Shown here one piece after another: positions 1-48,396 of a stretch of DNA of 48,396 nucleotides. The stretch's first letter is position 1; every line of letters starts with the position of its first letter. The DNA comes from a virus. A model generated the notes under the pieces. That model was not told where the DNA came from, searched no databases, and saw only the letters and a program-made list of their open reading frames with translations. The stretch lies in the IMG/VR virus record IMGVR_UViG_3300007523_000019, positions 1-48,396 of that record. One strand, 5' to 3'. Made by a program: the position numbers and the translations under genes.

Positions 1-1129
1 TACCAGAAGATAAACTGGCATTGGTAAACGTAGTAATCGACCCAGCTAAATTCCAACCAAACGTGCCTTGGTTGCCAACAAAACCTTGATTTCCTTGATT
101 GCCCTGGTTTCCTTGTGCGCCTTGGTTTCCTTGGAAGCCTTGTGAACCTTGAACGCCTTGGTTGCCCTGGTTTCCAACAAATCCTTGATTGCCCTGGTTT
201 CCTTGGTTGCCCTGGTTTCCAACAAATCCTTGATTGCCCTGATTTCCTTGTACACCCTGGTTTCCGACAAATCCTTGATTTCCCTGGTTTCCTTGGTTGC
301 CCTGGTTTCCAACAAACCCTTGATTGCCCTGGTTTCCTTGTACGCCTTGTGCGCCCTGAGTTCCTTGTGCGCCCTGAGTTCCTTGTACGCCTTGGTTTCC
401 TGCAAAGCCTTGATTGCCTTGGAATCCTTGAGTGCCTTGGTTTCCTTGGTTGCCCTGATTTCCTTGGTTGCCAACAAATCCTTGGTTTCCTTGTGCGCCC
501 TGAGTTCCTTGGACGCCTTGATTTCCTGCAAAACCTTGGTTGCCTTGGTTGCCCTGATTTCCTTGATTACCTTGAAAACCTTGAGTTCCTTGATTTCCCT
601 GATTGCCTTGTAGTCCCTGATTGCCCTGATTTCCTGTAAAACCTTGGTTGCCTTGATTGCCTTGTCGTCCCTGATTGCCTTGGAATCCTTGTGCGCCCTG
701 AAATCCCTGATTTCCTTGATTTCCTTGATGGCCTTGGTTGCCTTGCCTTCCAATGAAACCTTGGTTGCCCTGCGAGCCTTGAACTCCTTGATTGCCTTGA
801 GAGCCTTGTGGTCCATCTGTATGGAGAATGATCCATGCAGTTCCGTCGTACATATAAGAAACCATACCACCAGCAGCAAGGGTGACGGTATCTGTGATGT
901 TGCCGCCAGTATTGAACGTACAGTTCTGTGAACCCGTAGTCAAAATAAATTGAACAGTAGTACCGGCGATAGCAGGACCATTGATACTCGTTAAAGTACA
1001 CGCACCAGTGGACACCGTAATCAAATGATAAGAACCAGCAATAGTTAAGCTGGTACTTATATTTGTAAGGTTAATCGTAGAGGCGTCTCTTAGACGTGTT
1101 CCTGCGAATTGAAATGATCCTATTTTCAT
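1..1129 (-). CDS. Collagen-like tail fibre/adhesin protein 1 (3' end outside window)
   Basis: The reading frame starts at ATG 1129 (MKIGSFQF) and stays open to base 1, so the C-terminus lies beyond the window. About 105 residues of a beta-rich, Thr/Gly-rich head domain come first; it resembles the N-terminal domains of the next two genes (a Gly-x(3)-Val-Gln-Phe-Ile-Leu stretch, then a Tyr-x-Gly-Thr-x-Trp stretch). A Gly-x-Gln triplet array (GNQGNQG, GFQG, GVQG, GAQG) of roughly 240 residues follows, and the window ends inside a TFTNASLS motif that opens the C-terminal domain of gene 1131-2444. Phage collagen-like proteins are commonly trimeric fibre shafts, so a structural or host-contact role is inferred. 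Only 1 base separates its ATG from the stop of the next gene upstream. Confidence 0.8.
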   Translation of the reverse strand, partial: MKIGSFQFAGTRLRDASTINLTNISTSLTIAGSYHLITVSTGACTLTSINGPAIAGTTVQFILTTGSQNCTFNTGGNITDTVTLAAGGMVSYMYDGTAWIILHTDGPQGSQGNQGVQGSQGNQGFIGRQGNQGHQGNQGNQGFQGAQGFQGNQGRQGNQGNQGFTGNQGNQGLQGNQGNQGTQGFQGNQGNQGNQGNQGFAGNQGVQGTQGAQGNQGFVGNQGNQGNQGNQGTQGFQGNQGFAGNQGVQGTQGAQGTQGAQGVQGNQGNQGFVGNQGNQGNQGNQGFVGNQGVQGNQGNQGFVGNQGNQGNQGNQGFVGNQGNQGVQGSQGFQGNQGAQGNQGNQGNQGFVGNQGTFGWNLAGSITTFTNASLSSG

Positions 1130-1130
1130 A

Positions 1131-2444
1131 TTATGATAACCTCGCTGTCCATGTACCTGTGATTACTCCGTAGGTCGTCAAATCAATTGCCAAATTGTTT
1201 GTATTTGTGCAAGTAATAAAGTCCGGCAAAATTCTCTTGCTGGTGTTGTCGAACACTTCTACGCTCCAATACTGACGACCAGAGTTGTGATTAGCGGTGT
1301 AAACTCCTACCGACAGACTTGCATTGGTAAACGTAAAGGAAGTTGAAGTCATCGCAGTACCCTGTGCGCCTTGATTACCCTGATTTCCAACAAAGCCTTG
1401 ATTTCCCTGATTTCCCAGGTTGCCTTGGAATCCTTGAGTTCCTTGTGCGCCCTGGTTTCCTTGTGCGCCCTGTGTGCCTTGTACGCCCTGATTTCCGACA
1501 AATCCTTGATTGCCCTGAGTTCCTTGTACACCTTGATTGCCTGCAAAGCCTTGTGCGCCTTGAGTGCCTTGTACGCCCTGATTTCCGACAAATCCTTGAT
1601 TGCCCTGAGTTCCTTGTACACCTTGATTACCTGCAAAGCCTTGATTGCCTTGGTTTCCCTGGAAACCTTGTGAGCCTTGGAAGCCTTGCGTACCTTGGTT
1701 GCCCTGATTTCCCTGGAAACCTTGGTTGCCTTGTGATCCTTGAACGCCCTGATTACCTTGTGATCCCTGGTTGCCTTGATTTCCAACGAAACCTTGGTTG
1801 CCTTGGAAACCTTGTGTTCCTTGGTTGCCCTGATTTCCCTGGCGACCTTGATTTCCTTGGTTTCCTACAAAACCTTGGTTGCCTTGATTTCCTTGTACAC
1901 CTTGGTTGCCCTGATTTCCTTGTGCTCCTTGAGTTCCTTGTACGCCCTGATTTCCCACTAAACCCTGGTTTCCTTGGAAACCTCTATCGCCCTGAAAACC
2001 TTGAAAACCTTGATTTCCTTGATTGCCCTGATTTCCTTGTGATCCTTGATTGCCCTGATTTCCTTGTGATCCTTGATTGCCCTGATTGCCTTGATTTCCT
2101 TGATAACCTTGACGACCTGCAACATACCATTTGGTTGCTGTGCTATTGTAAATCAAATAAACACTAACAAATTCAGTCATGACTATCGGAGACAATGTGG
2201 CAATATTGCCTGCCGATGTCAAAGTAATCGAAGATGATGTGCCGTTAGCTCGAAGAACCAATAACTGCCCATCTTGGAGAGAAGTATAGTTGATCGTTGT
2301 AAGTGTATCTGATGTCCCGACACCACCACTAGGCGTAACGGTATAGTGCGATCCAACCAAGGAGCTAATGATATTGCTGGCAATCGTTGTTGTACCCCAA
2401 GAAGGGTTGACAAACGTAGCCGATGTTATTTTACCTGTTTTCAT
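1131..2444 (-). CDS. Collagen-like tail fibre/adhesin protein 2
   Basis: 437 residues in three parts. Residues 1-111 are a globular Thr/Ser-rich head. Residues about 112-368 are uninterrupted Gly-x-Gln triplets with Asn-Gln the commonest pair. Residues about 370-437 are a small beta domain (TFTNASL, a Tyr-Trp-Ser-Val-Glu-Val-Phe-Asp strand, ILPDF, GTWTARL). The same C-terminal domain recurs in the genes at 2460 and 3997, so the set are paralogues that differ mainly in shaft length. The array uses Gln and Asn where animal collagen uses Pro, as is usual for bacterial and phage collagens that cannot rely on hydroxyproline. A fibre or adhesin role is inferred; the receptor is unknown. Confidence 0.85.
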   Translation of the reverse strand: MKTGKITSATFVNPSWGTTTIASNIISSLVGSHYTVTPSGGVGTSDTLTTINYTSLQDGQLLVLRANGTSSSITLTSAGNIATLSPIVMTEFVSVYLIYNSTATKWYVAGRQGYQGNQGNQGNQGSQGNQGNQGSQGNQGNQGNQGFQGFQGDRGFQGNQGLVGNQGVQGTQGAQGNQGNQGVQGNQGNQGFVGNQGNQGRQGNQGNQGTQGFQGNQGFVGNQGNQGSQGNQGVQGSQGNQGFQGNQGNQGTQGFQGSQGFQGNQGNQGFAGNQGVQGTQGNQGFVGNQGVQGTQGAQGFAGNQGVQGTQGNQGFVGNQGVQGTQGAQGNQGAQGTQGFQGNLGNQGNQGFVGNQGNQGAQGTAMTSTSFTFTNASLSVGVYTANHNSGRQYWSVEVFDNTSKRILPDFITCTNTNNLAIDLTTYGVITGTWTARLS

Positions 2445-2459
2445 TGTTTATCTTGCTCC

Positions 2460-3854
2460 TTAGTACACCAAAATCCAAGACCAAGTGCCAGTTACCGTAA
2501 AGCCGGTAAAATCAACTGTACACGAGTTGCTGTTGACATATGTGTATTCAGTAGGAATTACCATATTTGTGCCGTTGTCATAAATCTGAATAATCAAAGG
2601 AACAGATATGGATAAATTGTGGGTGATCGTCAATACGTTTGCTGTCAAGTTTGCACTCGTAAAAGTGCCAGTCGCCTTCGATAAAAACGCTCCGACGAAC
2701 CCTTGGTTGCCCTGCGATCCTTGGTTGCCCTGATTGCCTTGTTGCCCCTGTGGCGAACTTCCTTGGAAACCTATATTGCCTTGGTTGCCCTGGTTTCCTT
2801 GGTTGCCTTGGAAACCTTGCGTTCCTTGGTTGCCTTGGTTTCCTTGGTTGCCTTGGAAGCCTTGAGTACCTTGGTTGCCTTGGTTTCCTTGGTTGCCTTG
2901 GAAGCCTTGAGTACCTTGGTTGCCCTGGTTGCCTTGTGAGCCTTGGAAACCCTGAGTACCTTGGTTGCCCTGATTTCCCTGGTTTCCTACAAAACCTTGG
3001 TTTCCTACAAAACCTTGGTTCCCCTGGTTGCCTTGACGACCTTGTGCGCCCTGTACTCCCTGATTACCAACGAAACCTTGATTTCCTTGATTGCCCTGGT
3101 TTCCTTGTGCGCCTTGGTTTCCCTGGTTTCCTACAAAACCTTGGTTCCCCTGGTTGCCTTGACGACCTTGTGCGCCCTGGTTTCCTTGTACGCCTTGAGT
3201 TCCTTGTACGCCCTGATTTCCTGCAAAACCTTGATGACCTTGATTGCCTTGATTTCCCTGATTACCTTGGAATCCCTGTGTTCCTTGATTACCCTGATTC
3301 CCTTGGTATCCTTGTTGTCCTCCTCCAACTTCACCCGGATTCGGACCTTGTGGACCTTGAACGCCTTGATTTCCCTGATTTCCTTGATTTCCCTGATTTC
3401 CTTGATTGCCCTGATTTCCTTGCGATCCTTGATTGCCCTGGTTGCCCTGTGGTCCCTGAGAACCGGACTTTCTGTAAACTTCTGTCCAATTTGTACCGTT
3501 GTATAATAAACAAGCTGGTCCATCTGCCAGATCATAAGTGGTTGCTGTGCCATTTAGCTTAATGCTGCCACCGGATTCATTGAGCGTAATTGTTCTGGTC
3601 GAGCTTGTTCCTCTTTTCAGAATCAAATACTGACCGGCTTCGGCACCTGTGATGCTGGTGATATTGCAAGAACCGCCAGAGCCGCCAACATAAATGAAGA
3701 CACCATCTTTGAGAGTATTGCCGCCGACTGAATAGCTGGCAATACTAAGCGCAACGGATGCACCAGTGCCAACGTCGTAAACTGTCGAGTCCGAACCGTG
3801 GAGAATGTACTCAATGTATTTTGCGTCTATCAGACCGTGGATCATATTTGGCAT
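2460..3854 (-). CDS. Collagen-like tail fibre/adhesin protein 3
   Basis: 464 residues: head domain about 1-132, Gly-x-Gln shaft about 133-386, C-terminal beta domain about 387-464 ending in GTWSWILVY. The head contains a GQYLILKRG...YNGTNW core that matches those of the two genes downstream, so it is probably a repeated fold used for attachment or trimerisation. The shaft has one break where Pro-rich PNPGEVGGGQQG interrupts the triplets, a possible hinge. It lies 15 bases upstream of gene 1131-2444 on the same strand and is probably co-transcribed with it. Confidence 0.85.
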   Translation of the reverse strand: MPNMIHGLIDAKYIEYILHGSDSTVYDVGTGASVALSIASYSVGGNTLKDGVFIYVGGSGGSCNITSITGAEAGQYLILKRGTSSTRTITLNESGGSIKLNGTATTYDLADGPACLLYNGTNWTEVYRKSGSQGPQGNQGNQGSQGNQGNQGNQGNQGNQGNQGVQGPQGPNPGEVGGGQQGYQGNQGNQGTQGFQGNQGNQGNQGHQGFAGNQGVQGTQGVQGNQGAQGRQGNQGNQGFVGNQGNQGAQGNQGNQGNQGFVGNQGVQGAQGRQGNQGNQGFVGNQGFVGNQGNQGNQGTQGFQGSQGNQGNQGTQGFQGNQGNQGNQGTQGFQGNQGNQGNQGTQGFQGNQGNQGNQGNIGFQGSSPQGQQGNQGNQGSQGNQGFVGAFLSKATGTFTSANLTANVLTITHNLSISVPLIIQIYDNGTNMVIPTEYTYVNSNSCTVDFTGFTVTGTWSWILVY

Positions 3855-3908
3855 TCTATTACCTCTTTAACATTGTCGGACTGCCTCGCCCTTTTCACAT
3901 CTACATAG

Positions 3909-3954
3909 GTTGTGTGTAGTTGTGTGTAGTTGTGTAGTTGTGTAGTCGTATGTA
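3909..3954. repeat. Short GT-rich tandem repeat
   Basis: Two perfect gttgtgtgta units (3909-3928) are followed by two gttgtgta units (3929-3944) and a degenerate gtcgtatgta. The repeat lies in the 142-base gap between the start of the collagen-like gene at 3854 and the stop of the gene at 3997. It could be a slippage-prone element affecting expression of the 2460-3854 gene or simply leftover array; nothing distinguishes these. Confidence 0.7.
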
Positions 3955-3996
3955 CTACTTGACTGTTCAAAAAGCACAAATTCAAAATTGTATTCA

Positions 3997-4491
3997 TCAA
4001 CCAATCACAACAATATTCCAGGTTCCTGAAATCGTGCCAAATCCAGTGAAATCAATCTGAAGCTGTGTTGTATTGTGGAGAAATACCTCGCTTGGTATTA
4101 TTTGTTTATCATTATCGTCGTAAATTGTTACGCTGACGTACTTTTGATTAAGACTATGAGTGACTGACAAAATGCCCGCCGATAAGTCTACATCTGTAAA
4201 TGTTCGTCTATAGGCGACTGTTGTACTGGCAGAAAGCGTAAGTGCGGTCCAGTCGGCATTGGTTCCTGCCCAGGGTCCAACTTTCAGCGTCCAATACATC
4301 TGATCGGATTGAGTGAACACCAACATGCCAAATCGGCGACGATCATCAGGAATGGCATTTCGGGCAGTTAGGTCCGCAACAGAACGTAAGCCATCAATAC
4401 CGTAGCCCGGATCGGTTACAGCATATGTGTCAGTCGTATCTGTTGGGGCTAAAATGCCCGTTACGCTTACTGAGCCTGGAATCGCTGGCAT
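3997..4491 (-). CDS. Fibre-associated protein with shared C-terminal domain, no collagen shaft
   Basis: 164 residues. The first roughly 95 residues include DRRRFGMLVFTQSDQMYW, a pattern common in phage fibre head domains that bind neighbouring shaft subunits. The last 65 residues (FTDVDLSAGILSVTH ... GTISGTWNIVVIG) repeat the C-terminal domain of the collagen-like proteins. It therefore looks like the same architecture with the triplet shaft deleted or never acquired. It lies 12 bases after the 4504-6591 gene in the same transcription direction. The precise role is unknown. Confidence 0.75.
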   Translation of the reverse strand: MPAIPGSVSVTGILAPTDTTDTYAVTDPGYGIDGLRSVADLTARNAIPDDRRRFGMLVFTQSDQMYWTLKVGPWAGTNADWTALTLSASTTVAYRRTFTDVDLSAGILSVTHSLNQKYVSVTIYDDNDKQIIPSEVFLHNTTQLQIDFTGFGTISGTWNIVVIG

Positions 4492-4503
4492 TACATTTTA
4501 TCC

Positions 4504-6591
4504 TTACGCCACTATTATCGAGATGGCCCCGCCAAGAATGTTCTTAGAACGGTAAACACGATAATTAGTCGTTTGACTAAAAGCATTCGTGACAGATACC
4601 AGACCGTAAGACAAACTATTGGCTGTATTTGAAAAAAAAGCATCATCTGAACTACTTGCCATAGCCACATTTAAGTTAGTAGCCGCATCTTTAAAGGATG
4701 CTGGAGAGCCGAATGAAGTGGGAAAACAAAAGAACTTATAACCGCCTCCGGCATATGCAAAAGTTCCACTGTATCCGCTTGCCAATCCACTATTCGTCAA
4801 GGCTTCTATATCAGCCTCGGTGAGAGTAGTGTTTGTACTTGGTCCATAATATCTTTGCCAGAACCATGACACAGTGAATGTCGCCAAGAAATTCACTGAA
4901 TTGCTGTTGGTGCCTCTAATACTCCATTGATGAGATGCCTGACTCGTCTTTTGAATGGCCGTAGGCAAAGCAATTGCTTCCGTTCCATCATTTGCTGAAC
5001 CAGACACCAAAGTCACACTATTTGTAACATCTGAAATCAATATTGTATTGACGTTTATATTGCTGGAATTAGTTGTTGCCCATGTAAATGTTTTAGTCCC
5101 TGATATAGTGACGCCGACTTCTACACTGGTGGTTTGACCAGACATCGTAAATGAAGAAAAAGCAGGAGATTGATATGGATACAAGAGAGAATCCCACATT
5201 TGTTGCATAGTTCGAGAGTTAAATGTTGATCCTGAAGGGATGCCACCAATCGTAGAAGGGGTGGTCGCAGCGTTTGTATAAGAAACGGAAGCATCACTGC
5301 CTTGAAAACCTTGATTGCCCTGAAGACCAACATCGCCTTGATTGCCCTGAAGACCAACATCGCCTTGATTGCCCTGAAGACCAACATCGCCTTGATTGCC
5401 CTGAAAACCAACATCGCCTTGATTGCCCTGAAAACCAACATCGCCTTGAAAGCCGGTAAGTCCTTGGTTTCCTTGGTTTCCATCAATGCCCGCCAGTCCT
5501 TGAAAGCCGGTAAGTCCTTGGTTTCCTTGATTCCCATCAACGCCCGCCAGTCCTTGAAAACCAACATCGCCTTGAAAGCCGGTAAGTCCTTGGTTTCCAT
5601 CAATGCCCGCCAGTCCTTGAAAACCAACATCGCCTTGAAAGCCGGTAAGTCCTTGGTTTCCATCAATGCCCGCCAGTCCTTGAAAACCAACATCACCTTG
5701 AGAGCCAGTAAGTCCTTGGTTTCCTTGGTTTCCTTGGTTTCCATCAATGCCCGCCAGTCCTTGAAAACCAACATCGCCTTGAGAGCCAGTAAGTCCTTGG
5801 TTTCCTTGGTTTCCTTGGTTTCCATCAATGCCCGCCAGTCCTTGAGAACCAACATCGCCTTGAGAGCCAGTAAGTCCTTGGTTTCCTTGGTTTCCATCAA
5901 TGCCCGCCAGTCCTTGAAAACCAACATCACCTTGAGAGCCAGTAAGTCCTTGGTTTCCTTGGTTTCCATCAATGCCCGCCAGTCCTTGAAAACCAACATC
6001 ACCTTGAGAGCCAGTAAGTCCTTGGTTTCCTTGATTCCCATCAACGCCCGCCAGTCCTTGAAAACCAATGAACCCTTGATTTCCTTGAACTCCTTGAACT
6101 CCTGCTAGTCCTTGTGGACCTTGTTCGCCAACAACTCCCTGAAAACCTGCGCCTTGAACTCCTTGAACTCCTGCTAGTCCTTGTGGACCTTGTTCGCCAA
6201 CAACTCCCTGAAAACCTGCGCCTTGAACTCCTTGATTTCCTTGAACTCCTTGAACTCCTGCTAGTCCTTGTGGACCTTGTTCGCCAACAACTCCCTGAAA
6301 ACCTGCGCCTTGAACTCCTTGATGTCCCTGAACTCCTGTCGGCCCTTGAACTCCTGTCGGCCCTTGAACTGTCGATCCTTCGCCTTGAGCGCCTTGTGGT
6401 CCAATTCGACCTTGCGGTCCTTGACCACCAACTGTTCCAGGCGATCCTTGATGGCCTCGTGGTCCTGGATAGTTTTGTCCAACACGAGAAGAAACCACGA
6501 AGTCACGCATGTCTTGTGCGTTAATTAGACCCTGATTATTGTCAATAAACAGGGCTAACAGTTCAGCTTCGGTTCTTATCGTATTTGGCAT
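4504..6591 (-). CDS. Large collagen-like tail fibre protein
   Basis: 695 residues. The N-terminus (about 1-40: EAELLALFIDNNQGLINAQDMRDFVVSS) matches a head motif seen in many phage fibre proteins, where a short helix precedes the shaft. Collagen-like triplets run from about 42 to 431, first with Pro (GPRGHQGSPG), then as regular 24-30 residue blocks built from GFQGLAGIDGNQG and GLTGSQGDV, then as nine-residue GNQGDVGLQ blocks. Residues about 432-695 form a distinct Ser/Thr-rich globular tip unrelated to the C-domain of the neighbouring genes and probably carrying the receptor-binding or trimerising activity. The DNA repeats make the gene recombination-prone. Confidence 0.85.
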   Translation of the reverse strand: MPNTIRTEAELLALFIDNNQGLINAQDMRDFVVSSRVGQNYPGPRGHQGSPGTVGGQGPQGRIGPQGAQGEGSTVQGPTGVQGPTGVQGHQGVQGAGFQGVVGEQGPQGLAGVQGVQGNQGVQGAGFQGVVGEQGPQGLAGVQGVQGAGFQGVVGEQGPQGLAGVQGVQGNQGFIGFQGLAGVDGNQGNQGLTGSQGDVGFQGLAGIDGNQGNQGLTGSQGDVGFQGLAGIDGNQGNQGLTGSQGDVGSQGLAGIDGNQGNQGNQGLTGSQGDVGFQGLAGIDGNQGNQGNQGLTGSQGDVGFQGLAGIDGNQGLTGFQGDVGFQGLAGIDGNQGLTGFQGDVGFQGLAGVDGNQGNQGLTGFQGLAGIDGNQGNQGLTGFQGDVGFQGNQGDVGFQGNQGDVGLQGNQGDVGLQGNQGDVGLQGNQGFQGSDASVSYTNAATTPSTIGGIPSGSTFNSRTMQQMWDSLLYPYQSPAFSSFTMSGQTTSVEVGVTISGTKTFTWATTNSSNINVNTILISDVTNSVTLVSGSANDGTEAIALPTAIQKTSQASHQWSIRGTNSNSVNFLATFTVSWFWQRYYGPSTNTTLTEADIEALTNSGLASGYSGTFAYAGGGYKFFCFPTSFGSPASFKDAATNLNVAMASSSDDAFFSNTANSLSYGLVSVTNAFSQTTNYRVYRSKNILGGAISIIVA
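5306..6070 (-). repeat. Tandem DNA repeats in the collagen shaft
   Basis: Two families are visible. From about 5306 to 5452 a 27-base unit encoding GNQGDVGLQ or GNQGDVGFQ is repeated five times nearly identically. From about 5445 to 6070 longer units encoding GDVGFQGLAGIDGNQG plus GLTGSQ or GLTGFQ recur about eight times, with one to three inserted GNQ triplets. The near-identity at DNA level implies recent expansion. Confidence 0.9.
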
Positions 6592-6601
6592 TTATTTCCC
6601 A

Positions 6602-7255
6602 TTAGTTGTATGCTACTCCGTGGCCTTGACTGAACTCTCTGCCCAGACCGTGTTCTTTCACATACTTACATTCAAAATAATCAACACGGTACAGGACTAT
6701 AAACGGAACCCATGCACCATCTGATTCATTATCAACACAAATTGGGAGTTCCTTCTCTGGAGGGCATTTGAAAACCCAACTTGTATCCATTCCACAATCT
6801 GCTAGATACTGTTGTCCAATTTCATACTCTGGCTTACTGCCAGTCAACAAAACTACAGACTTGACAATCTTGCGAGCCACCTTGGTCGGCAAGATCAAGT
6901 TTTGCACCTTATCAGAATAAACCACGGGTTTTTCTTCAAAGATCATTGGTTGTATATTTGCCGGTTTCTTAATGACCACCGGCACGTCGCCTATTTTCTT
7001 TCTATCATGCTCTTGCTGTTCCACAGCAGAAGATGCCAAATAAGCACCTTCTTTCCAAACCATATCAGGCTTCTTGGGAGTCAACAAAGAATTCTTTTTG
7101 GCAACTGTTTTATTAACGGCTCCTGACTCTATTTTTGTTTCCAAAAATACAGTTCTATTTTTGAAGTCTTTCGCCAACTTAGCCCGCTGATGGTCTTGTT
7201 GCTTTTTTACAGATGGTGGAACATATCCTCCACGATCAATATTGTTAAATGACAT
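6602..7255 (-). CDS. Hypothetical protein
   Basis: 217 residues, no family recognised. The start chosen is ATG 7255 (MSFNNIDRGG), preceded by AAGGAGG at 7261-7267 with 5 bases of spacing; a longer in-frame extension upstream overlaps a terminator and is unlikely. The first 60 residues are Lys-rich and polar (VPPSVKKQQDHQRAKLAKDF). The C-terminal half contains CPPEKELPICVDN and two further Cys residues. It lies 10 bases before the large collagen-like gene and may belong to the same transcript. Confidence 0.75.
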   Translation of the reverse strand: MSFNNIDRGGYVPPSVKKQQDHQRAKLAKDFKNRTVFLETKIESGAVNKTVAKKNSLLTPKKPDMVWKEGAYLASSAVEQQEHDRKKIGDVPVVIKKPANIQPMIFEEKPVVYSDKVQNLILPTKVARKIVKSVVLLTGSKPEYEIGQQYLADCGMDTSWVFKCPPEKELPICVDNESDGAWVPFIVLYRVDYFECKYVKEHGLGREFSQGHGVAYN

Positions 7256-7300
7256 ACATGCCTCCTTGATGTAGTGGTATGTATGAAAAACAAGCCCATG

Positions 7301-7334
7301 AAATGAAAATAGCCCGCTCAAAGAGCGGGCTATT
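7301..7334 (-). terminator. Rho-independent terminator
   Basis: A 12-base-pair stem (aatagcccgctc 7308-7319 with gagcgggctatt 7323-7334) and a three-base loop are followed on the minus strand by TTTTCATTT. It separates the short ORF/tmRNA region from the gene starting at 7255. Confidence 0.8.
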
Positions 7335-7348
7335 AGCAAAAAAAAAGA

Positions 7349-7483
7349 TCATCTCAGCGTTTCATAACGGCTTTTGCAAATTCTCGAAGAACTTCTTCCC
7401 TTCTGGGAATCCCATTGTTGCTTTAGGTCTTCAAGATTGAGTCTTTCAAACTCTTTTCTGCACACACAACAATACACAAGCAT
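7349..7483 (-). CDS. Possible small Cys-containing protein downstream of tmRNA
   Basis: A 44-codon ORF starts at ATG 7483 with MLVYCCVCRKEF and ends at TGA 7349, between two terminators. A GGAGG lies 6 bases upstream of the ATG, but it is part of the 3' arm of the tmRNA terminator hairpin. Three Cys near the N-terminus and one later could form a small zinc site. No homologue is recognised. It could be a chance ORF; the ribosome-binding site and close fit between two terminators are the only support. Confidence 0.35.
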   Translation of the reverse strand: MLVYCCVCRKEFERLNLEDLKQQWDSQKGRSSSRICKSRYETLR

Positions 7484-7516
7484 AAAAAACCTCCACTACC
7501 ATTATAGTAGTGGAGG
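7484..7516 (-). terminator. tmRNA terminator
   Basis: A perfect 10-base-pair stem (cctccactac 7490-7499 with gtagtggagg 7507-7516) has a seven-base loop and is followed by six U residues on the minus strand. It begins 15 bases after the mature tmRNA 3' end. Confidence 0.9.
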
Positions 7517-7531
7517 TCATGCGAATTTTAA

Positions 7532-7907
7532 TGGAGCCGAGGGGAGTCGAACCCCTGTGTGGCGATAACAAAATTAAAGCCTCTACACGCTTGTCTCTTT
7601 GTTCATTTGTCGGGCTTTCGGGACCACTCCGAGCAAAGGTCCATCAGCCTTATCGACCTATTTTCTCGTCTTCAGGTAAGTCGCCCACCTTCAGACCAGC
7701 AAGATTTTGCGGCTGACTTTTGAACGCTACTTGCGGCGCTTTCTCAGTCAGTGCCTAATTGCTTAGGCAGCAAGTGCTGCCGGAGCAGCACTTGGGAACT
7801 TAACAGTTTCGCCAGTTAAGGCTTGATCGAATTTTTGAGACGCCTTTCGATCAACGTCTGCGTGCCACTCTAACCTCATCCACCGCCGTCGAAACCGGGA
7901 CGGCCCC
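7532..7907 (-). ncRNA. ssrA: Transfer-messenger RNA (tmRNA)
   Basis: The molecule is about 376 nt. The 5' end GGGGCCG (7907-7901) pairs with CGGCTCC (7539-7533), leaving discriminator A at 7532. CCA is not encoded. The 5' strand carries the GGTTTCGACGG signature, and the 3' end carries a T-arm AGGGG-TTCGACT-CCCCT. Pseudoknot 1 is explicit: AGACG/CGTCT forms stem 1, and TTGATCG/CGATCAA forms stem 2. The tag frame follows it. tmRNA with SmpB rescues stalled ribosomes and tags the product for degradation. No smpB is seen in this window. A phage copy would have to use host SmpB or one encoded elsewhere. A TGGTTAACCA palindrome lies about 50 bases upstream (7957-7966). Confidence 0.95.
7763..7813 (-). 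other. tmRNA proteolysis-tag reading frame
   Basis: Resuming at GGC (7813-7811), the frame encodes GETVKFPSAAPAALAA and stops at TAA (7765-7763). The bases before the resume codon, TTAACT, and the opening GGC-GAA-ACT closely parallel the Bacillus-type start of tag (TAACT then GGC-AAA-ACT), which decided the resume codon. The tag ends in ALAA, the degron end recognised by ClpXP-type proteases. At 16 residues it is longer than the usual 8-15. Confidence 0.8.
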
Positions 7908-7980
7908 TTGTACCAATTTTTCACAACCAATTCAGTGAAAGCCGAAATCTGGAGATTGGTTAACCAGCGTTTCGATCATT

Positions 7981-8088
7981 TCACCTTCGGAAGCGGGCCT
8001 GTACGCTAAGAAAAGGGCCTTTCGGACCAAGCATCCTTCGGTCAGGTACAATCATTCTACCACTCCGATTCACCTTTGTAAAGCTCAT
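7981..8088 (-). CDS. Possible small basic protein coupled to upstream gene
   Basis: A 35-residue ORF (MSFTKVNRSGRMIVPDRR, ending QARFRR) starts at ATG 8088, which overlaps the TGA of the upstream gene as ATGA, the usual arrangement for translational coupling. It is Arg/Lys-rich and ends about 75 bases before the tmRNA 5' end. No homologue is recognised, and the length leaves a real chance that it is spurious. Confidence 0.4.
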   Translation of the reverse strand: MSFTKVNRSGRMIVPDRRMLGPKGPFLSVQARFRR

Positions 8089-8339
8089 CGGACGTAATTT
8101 TGCTGACCAGGAATCTTCAGTCTCGACCATTTCTTCTGATCTGGGTCAGTAACGAAGGCTCCCACGCTTTTGTATCCCGCAGCCCTGACGATCTCATCAC
8201 CCTGCTTTGGGTCATCAAAACGAGCATTGAACTGCGCAAGTTTCTTGTCGTAGTCCAAAGCGGTGCGATTCAACGAGCCACTGTAGGACTCACTGACCTC
8301 TCGCTCTTTCAAAAAATCATCGAACTTTCGGAAACGCAT
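8085..8339 (-). CDS. Hypothetical protein with putative capsid-targeting N-terminus
   Basis: 84 residues from ATG 8339 (MRFRKFDDFLKERE), chosen because AGGA lies 8 bases upstream; another ATG nine bases earlier has its Shine-Dalgarno too close. The N-terminus shares the F-x(2)-[FY]-x-FLKE pattern of at least six other proteins in the window. The remainder is charged and includes AAGYKSVGAFVTDPDQKKWSRLK. It is divergent from the gene at 8490, with a GGTATATATT box at 8378-8369 upstream. A head-associated role is inferred only from the leader. Confidence 0.7.
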   Translation of the reverse strand: MRFRKFDDFLKEREVSESYSGSLNRTALDYDKKLAQFNARFDDPKQGDEIVRAAGYKSVGAFVTDPDQKKWSRLKIPGQQNYVR

Positions 8340-8489
8340 ATTCACCATCCTGTTTTACTCTTGCTCTTAATATATACCTTCGAGTTGAGTTTTTATGATC
8401 CTCTGAAAGCAAAATACCTTTACCCAACGAAAGAAGTTTGGTGTTAAATACACCAACAGCACACTAGATAAGAAAACGGAGACAATCTT

Positions 8490-9572
8490 ATGGCACACAT
8501 GAAATTTCAAGAATATTTAGATCGCAACAAGAAGTTGAAAACTTCCAGCACTGTCAAGCAGATTGCCGACTTCGAGGGAAGTATCGAAACCAAACCTGCT
8601 AAAGAGAAGAAACACAAAGACGCTGGCGGTAAGGGTCAAGATGGCGAAGTCAAACCTTACAAGGGTGGGACTGACGCTAAAGACCCCAATAAAGGCAAAT
8701 TGGGCGATGGCTTTGCTCATAAGGGCGATTCTAAACTCAAATACGAACCGGGCTATGGTTGGTATGGTGGAAAAAACGGCGTCAGCAAAGACGAAAACGG
8801 TGTCCCTGGTGGCAAAAAACAAGCCACTTGGCCTAAGACCAAAACTCAGGAATGGGTTGATCGCACTAAAGGTATGTCTCTAGCTGAATTCACAAAAACA
8901 GTTCGGACAGAAGCGCTCAAGGGTCTTGATGAATGTGCCTGCCAAGAATCTCCTCATAACTCAATCAAAGAAACTATCGCTGTCTGCAAATGCAACCAGA
9001 AGTACGTCTCCGCTTTGGTTCGTGAAATGAAGAGAAATGGCTTGTTTGGCAAATTGGTCAAGGAAATGGTCGATCATCCTGAAACCTTCAAGGCTCTAGC
9101 CATTCTGATGGAGCGTGATGAAATGTACGCTCGAAGACTCGCCAAGGCTATGAATGAAATGGTTGCTCCTCCAATGGGAGATGAAAATGGTGGCGGCGAT
9201 ATTGGTGGACCGCCAATGCACAAAATGAAGAAAAAGAAGCCAATTCCTCATCCTGGAATGATGGGCATGGACGACGATGATATGGGAATGGGCGATGACG
9301 AAGAAATGCCACATCCAGATGACATGCACGACGATGACGACATGGATGATGAAGACATGGGCGACGACATGGGTGATGAAGACGATGATCTAGGCGACGA
9401 TGATCTAGGACTCGACGATGATGACGACATGGGTGGCGATGACATGGGTGGACCTCCGGCTCCTCCTCACGATAAGATTGGCAAGATTGCTCCTCCAAAA
9501 AAGAAGAGCGCACATCACAATCTGATGGCTGCAATGAAGGGTCATCCTGCACTAATGGGCGGCGGGATGTAA
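8490..9572 (+). CDS. Asp-rich acidic protein, probable head/scaffold-associated
   Basis: 360 residues. GGAG 8 bases before ATG 8490 supports the start. The N-terminus MAHMKFQEYLDRNKK carries the shared leader motif. Residues about 20-130 are Lys/Gly-rich and low in complexity (KDAGGKGQDGEVKPYKGG). Residues about 150-225 form a folded-looking segment with four Cys (CACQ, CKCN) followed by a helical MKRNGLFGKLVKEMV stretch. Residues about 260-330 are an extreme run of Asp, Met and Gly (D-D-D-M-G repeats). The C-terminus is Lys/His-rich. Very acidic tails with helical cores occur in phage scaffolding and prohead-core proteins; that assignment is inference. A strong terminator follows. Confidence 0.75.
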   Translation: MAHMKFQEYLDRNKKLKTSSTVKQIADFEGSIETKPAKEKKHKDAGGKGQDGEVKPYKGGTDAKDPNKGKLGDGFAHKGDSKLKYEPGYGWYGGKNGVSKDENGVPGGKKQATWPKTKTQEWVDRTKGMSLAEFTKTVRTEALKGLDECACQESPHNSIKETIAVCKCNQKYVSALVREMKRNGLFGKLVKEMVDHPETFKALAILMERDEMYARRLAKAMNEMVAPPMGDENGGGDIGGPPMHKMKKKKPIPHPGMMGMDDDDMGMGDDEEMPHPDDMHDDDDMDDEDMGDDMGDEDDDLGDDDLGLDDDDDMGGDDMGGPPAPPHDKIGKIAPPKKKSAHHNLMAAMKGHPALMGGGM

Positions 9573-9595
9573 GCTGTAAATAACAGACTATAATT

Positions 9596-9628
9596 AAAGG
9601 CAGGTGAGATTTCTCACCTGCCTTTTTT
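9596..9628 (+). terminator. Rho-independent terminator
   Basis: aaaggcaggtgag pairs with ctcacctgccttt around a four-base loop, followed by six T residues at 9623-9628. It ends the 8490-9572 transcript. Confidence 0.9.
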
Positions 9629-9640
9629 ATTGGACAATAG

Positions 9641-10417
9641 ATGATTTACTACCACGACCATCCAGAATATCGTATTGGCGATGAAATTCAAACTACCGCT
9701 TTAATCAAATATTTGAATCTCAAAGGACACGATGTCCATTACAAAGACTCAAATCCCTTTGTTTCAGCAATTGAACTATTCCCAGACAACCTAGTGGTTT
9801 TTGCCTCAGCAAATCATTTTGAATACCCAATTTTCGAGCCTTACAATATGTGGTTCTGGAACCCGTTGCTGCGAGAAAAGGGCATCTGGACCGATCTCAA
9901 GAATCACTACAGAGAAGAAGAAACCGATTTAGATGTAGTGTTCATTCCAGTATTGGCAGTTGGATATAACATAGAACGAGAAATATCCCCAGAGTCCGCT
10001 CTTGAAACATTCCAAGAACTATGCGGTCGCCATGAAAAGGTCTGCATGGTTATCGACGCCCGCAAAAAGCACATTATCAACATCGAGCATCCTGGTGTCA
10101 TCTACAGCAAAAATATCTACGATACGTTCAACTACGTCCGCAGAAGCAAGATATTTCTTGGCACAGACACAGGAACGACTCACTACGCCGGAGGCATCAA
10201 GCATCCAAGAATGATACTTGCGATGCCTGATGAAAAACCATTAGCAAAACACAATTGGCACAGAGAAGTAATTGCAGAACAATGCGATGAGCCAGAGATA
10301 TTGAAAATGGAATACTCATCGCTACCGTGTTGCGATCCAAAGCAATACCAATTCTTTTACATCGAAAATAACCAAGTGCCGCTCAGGAAAGTTCTGGATG
10401 CGATAGACAAAATTTAA
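9641..10417 (+). CDS. GT9/heptosyltransferase-like glycosyltransferase
   Basis: 258 residues with a GT-B-type nucleotide-sugar binding region near the C-terminus: FLGTDTGTTHYAGGIKHPR matches the G-x-D-T/S-G-x-x-H-x-A core of glycosyltransferase family 9 (ADP-heptose:LPS heptosyltransferases). It is shorter than typical heptosyltransferases (about 320-350), with a reduced N-terminal lobe. It stands alone on the plus strand and converges on the polymerase gene, sharing its last four bases (TTAA). A similar enzyme is at 47340. Possible roles are modification of host surface glycan or of virion proteins; the acceptor is unknown. Confidence 0.65.
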   Translation: MIYYHDHPEYRIGDEIQTTALIKYLNLKGHDVHYKDSNPFVSAIELFPDNLVVFASANHFEYPIFEPYNMWFWNPLLREKGIWTDLKNHYREEETDLDVVFIPVLAVGYNIEREISPESALETFQELCGRHEKVCMVIDARKKHIINIEHPGVIYSKNIYDTFNYVRRSKIFLGTDTGTTHYAGGIKHPRMILAMPDEKPLAKHNWHREVIAEQCDEPEILKMEYSSLPCCDPKQYQFFYIENNQVPLRKVLDAIDKI

Positions 10418-13008
10418 GCTGCAAACGCATCCTCTGGAGGGAGCGGGTCCATGTTTCTGAACTCAAGAACAATACTTCGACCACCACGAGCTTCGCTCAT
10501 GAATCGACTGAACAACAGCCCTTCATAGATAGGGTCTACATTCGTGATGCCCAAACAATAACACGTCAATGCGCCCACCGCCGAGCCTCGACCTGGACCG
10601 ACAGCTTGTGAACCATCACCAAACCCCAGAAGCTCTACACACACCCGTCGTGCTTCATCTGTCATCATCTTTTGAATCAAGAAGTAACTGGAGAAGCCCT
10701 TGCGGGTAATGAGACTGTATTCTTCTTTGATGCGATCTGTATATTCTCTGGTTTGTGGCAAACCACGCCACTTGAAGCCACGCATGACGAGTTCTTTGAG
10801 AGTTTCATCGGCATCTGGAATGACTGGCAATTTAAGCGAGCGATCAAGCTGAACACCCTTGGCTTTATTGCAGATTTCGACAGTCGTTCGCTTGGCTTCA
10901 CAGAAAAGCTCATAAGGCACAATATCCTTATAGTCTTTCTCCCACTTGGCATTCAGGTCTTCTTCAGACTTCATCCAAAGGTTGGCGTCCTGAAGCTCAA
11001 AGAAGTCTTGCATCTGATCCTGGGCAATAGCACTCTTGATCTCTTCCAGAGTACGTCCCGTTTGAACCATCAACATAAGCCGCTGAAAATGACTGTCTTC
11101 TGCTTGGCAGTAGTGACAATTAGAAACTACAGCCATGTTTGCCGTGAATGAATGATCTTCTTTAACTTGAAAATCATGAACATTTCCTTGGTAAACAATT
11201 TCATTGACCTCTTGAATTTTAATCAACCAATGTTCATTCTCGTAAGTCCACAAAGAAGAATTGCCTGTATCCTGTGATACACCACAAAGAAAATTGCTTA
11301 GCTTTTTCCCGGCGTCGCCAGAATAATTCAAATGCCAACATTGATTCCAATTAACATTTTTTTTCTTATCAACCGATGGAATTGACGGAAATCCCATTGC
11401 GTTTAACACAGAAGCTATCTCAAAAATCAATTTCTTGCTTGTGCTGTGAAAAGCAAAAACTCCATTCAAATAACTTCCATCACCAAACTGGTGACAAGCT
11501 ATAATTTGCTTGAATTGACTTTCACTGAATTTACCAATCCAAGTTCCACTAATATAAGGCAAATGTTTGTTAAGAGCCTTTTTGCCACATATTTTAGATA
11601 AAACCCTATTGAATACCTTGCTAGAAAATCTAATGGCAATCCCATTTTCAGAAACAGAATATTGCTTCACTTTGATGCCAAATTTGGAAAAATAAGCAAT
11701 TAAAAAATCAGCAACATCTTGTTCATGAATAGAAAGAGCAAAACCAACTTGGTACGAATTTGTGTCACTCCAACCTTCAGCAATGTACCATCCTAATACT
11801 CGACAAAATTCTTTATCTACAGGAAATAACTTCGGGATTTTAACTGTGGAATTGCCGCTAAATCCTCTTTGGGATAAATAATATCCGTCCTTCTCACGCA
11901 AGCCACATCGCAAATTATGTCTATTAGAATATGTTACTTCAGAATACAAATCTTCATCTTCGATGAATTCACTAAGATCAATGTAATCTAAATCTTGATT
12001 GGAAAAAAATGAACATTTTGAAAAATCAGGATAAACCAAACAATCGCCTTTTTTTAAATTCGATGTTTTAATCCAATTAAAATCGACCCCTTGTTTTACA
12101 TAAATTTTGTGATTTCCAGTTGATTGAAAAGAAAAAGTGCCAGCAGTTGCTTTGACTTCAAAAACTCTTTCATCATGATTTAGTTTACGACTGACTTTAA
12201 CTTCAATAGGACGATATCTATTATTATGTGTAAGAACCATGTCTCCAACATTTAAGTTTTCAATAAGTTGAAAACCTAAATGTGTCCAAATTAAAGTTCC
12301 ATCGACTAAACAGTCATTGGTGAGGATCAATTTCAAACCATACTTTTCTTTAGCCTTGATAATGAAGGCGTCATATGGTTTTTGTTTTTCAAAATCGAGC
12401 AACATGATTTCCAGCAAGTAGTGTTCCTTGCCGAACATCTCAATATATCGCTCGATCATAGCGAAAGCGGCGTCTTCACCGTGTTGGTCAAAAGCCCGTC
12501 CAACTTCACTGTTGTAGCAACAAGACGTGAAGAACAGTCCTTCCTTGTACTTCTGAAGCTGTTCGTAGTTGACACGAGGATGACGATAGAATCCCTTGGT
12601 CCACGCCCAGGATGATAGACGGACCAGATTCTTATAGCCTATTTCGTTGTAGGCAATAGCCAAAAGATGCGATCCTGCACGGCATTCCTTTTGTTCATCT
12701 TCATTTAGATCAGCCATGAACTTCTGCATGTCACCCAGACCGTTGGATTCGGGCTGAAGCCTGTTGACGTACAATTCACAGGCGAAGATGGGAGATAGGG
12801 TATCTTTTCCCTTTTTGTCATTCATCTTGTCACAGGCTTTGATTTGACGAGGGATGGCCCCCAACATGCCGTGATCTGAGATGGTCAAAAACTTTTGATT
12901 GATGAGTGGCGCACGAGTCGCATATTCCTCAACCATGCCGTAGCCATCGAGGGTGCTGAAATCCGTATGAAGGTGTAAATGTTCAAATCCGCAAATTTCT
13001 AGCGTCAT
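10414..13008 (-). CDS. dnaE: DNA polymerase III alpha N-terminal fragment (PHP domain) with intein
   Basis: 864 residues, of which 233-630 are an intein; the spliced protein is 466 residues. The start carries the PHP signature EHLHLHTDFSTLDGYG (His 10, 12, 14) and LTISDHG (Asp45, His46). After the intein the extein resumes with CHYCQAEDSHFQRLMLMVQTG, matching the DnaE region after TND. Near the end is VGPGRGSAVGALTCYCLGI, the conserved GPGRGS segment. The protein then stops about 40 residues later at EDAFAA. The PDxDxDF catalytic motif and the whole remainder of palm, thumb, fingers and beta-binding regions, about 700 residues in bacterial DnaE, are missing. The next gene is on the other strand, so no continuation lies here. 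It is either half of a split polymerase or a truncated relic. Confidence 0.85.
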   Translation of the reverse strand: MTLEICGFEHLHLHTDFSTLDGYGMVEEYATRAPLINQKFLTISDHGMLGAIPRQIKACDKMNDKKGKDTLSPIFACELYVNRLQPESNGLGDMQKFMADLNEDEQKECRAGSHLLAIAYNEIGYKNLVRLSSWAWTKGFYRHPRVNYEQLQKYKEGLFFTSCCYNSEVGRAFDQHGEDAAFAMIERYIEMFGKEHYLLEIMLLDFEKQKPYDAFIIKAKEKYGLKLILTNDCLVDGTLIWTHLGFQLIENLNVGDMVLTHNNRYRPIEVKVSRKLNHDERVFEVKATAGTFSFQSTGNHKIYVKQGVDFNWIKTSNLKKGDCLVYPDFSKCSFFSNQDLDYIDLSEFIEDEDLYSEVTYSNRHNLRCGLREKDGYYLSQRGFSGNSTVKIPKLFPVDKEFCRVLGWYIAEGWSDTNSYQVGFALSIHEQDVADFLIAYFSKFGIKVKQYSVSENGIAIRFSSKVFNRVLSKICGKKALNKHLPYISGTWIGKFSESQFKQIIACHQFGDGSYLNGVFAFHSTSKKLIFEIASVLNAMGFPSIPSVDKKKNVNWNQCWHLNYSGDAGKKLSNFLCGVSQDTGNSSLWTYENEHWLIKIQEVNEIVYQGNVHDFQVKEDHSFTANMAVVSNCHYCQAEDSHFQRLMLMVQTGRTLEEIKSAIAQDQMQDFFELQDANLWMKSEEDLNAKWEKDYKDIVPYELFCEAKRTTVEICNKAKGVQLDRSLKLPVIPDADETLKELVMRGFKWRGLPQTREYTDRIKEEYSLITRKGFSSYFLIQKMMTDEARRVCVELLGFGDGSQAVGPGRGSAVGALTCYCLGITNVDPIYEGLLFSRFMSEARGGRSIVLEFRNMDPLPPEDAFAA
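11119..12312 (-). mobile_element. Intein with in-frame LAGLIDADG homing endonuclease in DnaE
   Basis: 398 residues. It begins with Cys (CLVDGTLIWT) directly after extein TND and ends AVVSN before extein Cys (CHYC). Block B is STGNH (Thr65-x2-His68). Two LAGLIDADG helices are visible, VLGWYIAEGW at about 172-181 and IACHQFGDGSY at about 271-281. The C-terminal blocks are NVHDFQVKEDHSFTANMAVVSN. The penultimate residue is Ser instead of the usual His, which is tolerated in some inteins. The insertion site is within the PHP domain at an invariant Asn-Asp/Cys-His-Tyr junction. Both catalytic acidic positions of the endonuclease (Glu and Asp) are present, so it may still be mobile. Confidence 0.9.
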
Positions 13009-13077
13009 ATTAACTCCGGGTTGGGTTCTTTGTGTTAAGCAACAGTATAACCAAACCGGAGTCCTATTTCCAGCCTA

Positions 13078-13302
13078 TTATTCATCAGTTTTGTCTTCGA
13101 CTTCTTGTCCTTTTTTCCAATTCTGGAATTCATCTTCAGCATCCTTGGCTTCCTCTTCAAGAGCCTTGATGTCCACCTGAATTTTGTCATAGAACGCTTT
13201 AAGTTCAGACTTCTTTGTCTTCTTGCGTTCATGAATATCTTTGATCTTTGCTGAGAACGCAACGAACTCGTCGGTTAACAGCCAATTCATTTCGTCAGCC
13301 AT
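13078..13302 (-). CDS. Small coiled-coil protein
   Basis: 74 residues starting MADEMNWLLTDEF, with AGGA 8 bases upstream of ATG 13302. From about residue 20 to the end it is a highly charged helix (KIKDIHERKKTKKSELKAF, then EEEAKDAEDEFQNWKK) with heptad-like spacing. No family is recognised. It lies between the 203-residue gene and the DnaE fragment on the same strand. Confidence 0.75.
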   Translation of the reverse strand: MADEMNWLLTDEFVAFSAKIKDIHERKKTKKSELKAFYDKIQVDIKALEEEAKDAEDEFQNWKKGQEVEDKTDE

Positions 13303-13306
13303 AATA

Positions 13307-13918
13307 TCATTCCTGAATAAAATTGTGGTACTTGATCTCTTTGCCGACTTTCAAAATGTCTGGAGGAATAAACCCCAGCATTTTCGGCTGGCCTTTCCAG
13401 CGGTCGTAGTGTAGCCATAGCTCGCAACCTGGATATGTTTCCGAAGACATGAGCTTGGCTGGCCTTGCTTTATTATATGGGTGTTTAGTCATATCGACAT
13501 CGCCCACTTTTTCCAAAAACTCTTCCCACAAGACGTTGCACATCTGATGGATGATCTTGCCGTTAGCAACTCGAATAACAGAACCATCTTTGGATAATGT
13601 GATATACTGAAAATACTCTACCAGTACATCTCTCCCAATAACTGTTTCTGGATGATTGATGCCATAGAAAGGATCACGCATGGCAACAAGAATATCATTC
13701 TTCGACACCCTGGCTTTAATGGCACTACGGTATCTTTTGCCGCTCTTGGTCACTTGCCAACAATCTGTTTTCTCTTGGCAATCTTCAAAGAAGCTGCCTG
13801 GAACGAGATTATAACCGTGATCGGCATAATTGTCATTTAGGCATCTAATGACCTGTTCTTCTTTTTCTTTACCGTAACTTACACGAGCGCCGGGTGCCTG
13901 GGAGTCAATTGTCGTCAT
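13307..13918 (-). CDS. Hypothetical protein downstream of ClpP-like protease
   Basis: 203 residues. ATG 13918 (MTTIDSQAPGAR) was chosen over the in-frame ATG six bases earlier because AAGGA lies 7 bases upstream and the ATG overlaps the protease stop as ATGA. The central region includes EDCQEKTDCWQVTKSGKRYRSAIKAR, and the C-terminal third has CELWLHYDRWKGQPKMLGF. No family is assigned. Translational coupling to the protease suggests a shared function, but nothing more specific is visible. Confidence 0.75.
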   Translation of the reverse strand: MTTIDSQAPGARVSYGKEKEEQVIRCLNDNYADHGYNLVPGSFFEDCQEKTDCWQVTKSGKRYRSAIKARVSKNDILVAMRDPFYGINHPETVIGRDVLVEYFQYITLSKDGSVIRVANGKIIHQMCNVLWEEFLEKVGDVDMTKHPYNKARPAKLMSSETYPGCELWLHYDRWKGQPKMLGFIPPDILKVGKEIKYHNFIQE

Positions 13919-14592
13919 GAACATTTCCTTATTTTGTCTAGCGATTCATATCCAGGCTGTCCGAATACGCCGTCTGCTAATCCGTAATAGACAGCTTCTT
14001 CTGCACTGAGATTCCAATCGCCAAGTTTGCGTATTTTTTGGTCGATAAATTTAACCACCTGATTTTCGTTCATGTCATTTTGACGAAAAAAAGGACCGTC
14101 CACGGCTCTGCCCGCATATAGTCGAAGCATTCTCATGTCGGTCTTTTTGTTCCACGCCGCATTCGATTGAACTGTGGTCGCCACGCCTTCCAAACTCAAA
14201 AACCCACGATGAATCATGAACTCACAAGATGGCATCATGACTCGCTTACATGCCGCTTGTAACAGCACACTGCTCATCGAAGATACTTCCCCATAAGCCA
14301 AGATATTCACCGAAGACCGAGCCACTAAAATTGCGTCAAAAATAGCCATGCCGTGAATCCAATCACCACCTGGACTATGCAGATGAATCAGGATATTTTC
14401 TTCGGCATCCTGATCCAGCAAATTCAAATTCTTGATGAACTGAGTGGCCATCCGATATTCGATGCCACTCTCTTCATCGTGTCCAGAATAATGGCTGTGT
14501 AAATAGATTTCACGATTGAATGGATTCAAGTCATAATTATGAACCTGATTCACCAACTCCAGGAAATCAATTGAACTCTTTTTCTTTGCCAT
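13915..14592 (-). CDS. ClpP-like serine protease
   Basis: 225 residues with the ClpP fold signatures: ENILIHLHSPGGDWIHGMAI, then YGEVSSMSSVLLQAA containing the nucleophile Ser (equivalent to GxxxSMG), then MPSCEFMIHRG with the catalytic His, and EAVYYGLADGVFG in the region of the Asp. It is longer than bacterial ClpP at the N-terminus. No ClpX-type partner is next to it. In phages, S14-family proteases serve either as prohead maturation proteases or as stand-alone ClpP homologues. The position just after SpoVR and YeaH and far from the capsid gene argues mildly against prohead use. It could also act on tmRNA-tagged proteins. Confidence 0.85.
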   Translation of the reverse strand: MAKKKSSIDFLELVNQVHNYDLNPFNREIYLHSHYSGHDEESGIEYRMATQFIKNLNLLDQDAEENILIHLHSPGGDWIHGMAIFDAILVARSSVNILAYGEVSSMSSVLLQAACKRVMMPSCEFMIHRGFLSLEGVATTVQSNAAWNKKTDMRMLRLYAGRAVDGPFFRQNDMNENQVVKFIDQKIRKLGDWNLSAEEAVYYGLADGVFGQPGYESLDKIRKCS

Positions 14593-14752
14593 CTATTCTC
14601 TCAGCGTGTGACAGTGCATATATCGCACAATCTGGATGTTCTTCGACTACTCTGACCTTTATTCCAAGCTCGATCAAGACGAATTGGAGCCTAGACATAA
14701 ATTCATAAGAACTTTCTTCCTCATATACAGTCAATACTTTTGACTCATCCAC
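14567..14752 (-). CDS. Small hypothetical protein between SpoVR and ClpP-like genes
   Basis: 61 residues starting at GTG 14752 (M/VDESKVLTVYEEE), with AAGGAG about 10 bases upstream inside the end of spoVR. It overlaps the spoVR stop by 8 bases and the protease start by 26 bases. The product is a compact alpha/beta-looking sequence (FMSRLQFVLIELGIKVRVVEEHPDCAIYAL). No family is recognised. An internal ATG (MSRLQF) is an alternative start. Confidence 0.6.
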   Translation of the reverse strand: MDESKVLTVYEEESSYEFMSRLQFVLIELGIKVRVVEEHPDCAIYALSHAERIDGKEKEFN

Positions 14753-16337
14753 GCTTGATGTGCTCCTTACGAGACACAAGCTCCACGTCCTTTGTGCTGT
14801 CGGTCCCGTAACAGCAATAAACTTTCTCATTGCCATCTTCATCTTCAGATGCCAGATAGACATCTTCTCCCCACACTGCCCGCAGTGCGGTCAATACATC
14901 AAAGACATATGGCTCGTAAATATCACGACCATCAAAGTTGTGCTGAAGGAACATAGCTCCCTTGCCACGATAGTTCGGCTCTGTCAGGCGAATATCCGGC
15001 AAGCCGCCATTCAAATGCCTTCGGAGCAGAAGACGCTTGATGTCTTTGAACTCACGATTGTCAATTTTGAATTCACCATTCGGGAAGTGTTTCCAGTGGA
15101 AGTATTCTTGTTCACGGCAAAAGTCTTCAGTAAAGAACTCATGGAGCAAAGTGAAGTCGTCGTAATATTTGCGAACCTCGAAAATCTTCTCTTTACCCAA
15201 TCCGGCTTTCGTATCCCACTTTTCTTTGATTCGGATGTCGGTACATTCATCCCATTCAGGTCCGAACTGTCCCTTGTCCCAGCGGCTACGAATATCCCTA
15301 AGCAGGTAATATCCCAGCTTATATGGGTTCATAGAATACTTGCCGCCCAATACACCCATCTTGTGATCGGCGTATTCGATAATGCCGCAATCGTGACTCT
15401 TCTGTCCAAGTGCTACGAAACCCTGCTCGGCCATAATCACCGAGTCAGTCATCGACGCCCATCCTTCATTTATGGTCTTGGTCTGACGTTGCGGGAAGAA
15501 GTAAATTGCTTCTTCATATAACATCGACACAATATCGGCCTGCCACGGTTTCAGTGGTGCGTTATCTCTTAAATAAGCAAGGATGTTTTTGGTAGGCTCC
15601 TTAAAGACGCCAATTTCATCAGCGACATCTTGCTTAGAGATACGCTCGTTTTCTCGATCACGGAAATCCTTTGTGTTTAAGAAAGGCTCCATGTACATAC
15701 GGTCTTTGTTTACCGTCAATCGTCTTGGATGACGGTATGTTCTCTCGTCCCGAATGTTCTTTTCAGAAACGACTCGATCAGTCCAGGCTTCTGCTCCGTC
15801 GATCAAAGTTTCAAGCCTCATAACCCAATCCAAAAACTCAATAACACGTTCCTTGCCCCAACGAGCCATGTACTTACGAATGCGAGTGCCGTGATTGGCC
15901 ATCTTATTCAGCATGTTCGTATCGGTAGCGCTGAAGTGAATATTGTTCTTGAAAAAGTCATTGTGTCCTGTAGCGTGGGCAACAACGGTCAAGTGATCGA
16001 GCAGAGTATTGGAACTGAGATTGTAGATGTAGCACGGGTTGGTATTGATTACCATCTCGTAAATCTTGTGCATCCCAAACTCATATCCTCGCTGAAGTTC
16101 TTCATATTCCATACCGAAAGACCAGTGCGGGAAACGCACAGGAAAACCACCATAGGCGGCAATTTCACTGATCTCGTCGTAAGTCAACAACTGAACTACA
16201 GTTGGATAGAAGTCCAGACCCCAATCTCGGCAAGCCTGAAGAATCTTTGGAATATACATCTTCAGTTCTGGCGACAATTGCACGCCAGGAACCGTATTGT
16301 TGCCAAGTAGCATTGGCGCACCGTGCATGAATCCCAT
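14745..16337 (-). CDS. spoVR: SpoVR family protein
   Basis: 530 residues, close to bacterial SpoVR/YcgB (about 470-510). The N-terminal region has DWGLDFYPTVVQLLTYDEISEIAAYGGFPVRFPHW and EYEELQRGYEFG, and the middle has HATGHNDFFKNNIHF, all diagnostic of the family; the His-rich HATGHNDFF and the acidic residues around it look like a possible metal site. Its ATG shares one base with the stop of the YeaH-like gene (TAATG), with AGAGGA upstream. In bacteria SpoVR works with the kinase PrkA/YeaG and the vWA protein YeaH; all three are encoded here in one direction. The biochemical activity of the family is not established. Confidence 0.92.
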   Translation of the reverse strand: MGFMHGAPMLLGNNTVPGVQLSPELKMYIPKILQACRDWGLDFYPTVVQLLTYDEISEIAAYGGFPVRFPHWSFGMEYEELQRGYEFGMHKIYEMVINTNPCYIYNLSSNTLLDHLTVVAHATGHNDFFKNNIHFSATDTNMLNKMANHGTRIRKYMARWGKERVIEFLDWVMRLETLIDGAEAWTDRVVSEKNIRDERTYRHPRRLTVNKDRMYMEPFLNTKDFRDRENERISKQDVADEIGVFKEPTKNILAYLRDNAPLKPWQADIVSMLYEEAIYFFPQRQTKTINEGWASMTDSVIMAEQGFVALGQKSHDCGIIEYADHKMGVLGGKYSMNPYKLGYYLLRDIRSRWDKGQFGPEWDECTDIRIKEKWDTKAGLGKEKIFEVRKYYDDFTLLHEFFTEDFCREQEYFHWKHFPNGEFKIDNREFKDIKRLLLRRHLNGGLPDIRLTEPNYRGKGAMFLQHNFDGRDIYEPYVFDVLTALRAVWGEDVYLASEDEDGNEKVYCCYGTDSTKDVELVSRKEHIKRG

Positions 16338-17560
16338 TATGCTTCCTCTCTAATTGTGGCTGGATTGCCGAGCAACTTTTTGATCGCATCCATGATTTGC
16401 TCGTTCCGTTCGTCTTCGCTCAAAGTTGGTGGACTGTAATATCCTGCTGTCGATTTACCTTCAGTCGTCGGCCCGATAGAAACAGTTCTTACATATTCCT
16501 TGTCGAGACGACCAGCTTTGATTGCCTCGTCAACCTGATGTTTTACCGACCCATCATAAGTATATGACAATATCTGGGTGATGCCGGTGAAGTTCACCAC
16601 TTCAGGAGTGAACTCGTCCTGAAGAGTCTTGATGAAAGTCTCATTATCATCACCCCAATTTTCACCGTCAGTAAAGTAAAACACATAAATGTTCCACTTG
16701 TTCGGCGGGTAACGATTCTCAAACTGTTTGGTGATGAATTTCAATGCTGAGGAGCATGTGGTGCCGCCACCAAACCGATACTTATAGAATTTTTCTTCAT
16801 CGACTTCCATAGCCATCGAGTCGTGCCACACATACAGACGATCAACTCGGTCATAAAAGCGACGAATCCAAGTATCAATCCACCAAGACATATCACTGAT
16901 AATATCGCACTTGGCGTCGTCCATGCTGCCAGAGCCGTCACGAGCAAAGATCACCAACGCATTGCTGGATGGAATCTTAATCTCATTGAACTGACGGTAT
17001 CGCTTGTCTTCTTTGATGGGCTGCAATACTCTCACCGGGTCAGGAAGACCAGGAACATACTTGAGATTATTGAGAGTGCCTTCAGCAGCCTGACGCTTGA
17101 GAGTCTGCATCAGCGTGCGTCTATTGTGACGTAAAGATTCAGGTCCAATCAACGAAATGTTGTTGTATTTAATCTTGATTTCGTCATAGATTTCGTTTGG
17201 CTTCTTCTTCAGGTTCGGAAGTTGAAGTTCTTCCTTCATGAACTTGAGAACTTCTTCAAGGTCCAGGTTAATGGTGATGCCTTCGGTTTCGCCTTCTCCA
17301 GCCCCATTGCCTTTTCCTGGCTTTGGATCACGACCAATAACGTCACCATCTTTTCCAGGTCCACGACCAACACCATCATCGCTACTGCCATAAACAATAT
17401 GCGGGATGTCGATCTTAGGAATGGTGATTGCTATCTTGCCATTTTTACCACGATTTCGGACGATCTGGCCGCTCTTGATGAACTTCTTCAAAGCTCTCCG
17501 AATACGGCCAGATACTACATCTCTGAAATCTTTGTGGTCTTCTTCAATTCTGCGTGGCAT
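16337..17560 (-). CDS. yeaH: YeaH/DUF444 family protein with von Willebrand A domain
   Basis: 407 residues. The N-terminal part (MPRRIEEDHKDFRDVVSGRIRRALKKFIK) and the Gly-rich linker (GVGRGPGKDGDVIGRDPKPGKGNG) are typical of DUF444. The C-terminal half is a vWA-like domain with an intact MIDAS loop DGSGSMDDAK, a second element GGGTTCSSAL and FYFTDGENWGDDNE. GGAGG 6 bases before ATG 17560 supports the start. The family partners the Ser/Thr kinase YeaG/PrkA in enterobacterial stress survival. Here it sits between three small genes and spoVR, overlapping spoVR by one base. Confidence 0.92.
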   Translation of the reverse strand: MPRRIEEDHKDFRDVVSGRIRRALKKFIKSGQIVRNRGKNGKIAITIPKIDIPHIVYGSSDDGVGRGPGKDGDVIGRDPKPGKGNGAGEGETEGITINLDLEEVLKFMKEELQLPNLKKKPNEIYDEIKIKYNNISLIGPESLRHNRRTLMQTLKRQAAEGTLNNLKYVPGLPDPVRVLQPIKEDKRYRQFNEIKIPSSNALVIFARDGSGSMDDAKCDIISDMSWWIDTWIRRFYDRVDRLYVWHDSMAMEVDEEKFYKYRFGGGTTCSSALKFITKQFENRYPPNKWNIYVFYFTDGENWGDDNETFIKTLQDEFTPEVVNFTGITQILSYTYDGSVKHQVDEAIKAGRLDKEYVRTVSIGPTTEGKSTAGYYSPPTLSEDERNEQIMDAIKKLLGNPATIREEA

Positions 17561-17597
17561 TTATCCCTCCAAGATTCGGATAGACTTGTTCGGGTAA

Positions 17598-17780
17598 TTA
17601 TTTGTTACCGTAATTGAAGTCTCTGATCTGGATCAGGACTTCATCTTTTTGTTCTTCGGACAACGTGTCCGGGTCAGCATTAGAAAACTGCCGAATGATA
17701 GTTTCCCGACTGGCCCGCCGATTAACCAAGAAGCGTCGTTCCTCTTCGGCTGTGATTTCTTTAATCTCAAGCTGTTGCAT
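17598..17780 (-). CDS. Small hypothetical protein
   Basis: 60 residues, charged and probably helical (EIKEITAEEERRFLVNRRASRETI). AGGA 6 bases before ATG 17780 supports translation. It lies in the prkA-yeaH interval with two other small genes; no family is recognised. The Arg-Arg-Ala-Ser segment would fit a basophilic kinase site, which is only suggestive given PrkA nearby. Confidence 0.65.
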   Translation of the reverse strand: MQQLEIKEITAEEERRFLVNRRASRETIIRQFSNADPDTLSEEQKDEVLIQIRDFNYGNK

Positions 17781-17790
17781 ACTGAATCCT

Positions 17791-18006
17791 TTAGGGTGCG
17801 ATCAGTTCTACGCCGAATGACATATCGTCTGGGTCAGTCATGAAATCTCGAACAAGCATATTCATCAAGAAGTCTATTTGTTCATCATTGAGAGAAGCAA
17901 ACAAGTCACCCAAGGTGCCATCTTCGCCCCATACTTCAAGACCGATTTCGTCTATCTCTTTGAACAATTGTTTTTTCTTGGCGCAATCAAGCCAATGGTT
18001 ATTCAT
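17791..18006 (-). CDS. Small acidic protein, MNNHWL leader
   Basis: 71 residues from ATG 18006, which lies in the last codons of the upstream small gene (8-base overlap). The protein begins MNNHWLDCAKKKQLF and continues acidic (EVWGEDGTLGDLFASLNDEQ). Its first six residues and the surrounding 20 bases repeat those of the gene at 18199. No family is recognised. It sits between prkA and yeaH. Confidence 0.7.
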   Translation of the reverse strand: MNNHWLDCAKKKQLFKEIDEIGLEVWGEDGTLGDLFASLNDEQIDFLMNMLVRDFMTDPDDMSFGVELIAP

Positions 18007-18199
18007 GAGATCGTCCAATAAAACTCTTAAACGCTTCGTATATTTTCAAATCGTTCTTGACCAAACGTCCTTCAATATAAAAACCATCCTTATTCATTGC
18101 TATCATTTCTTTGCCATCGATGATAAACTTTATGTTGCCAGCGATACCAAAATTGTCGCTATCTTTGTTTCTCTTTGATTCTAGCCAATGATTATTCAT
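17999..18199 (-). CDS. Small hypothetical protein, MNNHWL leader
   Basis: 66 residues starting MNNHWLESKRNKDSDNF. The middle (GNIKFIIDGKEMIAMNKDGFYIEGRLV) is beta-rich and resembles small phage proteins with a beta-sandwich register, but no family is assigned. It ends inside the start of the next gene. The N-terminal hexapeptide is identical to that gene's. Confidence 0.7.
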   Translation of the reverse strand: MNNHWLESKRNKDSDNFGIAGNIKFIIDGKEMIAMNKDGFYIEGRLVKNDLKIYEAFKSFIGRSHE

Positions 18200-18289
18200 G
18201 AGATTGCCTAAAAATTAAATGAGTTAAAAATGAAATGAGAGAAGGGGATGGACTCTTGTGAATCCATCCCATTAAACCCTCAGACGAGA

Positions 18290-20368
18290 TTAGTCATCTT
18301 CGGCCAAATCGCCACGGGCGAAGATGCCGCCCACGAAGTCCAGAACATCAGTTGCCGACCGCTCGTTATACCCGTATTGCTTGATGAGCCGGGTCTTGAT
18401 AGCGTCGATCTTTTCCTGAATGTCCTTATCCACAACTGTTGCACCACTGACGTTCAAGGCACTCAGCTTGATGGTGTCCTTAACGTCCTCGAACAGCTTG
18501 GCTTCGAGAGCCTTGCGGAGCTTAGGATTGCTGTCCCAGCGGAACTGCTTGCCCTTGTGAGCCAAATCACCGATGAACGCTGCGATCTGACGGCGGAAGT
18601 CTTCACAGCCCGTATCCGGGATTTGAATCTTCTCTTCAATCTGTCGCATCAGTCGCTCATCCGGCTTGCGGTCTTGACCCGTGATTGGGTCTTTCATCTT
18701 CGACTTATTGATGAATGCCATCACGTTGTCGATATAGTTCGTGCAAAGCCGAATGATTGCGTCTTCGTCGCCCACAAGAGCCTTCTGTACCTCAGCCTTC
18801 AAGATTTCGGTCAGCTTCTTGAGAGCCAAGTCGATGCAGGAGATGTAACGACCGACCTGTTCCTTGTTGGACAATAGAGAAGAATGTTCCAGCCCATCCC
18901 GGAGTTCATTCAACACCATGAACATATTCACATAGTCATGGTTATTGGCCAAGCAATTGGAAATCTTATCCTGAAGGTATCGCACGGACACACCGCCCTG
19001 CATACCCTCATCAGGATACTTATCCTTCATTTCCTTGACGGCATCTTCTGTCCAACCAGCCAATAGCTTGTTGTCATACAGTTCGGCCTTCTCGATCAAA
19101 GAAATTTTGCCATCCTTGTCGTCGGCCAAACGGGTCAATACACTCCACAGAGCAGCAATTTCCAATGTGTGAGGAGCAATATGCTGCTTCACCTTGCCAG
19201 GACCATAATCCTTCTCCAAAATGCGGAGTTCTTCAGACCACTTGAGGGTGTAAGGAACGTCGATCTTGGTGGTACGGTCACGGAATGCTTCCATGTACTG
19301 ATTACTCTTGAGTTTCTGGAATTCTGGGTCGTTTGTGTGAGCTATGATCGCTTCATCAATACTGACCTGAGAGAACTTCTTCGGCTTGATGCTTTGCTCT
19401 TGCGAGGCACCCAAGAGGTCGTACAAGAACGCAGTATCGAGCTTCAGGGCTTCGATAAACTCGATGATGCCACGATTTCCGACACAGAATTCACCATCAA
19501 AGGAGAAGGCTCGTGGATCGGAGTCGGAACCAAAGTTGCCGATCTGACGGAAGTTGATGTCACCAGTAAGTTCGGTGCTGTCCTGATTCTTCTCGTCCTT
19601 CGGCTGGAAGGTTGCAATACCGCAACGATCCGCTTCGCTGTAGACCTTACGAACAACCCTGATGTGCTTCTCAAGCACTTGCTCCAGGTCGCCATCATAC
19701 TTCTTCAAGAAATAAGTCATGAACTTATTACACAGCGGATTCAACTCATCTGCACAACGCAGCGTATAAAGGTCTTGCTGCCGTTCTTCAGGAGAAATCT
19801 CCTCAAAAATACGATTCAATTCATCAATAATAGGTTGACGAACTTCGACTGGAAGCAACTTGAGAGGCTGCTCGTGCATCGGGCAAGGACATTCTGCTTC
19901 TGTGTACACACCATCTACACCAGTTGGTAGATTGACCCACTTGTAGGAGTACCATGCTCCTTGGTCTGTGCGGGAGAACTTCTCCATGCTTCGCTTGAGC
20001 AAGCGACACAGCGTTGACTTCGAGCTACCAACAGGACCGTGCAGCAAAAGAATACGGCGTTCTGTTCCGTAGCCACCAGCGGCTCCCTTGATGAACTTGA
20101 CCAGGGCGTCCTTCATTGGCGTTAAACCAATGATTGGATAATCTGGATCATCGAAGAAGTAATAGTTGGTATAGGTTTTTCGGTACTCTTCAGTCGTACC
20201 GGAACCCTTCTCCATAATCATGTCATAAAGTGTCTGCCAAGCGTTGCGAAGCAGAAACGGCTGCTTGTAACAAAGCTCCAGATACTCCCCGAAAGTCATT
20301 TCGGCGTGCAACGCACGGAATTGATTTCGGTTAAAGTTGCCAATTGCTTTCTTCAGGGTTGTTGTCAT
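18290..20368 (-). CDS. prkA: PrkA-type serine/threonine protein kinase (AAA+ fold)
   Basis: 692 residues from ATG 20368 (MTTTLKKAIG), with GGAGG 4 bases upstream. The P-loop HGPVGSSKST is at about 110-119, preceded by PIIGLTPMKDALVKFIKGAA, and the conserved GLE-like QYMEAFRDR and EELRILEKDYGPGK segments of PrkA/YeaG follow. Length is slightly above the bacterial norm (about 640). In E. coli YeaG acts with YeaH in nitrogen-starvation and stationary-phase survival, and in Bacillus PrkA affects sporulation. The kinase leads a run of same-strand genes to yeaH, spoVR and the ClpP-like gene. An inverted repeat 85 bases upstream (20453-20471) is a candidate operator. Confidence 0.92.
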   Translation of the reverse strand: MTTTLKKAIGNFNRNQFRALHAEMTFGEYLELCYKQPFLLRNAWQTLYDMIMEKGSGTTEEYRKTYTNYYFFDDPDYPIIGLTPMKDALVKFIKGAAGGYGTERRILLLHGPVGSSKSTLCRLLKRSMEKFSRTDQGAWYSYKWVNLPTGVDGVYTEAECPCPMHEQPLKLLPVEVRQPIIDELNRIFEEISPEERQQDLYTLRCADELNPLCNKFMTYFLKKYDGDLEQVLEKHIRVVRKVYSEADRCGIATFQPKDEKNQDSTELTGDINFRQIGNFGSDSDPRAFSFDGEFCVGNRGIIEFIEALKLDTAFLYDLLGASQEQSIKPKKFSQVSIDEAIIAHTNDPEFQKLKSNQYMEAFRDRTTKIDVPYTLKWSEELRILEKDYGPGKVKQHIAPHTLEIAALWSVLTRLADDKDGKISLIEKAELYDNKLLAGWTEDAVKEMKDKYPDEGMQGGVSVRYLQDKISNCLANNHDYVNMFMVLNELRDGLEHSSLLSNKEQVGRYISCIDLALKKLTEILKAEVQKALVGDEDAIIRLCTNYIDNVMAFINKSKMKDPITGQDRKPDERLMRQIEEKIQIPDTGCEDFRRQIAAFIGDLAHKGKQFRWDSNPKLRKALEAKLFEDVKDTIKLSALNVSGATVVDKDIQEKIDAIKTRLIKQYGYNERSATDVLDFVGGIFARGDLAEDD

Positions 20369-20452
20369 TTTTCCTCCAAGGAGCATATATCCGGTACGAG
20401 CAAGATGGAATATAGCCGCTGAATATTTCTCGTTCAAGACCCAAAATACTAA

Positions 20453-20471
20453 TCTTGAAAAATGTTCAAGA
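20453..20471. promoter_or_regulatory. Inverted repeat upstream of prkA
   Basis: tcttgaa and ttcaaga form a perfect 7-base inverted repeat with a five-base spacer, 85 bases upstream of the prkA ATG in an otherwise unassigned 150-base gap; a further ttcaag occurs at 20433-20438. The geometry fits a dimeric repressor or activator site. The factor is unknown. Confidence 0.35.
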
Positions 20472-20517
20472 TATTCAACAGGTGTCTTCTTGGATTATAA
20501 GAGAGGATATGACAAAG

Positions 20518-20549
20518 AAAAAGTCCAGGACGATAATCCTGGACTTTTT
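20518..20549 (-). terminator. Bidirectional-type terminator
   Basis: aaaaagtccagga pairs with tcctggacttttt around a six-base loop. On the minus strand a T-rich run follows the stem, ending the transcript of the gene at 20559-20894; the flanking A/T runs would also allow plus-strand termination. Confidence 0.85.
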
Positions 20550-20558
20550 CTTTTCTTT

Positions 20559-20894
20559 TTATTTCGCTTCGCCCCACGAGTCATTGCTTTCAAGGTCGTT
20601 TATTGAGTTGTATGGTTCGGCATTGCCACCATGTTCCTCTGCTGCTTGTCTTTCAGCAATAACCTTGGGCAAATTATGGTGGAACCGATAGTCATGTCCC
20701 GACGATGAACTATTCCAACGGTCAGTACCTTCAGGATTTGAAAACATAAAACTACAAGCTGAAACCAGCTTTTCTTTACGCTTACATCCACAATCAGGAC
20801 ACTGAACCCCTTTGTATTTATTGGTTTCATCGTAGGGGACCAACTCTTCGTACACCTTCTTGCACTTCTTGCATTCAAAATCGTAACGTGGCAT
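20559..20894 (-). CDS. FmdB-like zinc-ribbon protein
   Basis: 111 residues. The N-terminus MPRYDFECKKCKKVYEE with a second CPDCGCK pair forms the CxxC...CxxC zinc ribbon typical of FmdB/putative regulatory proteins; a SACSF segment follows. The C-terminal 60 residues are polar (SSSSGHDYRFHHNLPK) and probably disordered. Its ATG overlaps the TAA of the upstream gene by one base. The role is unknown; DNA- or RNA-binding is typical of such ribbons. Confidence 0.8.
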   Translation of the reverse strand: MPRYDFECKKCKKVYEELVPYDETNKYKGVQCPDCGCKRKEKLVSACSFMFSNPEGTDRWNSSSSGHDYRFHHNLPKVIAERQAAEEHGGNAEPYNSINDLESNDSWGEAK

Positions 20895-21190
20895 TATTCT
20901 TCCTCTAGCTTTCTAAGTTGCTTGTAAGTCGCATCTATCATTTTTAATTTAGTAGTATGTCGGCAAAACCGCCACCAAATTGATTTTTCACAGGCACGAA
21001 TGGCAGTTCTAAGAATACGGTGATTCAAGTCACGATGGACAAACCGAATTTGCAATTGTTGAATTGCCCTTTCTTCTTCCATGATGGCTTTGTATTGCTC
21101 ATCGCTGAGGTCGCCTTCGCCTTCTTCACTAAAGAATTTGTCTACGTCCTCACGATATTCTTCGTTGTCGTCGTAATTGAACCTTCTCAT
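20894..21190 (-). CDS. Hypothetical helical protein
   Basis: 98 residues. The start has AGAGGA 5 bases upstream of ATG 21190. The first 40 residues are strongly acidic (DDNEEYREDVDKFFSEEGEGD), and the rest is basic and helical (RFVHRDLNHRILRTAIRACEKS). No family is recognised. It is coupled to the zinc-ribbon gene through a one-base overlap. Confidence 0.7.
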   Translation of the reverse strand: MRRFNYDDNEEYREDVDKFFSEEGEGDLSDEQYKAIMEEERAIQQLQIRFVHRDLNHRILRTAIRACEKSIWWRFCRHTTKLKMIDATYKQLRKLEEE

Positions 21191-21191
21191 A

Positions 21192-21773
21192 TTATCCTCT
21201 TGATACGGTTAAAAATAAGGGAGTTGCTGCGCTCCAAAGCCGCCCAATCCTCAGTTCGTTAGCCGTTAAATCGCCTTGGCTATACTTAACACCAAACAAA
21301 AAGGGGCTACTCATCTTATTTATCCATGAGGATGTAACAAACTTACCCCAGCCATTTGAATATGTCACGAAAGGACACGAACGAGCCTCTTTGCAATCAC
21401 AAGATAGCTCCGCATCTAGCTTCCCTATTTCAGAGAGTGATTCTGGTGAAAATCCCGCCTCATCAAAATCTCTCACACAAAGAGAATCTGGTGATACGAC
21501 CAACAGTGGTTTGGATACACCGTAATCGAGTGCGGCTTGAATTTGGCCCGCTTCGTCAGATTCTTTGTGAAGGATAAAGGGAATTTTACATTTGCGGGTC
21601 CAAATAAATAGATCGTGCTTCATCAACCTGCGGTGAGATGCAACGAAAACCTTCGCATCGGGTAGATTTTTGGTTAGTGAATACCAACACAAAAAAGACA
21701 TCCAATTATGGTGCGGCAGATAATCGCAAGCGATCAAAATATTCAGACCGTCTCCGGTCGATGATATTGTCAT
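21192..21773 (-). CDS. Hypothetical protein, possibly glycosyltransferase-like
   Basis: 193 residues. The pattern NILIACDYLPHHNWMSFL, then DAKVFVASHRRLMKHDLFIW, then KPLLVVSPDSLCVRDF resembles the alternating strands of nucleotide-sugar transferases, with LVVSPDSLCV in the place of a DxD strand, but no diagnostic motif is intact. No good ribosome-binding site precedes ATG 21773, so the start is uncertain. It lies two bases upstream of the 20894-21190 gene. Confidence 0.5.
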   Translation of the reverse strand: MTISSTGDGLNILIACDYLPHHNWMSFLCWYSLTKNLPDAKVFVASHRRLMKHDLFIWTRKCKIPFILHKESDEAGQIQAALDYGVSKPLLVVSPDSLCVRDFDEAGFSPESLSEIGKLDAELSCDCKEARSCPFVTYSNGWGKFVTSSWINKMSSPFLFGVKYSQGDLTANELRIGRLWSAATPLFLTVSRG

Positions 21774-21805
21774 GCCATAATAGAGTTAACGACTCGCACG
21801 CTTCA

Positions 21806-22000
21806 TCACAATCCCTTAACTGGTTTTCCATTTCTTGGGACTGGATGGATGGTATTGACATTTAGGCCCGTAAAAATCGGCTTGGCTGGTTTAGCTGGAT
21901 TCACAACACTAAACATCTTGCCGGGAGAATGTCCCGTACCCATGCCGTAGAGCTTTACACGCTTCTCTTGCTCGTTCAAATATTGAAGGAATGTCATCAT
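21806..22000 (-). CDS. Small protein with putative capsid-targeting N-terminus
   Basis: 64 residues. The N-terminus MMTFLQYLNEQEKR shares the leader pattern seen in other proteins here. The remainder is Pro/Gly/Lys-rich and extended (GMGTGHSPGKMFSVVNPAK). It is divergently transcribed from 22056-22328, which has the same kind of leader. A packaged internal protein is a reasonable guess. Confidence 0.6.
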   Translation of the reverse strand: MMTFLQYLNEQEKRVKLYGMGTGHSPGKMFSVVNPAKPAKPIFTGLNVNTIHPVPRNGKPVKGL

Positions 22001-22055
22001 ACTACACTATGTATGATGTTCAGCCAAAATTGATTGCTGAGGAGTAAATAGAAAT

Positions 22056-22328
22056 ATGAAGACATTCAAAGAATTCGCAGCAGAACGAGATAGAGCGTTT
22101 GATGAATCATCGCCCTCAATCAGCAACAAAATAGCCGATGTTGGGAATATGGTTGCAAAAAAGAACCCTAAAGTTCTTCCTGGATTGACTCCAGTGCCAG
22201 TGATTAAGCAAGCCCTAACACAAGATGCCAATGTAGAAAAACTGGTCCAGAAAGACCCAACTGCTGCTGGCGCTGTAGGTGCTTACCTCGGTGGTCCAGA
22301 TGCCGCAAAACAACTTGGCGCACGTTAA
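22056..22328 (+). CDS. Small protein with capsid-targeting-like N-terminus
   Basis: 90 residues. MKTFKEFAAERDRAF closely resembles the capsid-targeting leaders of T4 internal head proteins. The rest is Ala/Pro/Val-rich with no recognised domain (GNMVAKKNPKVLPGLTPVPVI). The stop overlaps that of the convergent HNH gene on TTAA. A GGAG about 11 bases upstream supports the start. Confidence 0.65.
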   Translation: MKTFKEFAAERDRAFDESSPSISNKIADVGNMVAKKNPKVLPGLTPVPVIKQALTQDANVEKLVQKDPTAAGAVGAYLGGPDAAKQLGAR

Positions 22329-22603
22329 GACCATTTTTCTTCATCGCCAATCCAATGATGAAGCATCCACCTGCCAGCGGTAGAAAAATACTTACGATCA
22401 ATGCGAATCAAACCAGCATGGATTTTACGATGACACAAGCTACATACGGTGATCGTATTAAAGTCCGTATACTTTCCGCCCTGCGATCCTTCGATGATAC
22501 GGTGAACGTCTAAGAGGTCGTAAGTATCACACGGACAAAAGTAACACTTGCCGTCGCAATGTTTCTTTGCAATCTTGTTTATCGTCAGTTTTCGCCGTGC
22601 CAT
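22325..22603 (-). CDS. HNH endonuclease
   Basis: 92 residues. The order CYFCPC, DVHRI (first His), FNTITVCSLCHRKIH (Asn, CxxC and last His) is a compact zinc-stapled HNH nuclease domain. There is no attached DNA-binding region, as in small phage HNH homing or packaging-associated nucleases. GGAGG upstream of ATG 22603 supports the start. It stands alone, so a homing role is as likely as a packaging role. Confidence 0.85.
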   Translation of the reverse strand: MARRKLTINKIAKKHCDGKCYFCPCDTYDLLDVHRIIEGSQGGKYTDFNTITVCSLCHRKIHAGLIRIDRKYFSTAGRWMLHHWIGDEEKWS

Positions 22604-22661
22604 ATTTCCTCCATAGAATCATATCTACTGAAGGATAAACATCAACTTAGGAGTATTACCC

Positions 22662-22979
22662 ATGAAGTGTTTTATTGGAGCGTTTCTTGGATCGCTGGCT
22701 GGTATATTAGCCGCTGGCTTGATCTGTCTTGGTCTTGGTTTCCCTTGTAAAAAGCACGAATGCAAGTCTTGTGATTGCGGGCGTGCCTGCACATCTTGTG
22801 ATTGCGGGTGTCTTTGTTGCAAGGACTGCTGCTGCAAATGTGATGGCAAGTGCTGTGATAAATGCAAGTGCGGCGTCAGATGTGCCTGCGGAGCCGAAGG
22901 TTGCAATTGTCTTGAATGCAACTGTGGTCCCGATAAAAAGTGCTGCGATGCCCGCACCTGTGCAAAATGTGATAAGTAA
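22662..22979 (+). CDS. Cys-rich membrane-anchored, metallothionein-like protein
   Basis: 105 residues with 30 Cys. The N-terminus (FIGAFLGSLAGILAAGLICLGLGF) is a clear transmembrane or signal segment. From residue 28 on, Cys occurs about every third residue (CDCG, CCKDCCCKC, CCDKCKC) with Lys and Asp between, which would suit a metal cluster or disulfide-dense surface. AGGAG 8 bases before ATG 22662 supports expression. No named family is recognised. If the N-terminus is an anchor, the Cys region would face the periplasm or outside. Confidence 0.7.
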   Translation: MKCFIGAFLGSLAGILAAGLICLGLGFPCKKHECKSCDCGRACTSCDCGCLCCKDCCCKCDGKCCDKCKCGVRCACGAEGCNCLECNCGPDKKCCDARTCAKCDK

Positions 22980-22995
22980 CTTTGCACTTACTCGG

Positions 22996-24423
22996 CTAAT
23001 CATCTTTTGTTAAAGACTCAGATTCAATCTGGGTCTTTATTTTTTTAAATAGATTGGTTGTGGATAGGCCAGCAATCATTGGAACAGTCACTACTTCGTT
23101 CACTATTCCGTAACCAACAATATCTTCTTTTTTATATTCACCGCCTTTTACCAATACATCTGGCTTAATTCGCTTGATAATTTCCAAAGGCGTTGGTTCA
23201 CCAAATGGGATGACAAAATCTACAAATTCCAATCCAGCTAAAAGTCGCATACGATCATCGAGAGAAACAAATGGGCGTCCTGGCTTGAACTTGGCGACAC
23301 TTTCATCTGTGTTCACAGCAACAACCAACTTATCGCCCAAACTTCATACATATCGAAGCGTTTCCAAATGACCCGCATGAAGAATATCGAAACAGCCATT
23401 CGTGAATACCAGTTTGTATTTTCTATTTTGAAATACCAATTCTGGATGTGTGTCAATAATTTTACCTGCGGTCGGGTCAAATATATGCAAAATATCGCTT
23501 CGATATAATGGCTTGTTGTGTCTATTCTTAACGTACAACGATCCTGCACGCCAAGCAATCTCCGCAGCTTCTCGAATTTTTATCTTGTAGCCTAATGACA
23601 TGGCCAAAAATGCAGTAAAGCAATCGCCAGCACCAATTACCGATTCGGCTGGTAGGAGTGCTTGAGTTGGACGAATCTCGTAGGTGCCAAGATCATCAAA
23701 TACAGTAACGCCCTGTCCTGCTTGAGTGATTATTACAGCCTTACAATTAAGCCTATTCAATAAATAGGCTCCAGCCTCATTGACGTTGCTGCAACCGGAC
23801 AATGAAAGTGCTTCTTCTTTATTTGGCTTGAAAATAGTACAACCTCGCCAACGATCCAAATCTCCAGATTTAGGATCAACAATGGTGATTGGACACTCAG
23901 GAATCAATAAATCTGTATATTTAGAAAATACACCTTTGTCATAATCTGAAAATATTAGAACATCAAAATGATCCGCTGTCTGTTGCGCCTTCTCGTAAAG
24001 CTCAAAGCATTTCTTATCTAAATCAGACCCCAACCCATAGTGTGGCTCCTCTACGTCCCACCTATAGGTGGGAAAATCATCACTATAAAATCTACGTTTT
24101 CGAGGAATACGAGTGAGTATATTCACGCACATGGCAGTATTGATTCCTTTTATCCTCAAAGCTGTATCTGCCGACTCATCAGTAAAGGAAATCAAATTGA
24201 CATTGGCATTAAAGTTTTTGAATTGATAAACGACGTTTGCTGCACCACCTGGAAAGTCCTGGGATTTATCCGTGTTGGAGTGCATGACGGGAATGGGAAA
24301 TTCCGGGGAAATCTTTTTGACTCGTACATTGAAATACTCATCGATCATGGCGTCCCCAATAACGCCAACTTTCACTGCTGGACTAATCGCTTCTAACTTC
24401 AAGAATTTTTCTAATATGCTCAT
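22996..24423 (-). pseudogene. hldE: HldE/RfaE-like bifunctional heptose kinase/adenylyltransferase interrupted by TGA
   Basis: Read through one TGA (23346-23344), the frame gives 475 residues, the length of bacterial HldE. The kinase part has the PfkB signatures FPGGAANVVYQFK and VIGAGDCFTAFLA. The transferase part begins VFTNGCFDILHAGHLETLRYV with the HxGH motif; the TGA follows, and the same frame continues SLGDKLVVAVNTDES, exactly the expected sequence. The missing residue would be Arg or Lys, so CGA to TGA is the simplest change. Without readthrough the products are a 359-residue kinase with a broken transferase, and possibly a 114-residue TTG-initiated remnant. ATG 24423 (MSILEKFLKLEAISP) is the chosen start; no clear Shine-Dalgarno is visible. 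Confidence 0.8.
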
Positions 24424-24443
24424 AACATAAGTAAGTATGTCAA

Positions 24444-24472
24444 CAAAAAAAGCCCACAACTTTGTTGTGGGC
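24444..24472 (-). terminator. Rho-independent terminator after thyX
   Basis: gcccacaac (24452-24460) and gttgtgggc (24464-24472) form a nine-base-pair stem with a three-base loop, followed by a run of seven or eight T residues on the minus strand. Confidence 0.92.
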
Positions 24473-24490
24473 TTTCAAGGCTTCAAAAAA

Positions 24491-25402
24491 TCAAGGTTTC
24501 AAGACTTCAATAAATCCCAATTTAATTGCCTTATCCATCCATTCTGCTTGTTCACGTTTGTTATCTGAGTCAATTTGAAAAAATTGAACACATCCTTCAG
24601 CAGCAACTTCCGCAGGTTGAACAGAAAGTGATTTTTTCAATGCTTCGATTTCTAATCTGGTGAGCTTAATCGCACCACGATGATCGTGATAGTCATTCCA
24701 GGCTTCTACCGTAACAGGAACTATTGGCTCGATCAATTCGAGCATTGCATCAGCGAATACTCGAATTTCCATCTGAGCGTGCTTATCGCATCGCAAAGCA
24801 AGGAAATGAAACAGATTGTGAAGGTCAATTTTCCAATACCACTCGGTATAGTTGTTAACTGGCAAAATCATTCTTGCTTCCTCACGAGCCACGCCTTTTT
24901 CGATGTACTCCTGATAAGTAGCATAGGCATTGTCACACGTTTCATTAAGAACATCCAGGAAACCCTGGGCATCCATCGTAGACATTTGCTGATCGCCGCC
25001 CTGCTTATTCGTCTTGGACTGCTGCCGGATATTGTCTATATCAGGAATGTAAAATTCATCCTTCATGACCGAATATCTACCACTATATTCGTTGGTTGAA
25101 CTCATCCGATGTCGAATCCACTGTCTGGCAACAAAAATTGGCATCTTTGCATGGAACTTGAATTCCACCATTTCTATTGGCGTCGTGTGAGAGTGGCGAA
25201 GTAAATATCTAATAAGCCCACGATCTTCATTGACGGTTTTTGTGCCGTTTCCATAGGAGACTCTTGCCGCCTGAACAATGGCAAAATCTGCCGTTTTAGT
25301 TTCTTCTGGAACTAGACGGGGCATTACATCCACAAGTTCAACAAAACCTTTATCCAGACACTTAATCATTCGGTCAGGAATATTGTTCATCACATCATAC
25401 AT
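24491..25402 (-). CDS. thyX: Flavin-dependent thymidylate synthase ThyX
   Basis: 303 residues. The ThyX signature RHRMSSTNEYSGRY is at residues 97-110, with upstream HTTPIEMVEFKFHAKMPIFVARQW and downstream REEARMILPVNNYTEWYWKIDLHNLFHFLALR completing the FAD and dUMP site. It makes dTMP from dUMP using FAD, NADPH and methylene-tetrahydrofolate, and is common in large phages. The C-terminal 60 residues extend beyond the core. The gene is followed by a strong terminator. Confidence 0.97.
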   Translation of the reverse strand: MYDVMNNIPDRMIKCLDKGFVELVDVMPRLVPEETKTADFAIVQAARVSYGNGTKTVNEDRGLIRYLLRHSHTTPIEMVEFKFHAKMPIFVARQWIRHRMSSTNEYSGRYSVMKDEFYIPDIDNIRQQSKTNKQGGDQQMSTMDAQGFLDVLNETCDNAYATYQEYIEKGVAREEARMILPVNNYTEWYWKIDLHNLFHFLALRCDKHAQMEIRVFADAMLELIEPIVPVTVEAWNDYHDHRGAIKLTRLEIEALKKSLSVQPAEVAAEGCVQFFQIDSDNKREQAEWMDKAIKLGFIEVLKP

Positions 25403-25499
25403 CTGTATTATCTTTCAAGTAGTATTGACCAGTGAAAATCCATAAAAATCTAAATTAGGCAGCGTCTTCAACAAATCTAAATTTGCCAAAACTATGTCT

Positions 25500-26111
25500 T
25501 CATGTTTTGTCTTGTTTGATTTTGCCATTTATGCCCTTTGATAGTATTTTGCGAAATATCTTCATGCGTTCAACTTTAGAGACTTGCGGCAGGTGATGAA
25601 TGAAAGAAAAGCTGAAATATTCTTCCGAATTAAAATCGACAGCAGGAATTTCTTTGATCTTTTCTTCGGGATAAACTTGCAGTTCCAGCAAGTGAATGAT
25701 GGCTCGTTGCTCCCACCAACCATCATTGATGAATTGATCGTGCTGCCAAACGAGGTTGAGGAAATCCTTATTCAATTGCGTGTTTCGCATCATGAATACG
25801 CCACTGTTCATTGCGGCCCAATTGCAGGCGAAATAGAAGTCCTTCCCATCTTCCGCAATGTCTTCTAGCCTGAATTTATTATTGACAACTATGGCGTCGG
25901 TGTCAATCCAAAGTACGAATTCCACGCCGGTTTCAAATGCCTTCAAAACTTCTTTGATCTTATACCAAGCTGCTGGTCGTTCTTTTTCAACAATTCGATG
26001 GACATAACAATCATAGCCGTGTAAGTCACAATAAGCAGTGATGGTAGGACTGGTAAGCTCCTGGAGGTCGGCATAGCCTTCGTCGCAAGCTGTGACCACT
26101 GCGAACTTCAT
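25500..26111 (-). CDS. GT34-like glycosyltransferase
   Basis: 203 residues from ATG 26111 (MKFAVVTACDEGYADL), with GGAG 6 bases upstream. The order is typical of the GMA12/MNN10 (GT34) family: TITAYCDLHGYDCYVHR, PAAWYKIKEVLKAF, FVLWIDTDAIVVN with the DxD motif, FACNWAAMNSGVFMMRN, and WWEQRAIIHLL. It transfers hexoses from nucleotide sugars in known relatives. The upstream extension to 26183 has no ribosome-binding site. About 200 bases between this start and 26311 on the same strand contain no recognisable gene, apart from a weak hairpin near 26125-26150. Confidence 0.8.
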   Translation of the reverse strand: MKFAVVTACDEGYADLQELTSPTITAYCDLHGYDCYVHRIVEKERPAAWYKIKEVLKAFETGVEFVLWIDTDAIVVNNKFRLEDIAEDGKDFYFACNWAAMNSGVFMMRNTQLNKDFLNLVWQHDQFINDGWWEQRAIIHLLELQVYPEEKIKEIPAVDFNSEEYFSFSFIHHLPQVSKVERMKIFRKILSKGINGKIKQDKT

Positions 26112-26310
26112 ACTCATCTCCAAATGAAAACAGCCCCTAGAAAGGAAGCTGTGGTGTTTTTCTGGTAATCTCCTCGAAGCCATCGACTTACTGTGTAGAC
26201 TTCATTCGGCGTTCCAGGGGCCGCTGGTGGTGTGTCACCAAGTTAGATCACTGAATCGCCGATTTCTGCTCTGCATAATATCGAATCGAGACAGCATCAT
26301 ACCTAGACCA

Positions 26311-26499
26311 TTATTTGTGGTCAAGATCGTCCTGTTTTTTGTGTTTCTTGTGTTTTTTCTTGTGATCTTCGTCACGGAAGCCGATCATATCTACTGGTTC
26401 TCTTTGAACCATGCCAATACCAACAGGGCGGGAAAATACGGCGACGGCGTTACTGCCAGTCCCGACTTCTTGTAATTGCAACCAATCTCTGAATTTCAT
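26311..26499 (-). CDS. Small protein with putative capsid-targeting N-terminus
   Basis: 62 residues from ATG 26499 (MKFRDWLQLQEVGTGSN), with AGGAG about 5 bases upstream. After the leader comes AVAVFSRPVGIGMVQREPVDMIGF and a very basic Lys/His-rich tail (KKKHKKHKK). The Gln-Glu followed by Val-Gly in the leader would fit a T4-type prohead protease cleavage after Glu. The basic tail would suit a DNA-associated internal head protein; this is inference. Confidence 0.65.
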   Translation of the reverse strand: MKFRDWLQLQEVGTGSNAVAVFSRPVGIGMVQREPVDMIGFRDEDHKKKHKKHKKQDDLDHK

Positions 26500-26510
26500 A
26501 TTTCTCCTTT

Positions 26511-27032
26511 TTACATTGGGGCTGGTGCTGCTCCTGGCATTCCACCACCCATGCCGCCCATTGGGTCGGCTCCCATGCCACCGCCCGCTCCTTGGGCTGC
26601 TGGCGTCCAACCTGTGGTCAGAAACTTAATGAGTTCTTGACGACCCAGGTGATAACGGTTGGTGTCTTCGTATTTAGATTTATTCAACTTATTCCCTGAG
26701 AGATAACTACGATTTCCCTTCTGGGGTTTCAATCGTATGTCTGCTCCTCTTGGCGTGAGCGATCCCTTGACTATTTCCCATGCCGACAGCTTGTACAGAA
26801 CTTCTTTATTGGGAGTTCCCAATCCAAAGTGGGATGAAACCCAAGGTTCGTCCTCGAATATCCTTGTCAGGTCTTTCCATTCAATTCCCTGTTCGTCGCC
26901 CAAGGCACCGAAATAATCTTCAGTTCCTTTATCTTCATCCCCTGAACCCATAGCAACACTACGAGACTTATCTGGAGTTGGGTCCATGTCTTCAAGTACA
27001 AACTTTCGGAAGCCGTGTAAAGTGCGTGTCAT
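26511..27032 (-). CDS. Hypothetical head-associated protein, Gly/Pro/Met-rich tail
   Basis: 173 residues from ATG 27032 (MTRTLHGFRKFVLEDMDPTP), carrying the shared leader. The middle (DYFGALGDEQGIEWKDLTRIFEDEPWVSSHFGL) looks folded, with KLSAWEIVKGSLTPRGADIRLKPQKGNRSY after it. The last 35 residues are a low-complexity Gly/Ala/Met/Pro tail. A TTG five codons upstream is an alternative start. It lies just upstream of the 62-residue leader protein; both may be virion proteins. Confidence 0.7.
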   Translation of the reverse strand: MTRTLHGFRKFVLEDMDPTPDKSRSVAMGSGDEDKGTEDYFGALGDEQGIEWKDLTRIFEDEPWVSSHFGLGTPNKEVLYKLSAWEIVKGSLTPRGADIRLKPQKGNRSYLSGNKLNKSKYEDTNRYHLGRQELIKFLTTGWTPAAQGAGGGMGADPMGGMGGGMPGAAPAPM

Positions 27033-27060
27033 ATTCGTATATATCAACCGGGGGAACTAA

Positions 27061-27525
27061 ATGAGCAATAACTATTTCAATACTCCATCACCGGGCTTTT
27101 CACAATTCCGGGAGCTTATGGATTTATGGGACAAAAACTTAGTTTTACAAGAAGCTGAGAAATCAATTCATGATCTAATGGATCGCCACGGAATGATTCT
27201 ATTCTTCAAAAAAGGCGACGATTTATTCGGCGCACCAGAAGAAAGTCGCTTGGTTTTCGCCAAGCTCAAAAACGACGAACCCGAAGATGATGATCCAATG
27301 ATGCCTGGATTTCGGGATGAGGCCAAATTTATCGGCATCAATCTATTGAAATCCATGTTCGGTTCCCCCGAAGACTCAGTTGAAAATATGTTTGGCAATG
27401 CGGATATTCCCAATATTCATGTGTGCGACAGAGACGACGTAGTAAAAATAATCATGCACCATAATCCTAAGCAGCCGAAGAAAAAGGAAAAAAATGCCAC
27501 TGCCGTTTCCAAAAGACGATCATAA
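27061..27525 (+). CDS. Hypothetical protein
   Basis: 154 residues, starting MSNNYFNTPSPGFSQFRELMDLWDKNLV, acidic in the middle (KNDEPEDDDPMMPGF) and Lys-rich at the C-terminus. No family is recognised. The GFSQFRELMDLW segment loosely resembles the leader motif but lies 12 residues in. It overlaps the next plus-strand gene by 32 bases and is divergent from 26511-27032, with about 30 bases between the starts. Confidence 0.65.
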   Translation: MSNNYFNTPSPGFSQFRELMDLWDKNLVLQEAEKSIHDLMDRHGMILFFKKGDDLFGAPEESRLVFAKLKNDEPEDDDPMMPGFRDEAKFIGINLLKSMFGSPEDSVENMFGNADIPNIHVCDRDDVVKIIMHHNPKQPKKKEKNATAVSKRRS

Positions 27526-28183
27526 GAGAAAATTTCAATGTTTCGTGTGTGGCAAAGGCTATACCGACTTTGAAGAATACAAGAAGCACATTATAGAGTC
27601 GCACGAAGAAGGTCGTGAGTTTGTAATTTGCCCTCTTGGTCGTTGCGGTGCGCCTGTTAGGGATTTGAGAAGCCACTTTAAGGCCAAACACCCATCTGAA
27701 GCACAAATACCCAAGGTTGGCCAAATGAAAGCAATGATCTGGAAAGATCAAAGCAATAAGAAAGACGGCAAGCTAAAGCAAAGAAAGCCTAAATTCAGAG
27801 AAGGCTATCTGATTTCCACTAAGAATGGTGGAAAAGAAATGCACTATCGCAGCGGCATGGAATGCGATGTGTACGAATACCTTGAAGCCATGCCCGAAGT
27901 TATTTCATACGCCGTAGAACCATTCAAAGTTCAATATAGCTTTGAAGGCGACGTTCACGATTACAACCCGGACTTGAGTATTCTTTTCGATGATGGACAT
28001 ATCGAAATATGGGAAATCAAGCCTGCAAATCAAACTCATTTGCCGAGGAATACTGCAAAATGGACAGCCTGCAACCAACACTGCCAATCGAGGGGATACA
28101 CGTTTATGGTGTTAACAGAAGTGGGAATGGGCAAACTCAAACAAAAGATCAAGAACCAAAACCAAAAACCCTTGAGCGAATAG
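27494..28183 (+). CDS. Zinc-finger plus TnsA-like PD-(D/E)xK endonuclease
   Basis: 229 residues. The N-terminus has two C2H2-like fingers: FQCFVCGKGYTDFEEYKKHI with ESH, then FVICPLGRCGAPVRDLRSHFKAKH. Residues from about 115 match the TnsA/VRR-like nuclease core: YRSGMECDVYEYLEAMPEV (Glu), AVEPFKVQY, DYNPDLSILFDDG (Asp) and IEIWEIKP (Glu-x-Lys). A stand-alone TnsA-like nuclease with zinc fingers may be used for DNA processing, homing or host-DNA attack; no TnsB-type transposase accompanies it here. AAAGGAAA 5 bases upstream of ATG 27494 supports the start. Confidence 0.75.
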   Translation: MPLPFPKDDHKRKFQCFVCGKGYTDFEEYKKHIIESHEEGREFVICPLGRCGAPVRDLRSHFKAKHPSEAQIPKVGQMKAMIWKDQSNKKDGKLKQRKPKFREGYLISTKNGGKEMHYRSGMECDVYEYLEAMPEVISYAVEPFKVQYSFEGDVHDYNPDLSILFDDGHIEIWEIKPANQTHLPRNTAKWTACNQHCQSRGYTFMVLTEVGMGKLKQKIKNQNQKPLSE

Positions 28184-28188
28184 AAGTC

Positions 28189-28557
28189 CTAGTCGCCGAC
28201 CACGATCCTGTATGAATCCGAATCCTCATGATGAGTCGAGAACTCATACATTAGAGAATCCTCTTCAGCAATCATCTGATGGCGAAGCCCAGGTGTGACG
28301 TGGAATGCCATTCCTGGTTCCATAACCAGGACCGTTGCAGCATCAAAATCATCGTCATCGCCATACTTCATAATGATCTTACCACTATATAAAAAAAGGA
28401 CTTCATCCTTAATTTTGTGATAGTGGTAAGAACATTTCTTGCCTTTTTCAAAGGCTAGAATTTTCCCACAATAATTGTCATCGTTCCAAATCCAATCTTC
28501 GGAACCCCAACCTTTTTTAACATTCACCCGGTCGCCCGGACTTGTGACTCTGTTCAT
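28189..28557 (-). CDS. Cupin-domain protein
   Basis: 122 residues from ATG 28557 (MNRVTSPGDRVNVKKGWG). CSYHYHKIKDEVLFLYSGK is cupin motif 1, with two His and a Glu as metal ligands; MAFHVTPGLRHQMIAEED is motif 2. The arrangement matches mannose-6-phosphate isomerase or sugar-epimerase-like single-domain cupins. It overlaps the kinase gene upstream by 41 bases. The substrate is unknown; a sugar-nucleotide role would fit the many glycosyltransferases here. Confidence 0.8.
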   Translation of the reverse strand: MNRVTSPGDRVNVKKGWGSEDWIWNDDNYCGKILAFEKGKKCSYHYHKIKDEVLFLYSGKIIMKYGDDDDFDAATVLVMEPGMAFHVTPGLRHQMIAEEDSLMYEFSTHHEDSDSYRIVVGD

Positions 28558-29206
28558 ATTTTCTCTCAATGATTGGAACCAGTAATCGGTCCACTTTGGA
28601 ATACAAATCTTCCAAAGCCCCGTCATTGATAAGATAGTAATCGTAATACTTCATTCCTTCGGGAACTGCCTTTTCTCCGAAAGCAAGAACCAGAGTTTGA
28701 TAGGATGGAATGGGGCCTTCTTCCAAGTGATTGGCACAGAACTCTACGATAGGTTTAATCTGAGCCTCAGAAGGATTAGGATCATCATTCAAGAAGCCAG
28801 GACGATACAAAACAACCATAAATCCGTCTTTGGTTTTTACAGCCTTAGCTTCATTTATGTACCGGCTGTCGGAAATAACCAGTTTCTTACTCTCGTCTCG
28901 TAGGGCAATTTCAATCCAGATGCCGTCTCTAATCTTGCGAAATCCATCTCCAATAAATTGGAGACTTTTTCTCACGCTCTGTAGCATGTCTGGAGGAGAT
29001 TCAGGGTTTCTCTTCCATTTTTCAGTGAAATCCCGATCAACGCCGAAACTACTTTCAAAGACATCCTTAACGGCATTTGCAAATGCACTACGATGCCAAC
29101 GATTGGGATCATTCTCGGCATATGATCTATTGAGAACCTTCACCAAATAGTCACAAAGAACGTCTTTGCCGTTGGCAAGTTGAGCAGCGACACCTAATAC
29201 CTGCAT
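28517..29206 (-). CDS. Deoxynucleoside monophosphate kinase-like protein (T4 gp1-like)
   Basis: 229 residues. The P-loop-like N-terminus GVAAQLANGKDVLCDYLVKVL, followed by WHRSAFANAVKDVFESSFGV, DSRYINEAKAV and VLYRPGFLNDD, follows the order seen in phage dNMP kinases and related adenylate-kinase-fold enzymes; the loop has Asn-Gly-Lys-Asp in place of a full G-x4-GK[ST]. It would phosphorylate dNMPs to supply the phage polymerase and complements ThyX. An alternative is another P-loop nucleotide kinase of the same fold. Confidence 0.75.
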   Translation of the reverse strand: MQVLGVAAQLANGKDVLCDYLVKVLNRSYAENDPNRWHRSAFANAVKDVFESSFGVDRDFTEKWKRNPESPPDMLQSVRKSLQFIGDGFRKIRDGIWIEIALRDESKKLVISDSRYINEAKAVKTKDGFMVVLYRPGFLNDDPNPSEAQIKPIVEFCANHLEEGPIPSYQTLVLAFGEKAVPEGMKYYDYYLINDGALEDLYSKVDRLLVPIIERKYEQSHKSGRPGEC

Positions 29207-29289
29207 AGTCGGCCTCCATTTAGAGCAGTTGTTACTGTAATAAGGTAAGCCGAATTATATCTCAAGGCCCTTCATCAAGGAATATGAAA

Positions 29290-29553
29290 ATGGCAAAGAA
29301 AAAACAAGTGGAACCGATATGCAGAAATTGTATGCTATACAATAACCAAAAAGGCGAATGTAAAGTAGCGATTCTAGTAGAAGGCACGGAATATCACATG
29401 CCAGTGTTTCCAAAAGATAAGTGCCACATGGATGAACTCAACATACCTGTCGAACAGGTGCGTTGGTGGGTCGAGGATGACGATGGCAAACCAACAAAAG
29501 GCAATGGCACTGTAAAAATGGAATATCCTACGGGATTTTTTGGCAAAGAATAA
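29290..29553 (+). CDS. Small Cys-containing protein
   Basis: 87 residues from ATG 29290 (MAKKKQVEPICRNCMLYNN), chosen because AAGGA is at a workable distance; an ATG six bases earlier is in frame. CRNC, ECKV and KCHM supply four Cys plus His that could bind one metal. The middle is DELNIPVEQVRWWVEDDDG. No family is recognised. The stop abuts the ATG of the next gene (TAAATG). Confidence 0.65.
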   Translation: MAKKKQVEPICRNCMLYNNQKGECKVAILVEGTEYHMPVFPKDKCHMDELNIPVEQVRWWVEDDDGKPTKGNGTVKMEYPTGFFGKE

Positions 29554-30264
29554 ATGGCATGTAATCCTCCATATTGCTTGGGAACTGGCAGCTATTGCGG
29601 CTGCAACTGCAAGTGTTGCCCACCATGTCCATGCTACACAAGCTGGACCTATGTGTATTTGTGTGGAACAAGCTCAAGTGTTTATCCGCCCGGATGTGAT
29701 TGTGCGCCTATTGCTGTGCCTGCTCCCCTTCGTGCGCCTGAATTAGATGTTGATTTTCCAGACTTTGATTATCAAGCATATCTGTTTGATATAGAAGACA
29801 GTGATGGATATGTTTATGCGCAAGCAACCACTGGATCAGTGCCAGACACTTCAGTCCCGACTTGCTCTATTCCATGCTCAACTATTACTATCACCCTGTC
29901 AACATCAGGCTGCTGTCTGTATGGATCAGGATTTTCTTTTACGGCAATTGGTGCTGGAACAGTGTCACTGTCAGGATGCAGCGATGCTTGCGGCGCTCCC
30001 TTCGGTTGCTCCATAAACGGAGGAGGAACCAGCGTATCTGTGGGAGATTGTGGTGGCGTAGGAGTGTCTATTACACCGCCATCTGCGCATTGCTGCTCAT
30101 GCTGTTTGGTGAGCAGCACTGGAAGTCTATTAGGTGAGTGCAGTGGCTCGGCTTCATTTGCTGCGTTCAAGCAACGCTCAGTGAGAACTGGCGTCCAGAA
30201 AACCTACATCAGCAAACAGAAGCTATTAGAAAGAATCACCAAGACTCGCAAAATTCGCCGTTAA
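29554..30264 (+). CDS. Cys-rich, Gly/Ser/Thr-rich structural protein
   Basis: 236 residues with dense Cys clusters (YCGCNCKCCPPCPCY near the N-terminus, CCLYG, CCSCC near residue 180). The middle third is acidic (ELDVDFPDFDYQAYLFDIEDSDGY). The later part is Ser/Thr/Gly/Val-rich and likely beta structure, and the final 30 residues are strongly basic (ISKQKLLERITKTRKIRR). No named domain is recognised. It is translated directly after the 29290 gene and converges on the helicase with a shared TTAA. A virion or surface role is a guess. Confidence 0.65.
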   Translation: MACNPPYCLGTGSYCGCNCKCCPPCPCYTSWTYVYLCGTSSSVYPPGCDCAPIAVPAPLRAPELDVDFPDFDYQAYLFDIEDSDGYVYAQATTGSVPDTSVPTCSIPCSTITITLSTSGCCLYGSGFSFTAIGAGTVSLSGCSDACGAPFGCSINGGGTSVSVGDCGGVGVSITPPSAHCCSCCLVSSTGSLLGECSGSASFAAFKQRSVRTGVQKTYISKQKLLERITKTRKIRR

Positions 30265-33200
30265 AGCAAAGCGAACACCTTGGCAGATTCAAACACTTCC
30301 TTAGCTGCGTCTACCTTCATGGATTTACCCGTACTGTTGACAATCTTCTTGAAGTTCTCAAAGTCCATATCAGCAACCGATTCAACAGTCTTAAATCCAG
30401 CTTCATAGAGCTTCGTAGCTCGTGCTTTGCCAATGTTTGCCAAACGACAAAGATCAACTAAGTGAACTGGAACCCCATTGGTAATACGCCCCTCAAGAAT
30501 CTTGAAGTAACTTTCACGTTGCCAATTGCCGCCAAATGTATCGAGCGACTGAAGAACCTGTGACAGCCGATTGAAATCGAACTGAAGATTCCTTTGCGTT
30601 GTGGCACAGGCTTGGCTGTTCACGCCATTTAACAAATTGAAGTAGCAAAAACTAGCCTTCAAAGAGGCATCATTGAAGAACTTCCCTGGCATCAAGGTCC
30701 GCACCTTTGCGGCATAAAGACTCATCTCTTCTTTCTCAATACGAGAAACTATATTCATTCTCTGACCATCAATATTTCCCAGAGCCGTTGACACGAAGTA
30801 ATCGTCGTCCTCTTTATTGTCTTGGAATAAATTCTTGAAGTTAAAATACAAGTCCGAGACATCAAATGGACTGAAGTAAAACATGCTGGAAACTTTCCCA
30901 ATAGGTCGGCAAATCCATTTTTCATCCGTCTCACCTTCAACAGCATCTTCTTTCCAAACCGCACTGCATTTCCGCAGTAAGTCTAAAGTCTGGTCTACAA
31001 CAGTTTCATCCAGAGCCTTGTTTTGGAAATAAGCCAACGACCGCTTATACCAAGCATGAACATCATCGGTTGTTGACACAGTGCCGTGATGAATTTCACT
31101 AACAAGATGGAAAGCTAACACCTTGTATTTGTCACCAACTTTTTCTAAAAGCTGGGATTCAATACGATTCGGCTTGCTGAATTTCTGACGATATTTTGCC
31201 TCTTCACTTTCAGGAACGAGGATGTACGCATCACCCATCGGATCAATTCCCAGCCGACCAGATCGACCGACCATCTGAAGAATATCGTGAGTTTCAACCT
31301 CGCCAATTCCTCGATTGACGCCCAAAATAATCACACGTCGAGCAGGAAGGTTTAAGCCCCATGCCAAAGTCGATGTAGCCACAATGACCCGTAGCTTAGG
31401 ATCAGTTTTGAAACGATCTTCCACCTTAGCACGCTCATCAGCTTGCAAATCAGCATTGTGAAATTGAGCTTCAATGCCCAATGATCGCAAATTTTGCTTC
31501 ATCAATTCGCCAGTACGCTTTGTATGGGCGAAGACAAGGAACTTGTCGTCTGGATACCATTCAATAATTTCAAGGGCTTTATTGACCTTCTCTTCTTCGA
31601 CTTGATCGTATCTGCCTACGTCGTAATAAGACTCATAGTGAAGAGTCAAAGGCACTGGTCGATACTTGGACCGCAACATGAAAGTTTCACGCTTGGTCAA
31701 AGAATAACTAATCCAGTCGGCAATCTCTTCTACATTAGGCATCGTTGCTGAAAGCAACACGAGACGAGCCTTGGGATTGATCTCTGTGAACTTCATGAGT
31801 CCAACTTCCAGGTGATCTCCACGACCTGGAACAGTCAACAAGTGACTATTATGGACAAGAACTCCATCTGCAAAAAAATTGCAATCTTCAAAACAATCAG
31901 ATTCAACTTCTAAGTCGCAACACCAAGATTCCTCTGAATCCATGTCTCCGTCCGGCTGTACATCCTGTCCCAATTCAACCGACACTCCTTGGCCCCACAA
32001 AGCATGACCTTCCTGACTTGATGAAGACTGCGGCGATCTGCGATGAATTTCTGACCACACATCGAACAAAATATCTGCTCCATTTTTGGCAGCACCTTGT
32101 AATTCATGTCTGAAATTATTTCGTGACGAACCAGTTCTTGAAAACGATCCCGACCCTTCGCTGGAAATCTGAGTTGCCAATATTGTTTTGTCGGATAGGC
32201 TTCGCAAGCCACCGACCATTTCGTTTCCAACCAATGCGCTAACAATTCCACTTCTGATTTGGGAAAGCCCTCGGTGTGAATTGCCATCATACTTGGACCC
32301 TGGCTTCCGTCGTCCATGTACCACACCGCCAATGCCACCGGATCGGTGATCTCGTCCAACCACTGAGAATTTACTATTTTCTTCCCTCGTGGATAACACA
32401 TCGAATGTATTGCCAACAACATTTTGCTTGACAATGTGTTGAATCTGCACACTTCCTTTCCGTACCCTTGGTTCGGTTTGATTTGTGGAGGGGTGCCAAC
32501 CAATCGCTTCAACTCGTTGTACTTCCATTCGACTAAAGCCTTTTGAGCCGAACACTGTTGAACCCTCAATCTTGCTGACTTTCCGTGCGGAAGTCGAGCT
32601 ATCGAACCGTCTCCCAGTAAAGTTCCCAATATTACTTGTTTTTCTCTCTTCGTTAATTCCTCGTACATAAATAACATCTCCCTCTTGAATGTCTTTAGAG
32701 GGAATATAACCACGATTTTCACACCACACCAAATGATTTGATGTCGCAGAAATATGCCCACCGTCATAATATATGGTGTGCCATCTTCTTTTTAACAACT
32801 TTTTCTGACGAGCAACTATTTTTTTGAATACAATTTGTTTGGTTGAGTGATTCATGGATGCAACTTTAACATCCAGATTTTTGTCAATGATGTCTCCAAT
32901 AGAAATTGGACCTTGATCTGTTTCAATTATTGCATTTGGAGACAAACATTCATCAATAATTAACGTGCCAACATCAAGAAGCCAATTATTTTGTTCGGCC
33001 TTATGATTGCGACTGCGGTGATTTAACATTTCCGAAGTCATGATGATGAGATTGGCATCATTCAATTCTTTGGCACGCTCTTTTGTGAGCCTATAATCAC
33101 CTGTGCAGATAGAAATTTTCTGGTCGGCGAAGTGATAATTCTCGTTTTTCCAATCGGTGATTTTCTCACGAGCCAATGCACGCAAAGGAGCAAGGAACAT

Positions 33201-33476
33201 GCCCTTGCCACCACGTTTACGAATTTCTTGCGCAAGAAACATTTCAGCTACGACTGTCTTGCCTGCTGAAGTCATAGCGGCGATAAGACCGTTTACATCC
33301 TTGTCATAAAAATCCATAATCCGACTTTGAACCGGATTGAACGTCTCAAACTTCCATTTGGCGTAAGGATAATCAGATGTAGCTACAACAACAGGCTGAT
33401 CCTCAGCTTTGATTACTACAGGCACTTTTTTCTCCTTGCGATTACTTTTGGTTGTACTTGTTTTCTTCTGCGTCAT
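30261..33476 (-). CDS. Hel308/Ski2-like ATP-dependent helicase with intein in motif II
   Basis: 1071 residues, with an intein at 177-543; the spliced enzyme is 704 residues, close to Hel308. Motif I is AAMTSAGKT (about 67-73), Ia is APLRALAREK, motif II is the DESH box split as LIIDE-intein-SHLLT, motif III is LLSATMPNVEEI, motif V is VIVATSTLAWGLNLPARRV, and motif VI is QMVGRSGRLG. The C-terminus has a helix-hairpin-helix VDLCRLANIGKARATKLYEAGF. Hel308-type enzymes unwind lagging strands at stalled forks; archaeal and some large-phage genomes encode them. GGAGG precedes ATG 33476. It overlaps the upstream gene by 35 bases. Confidence 0.9.
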   Translation of the reverse strand: MTQKKTSTTKSNRKEKKVPVVIKAEDQPVVVATSDYPYAKWKFETFNPVQSRIMDFYDKDVNGLIAAMTSAGKTVVAEMFLAQEIRKRGGKGMFLAPLRALAREKITDWKNENYHFADQKISICTGDYRLTKERAKELNDANLIIMTSEMLNHRSRNHKAEQNNWLLDVGTLIIDECLSPNAIIETDQGPISIGDIIDKNLDVKVASMNHSTKQIVFKKIVARQKKLLKRRWHTIYYDGGHISATSNHLVWCENRGYIPSKDIQEGDVIYVRGINEERKTSNIGNFTGRRFDSSTSARKVSKIEGSTVFGSKGFSRMEVQRVEAIGWHPSTNQTEPRVRKGSVQIQHIVKQNVVGNTFDVLSTREENSKFSVVGRDHRSGGIGGVVHGRRKPGSKYDGNSHRGLSQIRSGIVSALVGNEMVGGLRSLSDKTILATQISSEGSGSFSRTGSSRNNFRHELQGAAKNGADILFDVWSEIHRRSPQSSSSQEGHALWGQGVSVELGQDVQPDGDMDSEESWCCDLEVESDCFEDCNFFADGVLVHNSHLLTVPGRGDHLEVGLMKFTEINPKARLVLLSATMPNVEEIADWISYSLTKRETFMLRSKYRPVPLTLHYESYYDVGRYDQVEEEKVNKALEIIEWYPDDKFLVFAHTKRTGELMKQNLRSLGIEAQFHNADLQADERAKVEDRFKTDPKLRVIVATSTLAWGLNLPARRVIILGVNRGIGEVETHDILQMVGRSGRLGIDPMGDAYILVPESEEAKYRQKFSKPNRIESQLLEKVGDKYKVLAFHLVSEIHHGTVSTTDDVHAWYKRSLAYFQNKALDETVVDQTLDLLRKCSAVWKEDAVEGETDEKWICRPIGKVSSMFYFSPFDVSDLYFNFKNLFQDNKEDDDYFVSTALGNIDGQRMNIVSRIEKEEMSLYAAKVRTLMPGKFFNDASLKASFCYFNLLNGVNSQACATTQRNLQFDFNRLSQVLQSLDTFGGNWQRESYFKILEGRITNGVPVHLVDLCRLANIGKARATKLYEAGFKTVESVADMDFENFKKIVNSTGKSMKVDAAKEVFESAKVFALL
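31910..32668 (-). CDS. LAGLIDADG homing endonuclease nested out of frame in the helicase intein
   Basis: 252 residues from ATG 32668 (MYEELTKREKQ). Two LAGLIDADG helices are obvious: VILGTLLGDGS (about 14-24) and LAVWYMDDGS (about 110-119). The downstream pattern (EVELLAHWLETKW, QLRFPAKGRDRFQELV) is that of intron-type LAGLIDADG enzymes. A C-terminal extension has CSMCG and CGAKEC, a possible zinc site. It ends in its own TAG (31912-31910) inside the coding of intein block F. The frame is +1 to the helicase/intein frame. A GAGGGAG at 32684-32678 sits 9 bases before the ATG, supporting independent translation. The in-frame upstream extension to 32767 is not needed. Confidence 0.9.
   Translation of the reverse strand: MYEELTKREKQVILGTLLGDGSIARLPHGKSARLRVQQCSAQKALVEWKYNELKRLVGTPPQIKPNQGYGKEVCRFNTLSSKMLLAIHSMCYPRGKKIVNSQWLDEITDPVALAVWYMDDGSQGPSMMAIHTEGFPKSEVELLAHWLETKWSVACEAYPTKQYWQLRFPAKGRDRFQELVRHEIISDMNYKVLPKMEQIFCSMCGQKFIADRRSLHQVRKVMLCGAKECRLNWDRMYSRTETWIQRNLGVAT
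32678..32684 (-). promoter_or_regulatory. Internal Shine-Dalgarno for the nested endonuclease
   Basis: GAGGGAG on the minus strand, 9 bases upstream of ATG 32668 and inside the helicase intein coding sequence. It decides the start of the nested gene; an ATG at 32677 is too close to be served by it. Confidence 0.6.
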
Positions 33477-33834
33477 CGGCCTCCAGCATAACTATCTCGT
33501 CGGGAAAAACAATAGACATTCGGTTCTGTTCAAACCTCTCAAACAAATGAACTGCCAAGTTGTATGCAAACTCACGCAAAACACTATGCGGCTTGCTGAC
33601 CCTTGGGTAATCAATTACAGCGATTTCCCATCCCTCTTCATCGTACTTTTCCCAAACAAATGTTGTGGGGGTTATACGAACGGGATTGGACGCCTCAATT
33701 CCATTGTTTGATTGGAAATATCCAATGGCTTCTCTAAGCTCGGCAAAAGAAAATTGAGGCCCGTTATACTTGACACGATTGCCAATGTATATACGAGCCT
33801 CAAAGTGGGCATTCTTCTTGATGTGAAATTTCAT
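33442..33834 (-). CDS. Hypothetical protein
   Basis: 130 residues. The sequence (MKFHIKKNAHFEARIYIGNRVKYNGPQFSF, then PTTFVWEKYDEEGWEIAVIDYPRV) looks like a mixed alpha/beta domain; the C-terminal 20 residues are acidic. No family is recognised. The start overlaps the upstream stop as ATGA and the 3' end overlaps the helicase start by 35 bases, so it is probably co-transcribed with the helicase. Confidence 0.7.
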   Translation of the reverse strand: MKFHIKKNAHFEARIYIGNRVKYNGPQFSFAELREAIGYFQSNNGIEASNPVRITPTTFVWEKYDEEGWEIAVIDYPRVSKPHSVLREFAYNLAVHLFERFEQNRMSIVFPDEIVMLEADDAEENKYNQK

Positions 33835-34379
33835 TTCTCAACTACAACGATTAGGCCACTCCACCAAAAATCGAACCACTCTCTCGATCCTTCCCAAGTA
33901 TCATCCGGTTGGTTGGAGTCATAAAACCGAATGATCTTATCATCGTAATGAGTCAAAACAATGCCGTGGCCAAGTTGACCTCTAGCGCCTGCCTTGAGTC
34001 CCACCAAGCATCCATGCGAGTTCGCATACTTTAACAGAGAGCGGTCGGCATTACCAGTGGTATTCATCCAAAACTTCACCTTGAGATCAGTGAGCTTTTT
34101 GCGAATAGCGTGATCGTAGCCGTAATTTTTCGGCTCAACTTGTCGAAATGAAACGCCGGAACCTTGAACGATAATGATCGTATCGTCCTCTCTGGTCCTG
34201 GCGTCCAGCAGTCCATCTAAGCTGGAAATTTTGTGGACTTTTCCCAAAGTTTCAAGACTTGCCCAGCAACAATATCCTGGTGGAATATTTGCAACTCGAC
34301 AATCTTTGGGAATATCAGCGGCAATGACCGCTATTGCCGAAATCAACAATATCGTAATTGCCATAAACAATTTTTTCAT
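33831..34379 (-). CDS. Secreted papain-like (C39-type) cysteine peptidase-like protein
   Basis: 182 residues. The N-terminus KKLFMAITILLISAIAVIAA is a signal peptide with a plausible cleavage after Ala20 or Ala21. PPGYCCWASLETLG (Cys37/38) fits the nucleophile region, and QLGHGIVLTHYDDKIIRFYDSN (His138, Asp154 or Asn156) the His and third residue of papain-fold enzymes such as C39 peptidases. It may cleave a peptide or crosslink in the envelope, or be an inactive relative; no substrate is suggested by context. ATGA overlaps link it to both neighbours. Confidence 0.65.
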   Translation of the reverse strand: MKKLFMAITILLISAIAVIAADIPKDCRVANIPPGYCCWASLETLGKVHKISSLDGLLDARTREDDTIIIVQGSGVSFRQVEPKNYGYDHAIRKKLTDLKVKFWMNTTGNADRSLLKYANSHGCLVGLKAGARGQLGHGIVLTHYDDKIIRFYDSNQPDDTWEGSREWFDFWWSGLIVVVEK

Positions 34380-34603
34380 GAAACACCTAAAGTGTGCATC
34401 ACGAATCTGATGTATTCCGCATACAACCGAAGATACGCTTCAGCGTACTTATCCGGTAGACCGAATAGCACCCACGGAATAACCAATGGATACAACGGGA
34501 CTCCAAATAGGAACCCTAACCAGAATCGAGATTTTTTTGGGGGAATTTGTTCGCAGTATTTGAGCCGAGGCTCAGGCTGCGTGGCCGTTGCAACGTCGAT
34601 CAT
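34376..34603 (-). CDS. Small membrane protein
   Basis: 75 residues. After a polar N-terminus (MIDVATATQPEPRLKYCEQIPPKKSR) comes a hydrophobic stretch FWLGFLFGVPLYPLVIPWVL, one or two membrane segments, then an amphipathic Tyr/Ala-rich C-terminus. It overlaps the upstream gene by 32 bases and the secreted peptidase-like gene by 4. The proximity of membrane and secreted proteins suggests an envelope-directed pair, possibly lysis or exclusion; this is inference. Confidence 0.65.
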   Translation of the reverse strand: MIDVATATQPEPRLKYCEQIPPKKSRFWLGFLFGVPLYPLVIPWVLFGLPDKYAEAYLRLYAEYIRFVMHTLGVS

Positions 34604-34829
34604 ATTCTTTCACCGTTGATGCTTTCACAAGGTCGATCATATCGTAAAGATCGTTACTGGTTTCTGCCGATGCAAGCCATCGGTCAATCTCTCGCACATT
34701 GCTCAAGAAATCAAGAACTTCTGCCACATCGCCACCCAATCTTTGGTTCAACCGTCCGGTAAGGAACTTGAGGTTGTCGTCCGAAAGACGCTGGCAATAC
34801 TCTTTTAAATAAAAATCTGGCTTTTTCAC
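34572..34829 (-). CDS. Hypothetical helical protein
   Basis: 85 residues from GTG 34829 (M/VKKPDFYLKEYCQRL), with GGAG 6 bases upstream; a TTG four codons earlier is the alternative. The sequence is mostly amphipathic helix (DNLKFLTGRLNQRLGGDVAEVLDFL). No family is recognised. It is divergent from 34844-35197, with only 14 bases between the starts. Confidence 0.65.
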   Translation of the reverse strand: MKKPDFYLKEYCQRLSDDNLKFLTGRLNQRLGGDVAEVLDFLSNVREIDRWLASAETSNDLYDMIDLVKASTVKEYDRRCNGHAA

Positions 34830-34843
34830 GGGAAACTCCAAAC

Positions 34844-35197
34844 ATGGAATTGGTAAGTGTGCTGAAGAACATCTTCAGAGAAGACAAACTGGAAGAACTC
34901 CTGGTCGCAAACTGGACACACTTCTTGGATAGTTCAAGGCTGTTGGCCTTCGTATTACAGACCGTAAAGGCAAATATCAACCGCCTTGCAATTATATCAT
35001 CGAGCGAAATAAAACCCAAAGGCGTATCAATTACGCTCTCCCGATGTTACTGGACTCCCACAGGTTTTACCCTGTGGGTTGAGTTCAATGTTCCTATGGC
35101 CACGAATAAAATGGCCGAAGGAACTATGGAGCTTCACCTATCCAACAATGGAAGTATAACGCACATCAATACGCTGGGCAATCTCCATTGTGTTTAA
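34844..35197 (+). CDS. Hypothetical protein
   Basis: 117 residues. MELVSVLKNIFREDKLEELLVANWTHFL begins as a helix, and the second half (RCYWTPTGFTLWVEFNVPM, then TMELHLSNNGSITHINTLG) is beta-rich. No family is recognised and no strong ribosome-binding site is visible. Placement between two minus-strand genes with little overlap supports reality. Confidence 0.6.
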   Translation: MELVSVLKNIFREDKLEELLVANWTHFLDSSRLLAFVLQTVKANINRLAIISSSEIKPKGVSITLSRCYWTPTGFTLWVEFNVPMATNKMAEGTMELHLSNNGSITHINTLGNLHCV

Positions 35198-35219
35198 GGC
35201 GAAATATTTTTTGATTATC

Positions 35220-35519
35220 TTAAACAACATCTAGCCGACGAACTTGCTCTCCGTCTTGGTCAACGAATTTATCTTCAAATACCAAGATATTTTCTTTGTC
35301 TGTGAAACGAAGGCCCATATTGTATGAGTCGATACTGGTGGCTCGTCCACCTTGGGATGCAATAACCCAGCAATAATCATCCTGAATTGTCAATTTACCG
35401 TCCTGGTTTTCCTGGGTAAGTCCGATTTCGAGTGTTACGCCGTCCGGGAGAACAAGCTCGATCTGACCGTGCTTGAGAAGATGCTCGACAATAAGCGACT
35501 GAATTTTGTTCTTTGTCAT
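35220..35519 (-). CDS. Hypothetical protein
   Basis: 99 residues. MTKNKIQSLIVEHLLKHGQIELVLPDGVTLEIGLTQ is followed by a beta-rich DDYCWVIASQGGRATSIDSYNMGLRF region. It resembles small phage accessory proteins but no family is assigned. A GGTATATATT box on the opposite strand (35572-35581) lies between it and the divergent CCA-enzyme gene. Confidence 0.7.
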   Translation of the reverse strand: MTKNKIQSLIVEHLLKHGQIELVLPDGVTLEIGLTQENQDGKLTIQDDYCWVIASQGGRATSIDSYNMGLRFTDKENILVFEDKFVDQDGEQVRRLDVV

Positions 35520-35571
35520 ATGTGGACCCTCGTTTGAAAGGTGATTGCGTCGAATAGACCAACGCTACGAA

Positions 35572-35581
35572 GGTATATATT
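35572..35581 (+). promoter_or_regulatory. Candidate late-promoter-like box upstream of the RNA-repair operon
   Basis: GGTATATATT, 67 bases upstream of ATG 35649. The identical decamer occurs at 8378-8369 on the minus strand 30 bases upstream of the gene at 8339. AT boxes of this sort resemble T4 late promoters (TATAAATA), but two copies are thin evidence. Confidence 0.3.
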
Positions 35582-35648
35582 CCCATGACGAAAGGAATAT
35601 CCAACGCTTTACAAGAACATCAAAATATGGTATACTCTGGGAGAAAAC

Positions 35649-36941
35649 ATGGTCGCACAACTTAAATTCCGGGGGTTTTTAGAAACCGTGGAAGAAAAAT
35701 TTCACAGCATCAAGGCAGATATTCCGCTTCCCGCAGCGGTGTATACCCTCAGCGAGCTTTTTGCCCGCCAGGGAGCCTCGTTGTTTGCCGTAGGTGGGGT
35801 AATTCGGGATTTTCTATATTCCCAACACCACGGCGGGAAATTTTCTCCAAAAGACGTAGACCTTGCAACCGAAGCGCCGCCCGACAAGGTGATGGCGATC
35901 TTGAGCAGTCCGGCTGCTCAATCACAAGGCATCAAAACCTTTCCAAAAGGCGAAGCATTCGGTGTCATTTCCGCTGTTGTCGATGGAGAGGAATACGAGA
36001 TCGCAACATTCCGGGAAGATGGACAATACACCGATGGGAGGCGTCCTGACTCTGTGAGCTTCAGCACTCCAGCCAAAGATGCTCAACGTCGTGACCTAAC
36101 TTACAACGCTTTGTTCTATGACATTCACAAGAAGGAAGTCAGAGACTACAACCTAAACGATGAAGGAGAAGGACAAGGGCTGCACGACATTAAGAATCTT
36201 GTTGCCCGTCCTGTTGGAAACGCTCGTGATCGCTTCCGAGAAGACAAGCTGAGAATCCCCCGACTTGTTCGGTTCTTCTCACGCTTCAATCCTGGATACA
36301 TCATGCAACATCTGGATAAAGAAACCCTATCGGCCATTGAAGAATTCAAAGACTTAGCTGGAGTTTCACCAGAACGTATCGCCGCCGAATTCACTGGCGG
36401 TCTTCAGAAGGCGGCTAGTCCAGTCAACTACCTGAAGAATTACGAAGCCACCGGATTGCTGCCCGCAGTATTTCCAGGACTTCAAGTCGATATGCACGAT
36501 GTAGATCGCATTGGAAACGTCAAGAACATCAAAGCTGTGCTTGCTTGGCTATTGAAGCAAGACGACCCTAAAGCCGTCCGAATTCAACTCAATCGCCTCA
36601 AGTACGCCAATGATGTTTCTGACGCTACTTCTTTCCTTGTCAGGTTGTACCGATTTGACGTGGCTCAGGTAGCACAGCTATTGAAACATCGAGACTTGTA
36701 CAAGCAATTGGAGAATCCAGAACTTCAGGCGGCAGGACAAAAAGTTCTAACGACAGACGTGTTGGATTTCGCTAGAATTTCTGGCAAGGAAGCAGAGCTT
36801 CAACGATTCTTGAACTACCAACCAACTGTGAAGTCGCAAGACTTCATGCACCTGAAAGGAAAAGCCATCAGTGACGCCATGAGTGGGGCTGAAGCTGATG
36901 CTTATCGGAGGTCTAGTGATGAAGTTGTGGCTGGACGATGA
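35649..36941 (+). CDS. cca: Class II CCA-adding tRNA nucleotidyltransferase
   Basis: 430 residues. GGGAG 5 bases before ATG 35649 fixes the start. The nucleotidyltransferase head has FAVGGVIRDFL (Gly49-Gly50, RD 53-54) and KDVDLAT with the metal-binding Asp69 and Asp71. QRRDLTYNALFYD (147-) and FREDKLRIPRLVRF with EDxxR (198-202) complete the nucleotide-selection motifs of class II enzymes. The helical tail follows. It adds or repairs CCA at tRNA 3' ends from CTP and ATP; the phage tmRNA lacks an encoded CCA. The N-terminal 18 residues (MVAQLKFRGFLETVEEKF) are extra to the family and match the leader motif of several small proteins here. The next two genes overlap and are RNA-end enzymes. Confidence 0.92.
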   Translation: MVAQLKFRGFLETVEEKFHSIKADIPLPAAVYTLSELFARQGASLFAVGGVIRDFLYSQHHGGKFSPKDVDLATEAPPDKVMAILSSPAAQSQGIKTFPKGEAFGVISAVVDGEEYEIATFREDGQYTDGRRPDSVSFSTPAKDAQRRDLTYNALFYDIHKKEVRDYNLNDEGEGQGLHDIKNLVARPVGNARDRFREDKLRIPRLVRFFSRFNPGYIMQHLDKETLSAIEEFKDLAGVSPERIAAEFTGGLQKAASPVNYLKNYEATGLLPAVFPGLQVDMHDVDRIGNVKNIKAVLAWLLKQDDPKAVRIQLNRLKYANDVSDATSFLVRLYRFDVAQVAQLLKHRDLYKQLENPELQAAGQKVLTTDVLDFARISGKEAELQRFLNYQPTVKSQDFMHLKGKAISDAMSGAEADAYRRSSDEVVAGR

Positions 36942-37257
36942 ACGTGATCCTCGTGACCCAAAAATTCAAAGCCTTTTTGGGTCCGAGGGTGACGAAACGT
37001 GGGTAAAAACCGCTGATGTGGCAATTTACCATCTGAAGCAGGGTCGAGTTACGTTTATCTCTCTGGATCATGATCTTGGACCGCCAAGCGCTGGCACAGG
37101 CATGGATGTTGCCAATTGGATTGAAGAACAAGCGTTTCATGGAACGCTGCCACGACTGACTTGGGCAGTGCATTCTAAGAATCCTGTGGGCGCAAAAAAC
37201 ATGATGAGATCGTTGTCAAAAGCCGAAGAGTTTTGGGATGCTGCTACACAAGAGTAA
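36919..37257 (+). CDS. Cyclic-phosphate-processing receiver-domain (cREC) protein
   Basis: 112 residues from ATG 36919, with GGAGG 7 bases upstream. MKLWLDDERDPRD (Asp6, Asp7), TFISLDHDLG (Asp50, Asp52) and AVHSKNPVGAKNMM (His85) are the conserved blocks of the receiver-like family predicted from genomic context to process 2',3'-cyclic phosphate RNA ends. It is therefore probably not a two-component receiver. It overlaps the cca gene by 23 bases and the 2H phosphoesterase gene by 20, so co-translation is likely. The molecular activity of the family is predicted, not proven. Confidence 0.85.
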   Translation: MKLWLDDERDPRDPKIQSLFGSEGDETWVKTADVAIYHLKQGRVTFISLDHDLGPPSAGTGMDVANWIEEQAFHGTLPRLTWAVHSKNPVGAKNMMRSLSKAEEFWDAATQE

Positions 37258-37645
37258 CGGAACACTTCGATACAGTCATGCAGGCGATGTTGGATTCAAG
37301 CTCATCCTTGAGGTTGATCCTGGCATCGCCTCTTTTTGTCGTGAGATGATCCCAAAGTACATCATTCTCAATCCCCAACGATATGCTCCGCACATCTCTG
37401 TTGTGCGTTACGAGCATTCAATCAAGATGGAACATTGGGGCAAATACGAGGGTGAACAGGTCGAGTTTGAATACAACAATTACATCCATAATGGTCGGGT
37501 GTATTGGTGGATCAACGCCTTCAGCACTCGCCTGGAAGAAATCAGAGTTGAACTAGGTCTGCCAGTGTCAAGCGAATATACGAGGCCCCCGAATTCCTAC
37601 CAAAAAGTATTCCACATTACTTTGGGAAACACCAAAACCATTTAA
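37238..37645 (+). CDS. 2H phosphoesterase (LigT-like)
   Basis: 135 residues. The two H-x-[ST] motifs that define the superfamily are present and well spaced: APHISVVR (His52) and VFHITLGN (His126). Typical members hydrolyse or ligate 2',3'-cyclic phosphates at RNA ends or small nucleotides. The size is at the small end of the group. It is the last of three overlapping plus-strand genes with cca and the cREC protein, which points to RNA-end healing. It converges on 37642-38547, sharing a TTAA stop overlap. An alternative is cleavage of a cyclic-nucleotide defence signal, as some phage 2H enzymes do. Confidence 0.8.
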   Translation: MLLHKSNGTLRYSHAGDVGFKLILEVDPGIASFCREMIPKYIILNPQRYAPHISVVRYEHSIKMEHWGKYEGEQVEFEYNNYIHNGRVYWWINAFSTRLEEIRVELGLPVSSEYTRPPNSYQKVFHITLGNTKTI

Positions 37646-38547
37646 GACAAGATGATTCTCTTGGTCCACGATTTGAAGTCCCTATCCATGAGAGTGACCA
37701 CTTCATCTAAGTCAGTGGCTCTATCCAATTTAGACTCGCAGACCGACTTGACGTTTAACGCTGTAGTTAATTCATCCACGTCACGAATGACAGTCATATC
37801 TAAATCAGAAATTAAACATTCTGGAACGAAATATTTTTGATGTGTGAGTGGACTCCAAGGGACAATGATGCGGGAACCTCTGACTGCCATATCAACCAAT
37901 GTGTGATTGTAACTTCCCGCATGAGTTGAGATGAAAGTTTCAAACTTAGCTGTTGAATCCAAATATTCTTGAGCATCCTTCATGGGAATTGTTTTAATGA
38001 AGCTAGGTCGAACCACGTCGCCACGCTCCAGTTGATATATTTGACCGTAGCGATCTTGATGCTTCAAGAAAAAATCCCACAACCTTTCATTCCAATCCCA
38101 ACCCGGATGTTTGTAGTCTCTAAATTGCTGGTAGTCATGATCTAAAAGAATTGACCCTGGCTCTTTTGGTAAAAAACTATCACCATAGTATTTCTTGACC
38201 AATGGAATCTTAATGAAGGTTCCTGGAGCCTTATTCTTAGTCTTAAAATATCGGTCGTAATAGTAGTAATGATCGAAGCCTGGAGCTTCGATCCCTTGCT
38301 CCATGAAGTAAACAACCTTCTTGGCATTTTTCTTGAAGTGAGGGATGTTTGCCACTGGCGGAAAACCAGTGTAAGAATGAACTAAAACAACATCTACTTC
38401 TGGACAAGTCGTCTCAGTAAAATGCTGAGTGAAAAACTGCACATGGGGCAATTTAGAAAATCTATCGGACAATTCTTTACTAAAAAATTCGCAACTCGTG
38501 TATGTTCGCCAAGGGGTGAAACAACCGATCAGCAATAGTTTATACAT
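37642..38547 (-). CDS. GT-B-like glycosyltransferase
   Basis: 301 residues. MYKLLLIGCFTPWRTYTSCEFFSKELSDRF opens a Rossmann-like lobe, VDVVLVHSYTG and AKKVVYFMEQGIEAPGF follow, and the C-terminal lobe has FETFISTHAGSYNHTLVDMAVRGSRIIVPWS, comparable to the nucleotide-sugar binding helix of GT-B enzymes, but the conserved Glu-x7-Glu is not clear. The acceptor is unknown. It lies one base upstream of the 38548 gene's stop, suggesting joint transcription. Confidence 0.55.
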   Translation of the reverse strand: MYKLLLIGCFTPWRTYTSCEFFSKELSDRFSKLPHVQFFTQHFTETTCPEVDVVLVHSYTGFPPVANIPHFKKNAKKVVYFMEQGIEAPGFDHYYYYDRYFKTKNKAPGTFIKIPLVKKYYGDSFLPKEPGSILLDHDYQQFRDYKHPGWDWNERLWDFFLKHQDRYGQIYQLERGDVVRPSFIKTIPMKDAQEYLDSTAKFETFISTHAGSYNHTLVDMAVRGSRIIVPWSPLTHQKYFVPECLISDLDMTVIRDVDELTTALNVKSVCESKLDRATDLDEVVTLMDRDFKSWTKRIILS

Positions 38548-39012
38548 TTAGTAAAAGTTCACCTGACTAGGTTGCATATACAAATAATCCAAGCCTTCAA
38601 ATTCACACTCCTCAGTTTCCATTTCAAATGGAGTAGGAATCGGACGACCTCGACGATCAACACATGCAGACCAAATATATATTTTTCGATTGTCCTTGAA
38701 TATCTCCACCAACGATAAATGATGCGGACCCAAAAACCTCTTCGCCAAATTGCAGATCAAGTTGAAGGGTAAAAAGGGACTGCTCTTGCCGTAAATCTGG
38801 AGAGTTTCCATTAGATGTTTATCGTAATCAGCTTTTTGATAGTGAAGCATGATGGGATAACCGTCAATAATGGCTTCTCGTTGTTTGAAAATGGCCAAAT
38901 CATCCTCCATTGTGGGCGGCGGTGCTTTCGGGAAGTTATATGGAATTAACATATCGCCCAAGGCCCTCATGCCTTCGATAATATCTTCGAGTTTTGATTC
39001 CTTGTAGAACAT
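38548..39012 (-). CDS. Hypothetical protein
   Basis: 154 residues. MFYKESKLEDIIEGMRALGDMLIPYNFPKAPP is followed by IDGYPIMLHYQKADYDKHLMETLQIYGKSSPFLPF and a C-terminal RKIYIWSACVDRRGRPIPTPFE. No family is recognised. It lies between a glycosyltransferase-like gene and the amidoligase in the same direction, with an AATATATAAGG box about 40 bases upstream. Confidence 0.65.
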   Translation of the reverse strand: MFYKESKLEDIIEGMRALGDMLIPYNFPKAPPPTMEDDLAIFKQREAIIDGYPIMLHYQKADYDKHLMETLQIYGKSSPFLPFNLICNLAKRFLGPHHLSLVEIFKDNRKIYIWSACVDRRGRPIPTPFEMETEECEFEGLDYLYMQPSQVNFY

Positions 39013-39055
39013 ATAGCAAACCTTCGTTCAGGGAATTCCCTGCCTTATATATTCG

Positions 39056-40087
39056 CTAAATACGAAAGTTCTCACTGTATATCTCATCTTCCGAAACAGC
39101 CGATTCTTGTGGAGCAAAAAGAGCATACAATTGGTCAATTTGACCATGAGATACTCTGCGACCTTTATCGCTCATCACTCCCCTCAACCCCGTGTTTTTT
39201 GATTGAGAATGTAATCTGGAAACAAACCAGGATCGAACTTGTCGCAAACCTGGAGATATTTCATATTGACCGGGTGTGAATCCCAGAAAATCAAACACAT
39301 CAAAAGGATCGAGCCAACAATAGCCTGACCATTTATTGCCCATCTCAAATGGGGCTGGCAACCCTCGTGACGCAGCCCGCTCAACAAAGTGCAAAACCAT
39401 CCTGATCCAATTCTTTGCCATCCACGGGTCCAAACAACACGCATTGTCCATGATGCGGAATTCAATGGTCTTTCTCTTTTTGTTCTGATAGTGGAAAGTG
39501 TTGATGGTGTAATACTTGCAATGCCCCACCTTTTTCAGCAAAAGTTCGGCAGGCATCAGACCATCTTCAATATCATCAAATATATCCATTTCACCAAGGA
39601 ACTGGCAATATTGATTTTTCTTTCTGCGGGCAGGAACCGAGTCTAAAAAAACGGGTTCGCATTTGATCCACCAGGAAATGACACTGGCCAACTGAGGTTC
39701 TGTTAGGTCCGAAACATCAACGTGGATATGAAATGAACAACGGGTATCTGATACTATTTTTAGGTCTTTGCTAAAGCCATCAATGACCTTGCAAGTACGC
39801 ACCACCCCATTCCATCCCTTCATTACGGGCGTACAGACCTCTATACCACAACTTCCATCTGGCTTAACTATCCACACATCATTATGGTGGTCGTTACCCC
39901 ACTTGCGGATTAAAACCTTCTCTTCAGAGAGCTTCTGAACAAGGTTTCCTATGTATTGAATGCCTTCTGGCAGAATACCGTCCTCGTGACCAATGGGTCG
40001 GTTGCGGCCATCGAAAGAGTTAATCTCAATCTCGACGCCGAACCTGCGAAAGTAGTTCAAATTCAATGTTTCTTTGGGTGAGTTCAT
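39056..40087 (-). CDS. Amidoligase-like (ATP-grasp-like) enzyme
   Basis: 343 residues from ATG 40087 (MNSPKETLNLNYFRRFGVEIE), with GAGGAT 8 bases upstream. RRFGVEIEINSFDGR, PDGSCGIEVCTPVM, CSFHIHVDV, HYQNKKRKTIEFRIMDN and a Cys-rich NACCLDPWMAKNW are the ordered motifs of the putative amidoligase family (glutamine-synthetase/GCS-like fold). These are predicted to form peptide-like amide bonds, possibly in cell-wall or small-peptide modification; substrate unknown. No gamma-glutamyl cyclotransferase-like partner is seen beside it. Confidence 0.75.
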   Translation of the reverse strand: MNSPKETLNLNYFRRFGVEIEINSFDGRNRPIGHEDGILPEGIQYIGNLVQKLSEEKVLIRKWGNDHHNDVWIVKPDGSCGIEVCTPVMKGWNGVVRTCKVIDGFSKDLKIVSDTRCSFHIHVDVSDLTEPQLASVISWWIKCEPVFLDSVPARRKKNQYCQFLGEMDIFDDIEDGLMPAELLLKKVGHCKYYTINTFHYQNKKRKTIEFRIMDNACCLDPWMAKNWIRMVLHFVERAASRGLPAPFEMGNKWSGYCWLDPFDVFDFLGFTPGQYEISPGLRQVRSWFVSRLHSQSKNTGLRGVMSDKGRRVSHGQIDQLYALFAPQESAVSEDEIYSENFRI

Positions 40088-40176
40088 GCGCTTTATCCTC
40101 AATTATACGATAATTATATTATCCAAACACCAGGATTGCTGAGTCGGAGATATAATTTAACTACAAGGAGTTTTTT

Positions 40177-40638
40177 ATGAAGTGCCTACTCATCGAAACG
40201 AAGGACAAACGAAAGTTCCTCACCCACGAAAAGAATTTCATTCAACTCATTGAGTTTTCCAAAGCATTCAGTGCCGAAATCTCAATAGTCAAATTGGAAG
40301 AAGGCTCTGTTTTAGAGCTTGAAGAACTTGCCCCGGCGATCTGCGATCCGGGCTACAAAAAATCAAACGTACAATACGAAATAATCGAAACGAAAATGTC
40401 CACAGAAGGACGATCTCGTGCTGAAATACTGCGTGTTGCCGACAAGGTAAAGAAGTACGTTAATGAGCAATTCCAAAATCGGAACACCGTGTCGCTCAAA
40501 GAATTGAAAAAGAAATTCAAACGATATAAATTGACCGACGCTGCACTCTGTAATCATGTGCGTCGTGTGAAATCTGAACTCGAAAAAGAAGGGTTCAAAT
40601 TCTTGAAATTAGGCGCAGGACAATATAAGGTAAATTAA
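40177..40638 (+). CDS. Putative DNA-binding (winged-helix) protein
   Basis: 153 residues. An alpha/beta N-terminal part (MKCLLIETKDKRKFLTHEKNFIQLIEFSKAF) is followed from about residue 80 by a helix-turn-wing-like segment: EILRVADKVKKYVNEQFQ, VSLKELKKKFKRYKLTDAALCNHVRRVKSELEKEGF, then KFLKLGAGQYKV as a wing. AAGGAG 7 bases before ATG 40177 supports the start. Transcriptional regulation is inferred only from this pattern. Confidence 0.7.
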   Translation: MKCLLIETKDKRKFLTHEKNFIQLIEFSKAFSAEISIVKLEEGSVLELEELAPAICDPGYKKSNVQYEIIETKMSTEGRSRAEILRVADKVKKYVNEQFQNRNTVSLKELKKKFKRYKLTDAALCNHVRRVKSELEKEGFKFLKLGAGQYKVN

Positions 40639-41691
40639 ATGTACGATATCGAAATGCTCGTTCCTGCTGAAAGCGAATTGGTTCAACGATTTGTGGATTT
40701 CAAGAAATGGGGAATCAGAAATATTGGCAATTACAAAGTCAAACTCGTTTTGGCTGCTGCCCATAATAATGACGTAAAAGTGTTTGAAGGTGGTTGGCCA
40801 GATGGAGTCGATGTAGAAATTGTCCTCACACCTTACAAACACGTCGCCCAAAGAATCCACCATTACTACGACGCAATAGCAAAGCCTGATACAGCTAAAT
40901 GGTACTATCGGGTCGATGAAGACAGCATGAATGACATTAGTGGACTAATGAAAAACCTTGAGTTGTTCTTTGACCACGAAAGAGAATATCATCTTACTGG
41001 CGAATTAAATTGGGATGTCCAACCTGTCGAAAGACATATGCTGGAAAAATTAGGGTTTAATCATTGGTATCGTTTTCCTGAAGACACACCGCCACACGAA
41101 TACGAGATGTCCGTGACAAGCAATGCGGCAATGAAACGAATTCTAAACAATGAAAAAGCTAAACAGTATTTCAAATTAAGAAAACAAATACCTGAAGGAT
41201 ATGGGGATCACGGATTGTGCTTCTGCGCTCGCATGGAAAAAATCCATCCAACAACTGTCAAGTTTCTTACTGTGCGTCCAGAGCTTACTAAATTTTCAGA
41301 ACTTCACGGACACTTCAATCACATCCATTGGGTCGCTAGAGATAAAAACCCTTGCGTAATGAACTGGCTGGAGTCTATGACTCCAGAACAAGAATCAACT
41401 TACAAAGATATGTCTCTAATTTGGTCTTGTCCAGACCATAAAAAGTGGATAACTCTTAGTCCAAATAATATCATTGAAGAAATATTCATTCACAACAATC
41501 ATAAAAAGTCAATCGGCCTATGGTCTGCGACCAGTGATGGCAAATTGACTTTTTATTTGGAAGACATGGCGCAAAATTATCCACTGATAGTTTTTGAAGC
41601 TACCAGTGGATCAAATGATGTCACAATCTACAATCACCGACATCACCAGCTTAAAACCGGCCCGTTTACGGCGGCCCTTATCGAATCTTAA
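40639..41691 (+). CDS. Glycosyltransferase-like protein (GT-A type suspected)
   Basis: 350 residues starting MYDIEMLVPAESELVQRFVDFKKWG immediately after the upstream stop. VKLVLAAAHNN, WPDGVDVEIVLTPYKHVAQRIHHYYD and KWYYRVDEDSMNDISG resemble a GT-A fold with the DxD-like VDED. The C-terminal 90 residues (SLIWSCPDHKKWITLSPNN ... LKTGPFTAALIES) form a separate beta-rich domain. No named family is assigned with certainty. It converges on recA, sharing a TTAA stop overlap. Confidence 0.55.
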   Translation: MYDIEMLVPAESELVQRFVDFKKWGIRNIGNYKVKLVLAAAHNNDVKVFEGGWPDGVDVEIVLTPYKHVAQRIHHYYDAIAKPDTAKWYYRVDEDSMNDISGLMKNLELFFDHEREYHLTGELNWDVQPVERHMLEKLGFNHWYRFPEDTPPHEYEMSVTSNAAMKRILNNEKAKQYFKLRKQIPEGYGDHGLCFCARMEKIHPTTVKFLTVRPELTKFSELHGHFNHIHWVARDKNPCVMNWLESMTPEQESTYKDMSLIWSCPDHKKWITLSPNNIIEEIFIHNNHKKSIGLWSATSDGKLTFYLEDMAQNYPLIVFEATSGSNDVTIYNHRHHQLKTGPFTAALIES

Positions 41692-42929
41692 CCTTCCAGT
41701 TCCCCATCAATATCCTCGTCGTCATCATCGCTCAATACATCGTTCAATTCAATGTCGGCGTTGTCTTCAGGTCGGAAATTGATAGACTCTTGAAATGGCT
41801 CCAGGTAATCCTTGATCTGTTCCGCTGAAATGGCGTCGATCAAACCTGGACATTGCATCAAGATTTCAGCAGGAAGGTCATTGCGTTCCAGGCTGGCCTT
41901 AAACTTGATTTCAGACCCACCGGCCCAAGGCTCTTTGACTACAAAGTTTCCAGCGCCTTTGATCTCAATTCGTTCTGCATCCAGCAAACAACTTAGCAGA
42001 CCGCTGAGGGGGTTGATGCCTGTGTCGAACAACAACTGAATGTTCTCCGACTCGACAAAGGGCCGGTGAGTCTTGTTCTTGACATTCTTCAGCTTCACAT
42101 TGATGCCGAGAATCTTTTTCTTCTTGGCTGTGATCTTCTTTTCGATCTTCATCTGCGTCTTCGTTTCAAGACGACAGGAAGCATAGAAAGGAAGTGCGTT
42201 GCCGCCTCCAGCCGTGGTTAACGCCTGCTGTCCCATAGGGGCATAGCCGCCGATCTTGGCACGAGTCTGGTTCAGGATGACAACCGTAGCGTTGTTCTTC
42301 TCCATCACGGTGTTCAGTTTGCGGAACTCACGAGAACAAATCTTAGCACGTTCGCCCGGCTGTTCATGCCCACCAACAATTCGCTTGAAGTCAGCAGCAG
42401 TATACTCTTCTGGCAATGCCACTTCCCTCAACTCACGCTCAGAGGGCGACACACCAATTGAATCGTAAACAATCACGATGGGAACTTCCATCGGAATCTT
42501 TTCACGAGCCTTCTCAATCACCTTGTACATTTTGGTGAAAACCTGTTCTAACGATTGTGGAGTATGACGCACAATACGCTTGAGGTTACAGTGAGAGGCT
42601 TGTTGAATGAACTCTTTATTTGCAGAGTTCTCACAGTCCATCAAAACCGCAATGCCCTTCGCTCGTTGTGTGCCAAACAATATGTTCGCACCAAGCAATG
42701 ACTTGGAAGATGAATTGGGACCGTAAATTTCTGTCAGTGTGCCACCAGGGATGCCTCCTGTAATGAACTGACCAGAACAAATATAATTGATAGCGAGTGA
42801 GCCGGTATCGACAAAATATTTCACACTGTCGATTGTATCGAGAACATCACCGCCTGTTTCTTCGGCTAGTGTCTCGAAAAAATCATCGTCAACACCACCA
42901 CCGCTCGCAGCAGCTTTCTTCTTTGCCAT
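41688..42929 (-). CDS. recA: RecA/UvsX-type recombinase
   Basis: 413 residues from ATG 42929, with AGAGG 5 bases upstream. LTEIYGPNSSSKSLLGANIL is the P-loop (about 70-77), IVIVYDSIGVSPSE the Walker B region (Asp156), and VVILNQTRAKIGGYAPMGQQALTTAGG the L2/QTR region of RecA. A Lys-rich insert (KIEKKITAKKKKILGINVKLKNVKNK) and an acidic C-tail (DVLSDDDDEDIDGE) resemble UvsX-like phage recombinases. Strand exchange with the gp32-like protein upstream is expected. Its transcript is separated from that gene by a terminator. Confidence 0.93.
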   Translation of the reverse strand: MAKKKAAASGGGVDDDFFETLAEETGGDVLDTIDSVKYFVDTGSLAINYICSGQFITGGIPGGTLTEIYGPNSSSKSLLGANILFGTQRAKGIAVLMDCENSANKEFIQQASHCNLKRIVRHTPQSLEQVFTKMYKVIEKAREKIPMEVPIVIVYDSIGVSPSERELREVALPEEYTAADFKRIVGGHEQPGERAKICSREFRKLNTVMEKNNATVVILNQTRAKIGGYAPMGQQALTTAGGGNALPFYASCRLETKTQMKIEKKITAKKKKILGINVKLKNVKNKTHRPFVESENIQLLFDTGINPLSGLLSCLLDAERIEIKGAGNFVVKEPWAGGSEIKFKASLERNDLPAEILMQCPGLIDAISAEQIKDYLEPFQESINFRPEDNADIELNDVLSDDDDEDIDGELEG

Positions 42930-42980
42930 TTGAACCTCTGTGCCAGTGGAAGGCACTATTCTTAAAATTGAAAACTCAAG

Positions 42981-43014
42981 AAAAAACCATCCAGGGTTTT
43001 TACGCCCTGGATGG
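42981..43014 (-). terminator. Rho-independent terminator after gp32-like gene
   Basis: ccatccaggg (42987-42996) and ccctggatgg (43005-43014) form a ten-base-pair stem with an eight-base loop, followed by six T residues on the minus strand. Confidence 0.9.
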
Positions 43015-43031
43015 TCCAGTGGAACGGAAGG

Positions 43032-44027
43032 TTACATACCTTCGAGTTCTTTCATGAAATCGTCGTCAGCGAGAATTTCTTCTCCACCCTTGCTTTCAGA
43101 AGCGGCGGGGCTGCTGCTAACGGTCAATTCTTCACGAACAGACTCCGATGCGGTCGAAGGGGCAGATGCCGTGTGACCAGCGTTACGGAACTCGTTCAAG
43201 TCGTCGTCTTGAGACTCGCCCTCTTTAACCATGCCCAAGTGGACACGGAGAGCGTGCTTCAATTCGTCTTCACTCTTCAACGCCCGAAGTGCGTGAACGT
43301 CATGAAGGTTTTCAATCCAAGTTGACAATTCATCCAGCGAACCAGCGGGAGCCACGTCTTCAAACTTCGAGTTATCGTAGTTTGGATATTCAGCACCGCC
43401 ACCACCCTTGACGACCTTTTTCACAACTCGGAAGTCACGACCAGTCATCGGATGAGTGATGTCACCAAGACCTGCTTCGCCAGCGGTCTTATCGCCAACA
43501 ATAGCCCGCATGATCTTGGCGTGAACTGTCTTACCGCAAGAGTAAATCTTGGGTCCGACATTCTTCTTGACTTCACCAGTCTTGAAGTCTTTATCAGAAC
43601 GAACGATCACGTTGTAGTAGTATCGTTCGACCGGCTTGATGGCCCGTGCCTGATTCTGCAAGTCTTCTTGAGCCTTGCCGCTCAGGTTCTCGGACTTCTG
43701 CCAGAGATCACTGTAATACTTACAGATGATGCACTCGCCCTGCCAACGATCACCCTTGTCCGTTTTCACAAGAACCTTCGGGCAGTGATAGGTTCTCTTC
43801 TTCTTGGTGGTAGGGTTAGAAAGCGTGTGAACACGGGTTGCACAATAATGCTTACCGCCACCCTTTTTACGGGGCAGAATACGCATGATCGTATATCCGT
43901 CACGCTCTGGAAGACGCACGAACTTTTCGAGGAAGTCATCGCCGCCGAAAGCGCCCGGCTCGGCATTGACCCGCTCGTACTCGTGTTGCATCTCCGATAA
44001 ATCAAGTCCTTCAAATTCAGTTGCCAC
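43032..44027 (-). CDS. T4 gp32-like single-stranded DNA-binding protein
   Basis: 331 residues, started at GTG 44027 with AAGGAG 6 bases upstream. It shows the gp32 hallmarks: an OB-type core containing a zinc site His67-x14-Cys82-x16-Cys99-x2-Cys102 (compare T4 His64, Cys77, Cys87, Cys90), a Lys/Arg-rich KKKRTYHCPKVL segment, and an acidic Ser-rich C-terminal tail ending DDDFMKELEGM that recruits replication partners in T4. It coats ssDNA and loads recombinase. A sigma70-like promoter candidate with an A-tract lies upstream at 44108-44136. Confidence 0.9.
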   Translation of the reverse strand: MATEFEGLDLSEMQHEYERVNAEPGAFGGDDFLEKFVRLPERDGYTIMRILPRKKGGGKHYCATRVHTLSNPTTKKKRTYHCPKVLVKTDKGDRWQGECIICKYYSDLWQKSENLSGKAQEDLQNQARAIKPVERYYYNVIVRSDKDFKTGEVKKNVGPKIYSCGKTVHAKIMRAIVGDKTAGEAGLGDITHPMTGRDFRVVKKVVKGGGGAEYPNYDNSKFEDVAPAGSLDELSTWIENLHDVHALRALKSEDELKHALRVHLGMVKEGESQDDDLNEFRNAGHTASAPSTASESVREELTVSSSPAASESKGGEEILADDDFMKELEGM

Positions 44028-44107
44028 AGTTAGCTCCTTAGTCGTTTTGATAGTTGTGAACGTCTTGGAAAGTTACAGTTAACAGTCTTCGTCGTTCGTT
44101 GAGTGAT

Positions 44108-44136
44108 GTTGTAAGCTATATCGGCGGAAGACTCAA
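44108..44136 (-). promoter_or_regulatory. Possible host-type promoter of gp32-like gene
   Basis: On the minus strand TTGAGT (44136-44131), 17 bases, then TACAAC (44113-44108). Just upstream is a run of ten A residues (44145-44154 read on the minus strand), like an UP element. It sits in the 147-base gap before the GTG start. Only four of six bases in each box match consensus. Confidence 0.35.
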
Positions 44137-44174
44137 TAGCTTTAGTTTTTTTTTTATGTTTGCTGAAAAGATTT

Positions 44175-44684
44175 CTAAATAATCGGCTCTACAACAATTT
44201 CTTCTTCAATATTTTGATGTGCAGCAGATTCTTCTAATGTAGTATGCTGTGCAGCATAGTCTTCCTCCGCTTGAGCCAATGCTTCGGCCTTGCCAGTCAT
44301 GTGCAAAGCCTTCTGGTGCAATGCGTCCATTTTTTCACGCATTGTCTTATGCCCTTCGGATTCGAGCTTGTCATTCATCGCAGCACGAGTAGCTTGTTCA
44401 GCCTCGTATTCCTGCTCAAGCGCCTCCAATATCTGAAGATTTTGTTTCAGCTTGTCTGAAACGGCTTTAGCATGAGCGGCTTCTCGCTGGGCAAGCAATG
44501 CTGGATCGCTGATAACAGGCATCAGTTTGCCGTGCATAATTGTTTGAGCTTCTTCAAACTTACGCTGTTCTTCTTTTTCGACCTTACGTTCTTTGCGCAA
44601 GACTTCACGTCGATACATGACCCGTACCTTGGCAATTCGTTCACGATTCTTCTTCTTCTTTTCTTTTTGCTTTTGATTAGCCAT
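44175..44684 (-). CDS. Coiled-coil protein
   Basis: 169 residues. The first 45 are extremely basic (QKQKEKKKKNRERIAKVRVMYRREVLRKERK); the rest is a charged Ala/Glu-rich helix with heptad-like spacing (KLKQNLQILEALEQEYEAEQATRAAM) and an acidic C-tail (NIEEEIVVEPII). GGAGG 7 bases before ATG 44684 supports the start. No family is recognised. It could be a scaffold- or DNA-associated protein. Confidence 0.7.
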   Translation of the reverse strand: MANQKQKEKKKKNRERIAKVRVMYRREVLRKERKVEKEEQRKFEEAQTIMHGKLMPVISDPALLAQREAAHAKAVSDKLKQNLQILEALEQEYEAEQATRAAMNDKLESEGHKTMREKMDALHQKALHMTGKAEALAQAEEDYAAQHTTLEESAAHQNIEEEIVVEPII

Positions 44685-44736
44685 ATTTTCCTCCGAGGTA
44701 TTTGAAGTATACGAGGATAATGGAGTTCGATAAATA

Positions 44737-44764
44737 GAAAAAGCCCGGATTGCTCCGGGCTTTT
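44737..44764 (-). terminator. Bidirectional-type terminator
   Basis: aaaagcccgga and tccgggctttt form an eleven-base-pair stem with a four-base loop; T-rich sequence on the minus strand follows. It ends the capsid-gene transcript after 44773. Confidence 0.88.
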
Positions 44765-44772
44765 ATTTTTGT

Positions 44773-45534
44773 TTATCGGCGTCTGATTTCTGGCATATTG
44801 GGTTCTTGGTTTGCACCACCCCAATATAATTTGCCGCCTTCTCGCTCTTGTTGGTTTTGAGAGAAACCAAGCTCTCTATCGGCCAACAACTGGACGTTTC
44901 CGGGGACAAAATATTTGTCGGAAACCAGTTGTTCCCGTCCGGTATCGTCGATCATCACAAACACTTCCCCACCAACGCCTTCTCGCTTCTCGAACACTGG
45001 ATATTTTTTTTCGGGAGTGAATCGGAGGTTCTTCTGCTTCACTTCCGCCATCTGAGGAAGCTCCGGCGAGAATACCATCCAGTCTATGGGGCGACGAGGT
45101 TGCCCCTGTTCGTGCGGCATCACTCCCCTAGAGGGGTTTGCTGCCTGCCCCTGAATATTCATATGCTGACCATTATTGGCAAGCTGTACATATTGATGAG
45201 GCAATTGAACTGGCGGTGGTGCTTGGATCATGTCCTGAACAATGATGGTAGATGCGTCTTCACCGCCACCATCAAAATTGAACTTCTTGTTTTTCAAGAT
45301 GATCCCGCCTTTGGCCTCTTTGAAGCTCACTGGCTTCTTAGACAACTCAAAGACTTCCACATCGACAATCCAAACGTCACGTCGAGCAAGCTGGGCCATA
45401 ACAGCACCAGCCAACTTCTCTAATGAAACATCCTCGAATGGATCGCCGACTTTCTTCTTGAAGGACTTGGTTTCCTCCTTGTTGTAATCGCCTTCGATTC
45501 GTTCGTGATATTTGTAATTTACTTCATATCCCAT
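44773..45534 (-). CDS. Hypothetical protein after capsid gene
   Basis: 253 residues. The first 85 residues look folded (YEVNYKYHERIEGDYNKEET, then LARRDVWIVDVEVFELSKKP). The middle is Gln/Pro/Asn-rich and probably disordered. The C-terminus (VFVMIDDTGREQLVSDKYFVPGNVQLLADRE) looks like a small beta domain. It overlaps the capsid gene by 11 bases and is followed by a terminator. No family is recognised; a head or neck role is suggested by position. Confidence 0.7.
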   Translation of the reverse strand: MGYEVNYKYHERIEGDYNKEETKSFKKKVGDPFEDVSLEKLAGAVMAQLARRDVWIVDVEVFELSKKPVSFKEAKGGIILKNKKFNFDGGGEDASTIIVQDMIQAPPPVQLPHQYVQLANNGQHMNIQGQAANPSRGVMPHEQGQPRRPIDWMVFSPELPQMAEVKQKNLRFTPEKKYPVFEKREGVGGEVFVMIDDTGREQLVSDKYFVPGNVQLLADRELGFSQNQQEREGGKLYWGGANQEPNMPEIRRR

Positions 45535-46687
45535 GTTGTTCCTCGCTTTCGGCCTCTTCCGATTTCTCTAAGGGAGTGGCTTCTGGCAAGTTCTCAATCT
45601 TTATCGTGCCATAAAAGCCAGGATTGGTGAGCCGCTTCCCGTAGCGGGCCAAAACGTGTCCAGCTTGTTCTTGTTCGTCGGTCTTCCACGAAGGAATCGG
45701 CTTCACTGGCAAGAACGGGGCAAACACATATCCCGAAAAATAATGATTTCGATGATCTTTAAGCCCCAACAGTATATTCCCCGCTGGTGCTGTAGAGTCC
45801 TCGAACAATTGCCACTTTTTATTCAACACCCCGATCTTGTTGACGCCTTCTCTTTGGGCAATGATATTTACGATGTTGCCCCACTGATTTGTAGCTGGTT
45901 CGATATATTCTCCCAACAGCTTCACAATCGTTGGACTCGTAACAACCCAGGTTGCCTCTTTGTTGTAACATTTGGCAGCAATATATGCACTCATTCCTTC
46001 AACCATGGATAAAAGATGAGATTCGTCCTTGTATTCAACAACAGCCGACTTGCCAGCGTTTATGGATAAATCTCGAATAATCTCTCGACTGAAATCAGCA
46101 CAAATAGCCTCAGAAAATACTGAGGTCGCTTCGGCTTCTGCGTCCAGTCCCGTGTGATATTGTTGTCCTCTAAATTCAGCGTATTTAGCACCGTCTTCAG
46201 TCTGCTTCCAAATCGGATGATCCCACTGAACTGATAACCGGCGAGTGTTGGCATCTGTCATTCCAGACATTGTGCGACCATCAAAGCCAATCAAGTAAGT
46301 ATTCTCTTGACCACTTTTCATGGCCTGCACAGACACTATGTGGTGTCCAATGAAATTCTCACCAAATACACGCCTCATTACAGGGATACTAACCCTTTTC
46401 CATTGAGAAGCCCAATGTTCCATTGGAATATCGGTTTCTGCTCCCTCTGGAATCAGGGTTGCCCCATTTCCCGGCCACTGTTCATTAAACAGCCTCTGGT
46501 TTTCCAGCAAGGTCGCCACATTGCGACCAATATGTGGATCGCCAATGCCTCCCAACAGGCCCGTATTGGCCCATTTGCTTGTATTTTCAGAAACCGACTT
46601 GATATACGGCTCACTGAAATTCAGGGAACGAAGACTTTCGATGTCCTTATTCAAATATTCTCTTAACTCATCCTTATTCATTTTCAT
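45524..46687 (-). CDS. Major capsid protein, T4 gp23-like
   Basis: 387 residues. VATLLENQRLFNEQW corresponds to the gp23 MxxQE-type segment, then VSIPVMRRVFGENFIGHHIVSVQAMKSG matches the gp23 strand (LPLIRRVFP ... VGVQPM). Downstream are DAEAEATSVFSEAICADF, TWVVTSPTIVKLLGEYI and HYFSGYVFAPFLPVKPI, again in gp23 order, then ARYGKRLTNP. AAAGGTGAT just upstream of ATG 46687 supports the start. T4 gp23 is made longer and trimmed by the prohead protease; here the N-terminal 45 residues (DELREYLNKDIESLRSLNF) may be such a leader. It is shorter than T4 gp23 (521), so a gp24-like vertex protein is the alternative. Confidence 0.8.
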   Translation of the reverse strand: MKMNKDELREYLNKDIESLRSLNFSEPYIKSVSENTSKWANTGLLGGIGDPHIGRNVATLLENQRLFNEQWPGNGATLIPEGAETDIPMEHWASQWKRVSIPVMRRVFGENFIGHHIVSVQAMKSGQENTYLIGFDGRTMSGMTDANTRRLSVQWDHPIWKQTEDGAKYAEFRGQQYHTGLDAEAEATSVFSEAICADFSREIIRDLSINAGKSAVVEYKDESHLLSMVEGMSAYIAAKCYNKEATWVVTSPTIVKLLGEYIEPATNQWGNIVNIIAQREGVNKIGVLNKKWQLFEDSTAPAGNILLGLKDHRNHYFSGYVFAPFLPVKPIPSWKTDEQEQAGHVLARYGKRLTNPGFYGTIKIENLPEATPLEKSEEAESEEQHGI

Positions 46688-46698
46688 TTAATCACCTT

Positions 46699-47328
46699 TC
46701 ATTTTTGAAGTAAGCCAGTCCCATACCTTGTTTCAAAAACCACTGGCTTTCGATTCTTACTTTCGCAGAAAGCAAAAAAGGCGTCCTTGGCTGGGATGTG
46801 TCGGTCAATATATTCGGCAACTATAAAACCGTTTTCGCTGACTTGTGGCCAGACGGCATCCAAATATTCCAAATGTTTGTCGTAGACTGTCTCATCATTA
46901 AGTATGACTAAATCCCACGGATTTGGTGAAAATATGTCGATAAATTCCTGATCGTAAAGTCTTCCGATGTAAAATTTTGCTTCACCTTTGAATCTGAGGT
47001 TGATATTTGCTTTGCCAATTCGTGTAGGCGTGAAATCTGGACTATTTTCTTTGTAGCCAAAAAATGTCTTGGCTGATTTACAAGATGTAAGGAAACTGGC
47101 ACTCAACAAGCCGAGACTGAAGCCTATTTCCATTACAGATAGAGGCTCGATATGCTTGCCAAGGTGATAATAGAACGGTGCATATCGGTGATCGAGATAC
47201 GGAGCCGTCTTGCGTGAATCTTCATCAATCAGTCGCAAACGATCCAATATAGTTCGACCGCTAATCATGCCAGCATCTAATTCGGAGTTCATAATGGCAG
47301 CAAGCCACTGAAGATCGGTCTTTTTCAT
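46699..47328 (-). CDS. Class I SAM-dependent methyltransferase-like protein
   Basis: 209 residues. LSVMEIGFSLGLLSASFL is the glycine-rich SAM-binding strand-loop (motif I, E-I-G-x-S-x-G), and PWDLVILNDETVYDKHLEYLDAVWP is motif II/III with Asp for the cofactor; NGFIVAEYIDRHIPAKDAF follows. It resembles sugar- or surface-modifying methyltransferases of the class found near glycosyltransferases. It is divergent from the GT9-like gene at 47340, with only 11 bases between starts. Confidence 0.65.
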   Translation of the reverse strand: MKKTDLQWLAAIMNSELDAGMISGRTILDRLRLIDEDSRKTAPYLDHRYAPFYYHLGKHIEPLSVMEIGFSLGLLSASFLTSCKSAKTFFGYKENSPDFTPTRIGKANINLRFKGEAKFYIGRLYDQEFIDIFSPNPWDLVILNDETVYDKHLEYLDAVWPQVSENGFIVAEYIDRHIPAKDAFFAFCESKNRKPVVFETRYGTGLLQK

Positions 47329-47339
47329 ACTCTAGTAGA

Positions 47340-48152
47340 GTGATGTCTAACCTGCATATTTACGCTGAATCTGGAGCGATTGGTGACACAGCCTTGAATT
47401 TGTGTCGTCAACACATTGCTTTGTCCATTGGAGGACATGATAAAGCAATCATTCACACTACGCCCTTTTTGATTGCAAATGGGATTAACATCCCCAGCAG
47501 TCCAATTGTCCATGAGATATGGCGCAGAACCAACTTCATCAAAGAAGTGGCAATGGATGTGGAACATGGAAATGAAAATACTTTCAAATTCAGCAATAAA
47601 TACAATGTGCCGATAGAACATCCAATGACGGGCCGAGACTACAACGATATTCGTGAATGGGTAGACCTAAGCGATCTGATTCCAAACGTCCCTGGAGACA
47701 AGATAGCACTGTTCCAACCAATCAGTTTGAGAATGAAGCCGAAGGATCACCTAGACGACTATATTCCAGTATGGGATAGATGCCTCAAAACGCTGATTAA
47801 CAAAGGCTACAAAATCATAATGGTTGGTGCCGAAGATGATCCTATTCATCTCTGCGTCAAAGATAAATACATACCTTACATTGAAAACCATTGTGGCAAG
47901 TGGTCCATACTTGAATCAATAGCTTTTACAATATACAGAGCAAATGTGGTTGTCTCCTGTGATAGTTGGGCAGGATTATGGGGCATTGCCGCAAGAAAGA
48001 AAACTGCAATAGCATGGGGCTATCGCATGGAAAACGACATCGACTTTTGGGTTACAAACTTTTTGGGGAATCGTGATTGCTACAAGTATGGCTGGTCATC
48101 CCAAAAAGAATATTGTGATGCACTACTTGCTAGTTATTTAGGATCACTATGA
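47340..48152 (+). CDS. GT9/heptosyltransferase-like glycosyltransferase
   Basis: 270 residues. SNLHIYAESGAIGDTALNLCRQH is a Rossmann-type start, KIALFQPISLRMKPKDHLDDY an interdomain segment, and IYRANVVVSCDSWAGLWGIAARKKTAIAWG the S/G-x-D-S-x-x-x-H-x-A-type donor site seen in GT9 enzymes, with Trp/Gly instead of His. It is a second paralogous-looking enzyme besides 9641-10417. The stop overlaps the glf ATG as ATGA, so the two are coupled. Confidence 0.55.
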   Translation: MMSNLHIYAESGAIGDTALNLCRQHIALSIGGHDKAIIHTTPFLIANGINIPSSPIVHEIWRRTNFIKEVAMDVEHGNENTFKFSNKYNVPIEHPMTGRDYNDIREWVDLSDLIPNVPGDKIALFQPISLRMKPKDHLDDYIPVWDRCLKTLINKGYKIIMVGAEDDPIHLCVKDKYIPYIENHCGKWSILESIAFTIYRANVVVSCDSWAGLWGIAARKKTAIAWGYRMENDIDFWVTNFLGNRDCYKYGWSSQKEYCDALLASYLGSL

Positions 48153-48396
48153 AACACGACTTCTTAATTGTCGGGGCTGGATTCTTTGGGTCTACATTTG
48201 CTCGTAGAGCTACTGACCTGGGGAAGACATGCCTTGTCATTGACCGACTGCCGCATATCGCAGGAGCCGCATTCGACAAAAAATGGGACAATGGAATCAT
48301 CGTTTCCGAATATGGTGCGCACATTCTTCACACCCAAAGCGATGCAGTTTGGTCATTCCTCAGTCAGTTCTCTGAAATAGAAAACTTCGTGAACAA
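48149..48396 (+). CDS. glf: UDP-galactopyranose mutase (5' part; runs off window)
   Basis: The first 82 codons are present: MKHDFLIVGAGFFGSTFARRA is the FAD-binding dinucleotide fold, CLVIDRLPHIAGAAF follows, and EYGAHILHTQSD is the Glf signature (G-x-H-x-F-H-T in relatives). The enzyme converts UDP-galactopyranose to UDP-galactofuranose. AGGAT 4 bases upstream and ATGA overlap with the glycosyltransferase support the start. The C-terminal part is outside the window. Confidence 0.9.
   Translation, partial: MKHDFLIVGAGFFGSTFARRATDLGKTCLVIDRLPHIAGAAFDKKWDNGIIVSEYGAHILHTQSDAVWSFLSQFSEIENFVN

Follow-up and report, generated by a model that had tools for sequence, protein, structure and literature searches.

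A complete and conserved PrkA-YeaH-SpoVR module carried by a lineage of large phages

Introduction

The proteins PrkA, YeaH and SpoVR occur widely among bacteria. Their genes (families PrkA/YeaG, YeaH/YhbH and SpoVR/YcgB) form the bacterial prkA-yeaH-spoVR set, and the kinase label of PrkA is disputed in print. Adaptation of E. coli to sustained nitrogen starvation has been reported to require yeaG (PMC4664914), and a 2021 study describes phosphorylation of AceA by YeaG in vitro (PMC8055822). In a 2026 paper, a Bacillus PrkA showed neither kinase nor protease activity; section 5 describes ATP-linked oligomerisation, no autophosphorylation and a C-terminal domain that lacks a kinase P-loop (PMC13001217).

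Genes of this trio are already known in phages. All three occur in the Thermus phages phiYS40, TMA, YS40_Isch, MN1, phiLo and Lalka8/27a/27b; several of these records annotate SpoVR and a serine kinase, and in four the genes lie close together. The Ralstonia jumbo phage RsoM2USA, known here from the table of its paper, has SpoVR (ORF28) and PrkA (ORF30) on one strand, with best matches given there as coming from Vibrio and Alcanivorax; the passages concerned make no mention of YeaH (PMC8504454). Group 2.2 jumbo phages are described as encoding a MoxR AAA+ protein, a vWA protein and a metallopeptidase-type domain (PMC7824862), an arrangement that resembles the trio, but in resemblance only, as MoxR is not of the PrkA family and the peptidase domain is fused to the vWA protein. 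The open-access literature that we searched contained nothing joining SpoVR, YeaH and phage, or SpoVR and intein, and SpoVR did not appear among the open-access jumbo-phage literature matches listed.

Here we describe the trio in a viral DNA stretch of 48,396 nt (the window; IMG/VR record IMGVR_UViG_3300007523_000019, positions 1 to 48,396). What is new is the breadth of its distribution in phages, its behaviour as a unit, the inteins found in relatives and a lead on the fold of SpoVR.

Layout of the locus

The trio and its surroundings comprise the following features.

20559..20894, minus strand: FmdB-like zinc-ribbon protein, flanking the trio on its upstream side; TIGR02605 above cut-off
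18290..20368, minus strand: PrkA (YeaG-like) AAA+ protein, 692 aa; P-loop G111PVGSSKS118; Pfam PF08298 and PF06798; phmmer match to 9xip; conserved columns
17791..18018, minus strand: sORFb, small conserved ORF between PrkA and YeaH, 75 aa; family-model hmmsearch
16337..17560, minus strand: YeaH (DUF444) VWA-domain protein, 407 aa; MIDAS D208-x-S210-x-S212, T267, D298; Pfam PF04285; AlphaFold2 model
14745..16337, minus strand: SpoVR, 530 aa; H71, E94, H121xxxH125, N290-E291-G292-W-A294, D394; Pfam PF04293; AlphaFold2 model
13915..14592, minus strand: ClpP-like serine peptidase, accessory, 225 aa; triad S105/H128/D192; Pfam PF00574
13307..13924, minus strand: 205-aa protein, beside ClpP in some relatives; tblastn in 7 of 60 loci
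13078..13302, minus strand: orf74, downstream flank of the trio, 74 aa; conserved downstream of SpoVR or ClpP
43032-44027: gp32-like ssDNA-binding protein; phrog_224, 2.8e-19
45524-46687: gp23-like capsid protein; phrog_138, 2.2e-16

The preliminary description, made from the sequence alone, had placed the three genes in one same-strand run with small genes and a ClpP-like protease, inside a genome that also encodes gp23- and gp32-like proteins. This layout is confirmed. The order is PrkA-YeaH-SpoVR, small ORFs of 60–98 aa are interspersed among the trio and ClpP-like genes, and both phage proteins match their PHROG families.

All four proteins exceed their Pfam cut-offs: AAA_PrkA (1.3e-76) and the PrkA C-terminal domain (5.8e-71), DUF444 for YeaH (1.4e-63), SpoVR (1.4e-104) and CLP_protease for the ClpP-like protein (5.9e-25). 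The NCBIfam equivalogs for PrkA/YeaG (NF011999, score 224 against a cut-off of 576) and SpoVR/YcgB (NF008737, 167 against 679) were not reached. By phmmer, PrkA matched the solved PrkA chain 9xip (E 3.2e-204), and sequence searches of solved structures returned nothing for YeaH or SpoVR at E ≤ 1. The AlphaFold2 model of YeaH matches VWA domains with Z of 14–16, which identifies YeaH as a VWA protein. At E ≤ 0.001 DUF444 was its only Pfam domain; it thus has no fused N-terminal metallopeptidase domain, and SpoVR is a separate gene.

A close relative (locus L021) shares the gene order and is 95–98% identical to the window, so a misassembly of the window is unlikely. Between the two, dN/dS calculated from dN and dS is about 0.03 for PrkA, 0.03 for YeaH, 0.02 for SpoVR and 0.06 for ClpP, values that indicate purifying selection on all four genes. 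None of six proteins matched a PADLOC model of known anti-phage defence systems at E ≤ 0.01, and a defence-system reading was dropped.

Conservation and phage lineages

The module had been proposed to be complete, with its catalytic and binding signatures intact, and disrupted active sites or an origin in a bacterial chromosome were named as evidence against it. We examined both. In alignments that include the window, the PrkA P-loop (G111-P-V-G and K117-S118) is invariant in 29/29 sequences, the YeaH MIDAS residues (D208, S210, S212, T267, D298) in 59/59, and H71, E94, H121, H125, E291 and D394 of SpoVR in 60/60. The one exception seen is locus L059, in which frameshifts affect all three genes. 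The contig, as set out in the last section, is viral.

The families and motifs are those of the bacterial set, and among bacterial loci recruited by SpoVR, 65 of 80 have the order and strand of the window. The window proteins are about 48–54% (PrkA), 32–41% (YeaH) and 36–42% (SpoVR) identical to the aligned bacterial copies. Unlike the bacterial set, the phage-borne one has inteins in relatives and is sometimes accompanied by a ClpP-like gene. A further comparison is LR756511.1, an uncultured 595-kb phage with an unannotated record, in which the trio has the same order and is 65, 56 and 58% identical, respectively; it has no ClpP match. The Thermus phage copies are more distant (roughly 20–36% identical), and in four records their order is YeaH-SpoVR-PrkA, unlike that of the window.

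In the PrkA tree the phage sequences fall into at least three lineages, namely the clade of the window, the Thermus phages, which form their own branch, and 635-kb phages, whose PrkA groups with an enterobacterial-type YeaG. Judged from this tree, the trio is held by at least three separate phage lineages.

Co-occurrence, gain and loss

A search of phage genomes for co-occurrence, suggested in the preliminary description, bore out the association. Sixty IMG/VR loci recruited by YeaH alone carried PrkA in 59 cases and SpoVR in 59, the misses being cut contigs, with gene order and strand as in the window. The complete trio was likewise present in 15 of the 16 phage records bearing PrkA, Thermus phages included. 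In LR756502, about 244 kb separate SpoVR from PrkA-YeaH.

Absence was approached through UvsX, which recruited 80 loci, 35 of them on contigs of at least 40 kb and therefore searched (a capsid-protein marker recruited only 8). YeaH was found in 18 of these 35 and not in the other 17. By hand, from coordinates, 13 of the 17 end before or about the expected YeaH site, two of them (G052 and G053, at about 20–22 kb) being borderline. The remaining four (G038, G040, G042 and G057) reach at least about 30 kb downstream of UvsX without YeaH, so that it is missing from 4 of 22 informative UvsX-bearing contigs. Not every phage of the lineage, then, carries the module.

Only G042 shows absence at the site itself, because only there are the flanks present: this contig still has orf98b, the zinc ribbon, sORFb and orf74 but none of PrkA, YeaH and SpoVR. 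The trio thus seems to be gained or lost as a set. The sORFb family model matched in 26 of the 60 IMG/VR loci (10 of the 26 being within the model) and in L263; since sORFb is kept in the relative without the trio, it is probably no specific part of it.

Inteins occur in two of these genes. In relatives of the window, SpoVR carries them after N98 and after A294 of the NEGWA motif, and PrkA beside GEFCVGNRG. That separate phage lineages hold the whole set, that one relative lacks all of it and that inteins are present speak for joint action of the three proteins and for infection as a usable assay. The small Thermus phages (69–77 kb records), which infect T. thermophilus and carry the set, offer a testable system.

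SpoVR and its predicted metal centre

The best structural matches of the SpoVR AlphaFold2 model in VIA-align were metallopeptidases of families M1 and M32: LTA4 hydrolase (Z 10.4, rmsd 4.1, 191 residues), followed by IRAP and two M32 carboxypeptidases (8.6), where Z below about 13 may reflect a common helical arrangement. Foldseek with the same model gave no match at E ≤ 0.001, and hhalign of SpoVR against M1/M32 profiles gave no signal, the M1-M32 positive control being likewise negative.

In zincins the glutamate of HEXXH is catalytic, and a later glutamate has a role of its own. SpoVR has H121 and H125 one helical turn apart, with E291 downstream (model helices 112–131 and 287–304), and residue 122 is V in 46/60 sequences and A in 14/60, so HEXXH with its catalytic Glu is absent. 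SpoVR is predicted to be a metal-binding protein of zincin-like fold lacking the HEXXH glutamate. This metal-centre hypothesis names specific residues for mutation. A second group of model matches (GdpP, histidine racemase, the Grb2 SH2 domain and others; Z about 4–5) involves mainly the C-terminal part.

Proposed function

AAA+/VWA pairs are known as remodelling machines. We favour, with moderate confidence, the reading that the window carries a complete, intact and selected bacterial module, resident in a large-phage lineage, gained or lost as a set and acting most likely as an ATP-driven protein-remodelling machine. PrkA would be the AAA+ motor and YeaH its VWA partner, with the MIDAS metal site holding a client or SpoVR. 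SpoVR would be a zincin-fold metal binder whose His-x-x-x-His and downstream Glu (NEGWA) form the working centre, and the ClpP-like peptidase would be an optional extra. The phage would probably use this machine to remodel certain proteins or put them out of action, either in hosts that grow slowly or are under stress or among its own proteins.

A more specific version is put forward tentatively. Here the trio would be an AAA+/VWA/metalloprotein remodelling machine and not a kinase cascade, SpoVR would bind metal through H121, H125 and E291 together with H71 or E94 in a zincin fold without the HEXXH glutamate, and the set would have been captured whole at least three times by phages that need it in infection, homing inteins having settled beside its conserved sites.

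The preliminary description had instead suggested that the phage might impose or exploit a starvation-like state; in this reading PrkA would be a Ser kinase acting with YeaH and SpoVR. The intact phage copies, the yeaG requirement of nitrogen-starved E. coli (PMC4664914) and the in vitro AceA result (PMC8055822) speak for this, and the Bacillus findings on autophosphorylation and the C-terminal domain (PMC13001217) against it; on balance we think it unlikely.

We also judge improbable a role for the trio as chaperone in the assembly of phage particles or replication complexes, by analogy with MoxR-vWA pairs, even though virion assembly is what the authors propose for the MoxR-vWA-metallopeptidase pair of jumbo phages (PMC7824862). 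In the Thermus phage Lalka27a the trio does have portal/minor head genes on one side and TerL on the other, and in phiYS40 PrkA is separated from TerL by two annotated protein genes. Elsewhere, however, the neighbours are non-structural (ribonucleotide reductase near locus L060; for LR745206, a topoisomerase and part of an Hsp70), and in one relative the flanks are kept without the trio. A virion-assembly neighbourhood was rejected as a general rule, as it was seen in Thermus phages only.

The ClpP-like gene

The preliminary description treated the protease as attached to the module, a view that was not supported. A ClpP-like gene sits between SpoVR and orf74 in only 23 of the 60 IMG/VR loci, and is therefore accessory, with no fixed place in the module. 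It is missing from 16 of 25 module-bearing records, among them those of 595 kb and 381 kb, and a homologue was found in 0 of 80 bacterial loci. In an alignment including the window, S105, H128 and D192, which we take to be the Ser-His-Asp triad by analogy to known ClpP, are intact in 19/19. The score against NCBIfam TIGR00493 is below cut-off (58.8 against 308.6).

It is doubtful that the ClpP-like protein is a head-maturation protease that lies here by chance, a reading of this one gene that is compatible with any reading of the trio. Among PHROG families it best matches head maturation proteases (phrog_94, 2.5e-23), and in the window ORFs scanned no other protease was recognised beside the capsid gene; yet it scores 62 against a cut-off of 120 with the head-maturation model NF045542, about 31 kb separate it from the capsid gene, and related records of up to 595 kb lack it.

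Far less credible is a phage Clp-type protease with PrkA as the unfoldase for the ClpP-like peptidase. Adjacency and the intact triad favour it, but the gene is absent from most module-bearing records and from the bacterial loci, no PrkA residue tracks ClpP, and no conserved IGF-like loop does so either; ClpP as a fixed partner of PrkA was rejected on these grounds.

The 205-aa protein had no match in Pfam, PHROG, PADLOC or NCBIfam; its tblastn matches adjoin ClpP.

Viral origin of the contig

The window contig is viral: genes for the gp23-like capsid protein, the gp32-like protein, UvsX and tail fibres are spread along it. Across the 25 module-bearing records the ribosomal S7 family was absent from all (it was detected in 13 of 14 control genomes), and phage capsid matches were present in 8. 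An artefact, in the form of a chromosomal fragment or prophage edge, is rejected as scarcely credible given these phage genes, the S7 and capsid results and a PrkA tree that sets the phage clade apart from bacteria, though Enterobacter phage LAU1, whose yeaG-yeaH begins at base 1 of its record, may be such a case.

Gene content of the window

The window, a 48,396-bp IMG/VR virus record, carries PrkA, YeaH and SpoVR in that order on the minus strand, followed by a ClpP-like gene, and all four exceed their Pfam cut-offs. It is a phage fragment and encodes tail fibres, a gp23-like capsid protein, UvsX-like and gp32-like proteins, ThyX, a helicase and a tmRNA.

Selected features of the window
1131-6591 (-), collagen-type tail fibres: three collagen-repeat genes running, one small gene among them
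7532-7907 (-), phage-encoded tmRNA, tag AAPAALAA
13915-14592 (-), ClpP-like gene
14745-16337 (-), SpoVR
16337-17560 (-), YeaH
18290-20368 (-), PrkA
30261-33476 (-), DEAD-box helicase, Hel308-like or Holliday-junction-helicase-like, interrupted by an intein-like stretch (PF14890, under cut-off)
Elsewhere in the window: gp23-like capsid protein (phrog_138), UvsX-like recombinase, gp32-like protein, ThyX

A fourth collagen-repeat tail-fibre gene, similar to the other three, is truncated by the window's start. HldE (heptose kinase/adenylyltransferase) is apparently split at 22996-24459(-), the frame 23344-24459 covering domain I plus the opening residues of domain II, and 22996-23340 the remainder of the latter; the break is either a frameshift or a true split. 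A DnaE-like ORF (10414-13008(-)) comprises a PHP domain, an intein and just the beginning of the polymerase NTPase domain, stopping where the catalytic part would be expected next; a similar piece lacking the intein occurs in a trio-less relative (L264). A putative phage-encoded amidoligase (PF12224) lies at 39056-40102(-).

Distribution of the trio among phages

IMG/VR was queried with YeaH alone, leaving the partner genes unselected. PrkA was present in 59 of the 60 recruited loci, the exception (L039) lying on a contig that begins within YeaH, and SpoVR also in 59, the exception (L043) lying on a contig that stops within YeaH. Wherever present, the genes follow the order PrkA, YeaH, SpoVR on a single strand, on contigs of up to 381 kb. 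All three are frameshifted in the 146-kb contig L059, likely through sequencing errors. In a phage collection, PrkA and YeaH matched an identical set of 16 records, and SpoVR matched 15 of these when two queries were pooled. Several of the records are duplicates, with phiYS40 represented three times and TMA twice. The remaining record is Enterobacter phage LAU1, whose yeaG begins at record base 1 and looks like host flank. The module announced in the preliminary description is borne out, and is more widespread than was claimed. Public annotation already records the trio in phages, and a table in one phage paper lists two of the proteins (PMC8504454). In the 642-kb phage LR756502, SpoVR lies ~244 kb away from PrkA-YeaH; a glutamate-synthase-like protein is encoded immediately downstream of SpoVR there (L068, 7488-9008).

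With UvsX as an independent marker, YeaH was present in 18 of 35 contigs of at least 40 kb. Four YeaH-less contigs are long enough to show it, by hand reckoning from coordinates; PrkA and SpoVR were not found in six trio-less contigs, those four included, in searches run without a dedicated positive control. One trio-less relative, G042, retains four consecutive flank genes (L263, 17807-19043): orf98b, an FmdB-like zinc ribbon, a homologue of sORFb, the 75-aa ORF between PrkA and YeaH in the window (profile E 2.3e-8, BLASTP E 2e-6), and orf74, a 74-aa protein from downstream of the trio. PrkA was not found ahead of this sORFb, nor YeaH or SpoVR past it, so that all three are missing at either side of a kept gene. 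Because G042 is a single genome, this is suggestive, rather than proof, of gain or loss of the trio as one set.

The ClpP-like gene

The ClpP-like protease had been described as attached to the module. It lies between SpoVR and orf74 in just 23 of the 60 IMG/VR loci and occurs in 9 of 25 module-bearing records searched, a search that did not find it in the 595-kb LR756511 or a 381-kb contig. No homologue was found in the stretches of 80 SpoVR-recruited bacterial loci, its presence pattern requires four changes on the YeaH tree, and no residue of PrkA sets the ClpP-bearing phages apart (7 versus 22 sequences). ClpP is an accessory to the trio. Its triad is intact, and it scores below both NCBIfam cut-offs, those for ClpP and for head-maturation protease.

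A putative remodelling machine

Known remodelling machines include pairs of AAA+ and VWA proteins. PrkA aligns across almost its full length with the solved chain 9xip_A (identical in 9xiq and 9xir), and the YeaH model shows a VWA domain whose MIDAS is intact. The preliminary description suggested that the phage might use the trio to bring about or exploit a starvation-like state, which is possible. Our preferred reading, held with moderate confidence, is that the trio would be a protein-remodelling machine captured by phages, SpoVR being its predicted metal-binding component. A kindred idea has been put forward for jumbo phages, which are described as carrying a MoxR-vWA pair with a metallopeptidase domain on the vWA protein, for which a role in virion assembly was proposed (PMC7824862). 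Published results on PrkA as a kinase conflict: YeaG was reported in 2021 to phosphorylate AceA (PMC8055822), whereas Bacillus PrkA is described as having a C-terminal domain without the kinase P-loop and neither kinase nor protease activity, oligomerising with ATP (PMC13001217). Purifying selection on all four phage genes is strong: dN/dS between the window and its closest relative, L021, is about 0.03 for PrkA, 0.03 for YeaH, 0.02 for SpoVR and 0.06 for ClpP.

SpoVR motifs and fold

Twelve residues are invariant in 60 phage and bacterial SpoVR sequences (H71, E94, H121, H125, N290, E291, G292, A294, N337, P338, Y339 and D394), and all except N290 are kept in 16 phage sequences, including those of Thermus and 635-kb phages. 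The spacing of HxxxH and the later NEG(W)A resembles the M1 aminopeptidase pattern HEXXH...NEG(F)A. When an AlphaFold2 model (mean pLDDT 82.5) was compared with solved structures, the top eight rows, at Z 8.2-10.4, were M1 or M32 zinc enzymes, with further zincins below, although Z values of this size may, as the tool warns, reflect a common helical-protein arrangement. Foldseek E-values were insignificant, all 60 SpoVR sequences have Ala or Val in place of the zincin catalytic Glu, and profile comparison with M1/M32 (hhalign) gave no signal, its M1-M32 positive control being negative too. For these reasons, the zincin-like character of SpoVR is a lead, and not an assignment to the family.

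Inteins in SpoVR and PrkA

In 23 IMG/VR loci, many near-identical, SpoVR reads as a single open frame that insertions lengthen to 928-1375 aa, in frame and stop-free across the split in 14/14 loci translated (frameshifted L059 excluded). Insertions recur at two sites, one following N98 and the other following A294 of NEGWA. PrkA insertions fall before a Ser of the SDAR/FNFDGEF stretch (L044) and between GEF and CVGNRG (L052), and some inteins in both proteins directly adjoin invariant motifs (NEGWA; GEFCVGNRG). The Pfam intein-splicing model exceeds its cut-off in L004, L008, L040, L044 and L052 and falls slightly under it in L051 (35.3 versus 35.8); LAGLIDADG domains occur in these six and others. 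The shorter insert of LR756504 (L066) scores 16.2, far below the cut-off, and is called an intein solely by its position and ends. No paper joining SpoVR with an intein was found in the open-access literature searched.

Phage lineages

A PrkA tree of 48 rows, built by a quick method, gives full support to a group of the window and 12 other phage rows, places Thermus phages on a second branch and clusters 635-kb phages with the enterobacterial-type YeaG of LAU1. The trio is therefore carried by at least three distinct phage lineages. L060 is a deep, unplaced phage row, the window clade including it having low support (34). Each lineage likely, but not provably, represents a separate capture. 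The same gene order is found in 65 of 80 bacterial loci recruited with SpoVR.

What the first reader, a model, noticed from the sequence alone, without database searches (positions are those of the whole stretch)
31848..32948. Helicase intein harbours a homing endonuclease in a different reading frame
The sequence shows canonical splicing ends (Cys1, TSNH, VHN, +1 Ser) in one frame. A 252-residue LAGLIDADG protein with two LAGLIDADG helices, its own Shine-Dalgarno and its own TAG sits in the +1 frame. The intein frame remains open across about 250 codons of shadow translation, so both proteins can be made. Normal inteins fuse the endonuclease in frame (as in the DnaE intein here). The nested enzyme looks like an intron-type LAGLIDADG, so invasion of a mini-intein by a free-standing gene, with later selection to keep the host frame open, is the best reading. 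I cannot tell from memory whether this arrangement has been described.
Basis: partly seen in the sequence, partly recalled or inferred. Interest (0 to 1): 0.87.

Follow-up and report, generated by a model that had tools for sequence, protein, structure and literature searches.

The report
Endonuclease gene hidden inside an intein
A phage helicase gene carries a self-splicing intein whose DNA also spells, in another reading frame, a complete DNA-cutting enzyme; we found the same two-proteins-from-one-stretch design in seven other loci in other phages and viruses, three of them cultured phages, so it is a recurring and testable way to build a mobile intein.

Summary
Helicase ORF 33476-30261(-) has a canonical intein (Cys1 at 32948, Asn at 31848, +1 Ser). 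A complete I-SceI-like LAGLIDADG_2 endonuclease (32668-31910) lies in its +1 frame, with start and stop codons inside conserved splicing-domain codons. The intein frame has 0 stops where synonymous-codon controls expect 19.

It is not an artefact or a one-off. Counting the window, I found the same nesting at eight loci: two more divergent helicase inteins (71% and 56% endonuclease identity), two terminase inteins, Xanthomonas phage FoX3 helicase (cultured; other relative frame), and, with HNH enzymes, the terminases of Gordonia phage Clown and Synechococcus phage S-EIVl (both cultured). Among about 100 non-nested relatives, none had a stop-free alternate frame. The endonuclease frame is under purifying selection. 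FoX3 has empty-site sister phages and a co-conversion-like tract. Pectobacterium phages Ymer and Abuela carry the matching split-intein state.

Best reading: a cis-splicing intein mobilised by an internally translated, out-of-frame endonuclease, a new variant between ordinary inteins, fractured (split-intein) genes and the ShiLan insertion, which has no intein. I found no earlier description in the searchable literature. Splicing, expression and cleavage are inferred, not shown.

The parts
30261..33476 (-). SF2 DExH helicase ORF (1071 aa including the intein)
   Evidence: PF00270 5.5e-19, PF00271 1.3e-15; intein-less homologues of 699 and 674 aa in L006 and L010
31848..32948 (-). Intein (367 codons) inserted in the DE|SH helicase motif: Cys1, TSNH block B, C-terminal VHN, +1 Ser
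   Evidence: PF14890 3.7e-5, below its cut-off here; homologues L022, FoX3, Clown and S-EIVl above the cut-off; HINT folds matched by Foldseek on a low-confidence model; exact empty site GATGAA|AGTCAC in L006
32667..32948 (-). Intein N-terminal splicing domain (single-coding part)
   Evidence: 70% and 57% identical in L002 and L004
31910..32668 (-). Out-of-frame (+1) homing endonuclease, 252 aa, LAGLIDADG_2 with C-terminal zinc-finger-like C-x2-C...C-x4-C
   Evidence: AF2 pLDDT 93.2; I-WcaI/I-SceI fold E 1e-14; codon-position pattern of a conserved coding frame
32676..32684 (-). Shine-Dalgarno-like AGAGGGAGA region upstream of the endonuclease ATG; it lies in the codons of the conserved EGD motif of the intein
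31913..32660 (-). Shadow translation of the intein: about 245 codons without stop, predicted disordered (pLDDT about 25)
31848..31914 (-). Intein C-terminal splicing segment (L)EVESDCFEDCNFFADGVLVHN; the endonuclease stop TAG lies inside the Leu-Glu codons (TTA GAA)

Best explanation
This is a mobile, cis-splicing intein in a phage DExH helicase whose homing endonuclease is a separate out-of-frame gene sharing the intein's DNA. Read in the helicase frame, the mRNA gives a precursor with N-splicing domain, about 245 residues of unstructured shadow peptide, and C-splicing domain; the intein should fold across the shadow and excise it. Read from an internal ATG in the conserved GD-x-I-Y-V codons (+1 frame), the same mRNA gives a free monomeric I-SceI-like LAGLIDADG endonuclease that ends at a TAG inside the conserved D-L-E codons. 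The enzyme is expected to cut intein-less helicase alleles at the DE|SH site, so that repair copies the whole intein. Because the intein disrupts a catalytic motif, the helicase frame must stay open, and selection purges stops. Shown by sequence: architecture, recurrence, stop avoidance, purifying selection on the enzyme frame, and a homing-like insertion in FoX3. Inferred: splicing, internal initiation, cleavage.
For: Architecture. Endonuclease. Splicing-domain homology. Recurrence: L002, L004, L022, L023, FoX3, Clown, S-EIVl. Stop avoidance: expected/observed 19.3/0, 20.3/0, 22.0/0, 18.1/0, 15.3/0, 4.6/0, 5.9/0 and 14.8/0; no non-nested relative in the survey has a stop-free alternate frame. 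Selection: enzyme-frame differences at codon positions 1/2/3 are 66/38/123 (window-L002) and 124/89/189 (L022-L023), while intein-shadow identity (31-37%) is near that of ordinary shadow frames. Empty sites: L006-L010. FoX3: FoX1, FoX2, FoX5, Murka and M29 lack the intein, and 13 FoX3-specific substitutions lie within -474..+219 of the site versus 0 in the adjoining 1534 bp. No intron by Rfam.
Against: No experiment shows splicing, translation of the nested ORF, or cleavage. The Shine-Dalgarno is strong only in the window and L004, so internal initiation is not uniformly supported. The window's block F is unusual (a four-residue insertion; Cys where relatives have His or Asn). The AF2 model of the whole intein is poor (mean pLDDT 39; splicing parts mostly 48-75). 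No co-conversion signal was seen for the window itself against L006-L009.
Confidence: 0.85

Rival explanations
1. Sequencing or assembly error: two indels moved an ordinary in-frame endonuclease out of frame.
For: Most inteins carrying this endonuclease family have it in frame (KLEP7, LR756508, actinobacterial RecA inteins).
Against: The same design occurs in L002, L004, L022, L023, three independently sequenced cultured phages and two endonuclease families. An indel pair would leave about 19 stops in the intein frame, and there are none. Enzyme start and stop lie at the same places in all three helicase inteins.
Confidence: 0.01
2. The insert is removed as RNA (an intron), so the open frame is incidental.
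For: I-SceI-like endonucleases are typically intron-encoded (established knowledge; nearest solved relatives).
Against: No intron family match in the window, even at permissive thresholds, or in the seven nested loci at gathering scores. An RNA intron needs no open host frame, yet all eight keep one. Intein splicing motifs flank every case.
Confidence: 0.03
3. The endonuclease is made as an extension of the intein N-half by programmed ribosomal frameshifting, not by internal initiation.
For: The enzyme frame is open upstream of the ATG in the window (285-aa ORF), and several loci lack a good Shine-Dalgarno.
Against: The window and L004 have good Shine-Dalgarno sites; an ATG at the same place is conserved in the three helicase inteins; in L004 the enzyme frame opens only one codon before that ATG.
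Confidence: 0.12
4. The nested ORF is a relic and not expressed; only the intein matters.
For: No expression data; weak Shine-Dalgarno in several loci.
Against: Conserved catalytic Asp residues, a strong third-position bias between lineages at 54-70% protein identity, and a recent homing-like insertion in FoX3.
Confidence: 0.05

Closest known systems
[quoted passage not shown]
   Same: A homing endonuclease ORF in another frame of an insertion whose host frame has no stops; phage-borne and mobile. The Clown nested HNH matches the hidden HNH of Mycobacterium phage Mantra (35% over 125 residues; out of frame in the methylase).
   Different: The authors report no self-splicing domains and propose that the insertion stays in the protein; here intein splicing domains flank the nested gene, and in the window it encodes LAGLIDADG.
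Fractured genes: split inteins with a free-standing endonuclease gene between the halves (Dassa et al. 2009; recalled from memory, paper not held)
   Same: A separate endonuclease ORF at the canonical intein insertion point, in phage replication and repair genes. Pectobacterium phages Ymer and Abuela show it with LAGLIDADG_2 at the same DE|C helicase site.
   Different: There the host gene and intein are broken and must trans-splice; here the host frame stays open and the intein is one chain.
Ordinary large inteins with an in-frame LAGLIDADG_2 domain (for example KLEP7 RNA ligase, actinobacterial RecA)
   Same: Same endonuclease family and same insertion point in the splicing fold.
   Different: The endonuclease is fused in frame and translated as part of the intein.
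I-SceI / I-WcaI (intron-encoded LAGLIDADG endonucleases)
   Same: Closest solved structures by sequence and fold.
   Different: Encoded in introns; the C-terminal zinc-finger-like part of the window enzyme lies outside the matched region (residues 5-193).

Membership tests
Intein | N-terminal nucleophile (Cys/Ser) and block B T-x-x-H | tested here: met
   Cys1 and TSNH in the window, THNH in L002, TLDH in L004
Intein | C-terminal Asn followed by Cys/Ser/Thr | tested here: met
   VHN|S in the window, VHN|C in L002 and L004, VSN|C in L022
Intein | HINT fold / Intein_splicing profile | tested here: met
   PF14890 spans both ends (24 bits, below the 35.8 cut-off in the window; above it in L022, FoX3, Clown, S-EIVl); Foldseek hits to RecA, DnaX and NrdJ-1 inteins
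Intein | Exact in-frame insertion into a conserved host motif, with intein-less alleles | tested here: met
   DE|SH site; L006-L010 and FoX1/FoX2 empty sites
Intein | Protein splicing | not testable with these tools
   needs expression
LAGLIDADG_2 homing endonuclease | Two LAGLIDADG motifs with catalytic Asp and matching fold | tested here: met
   D20 and D119/D120 invariant in 31 sequences; PF03161 E=3.8e-32; fold match to I-SceI
LAGLIDADG_2 homing endonuclease | Cleaves the intein-less allele | not testable with these tools
   needs an in vitro assay; co-conversion-like tract in FoX3 only
Large intein with in-frame endonuclease domain | Endonuclease translated in the intein frame | tested here: not met
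   +1 frame in the window, L002, L004, L022, L023, Clown, S-EIVl; +2 frame in FoX3
Fractured gene (split intein) | Host and intein frame broken into two ORFs | tested here: not met
   single open ORF of 1071 aa; met in Ymer and Abuela
ShiLan-type insertion | No splicing domain around the hidden endonuclease | tested here: not met
   intein splicing motifs flank it here
Group I/II intron | Intron RNA fold | tested here: not met
   no Rfam match

The most novel reading that the evidence does not exclude
Overprinted inteins are a general class: endonuclease genes of at least two families (LAGLIDADG_2 and HNH) have repeatedly entered inteins out of frame, and the host frame was then kept or made open. 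They interconvert with split-intein fractured genes, giving a cis-splicing state between free-standing endonuclease genes, split inteins and classical large inteins, with stop-free overlap protecting the selfish gene from frameshift decay because any frameshift in it would also break an important phage gene.
Probability: 0.5. Interest if true: 0.85.

Novelty: new variant of a known kind. Interest (0 to 1): 0.77.

Why it matters
Inteins are usually described as fusions of a splicing domain and an in-frame endonuclease, and how endonucleases enter or leave inteins is an open question. Here, in eight loci from different phages and viruses and two enzyme families, the endonuclease is an independent overlapping gene while the intein stays a single chain. 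Three examples are in cultured phages (FoX3, Clown, S-EIVl), and FoX3 has near-identical intein-less sisters on the same host strain, so homing, splicing and nested translation can be tested directly. It also gives a candidate intermediate in the origin of split inteins, a natural case of gene overlap forced by selection, and a warning for annotation: the FoX3, Clown and S-EIVl records list only the host protein over the nested enzyme.

Tried and rejected
Profile alignment of eight diverse endonucleases could not be used for DNA-pattern scans; a closer alignment was used instead. Scans with the FoX3 and terminase endonucleases found almost only themselves. Sequence error, RNA intron and relic readings: considered and set aside (see rivals). 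Predicted hairpin over the window Shine-Dalgarno: not significant (z -0.28), and the Shine-Dalgarno itself is not conserved. Promoter scan inside the intein: a few weak matches, no case made. AF2 of the whole intein gave a poor model; only the splicing ends were informative. Co-conversion in the window against L006-L009: no signal, because the background divergence is too high. Dassa et al. 2009 was not held in the library. Literature searches (all 10 used) found ShiLan but no intein with an out-of-frame endonuclease; subscription papers are mostly not covered, so absence is not proof.

Full report
OBSERVATION. The minus-strand ORF 33476-30261 is a DExH helicase of 1071 aa. It contains an intein from Cys1 (32948) to Asn367 (31848), followed by Ser. 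Within it, in the +1 frame, lies a 252-residue ORF (32668-31910) that is a complete LAGLIDADG_2 endonuclease (PF03161, 3.8e-32). Its AF2 model (pLDDT 93) matches I-WcaI and I-SceI (E about 1e-14). The start ATG lies in the codons for the intein motif GDVIYV (T[AT G]TA) and the stop TAG in the codons for CDLE (T[TA G]AA), so the gene fills exactly the place where in-frame endonuclease domains sit in other inteins (insertion-site background in PMC6801210).

IS IT CHANCE? Recoding the same protein 20,000 times with phage codon usage gives on average 19.3 stops in the intein frame (minimum 7); the observed number is 0. A survey of the endonuclease family in viral, phage, plasmid and prokaryotic sequence found no non-nested relative with a stop-free alternate frame over the domain (1 to 37 stops); the stop-free ones are all flanked by intein ends.

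RELATIVES. The same design is found in two further helicase inteins at the same site (L002, seen again as L003, 71% endonuclease identity; L004, 56%). It is also in two terminase inteins (L022, L023) with longer, zinc-finger-bearing enzymes of 380 and 348 aa, and in the helicase intein of the cultured Xanthomonas phage FoX3, where the relative frame is +2 instead of +1. Following intein homology rather than the enzyme led to Gordonia phage Clown (terminase intein with an out-of-frame HNH ORF) and, through that HNH, to Synechococcus phage S-EIVl (terminase intein, out-of-frame HNH; expected stops 14.8, observed 0). FoX3 lies apart in the endonuclease tree and uses the other frame, and the HNH cases use another enzyme family, so the arrangement arose at least three times unless HNH and LAGLIDADG genes replaced each other inside existing overprinted inteins. 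One free-standing gene (L024) falls within the helicase-terminase nested group (support 97/79), so a free-standing source is possible but not proved.

SELECTION. Between nested pairs the enzyme frame changes most at third positions (66/38/123 for window-L002; 124/89/189 for L022-L023). Intein-frame identity over the same DNA (31-37%) is close to the level of ordinary shadow frames in the exteins, allowing for their different divergence. The enzyme is therefore the constrained product, and the intein frame in this stretch is mainly required to have no stops. AF2 gives the shadow peptide pLDDT about 25, while the splicing ends match HINT domains including the RecA and NrdJ-1 inteins.

MOBILITY. 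Intein-less helicases with the exact empty site exist at 92-93% identity over the first 177 residues (L006-L009). FoX1, FoX2, FoX5, Murka and M29 have helicases 97-99% identical to that of FoX3 without the intein. Around the FoX3 insertion 13 substitutions specific to FoX3 lie within -474..+219, and none in the adjoining 575 and 959 bp (naive probability 3e-7). This is the footprint expected of homing with co-conversion.

MECHANISM. Most likely the host frame gives a precursor that splices out the intein together with its shadow peptide, and internal initiation gives the free endonuclease. The window and L004 have a good Shine-Dalgarno before the nested ATG; the others do not, so coupling, leaderless-type initiation or frameshifting remain possible in those. 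Splicing, nested translation and cleavage were not tested. An RNA intron is unlikely.

ORIGIN. Pectobacterium phages Ymer and Abuela carry a helicase with the same DE|C insertion site and a LAGLIDADG_2 gene overlapping both intein halves, but with many stops in the host frame: a split-intein fractured gene. Fractured genes with other ORFs between the halves also turned up in L138, Campylobacter phages and, probably, Bacillus phage G and Yersinia phage fHe-Yen9-02. A stop-free overlapping state and a stop-containing split state may interconvert; the direction is unresolved and is the main open question.

NOVELTY. The nearest described case is the ShiLan insertion (PMC11855218), where an out-of-frame HNH lies in a methylase insertion without splicing domains; the Clown nested HNH is similar to the one in Mantra, a ShiLan-bearing phage. 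Fractured genes are the other neighbour. I found no report of a cis intein with an out-of-frame endonuclease in the searchable open library, which does not include most subscription papers.

Noticed in passing
L127, L128 (Pectobacterium phages Ymer, Abuela), 1644-4754: Helicase split by a split intein with a LAGLIDADG_2 gene overlapping both halves; the annotators list three overlapping CDS and no intein.
   Followed up: partly
L143 (Gordonia phage Clown) 2348-3502 and L145 (Synechococcus phage S-EIVl) 2020-3030: Terminase inteins with out-of-frame HNH ORFs; the Clown HNH also matches the hidden HNH of ShiLan-type phages such as Mantra (L147).
   Followed up: partly
L138 3542-6168; L142 2269-5366: DNA ligase (L138) and probably helicase (L142) genes fractured by split inteins, with the intervening ORF on the opposite strand and overlapping the end of the N-half.
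   Followed up: no
window 10414-13008 (-): DnaE-like ORF with an in-frame intein ends at 864 aa, before most of the polymerase catalytic domain; the rest of the polymerase may be split off, frameshifted or elsewhere.
   Followed up: no
window 14745-20437 (-): SpoVR, DUF444 and PrkA homologues lie near each other on a phage contig that also has a Gp23-type capsid and UvsX.
   Followed up: no
window 7532-7907 (-): Phage-borne tmRNA with tag AAPAALAA.
   Followed up: no
window 1131-6591 (-): Three collagen-repeat tail-fibre-like proteins close together.
   Followed up: no
window 32676-32705 (-): The nested gene's Shine-Dalgarno can pair with an upstream CCCUCU in a predicted hairpin; not significant and not conserved.
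   Followed up: partly
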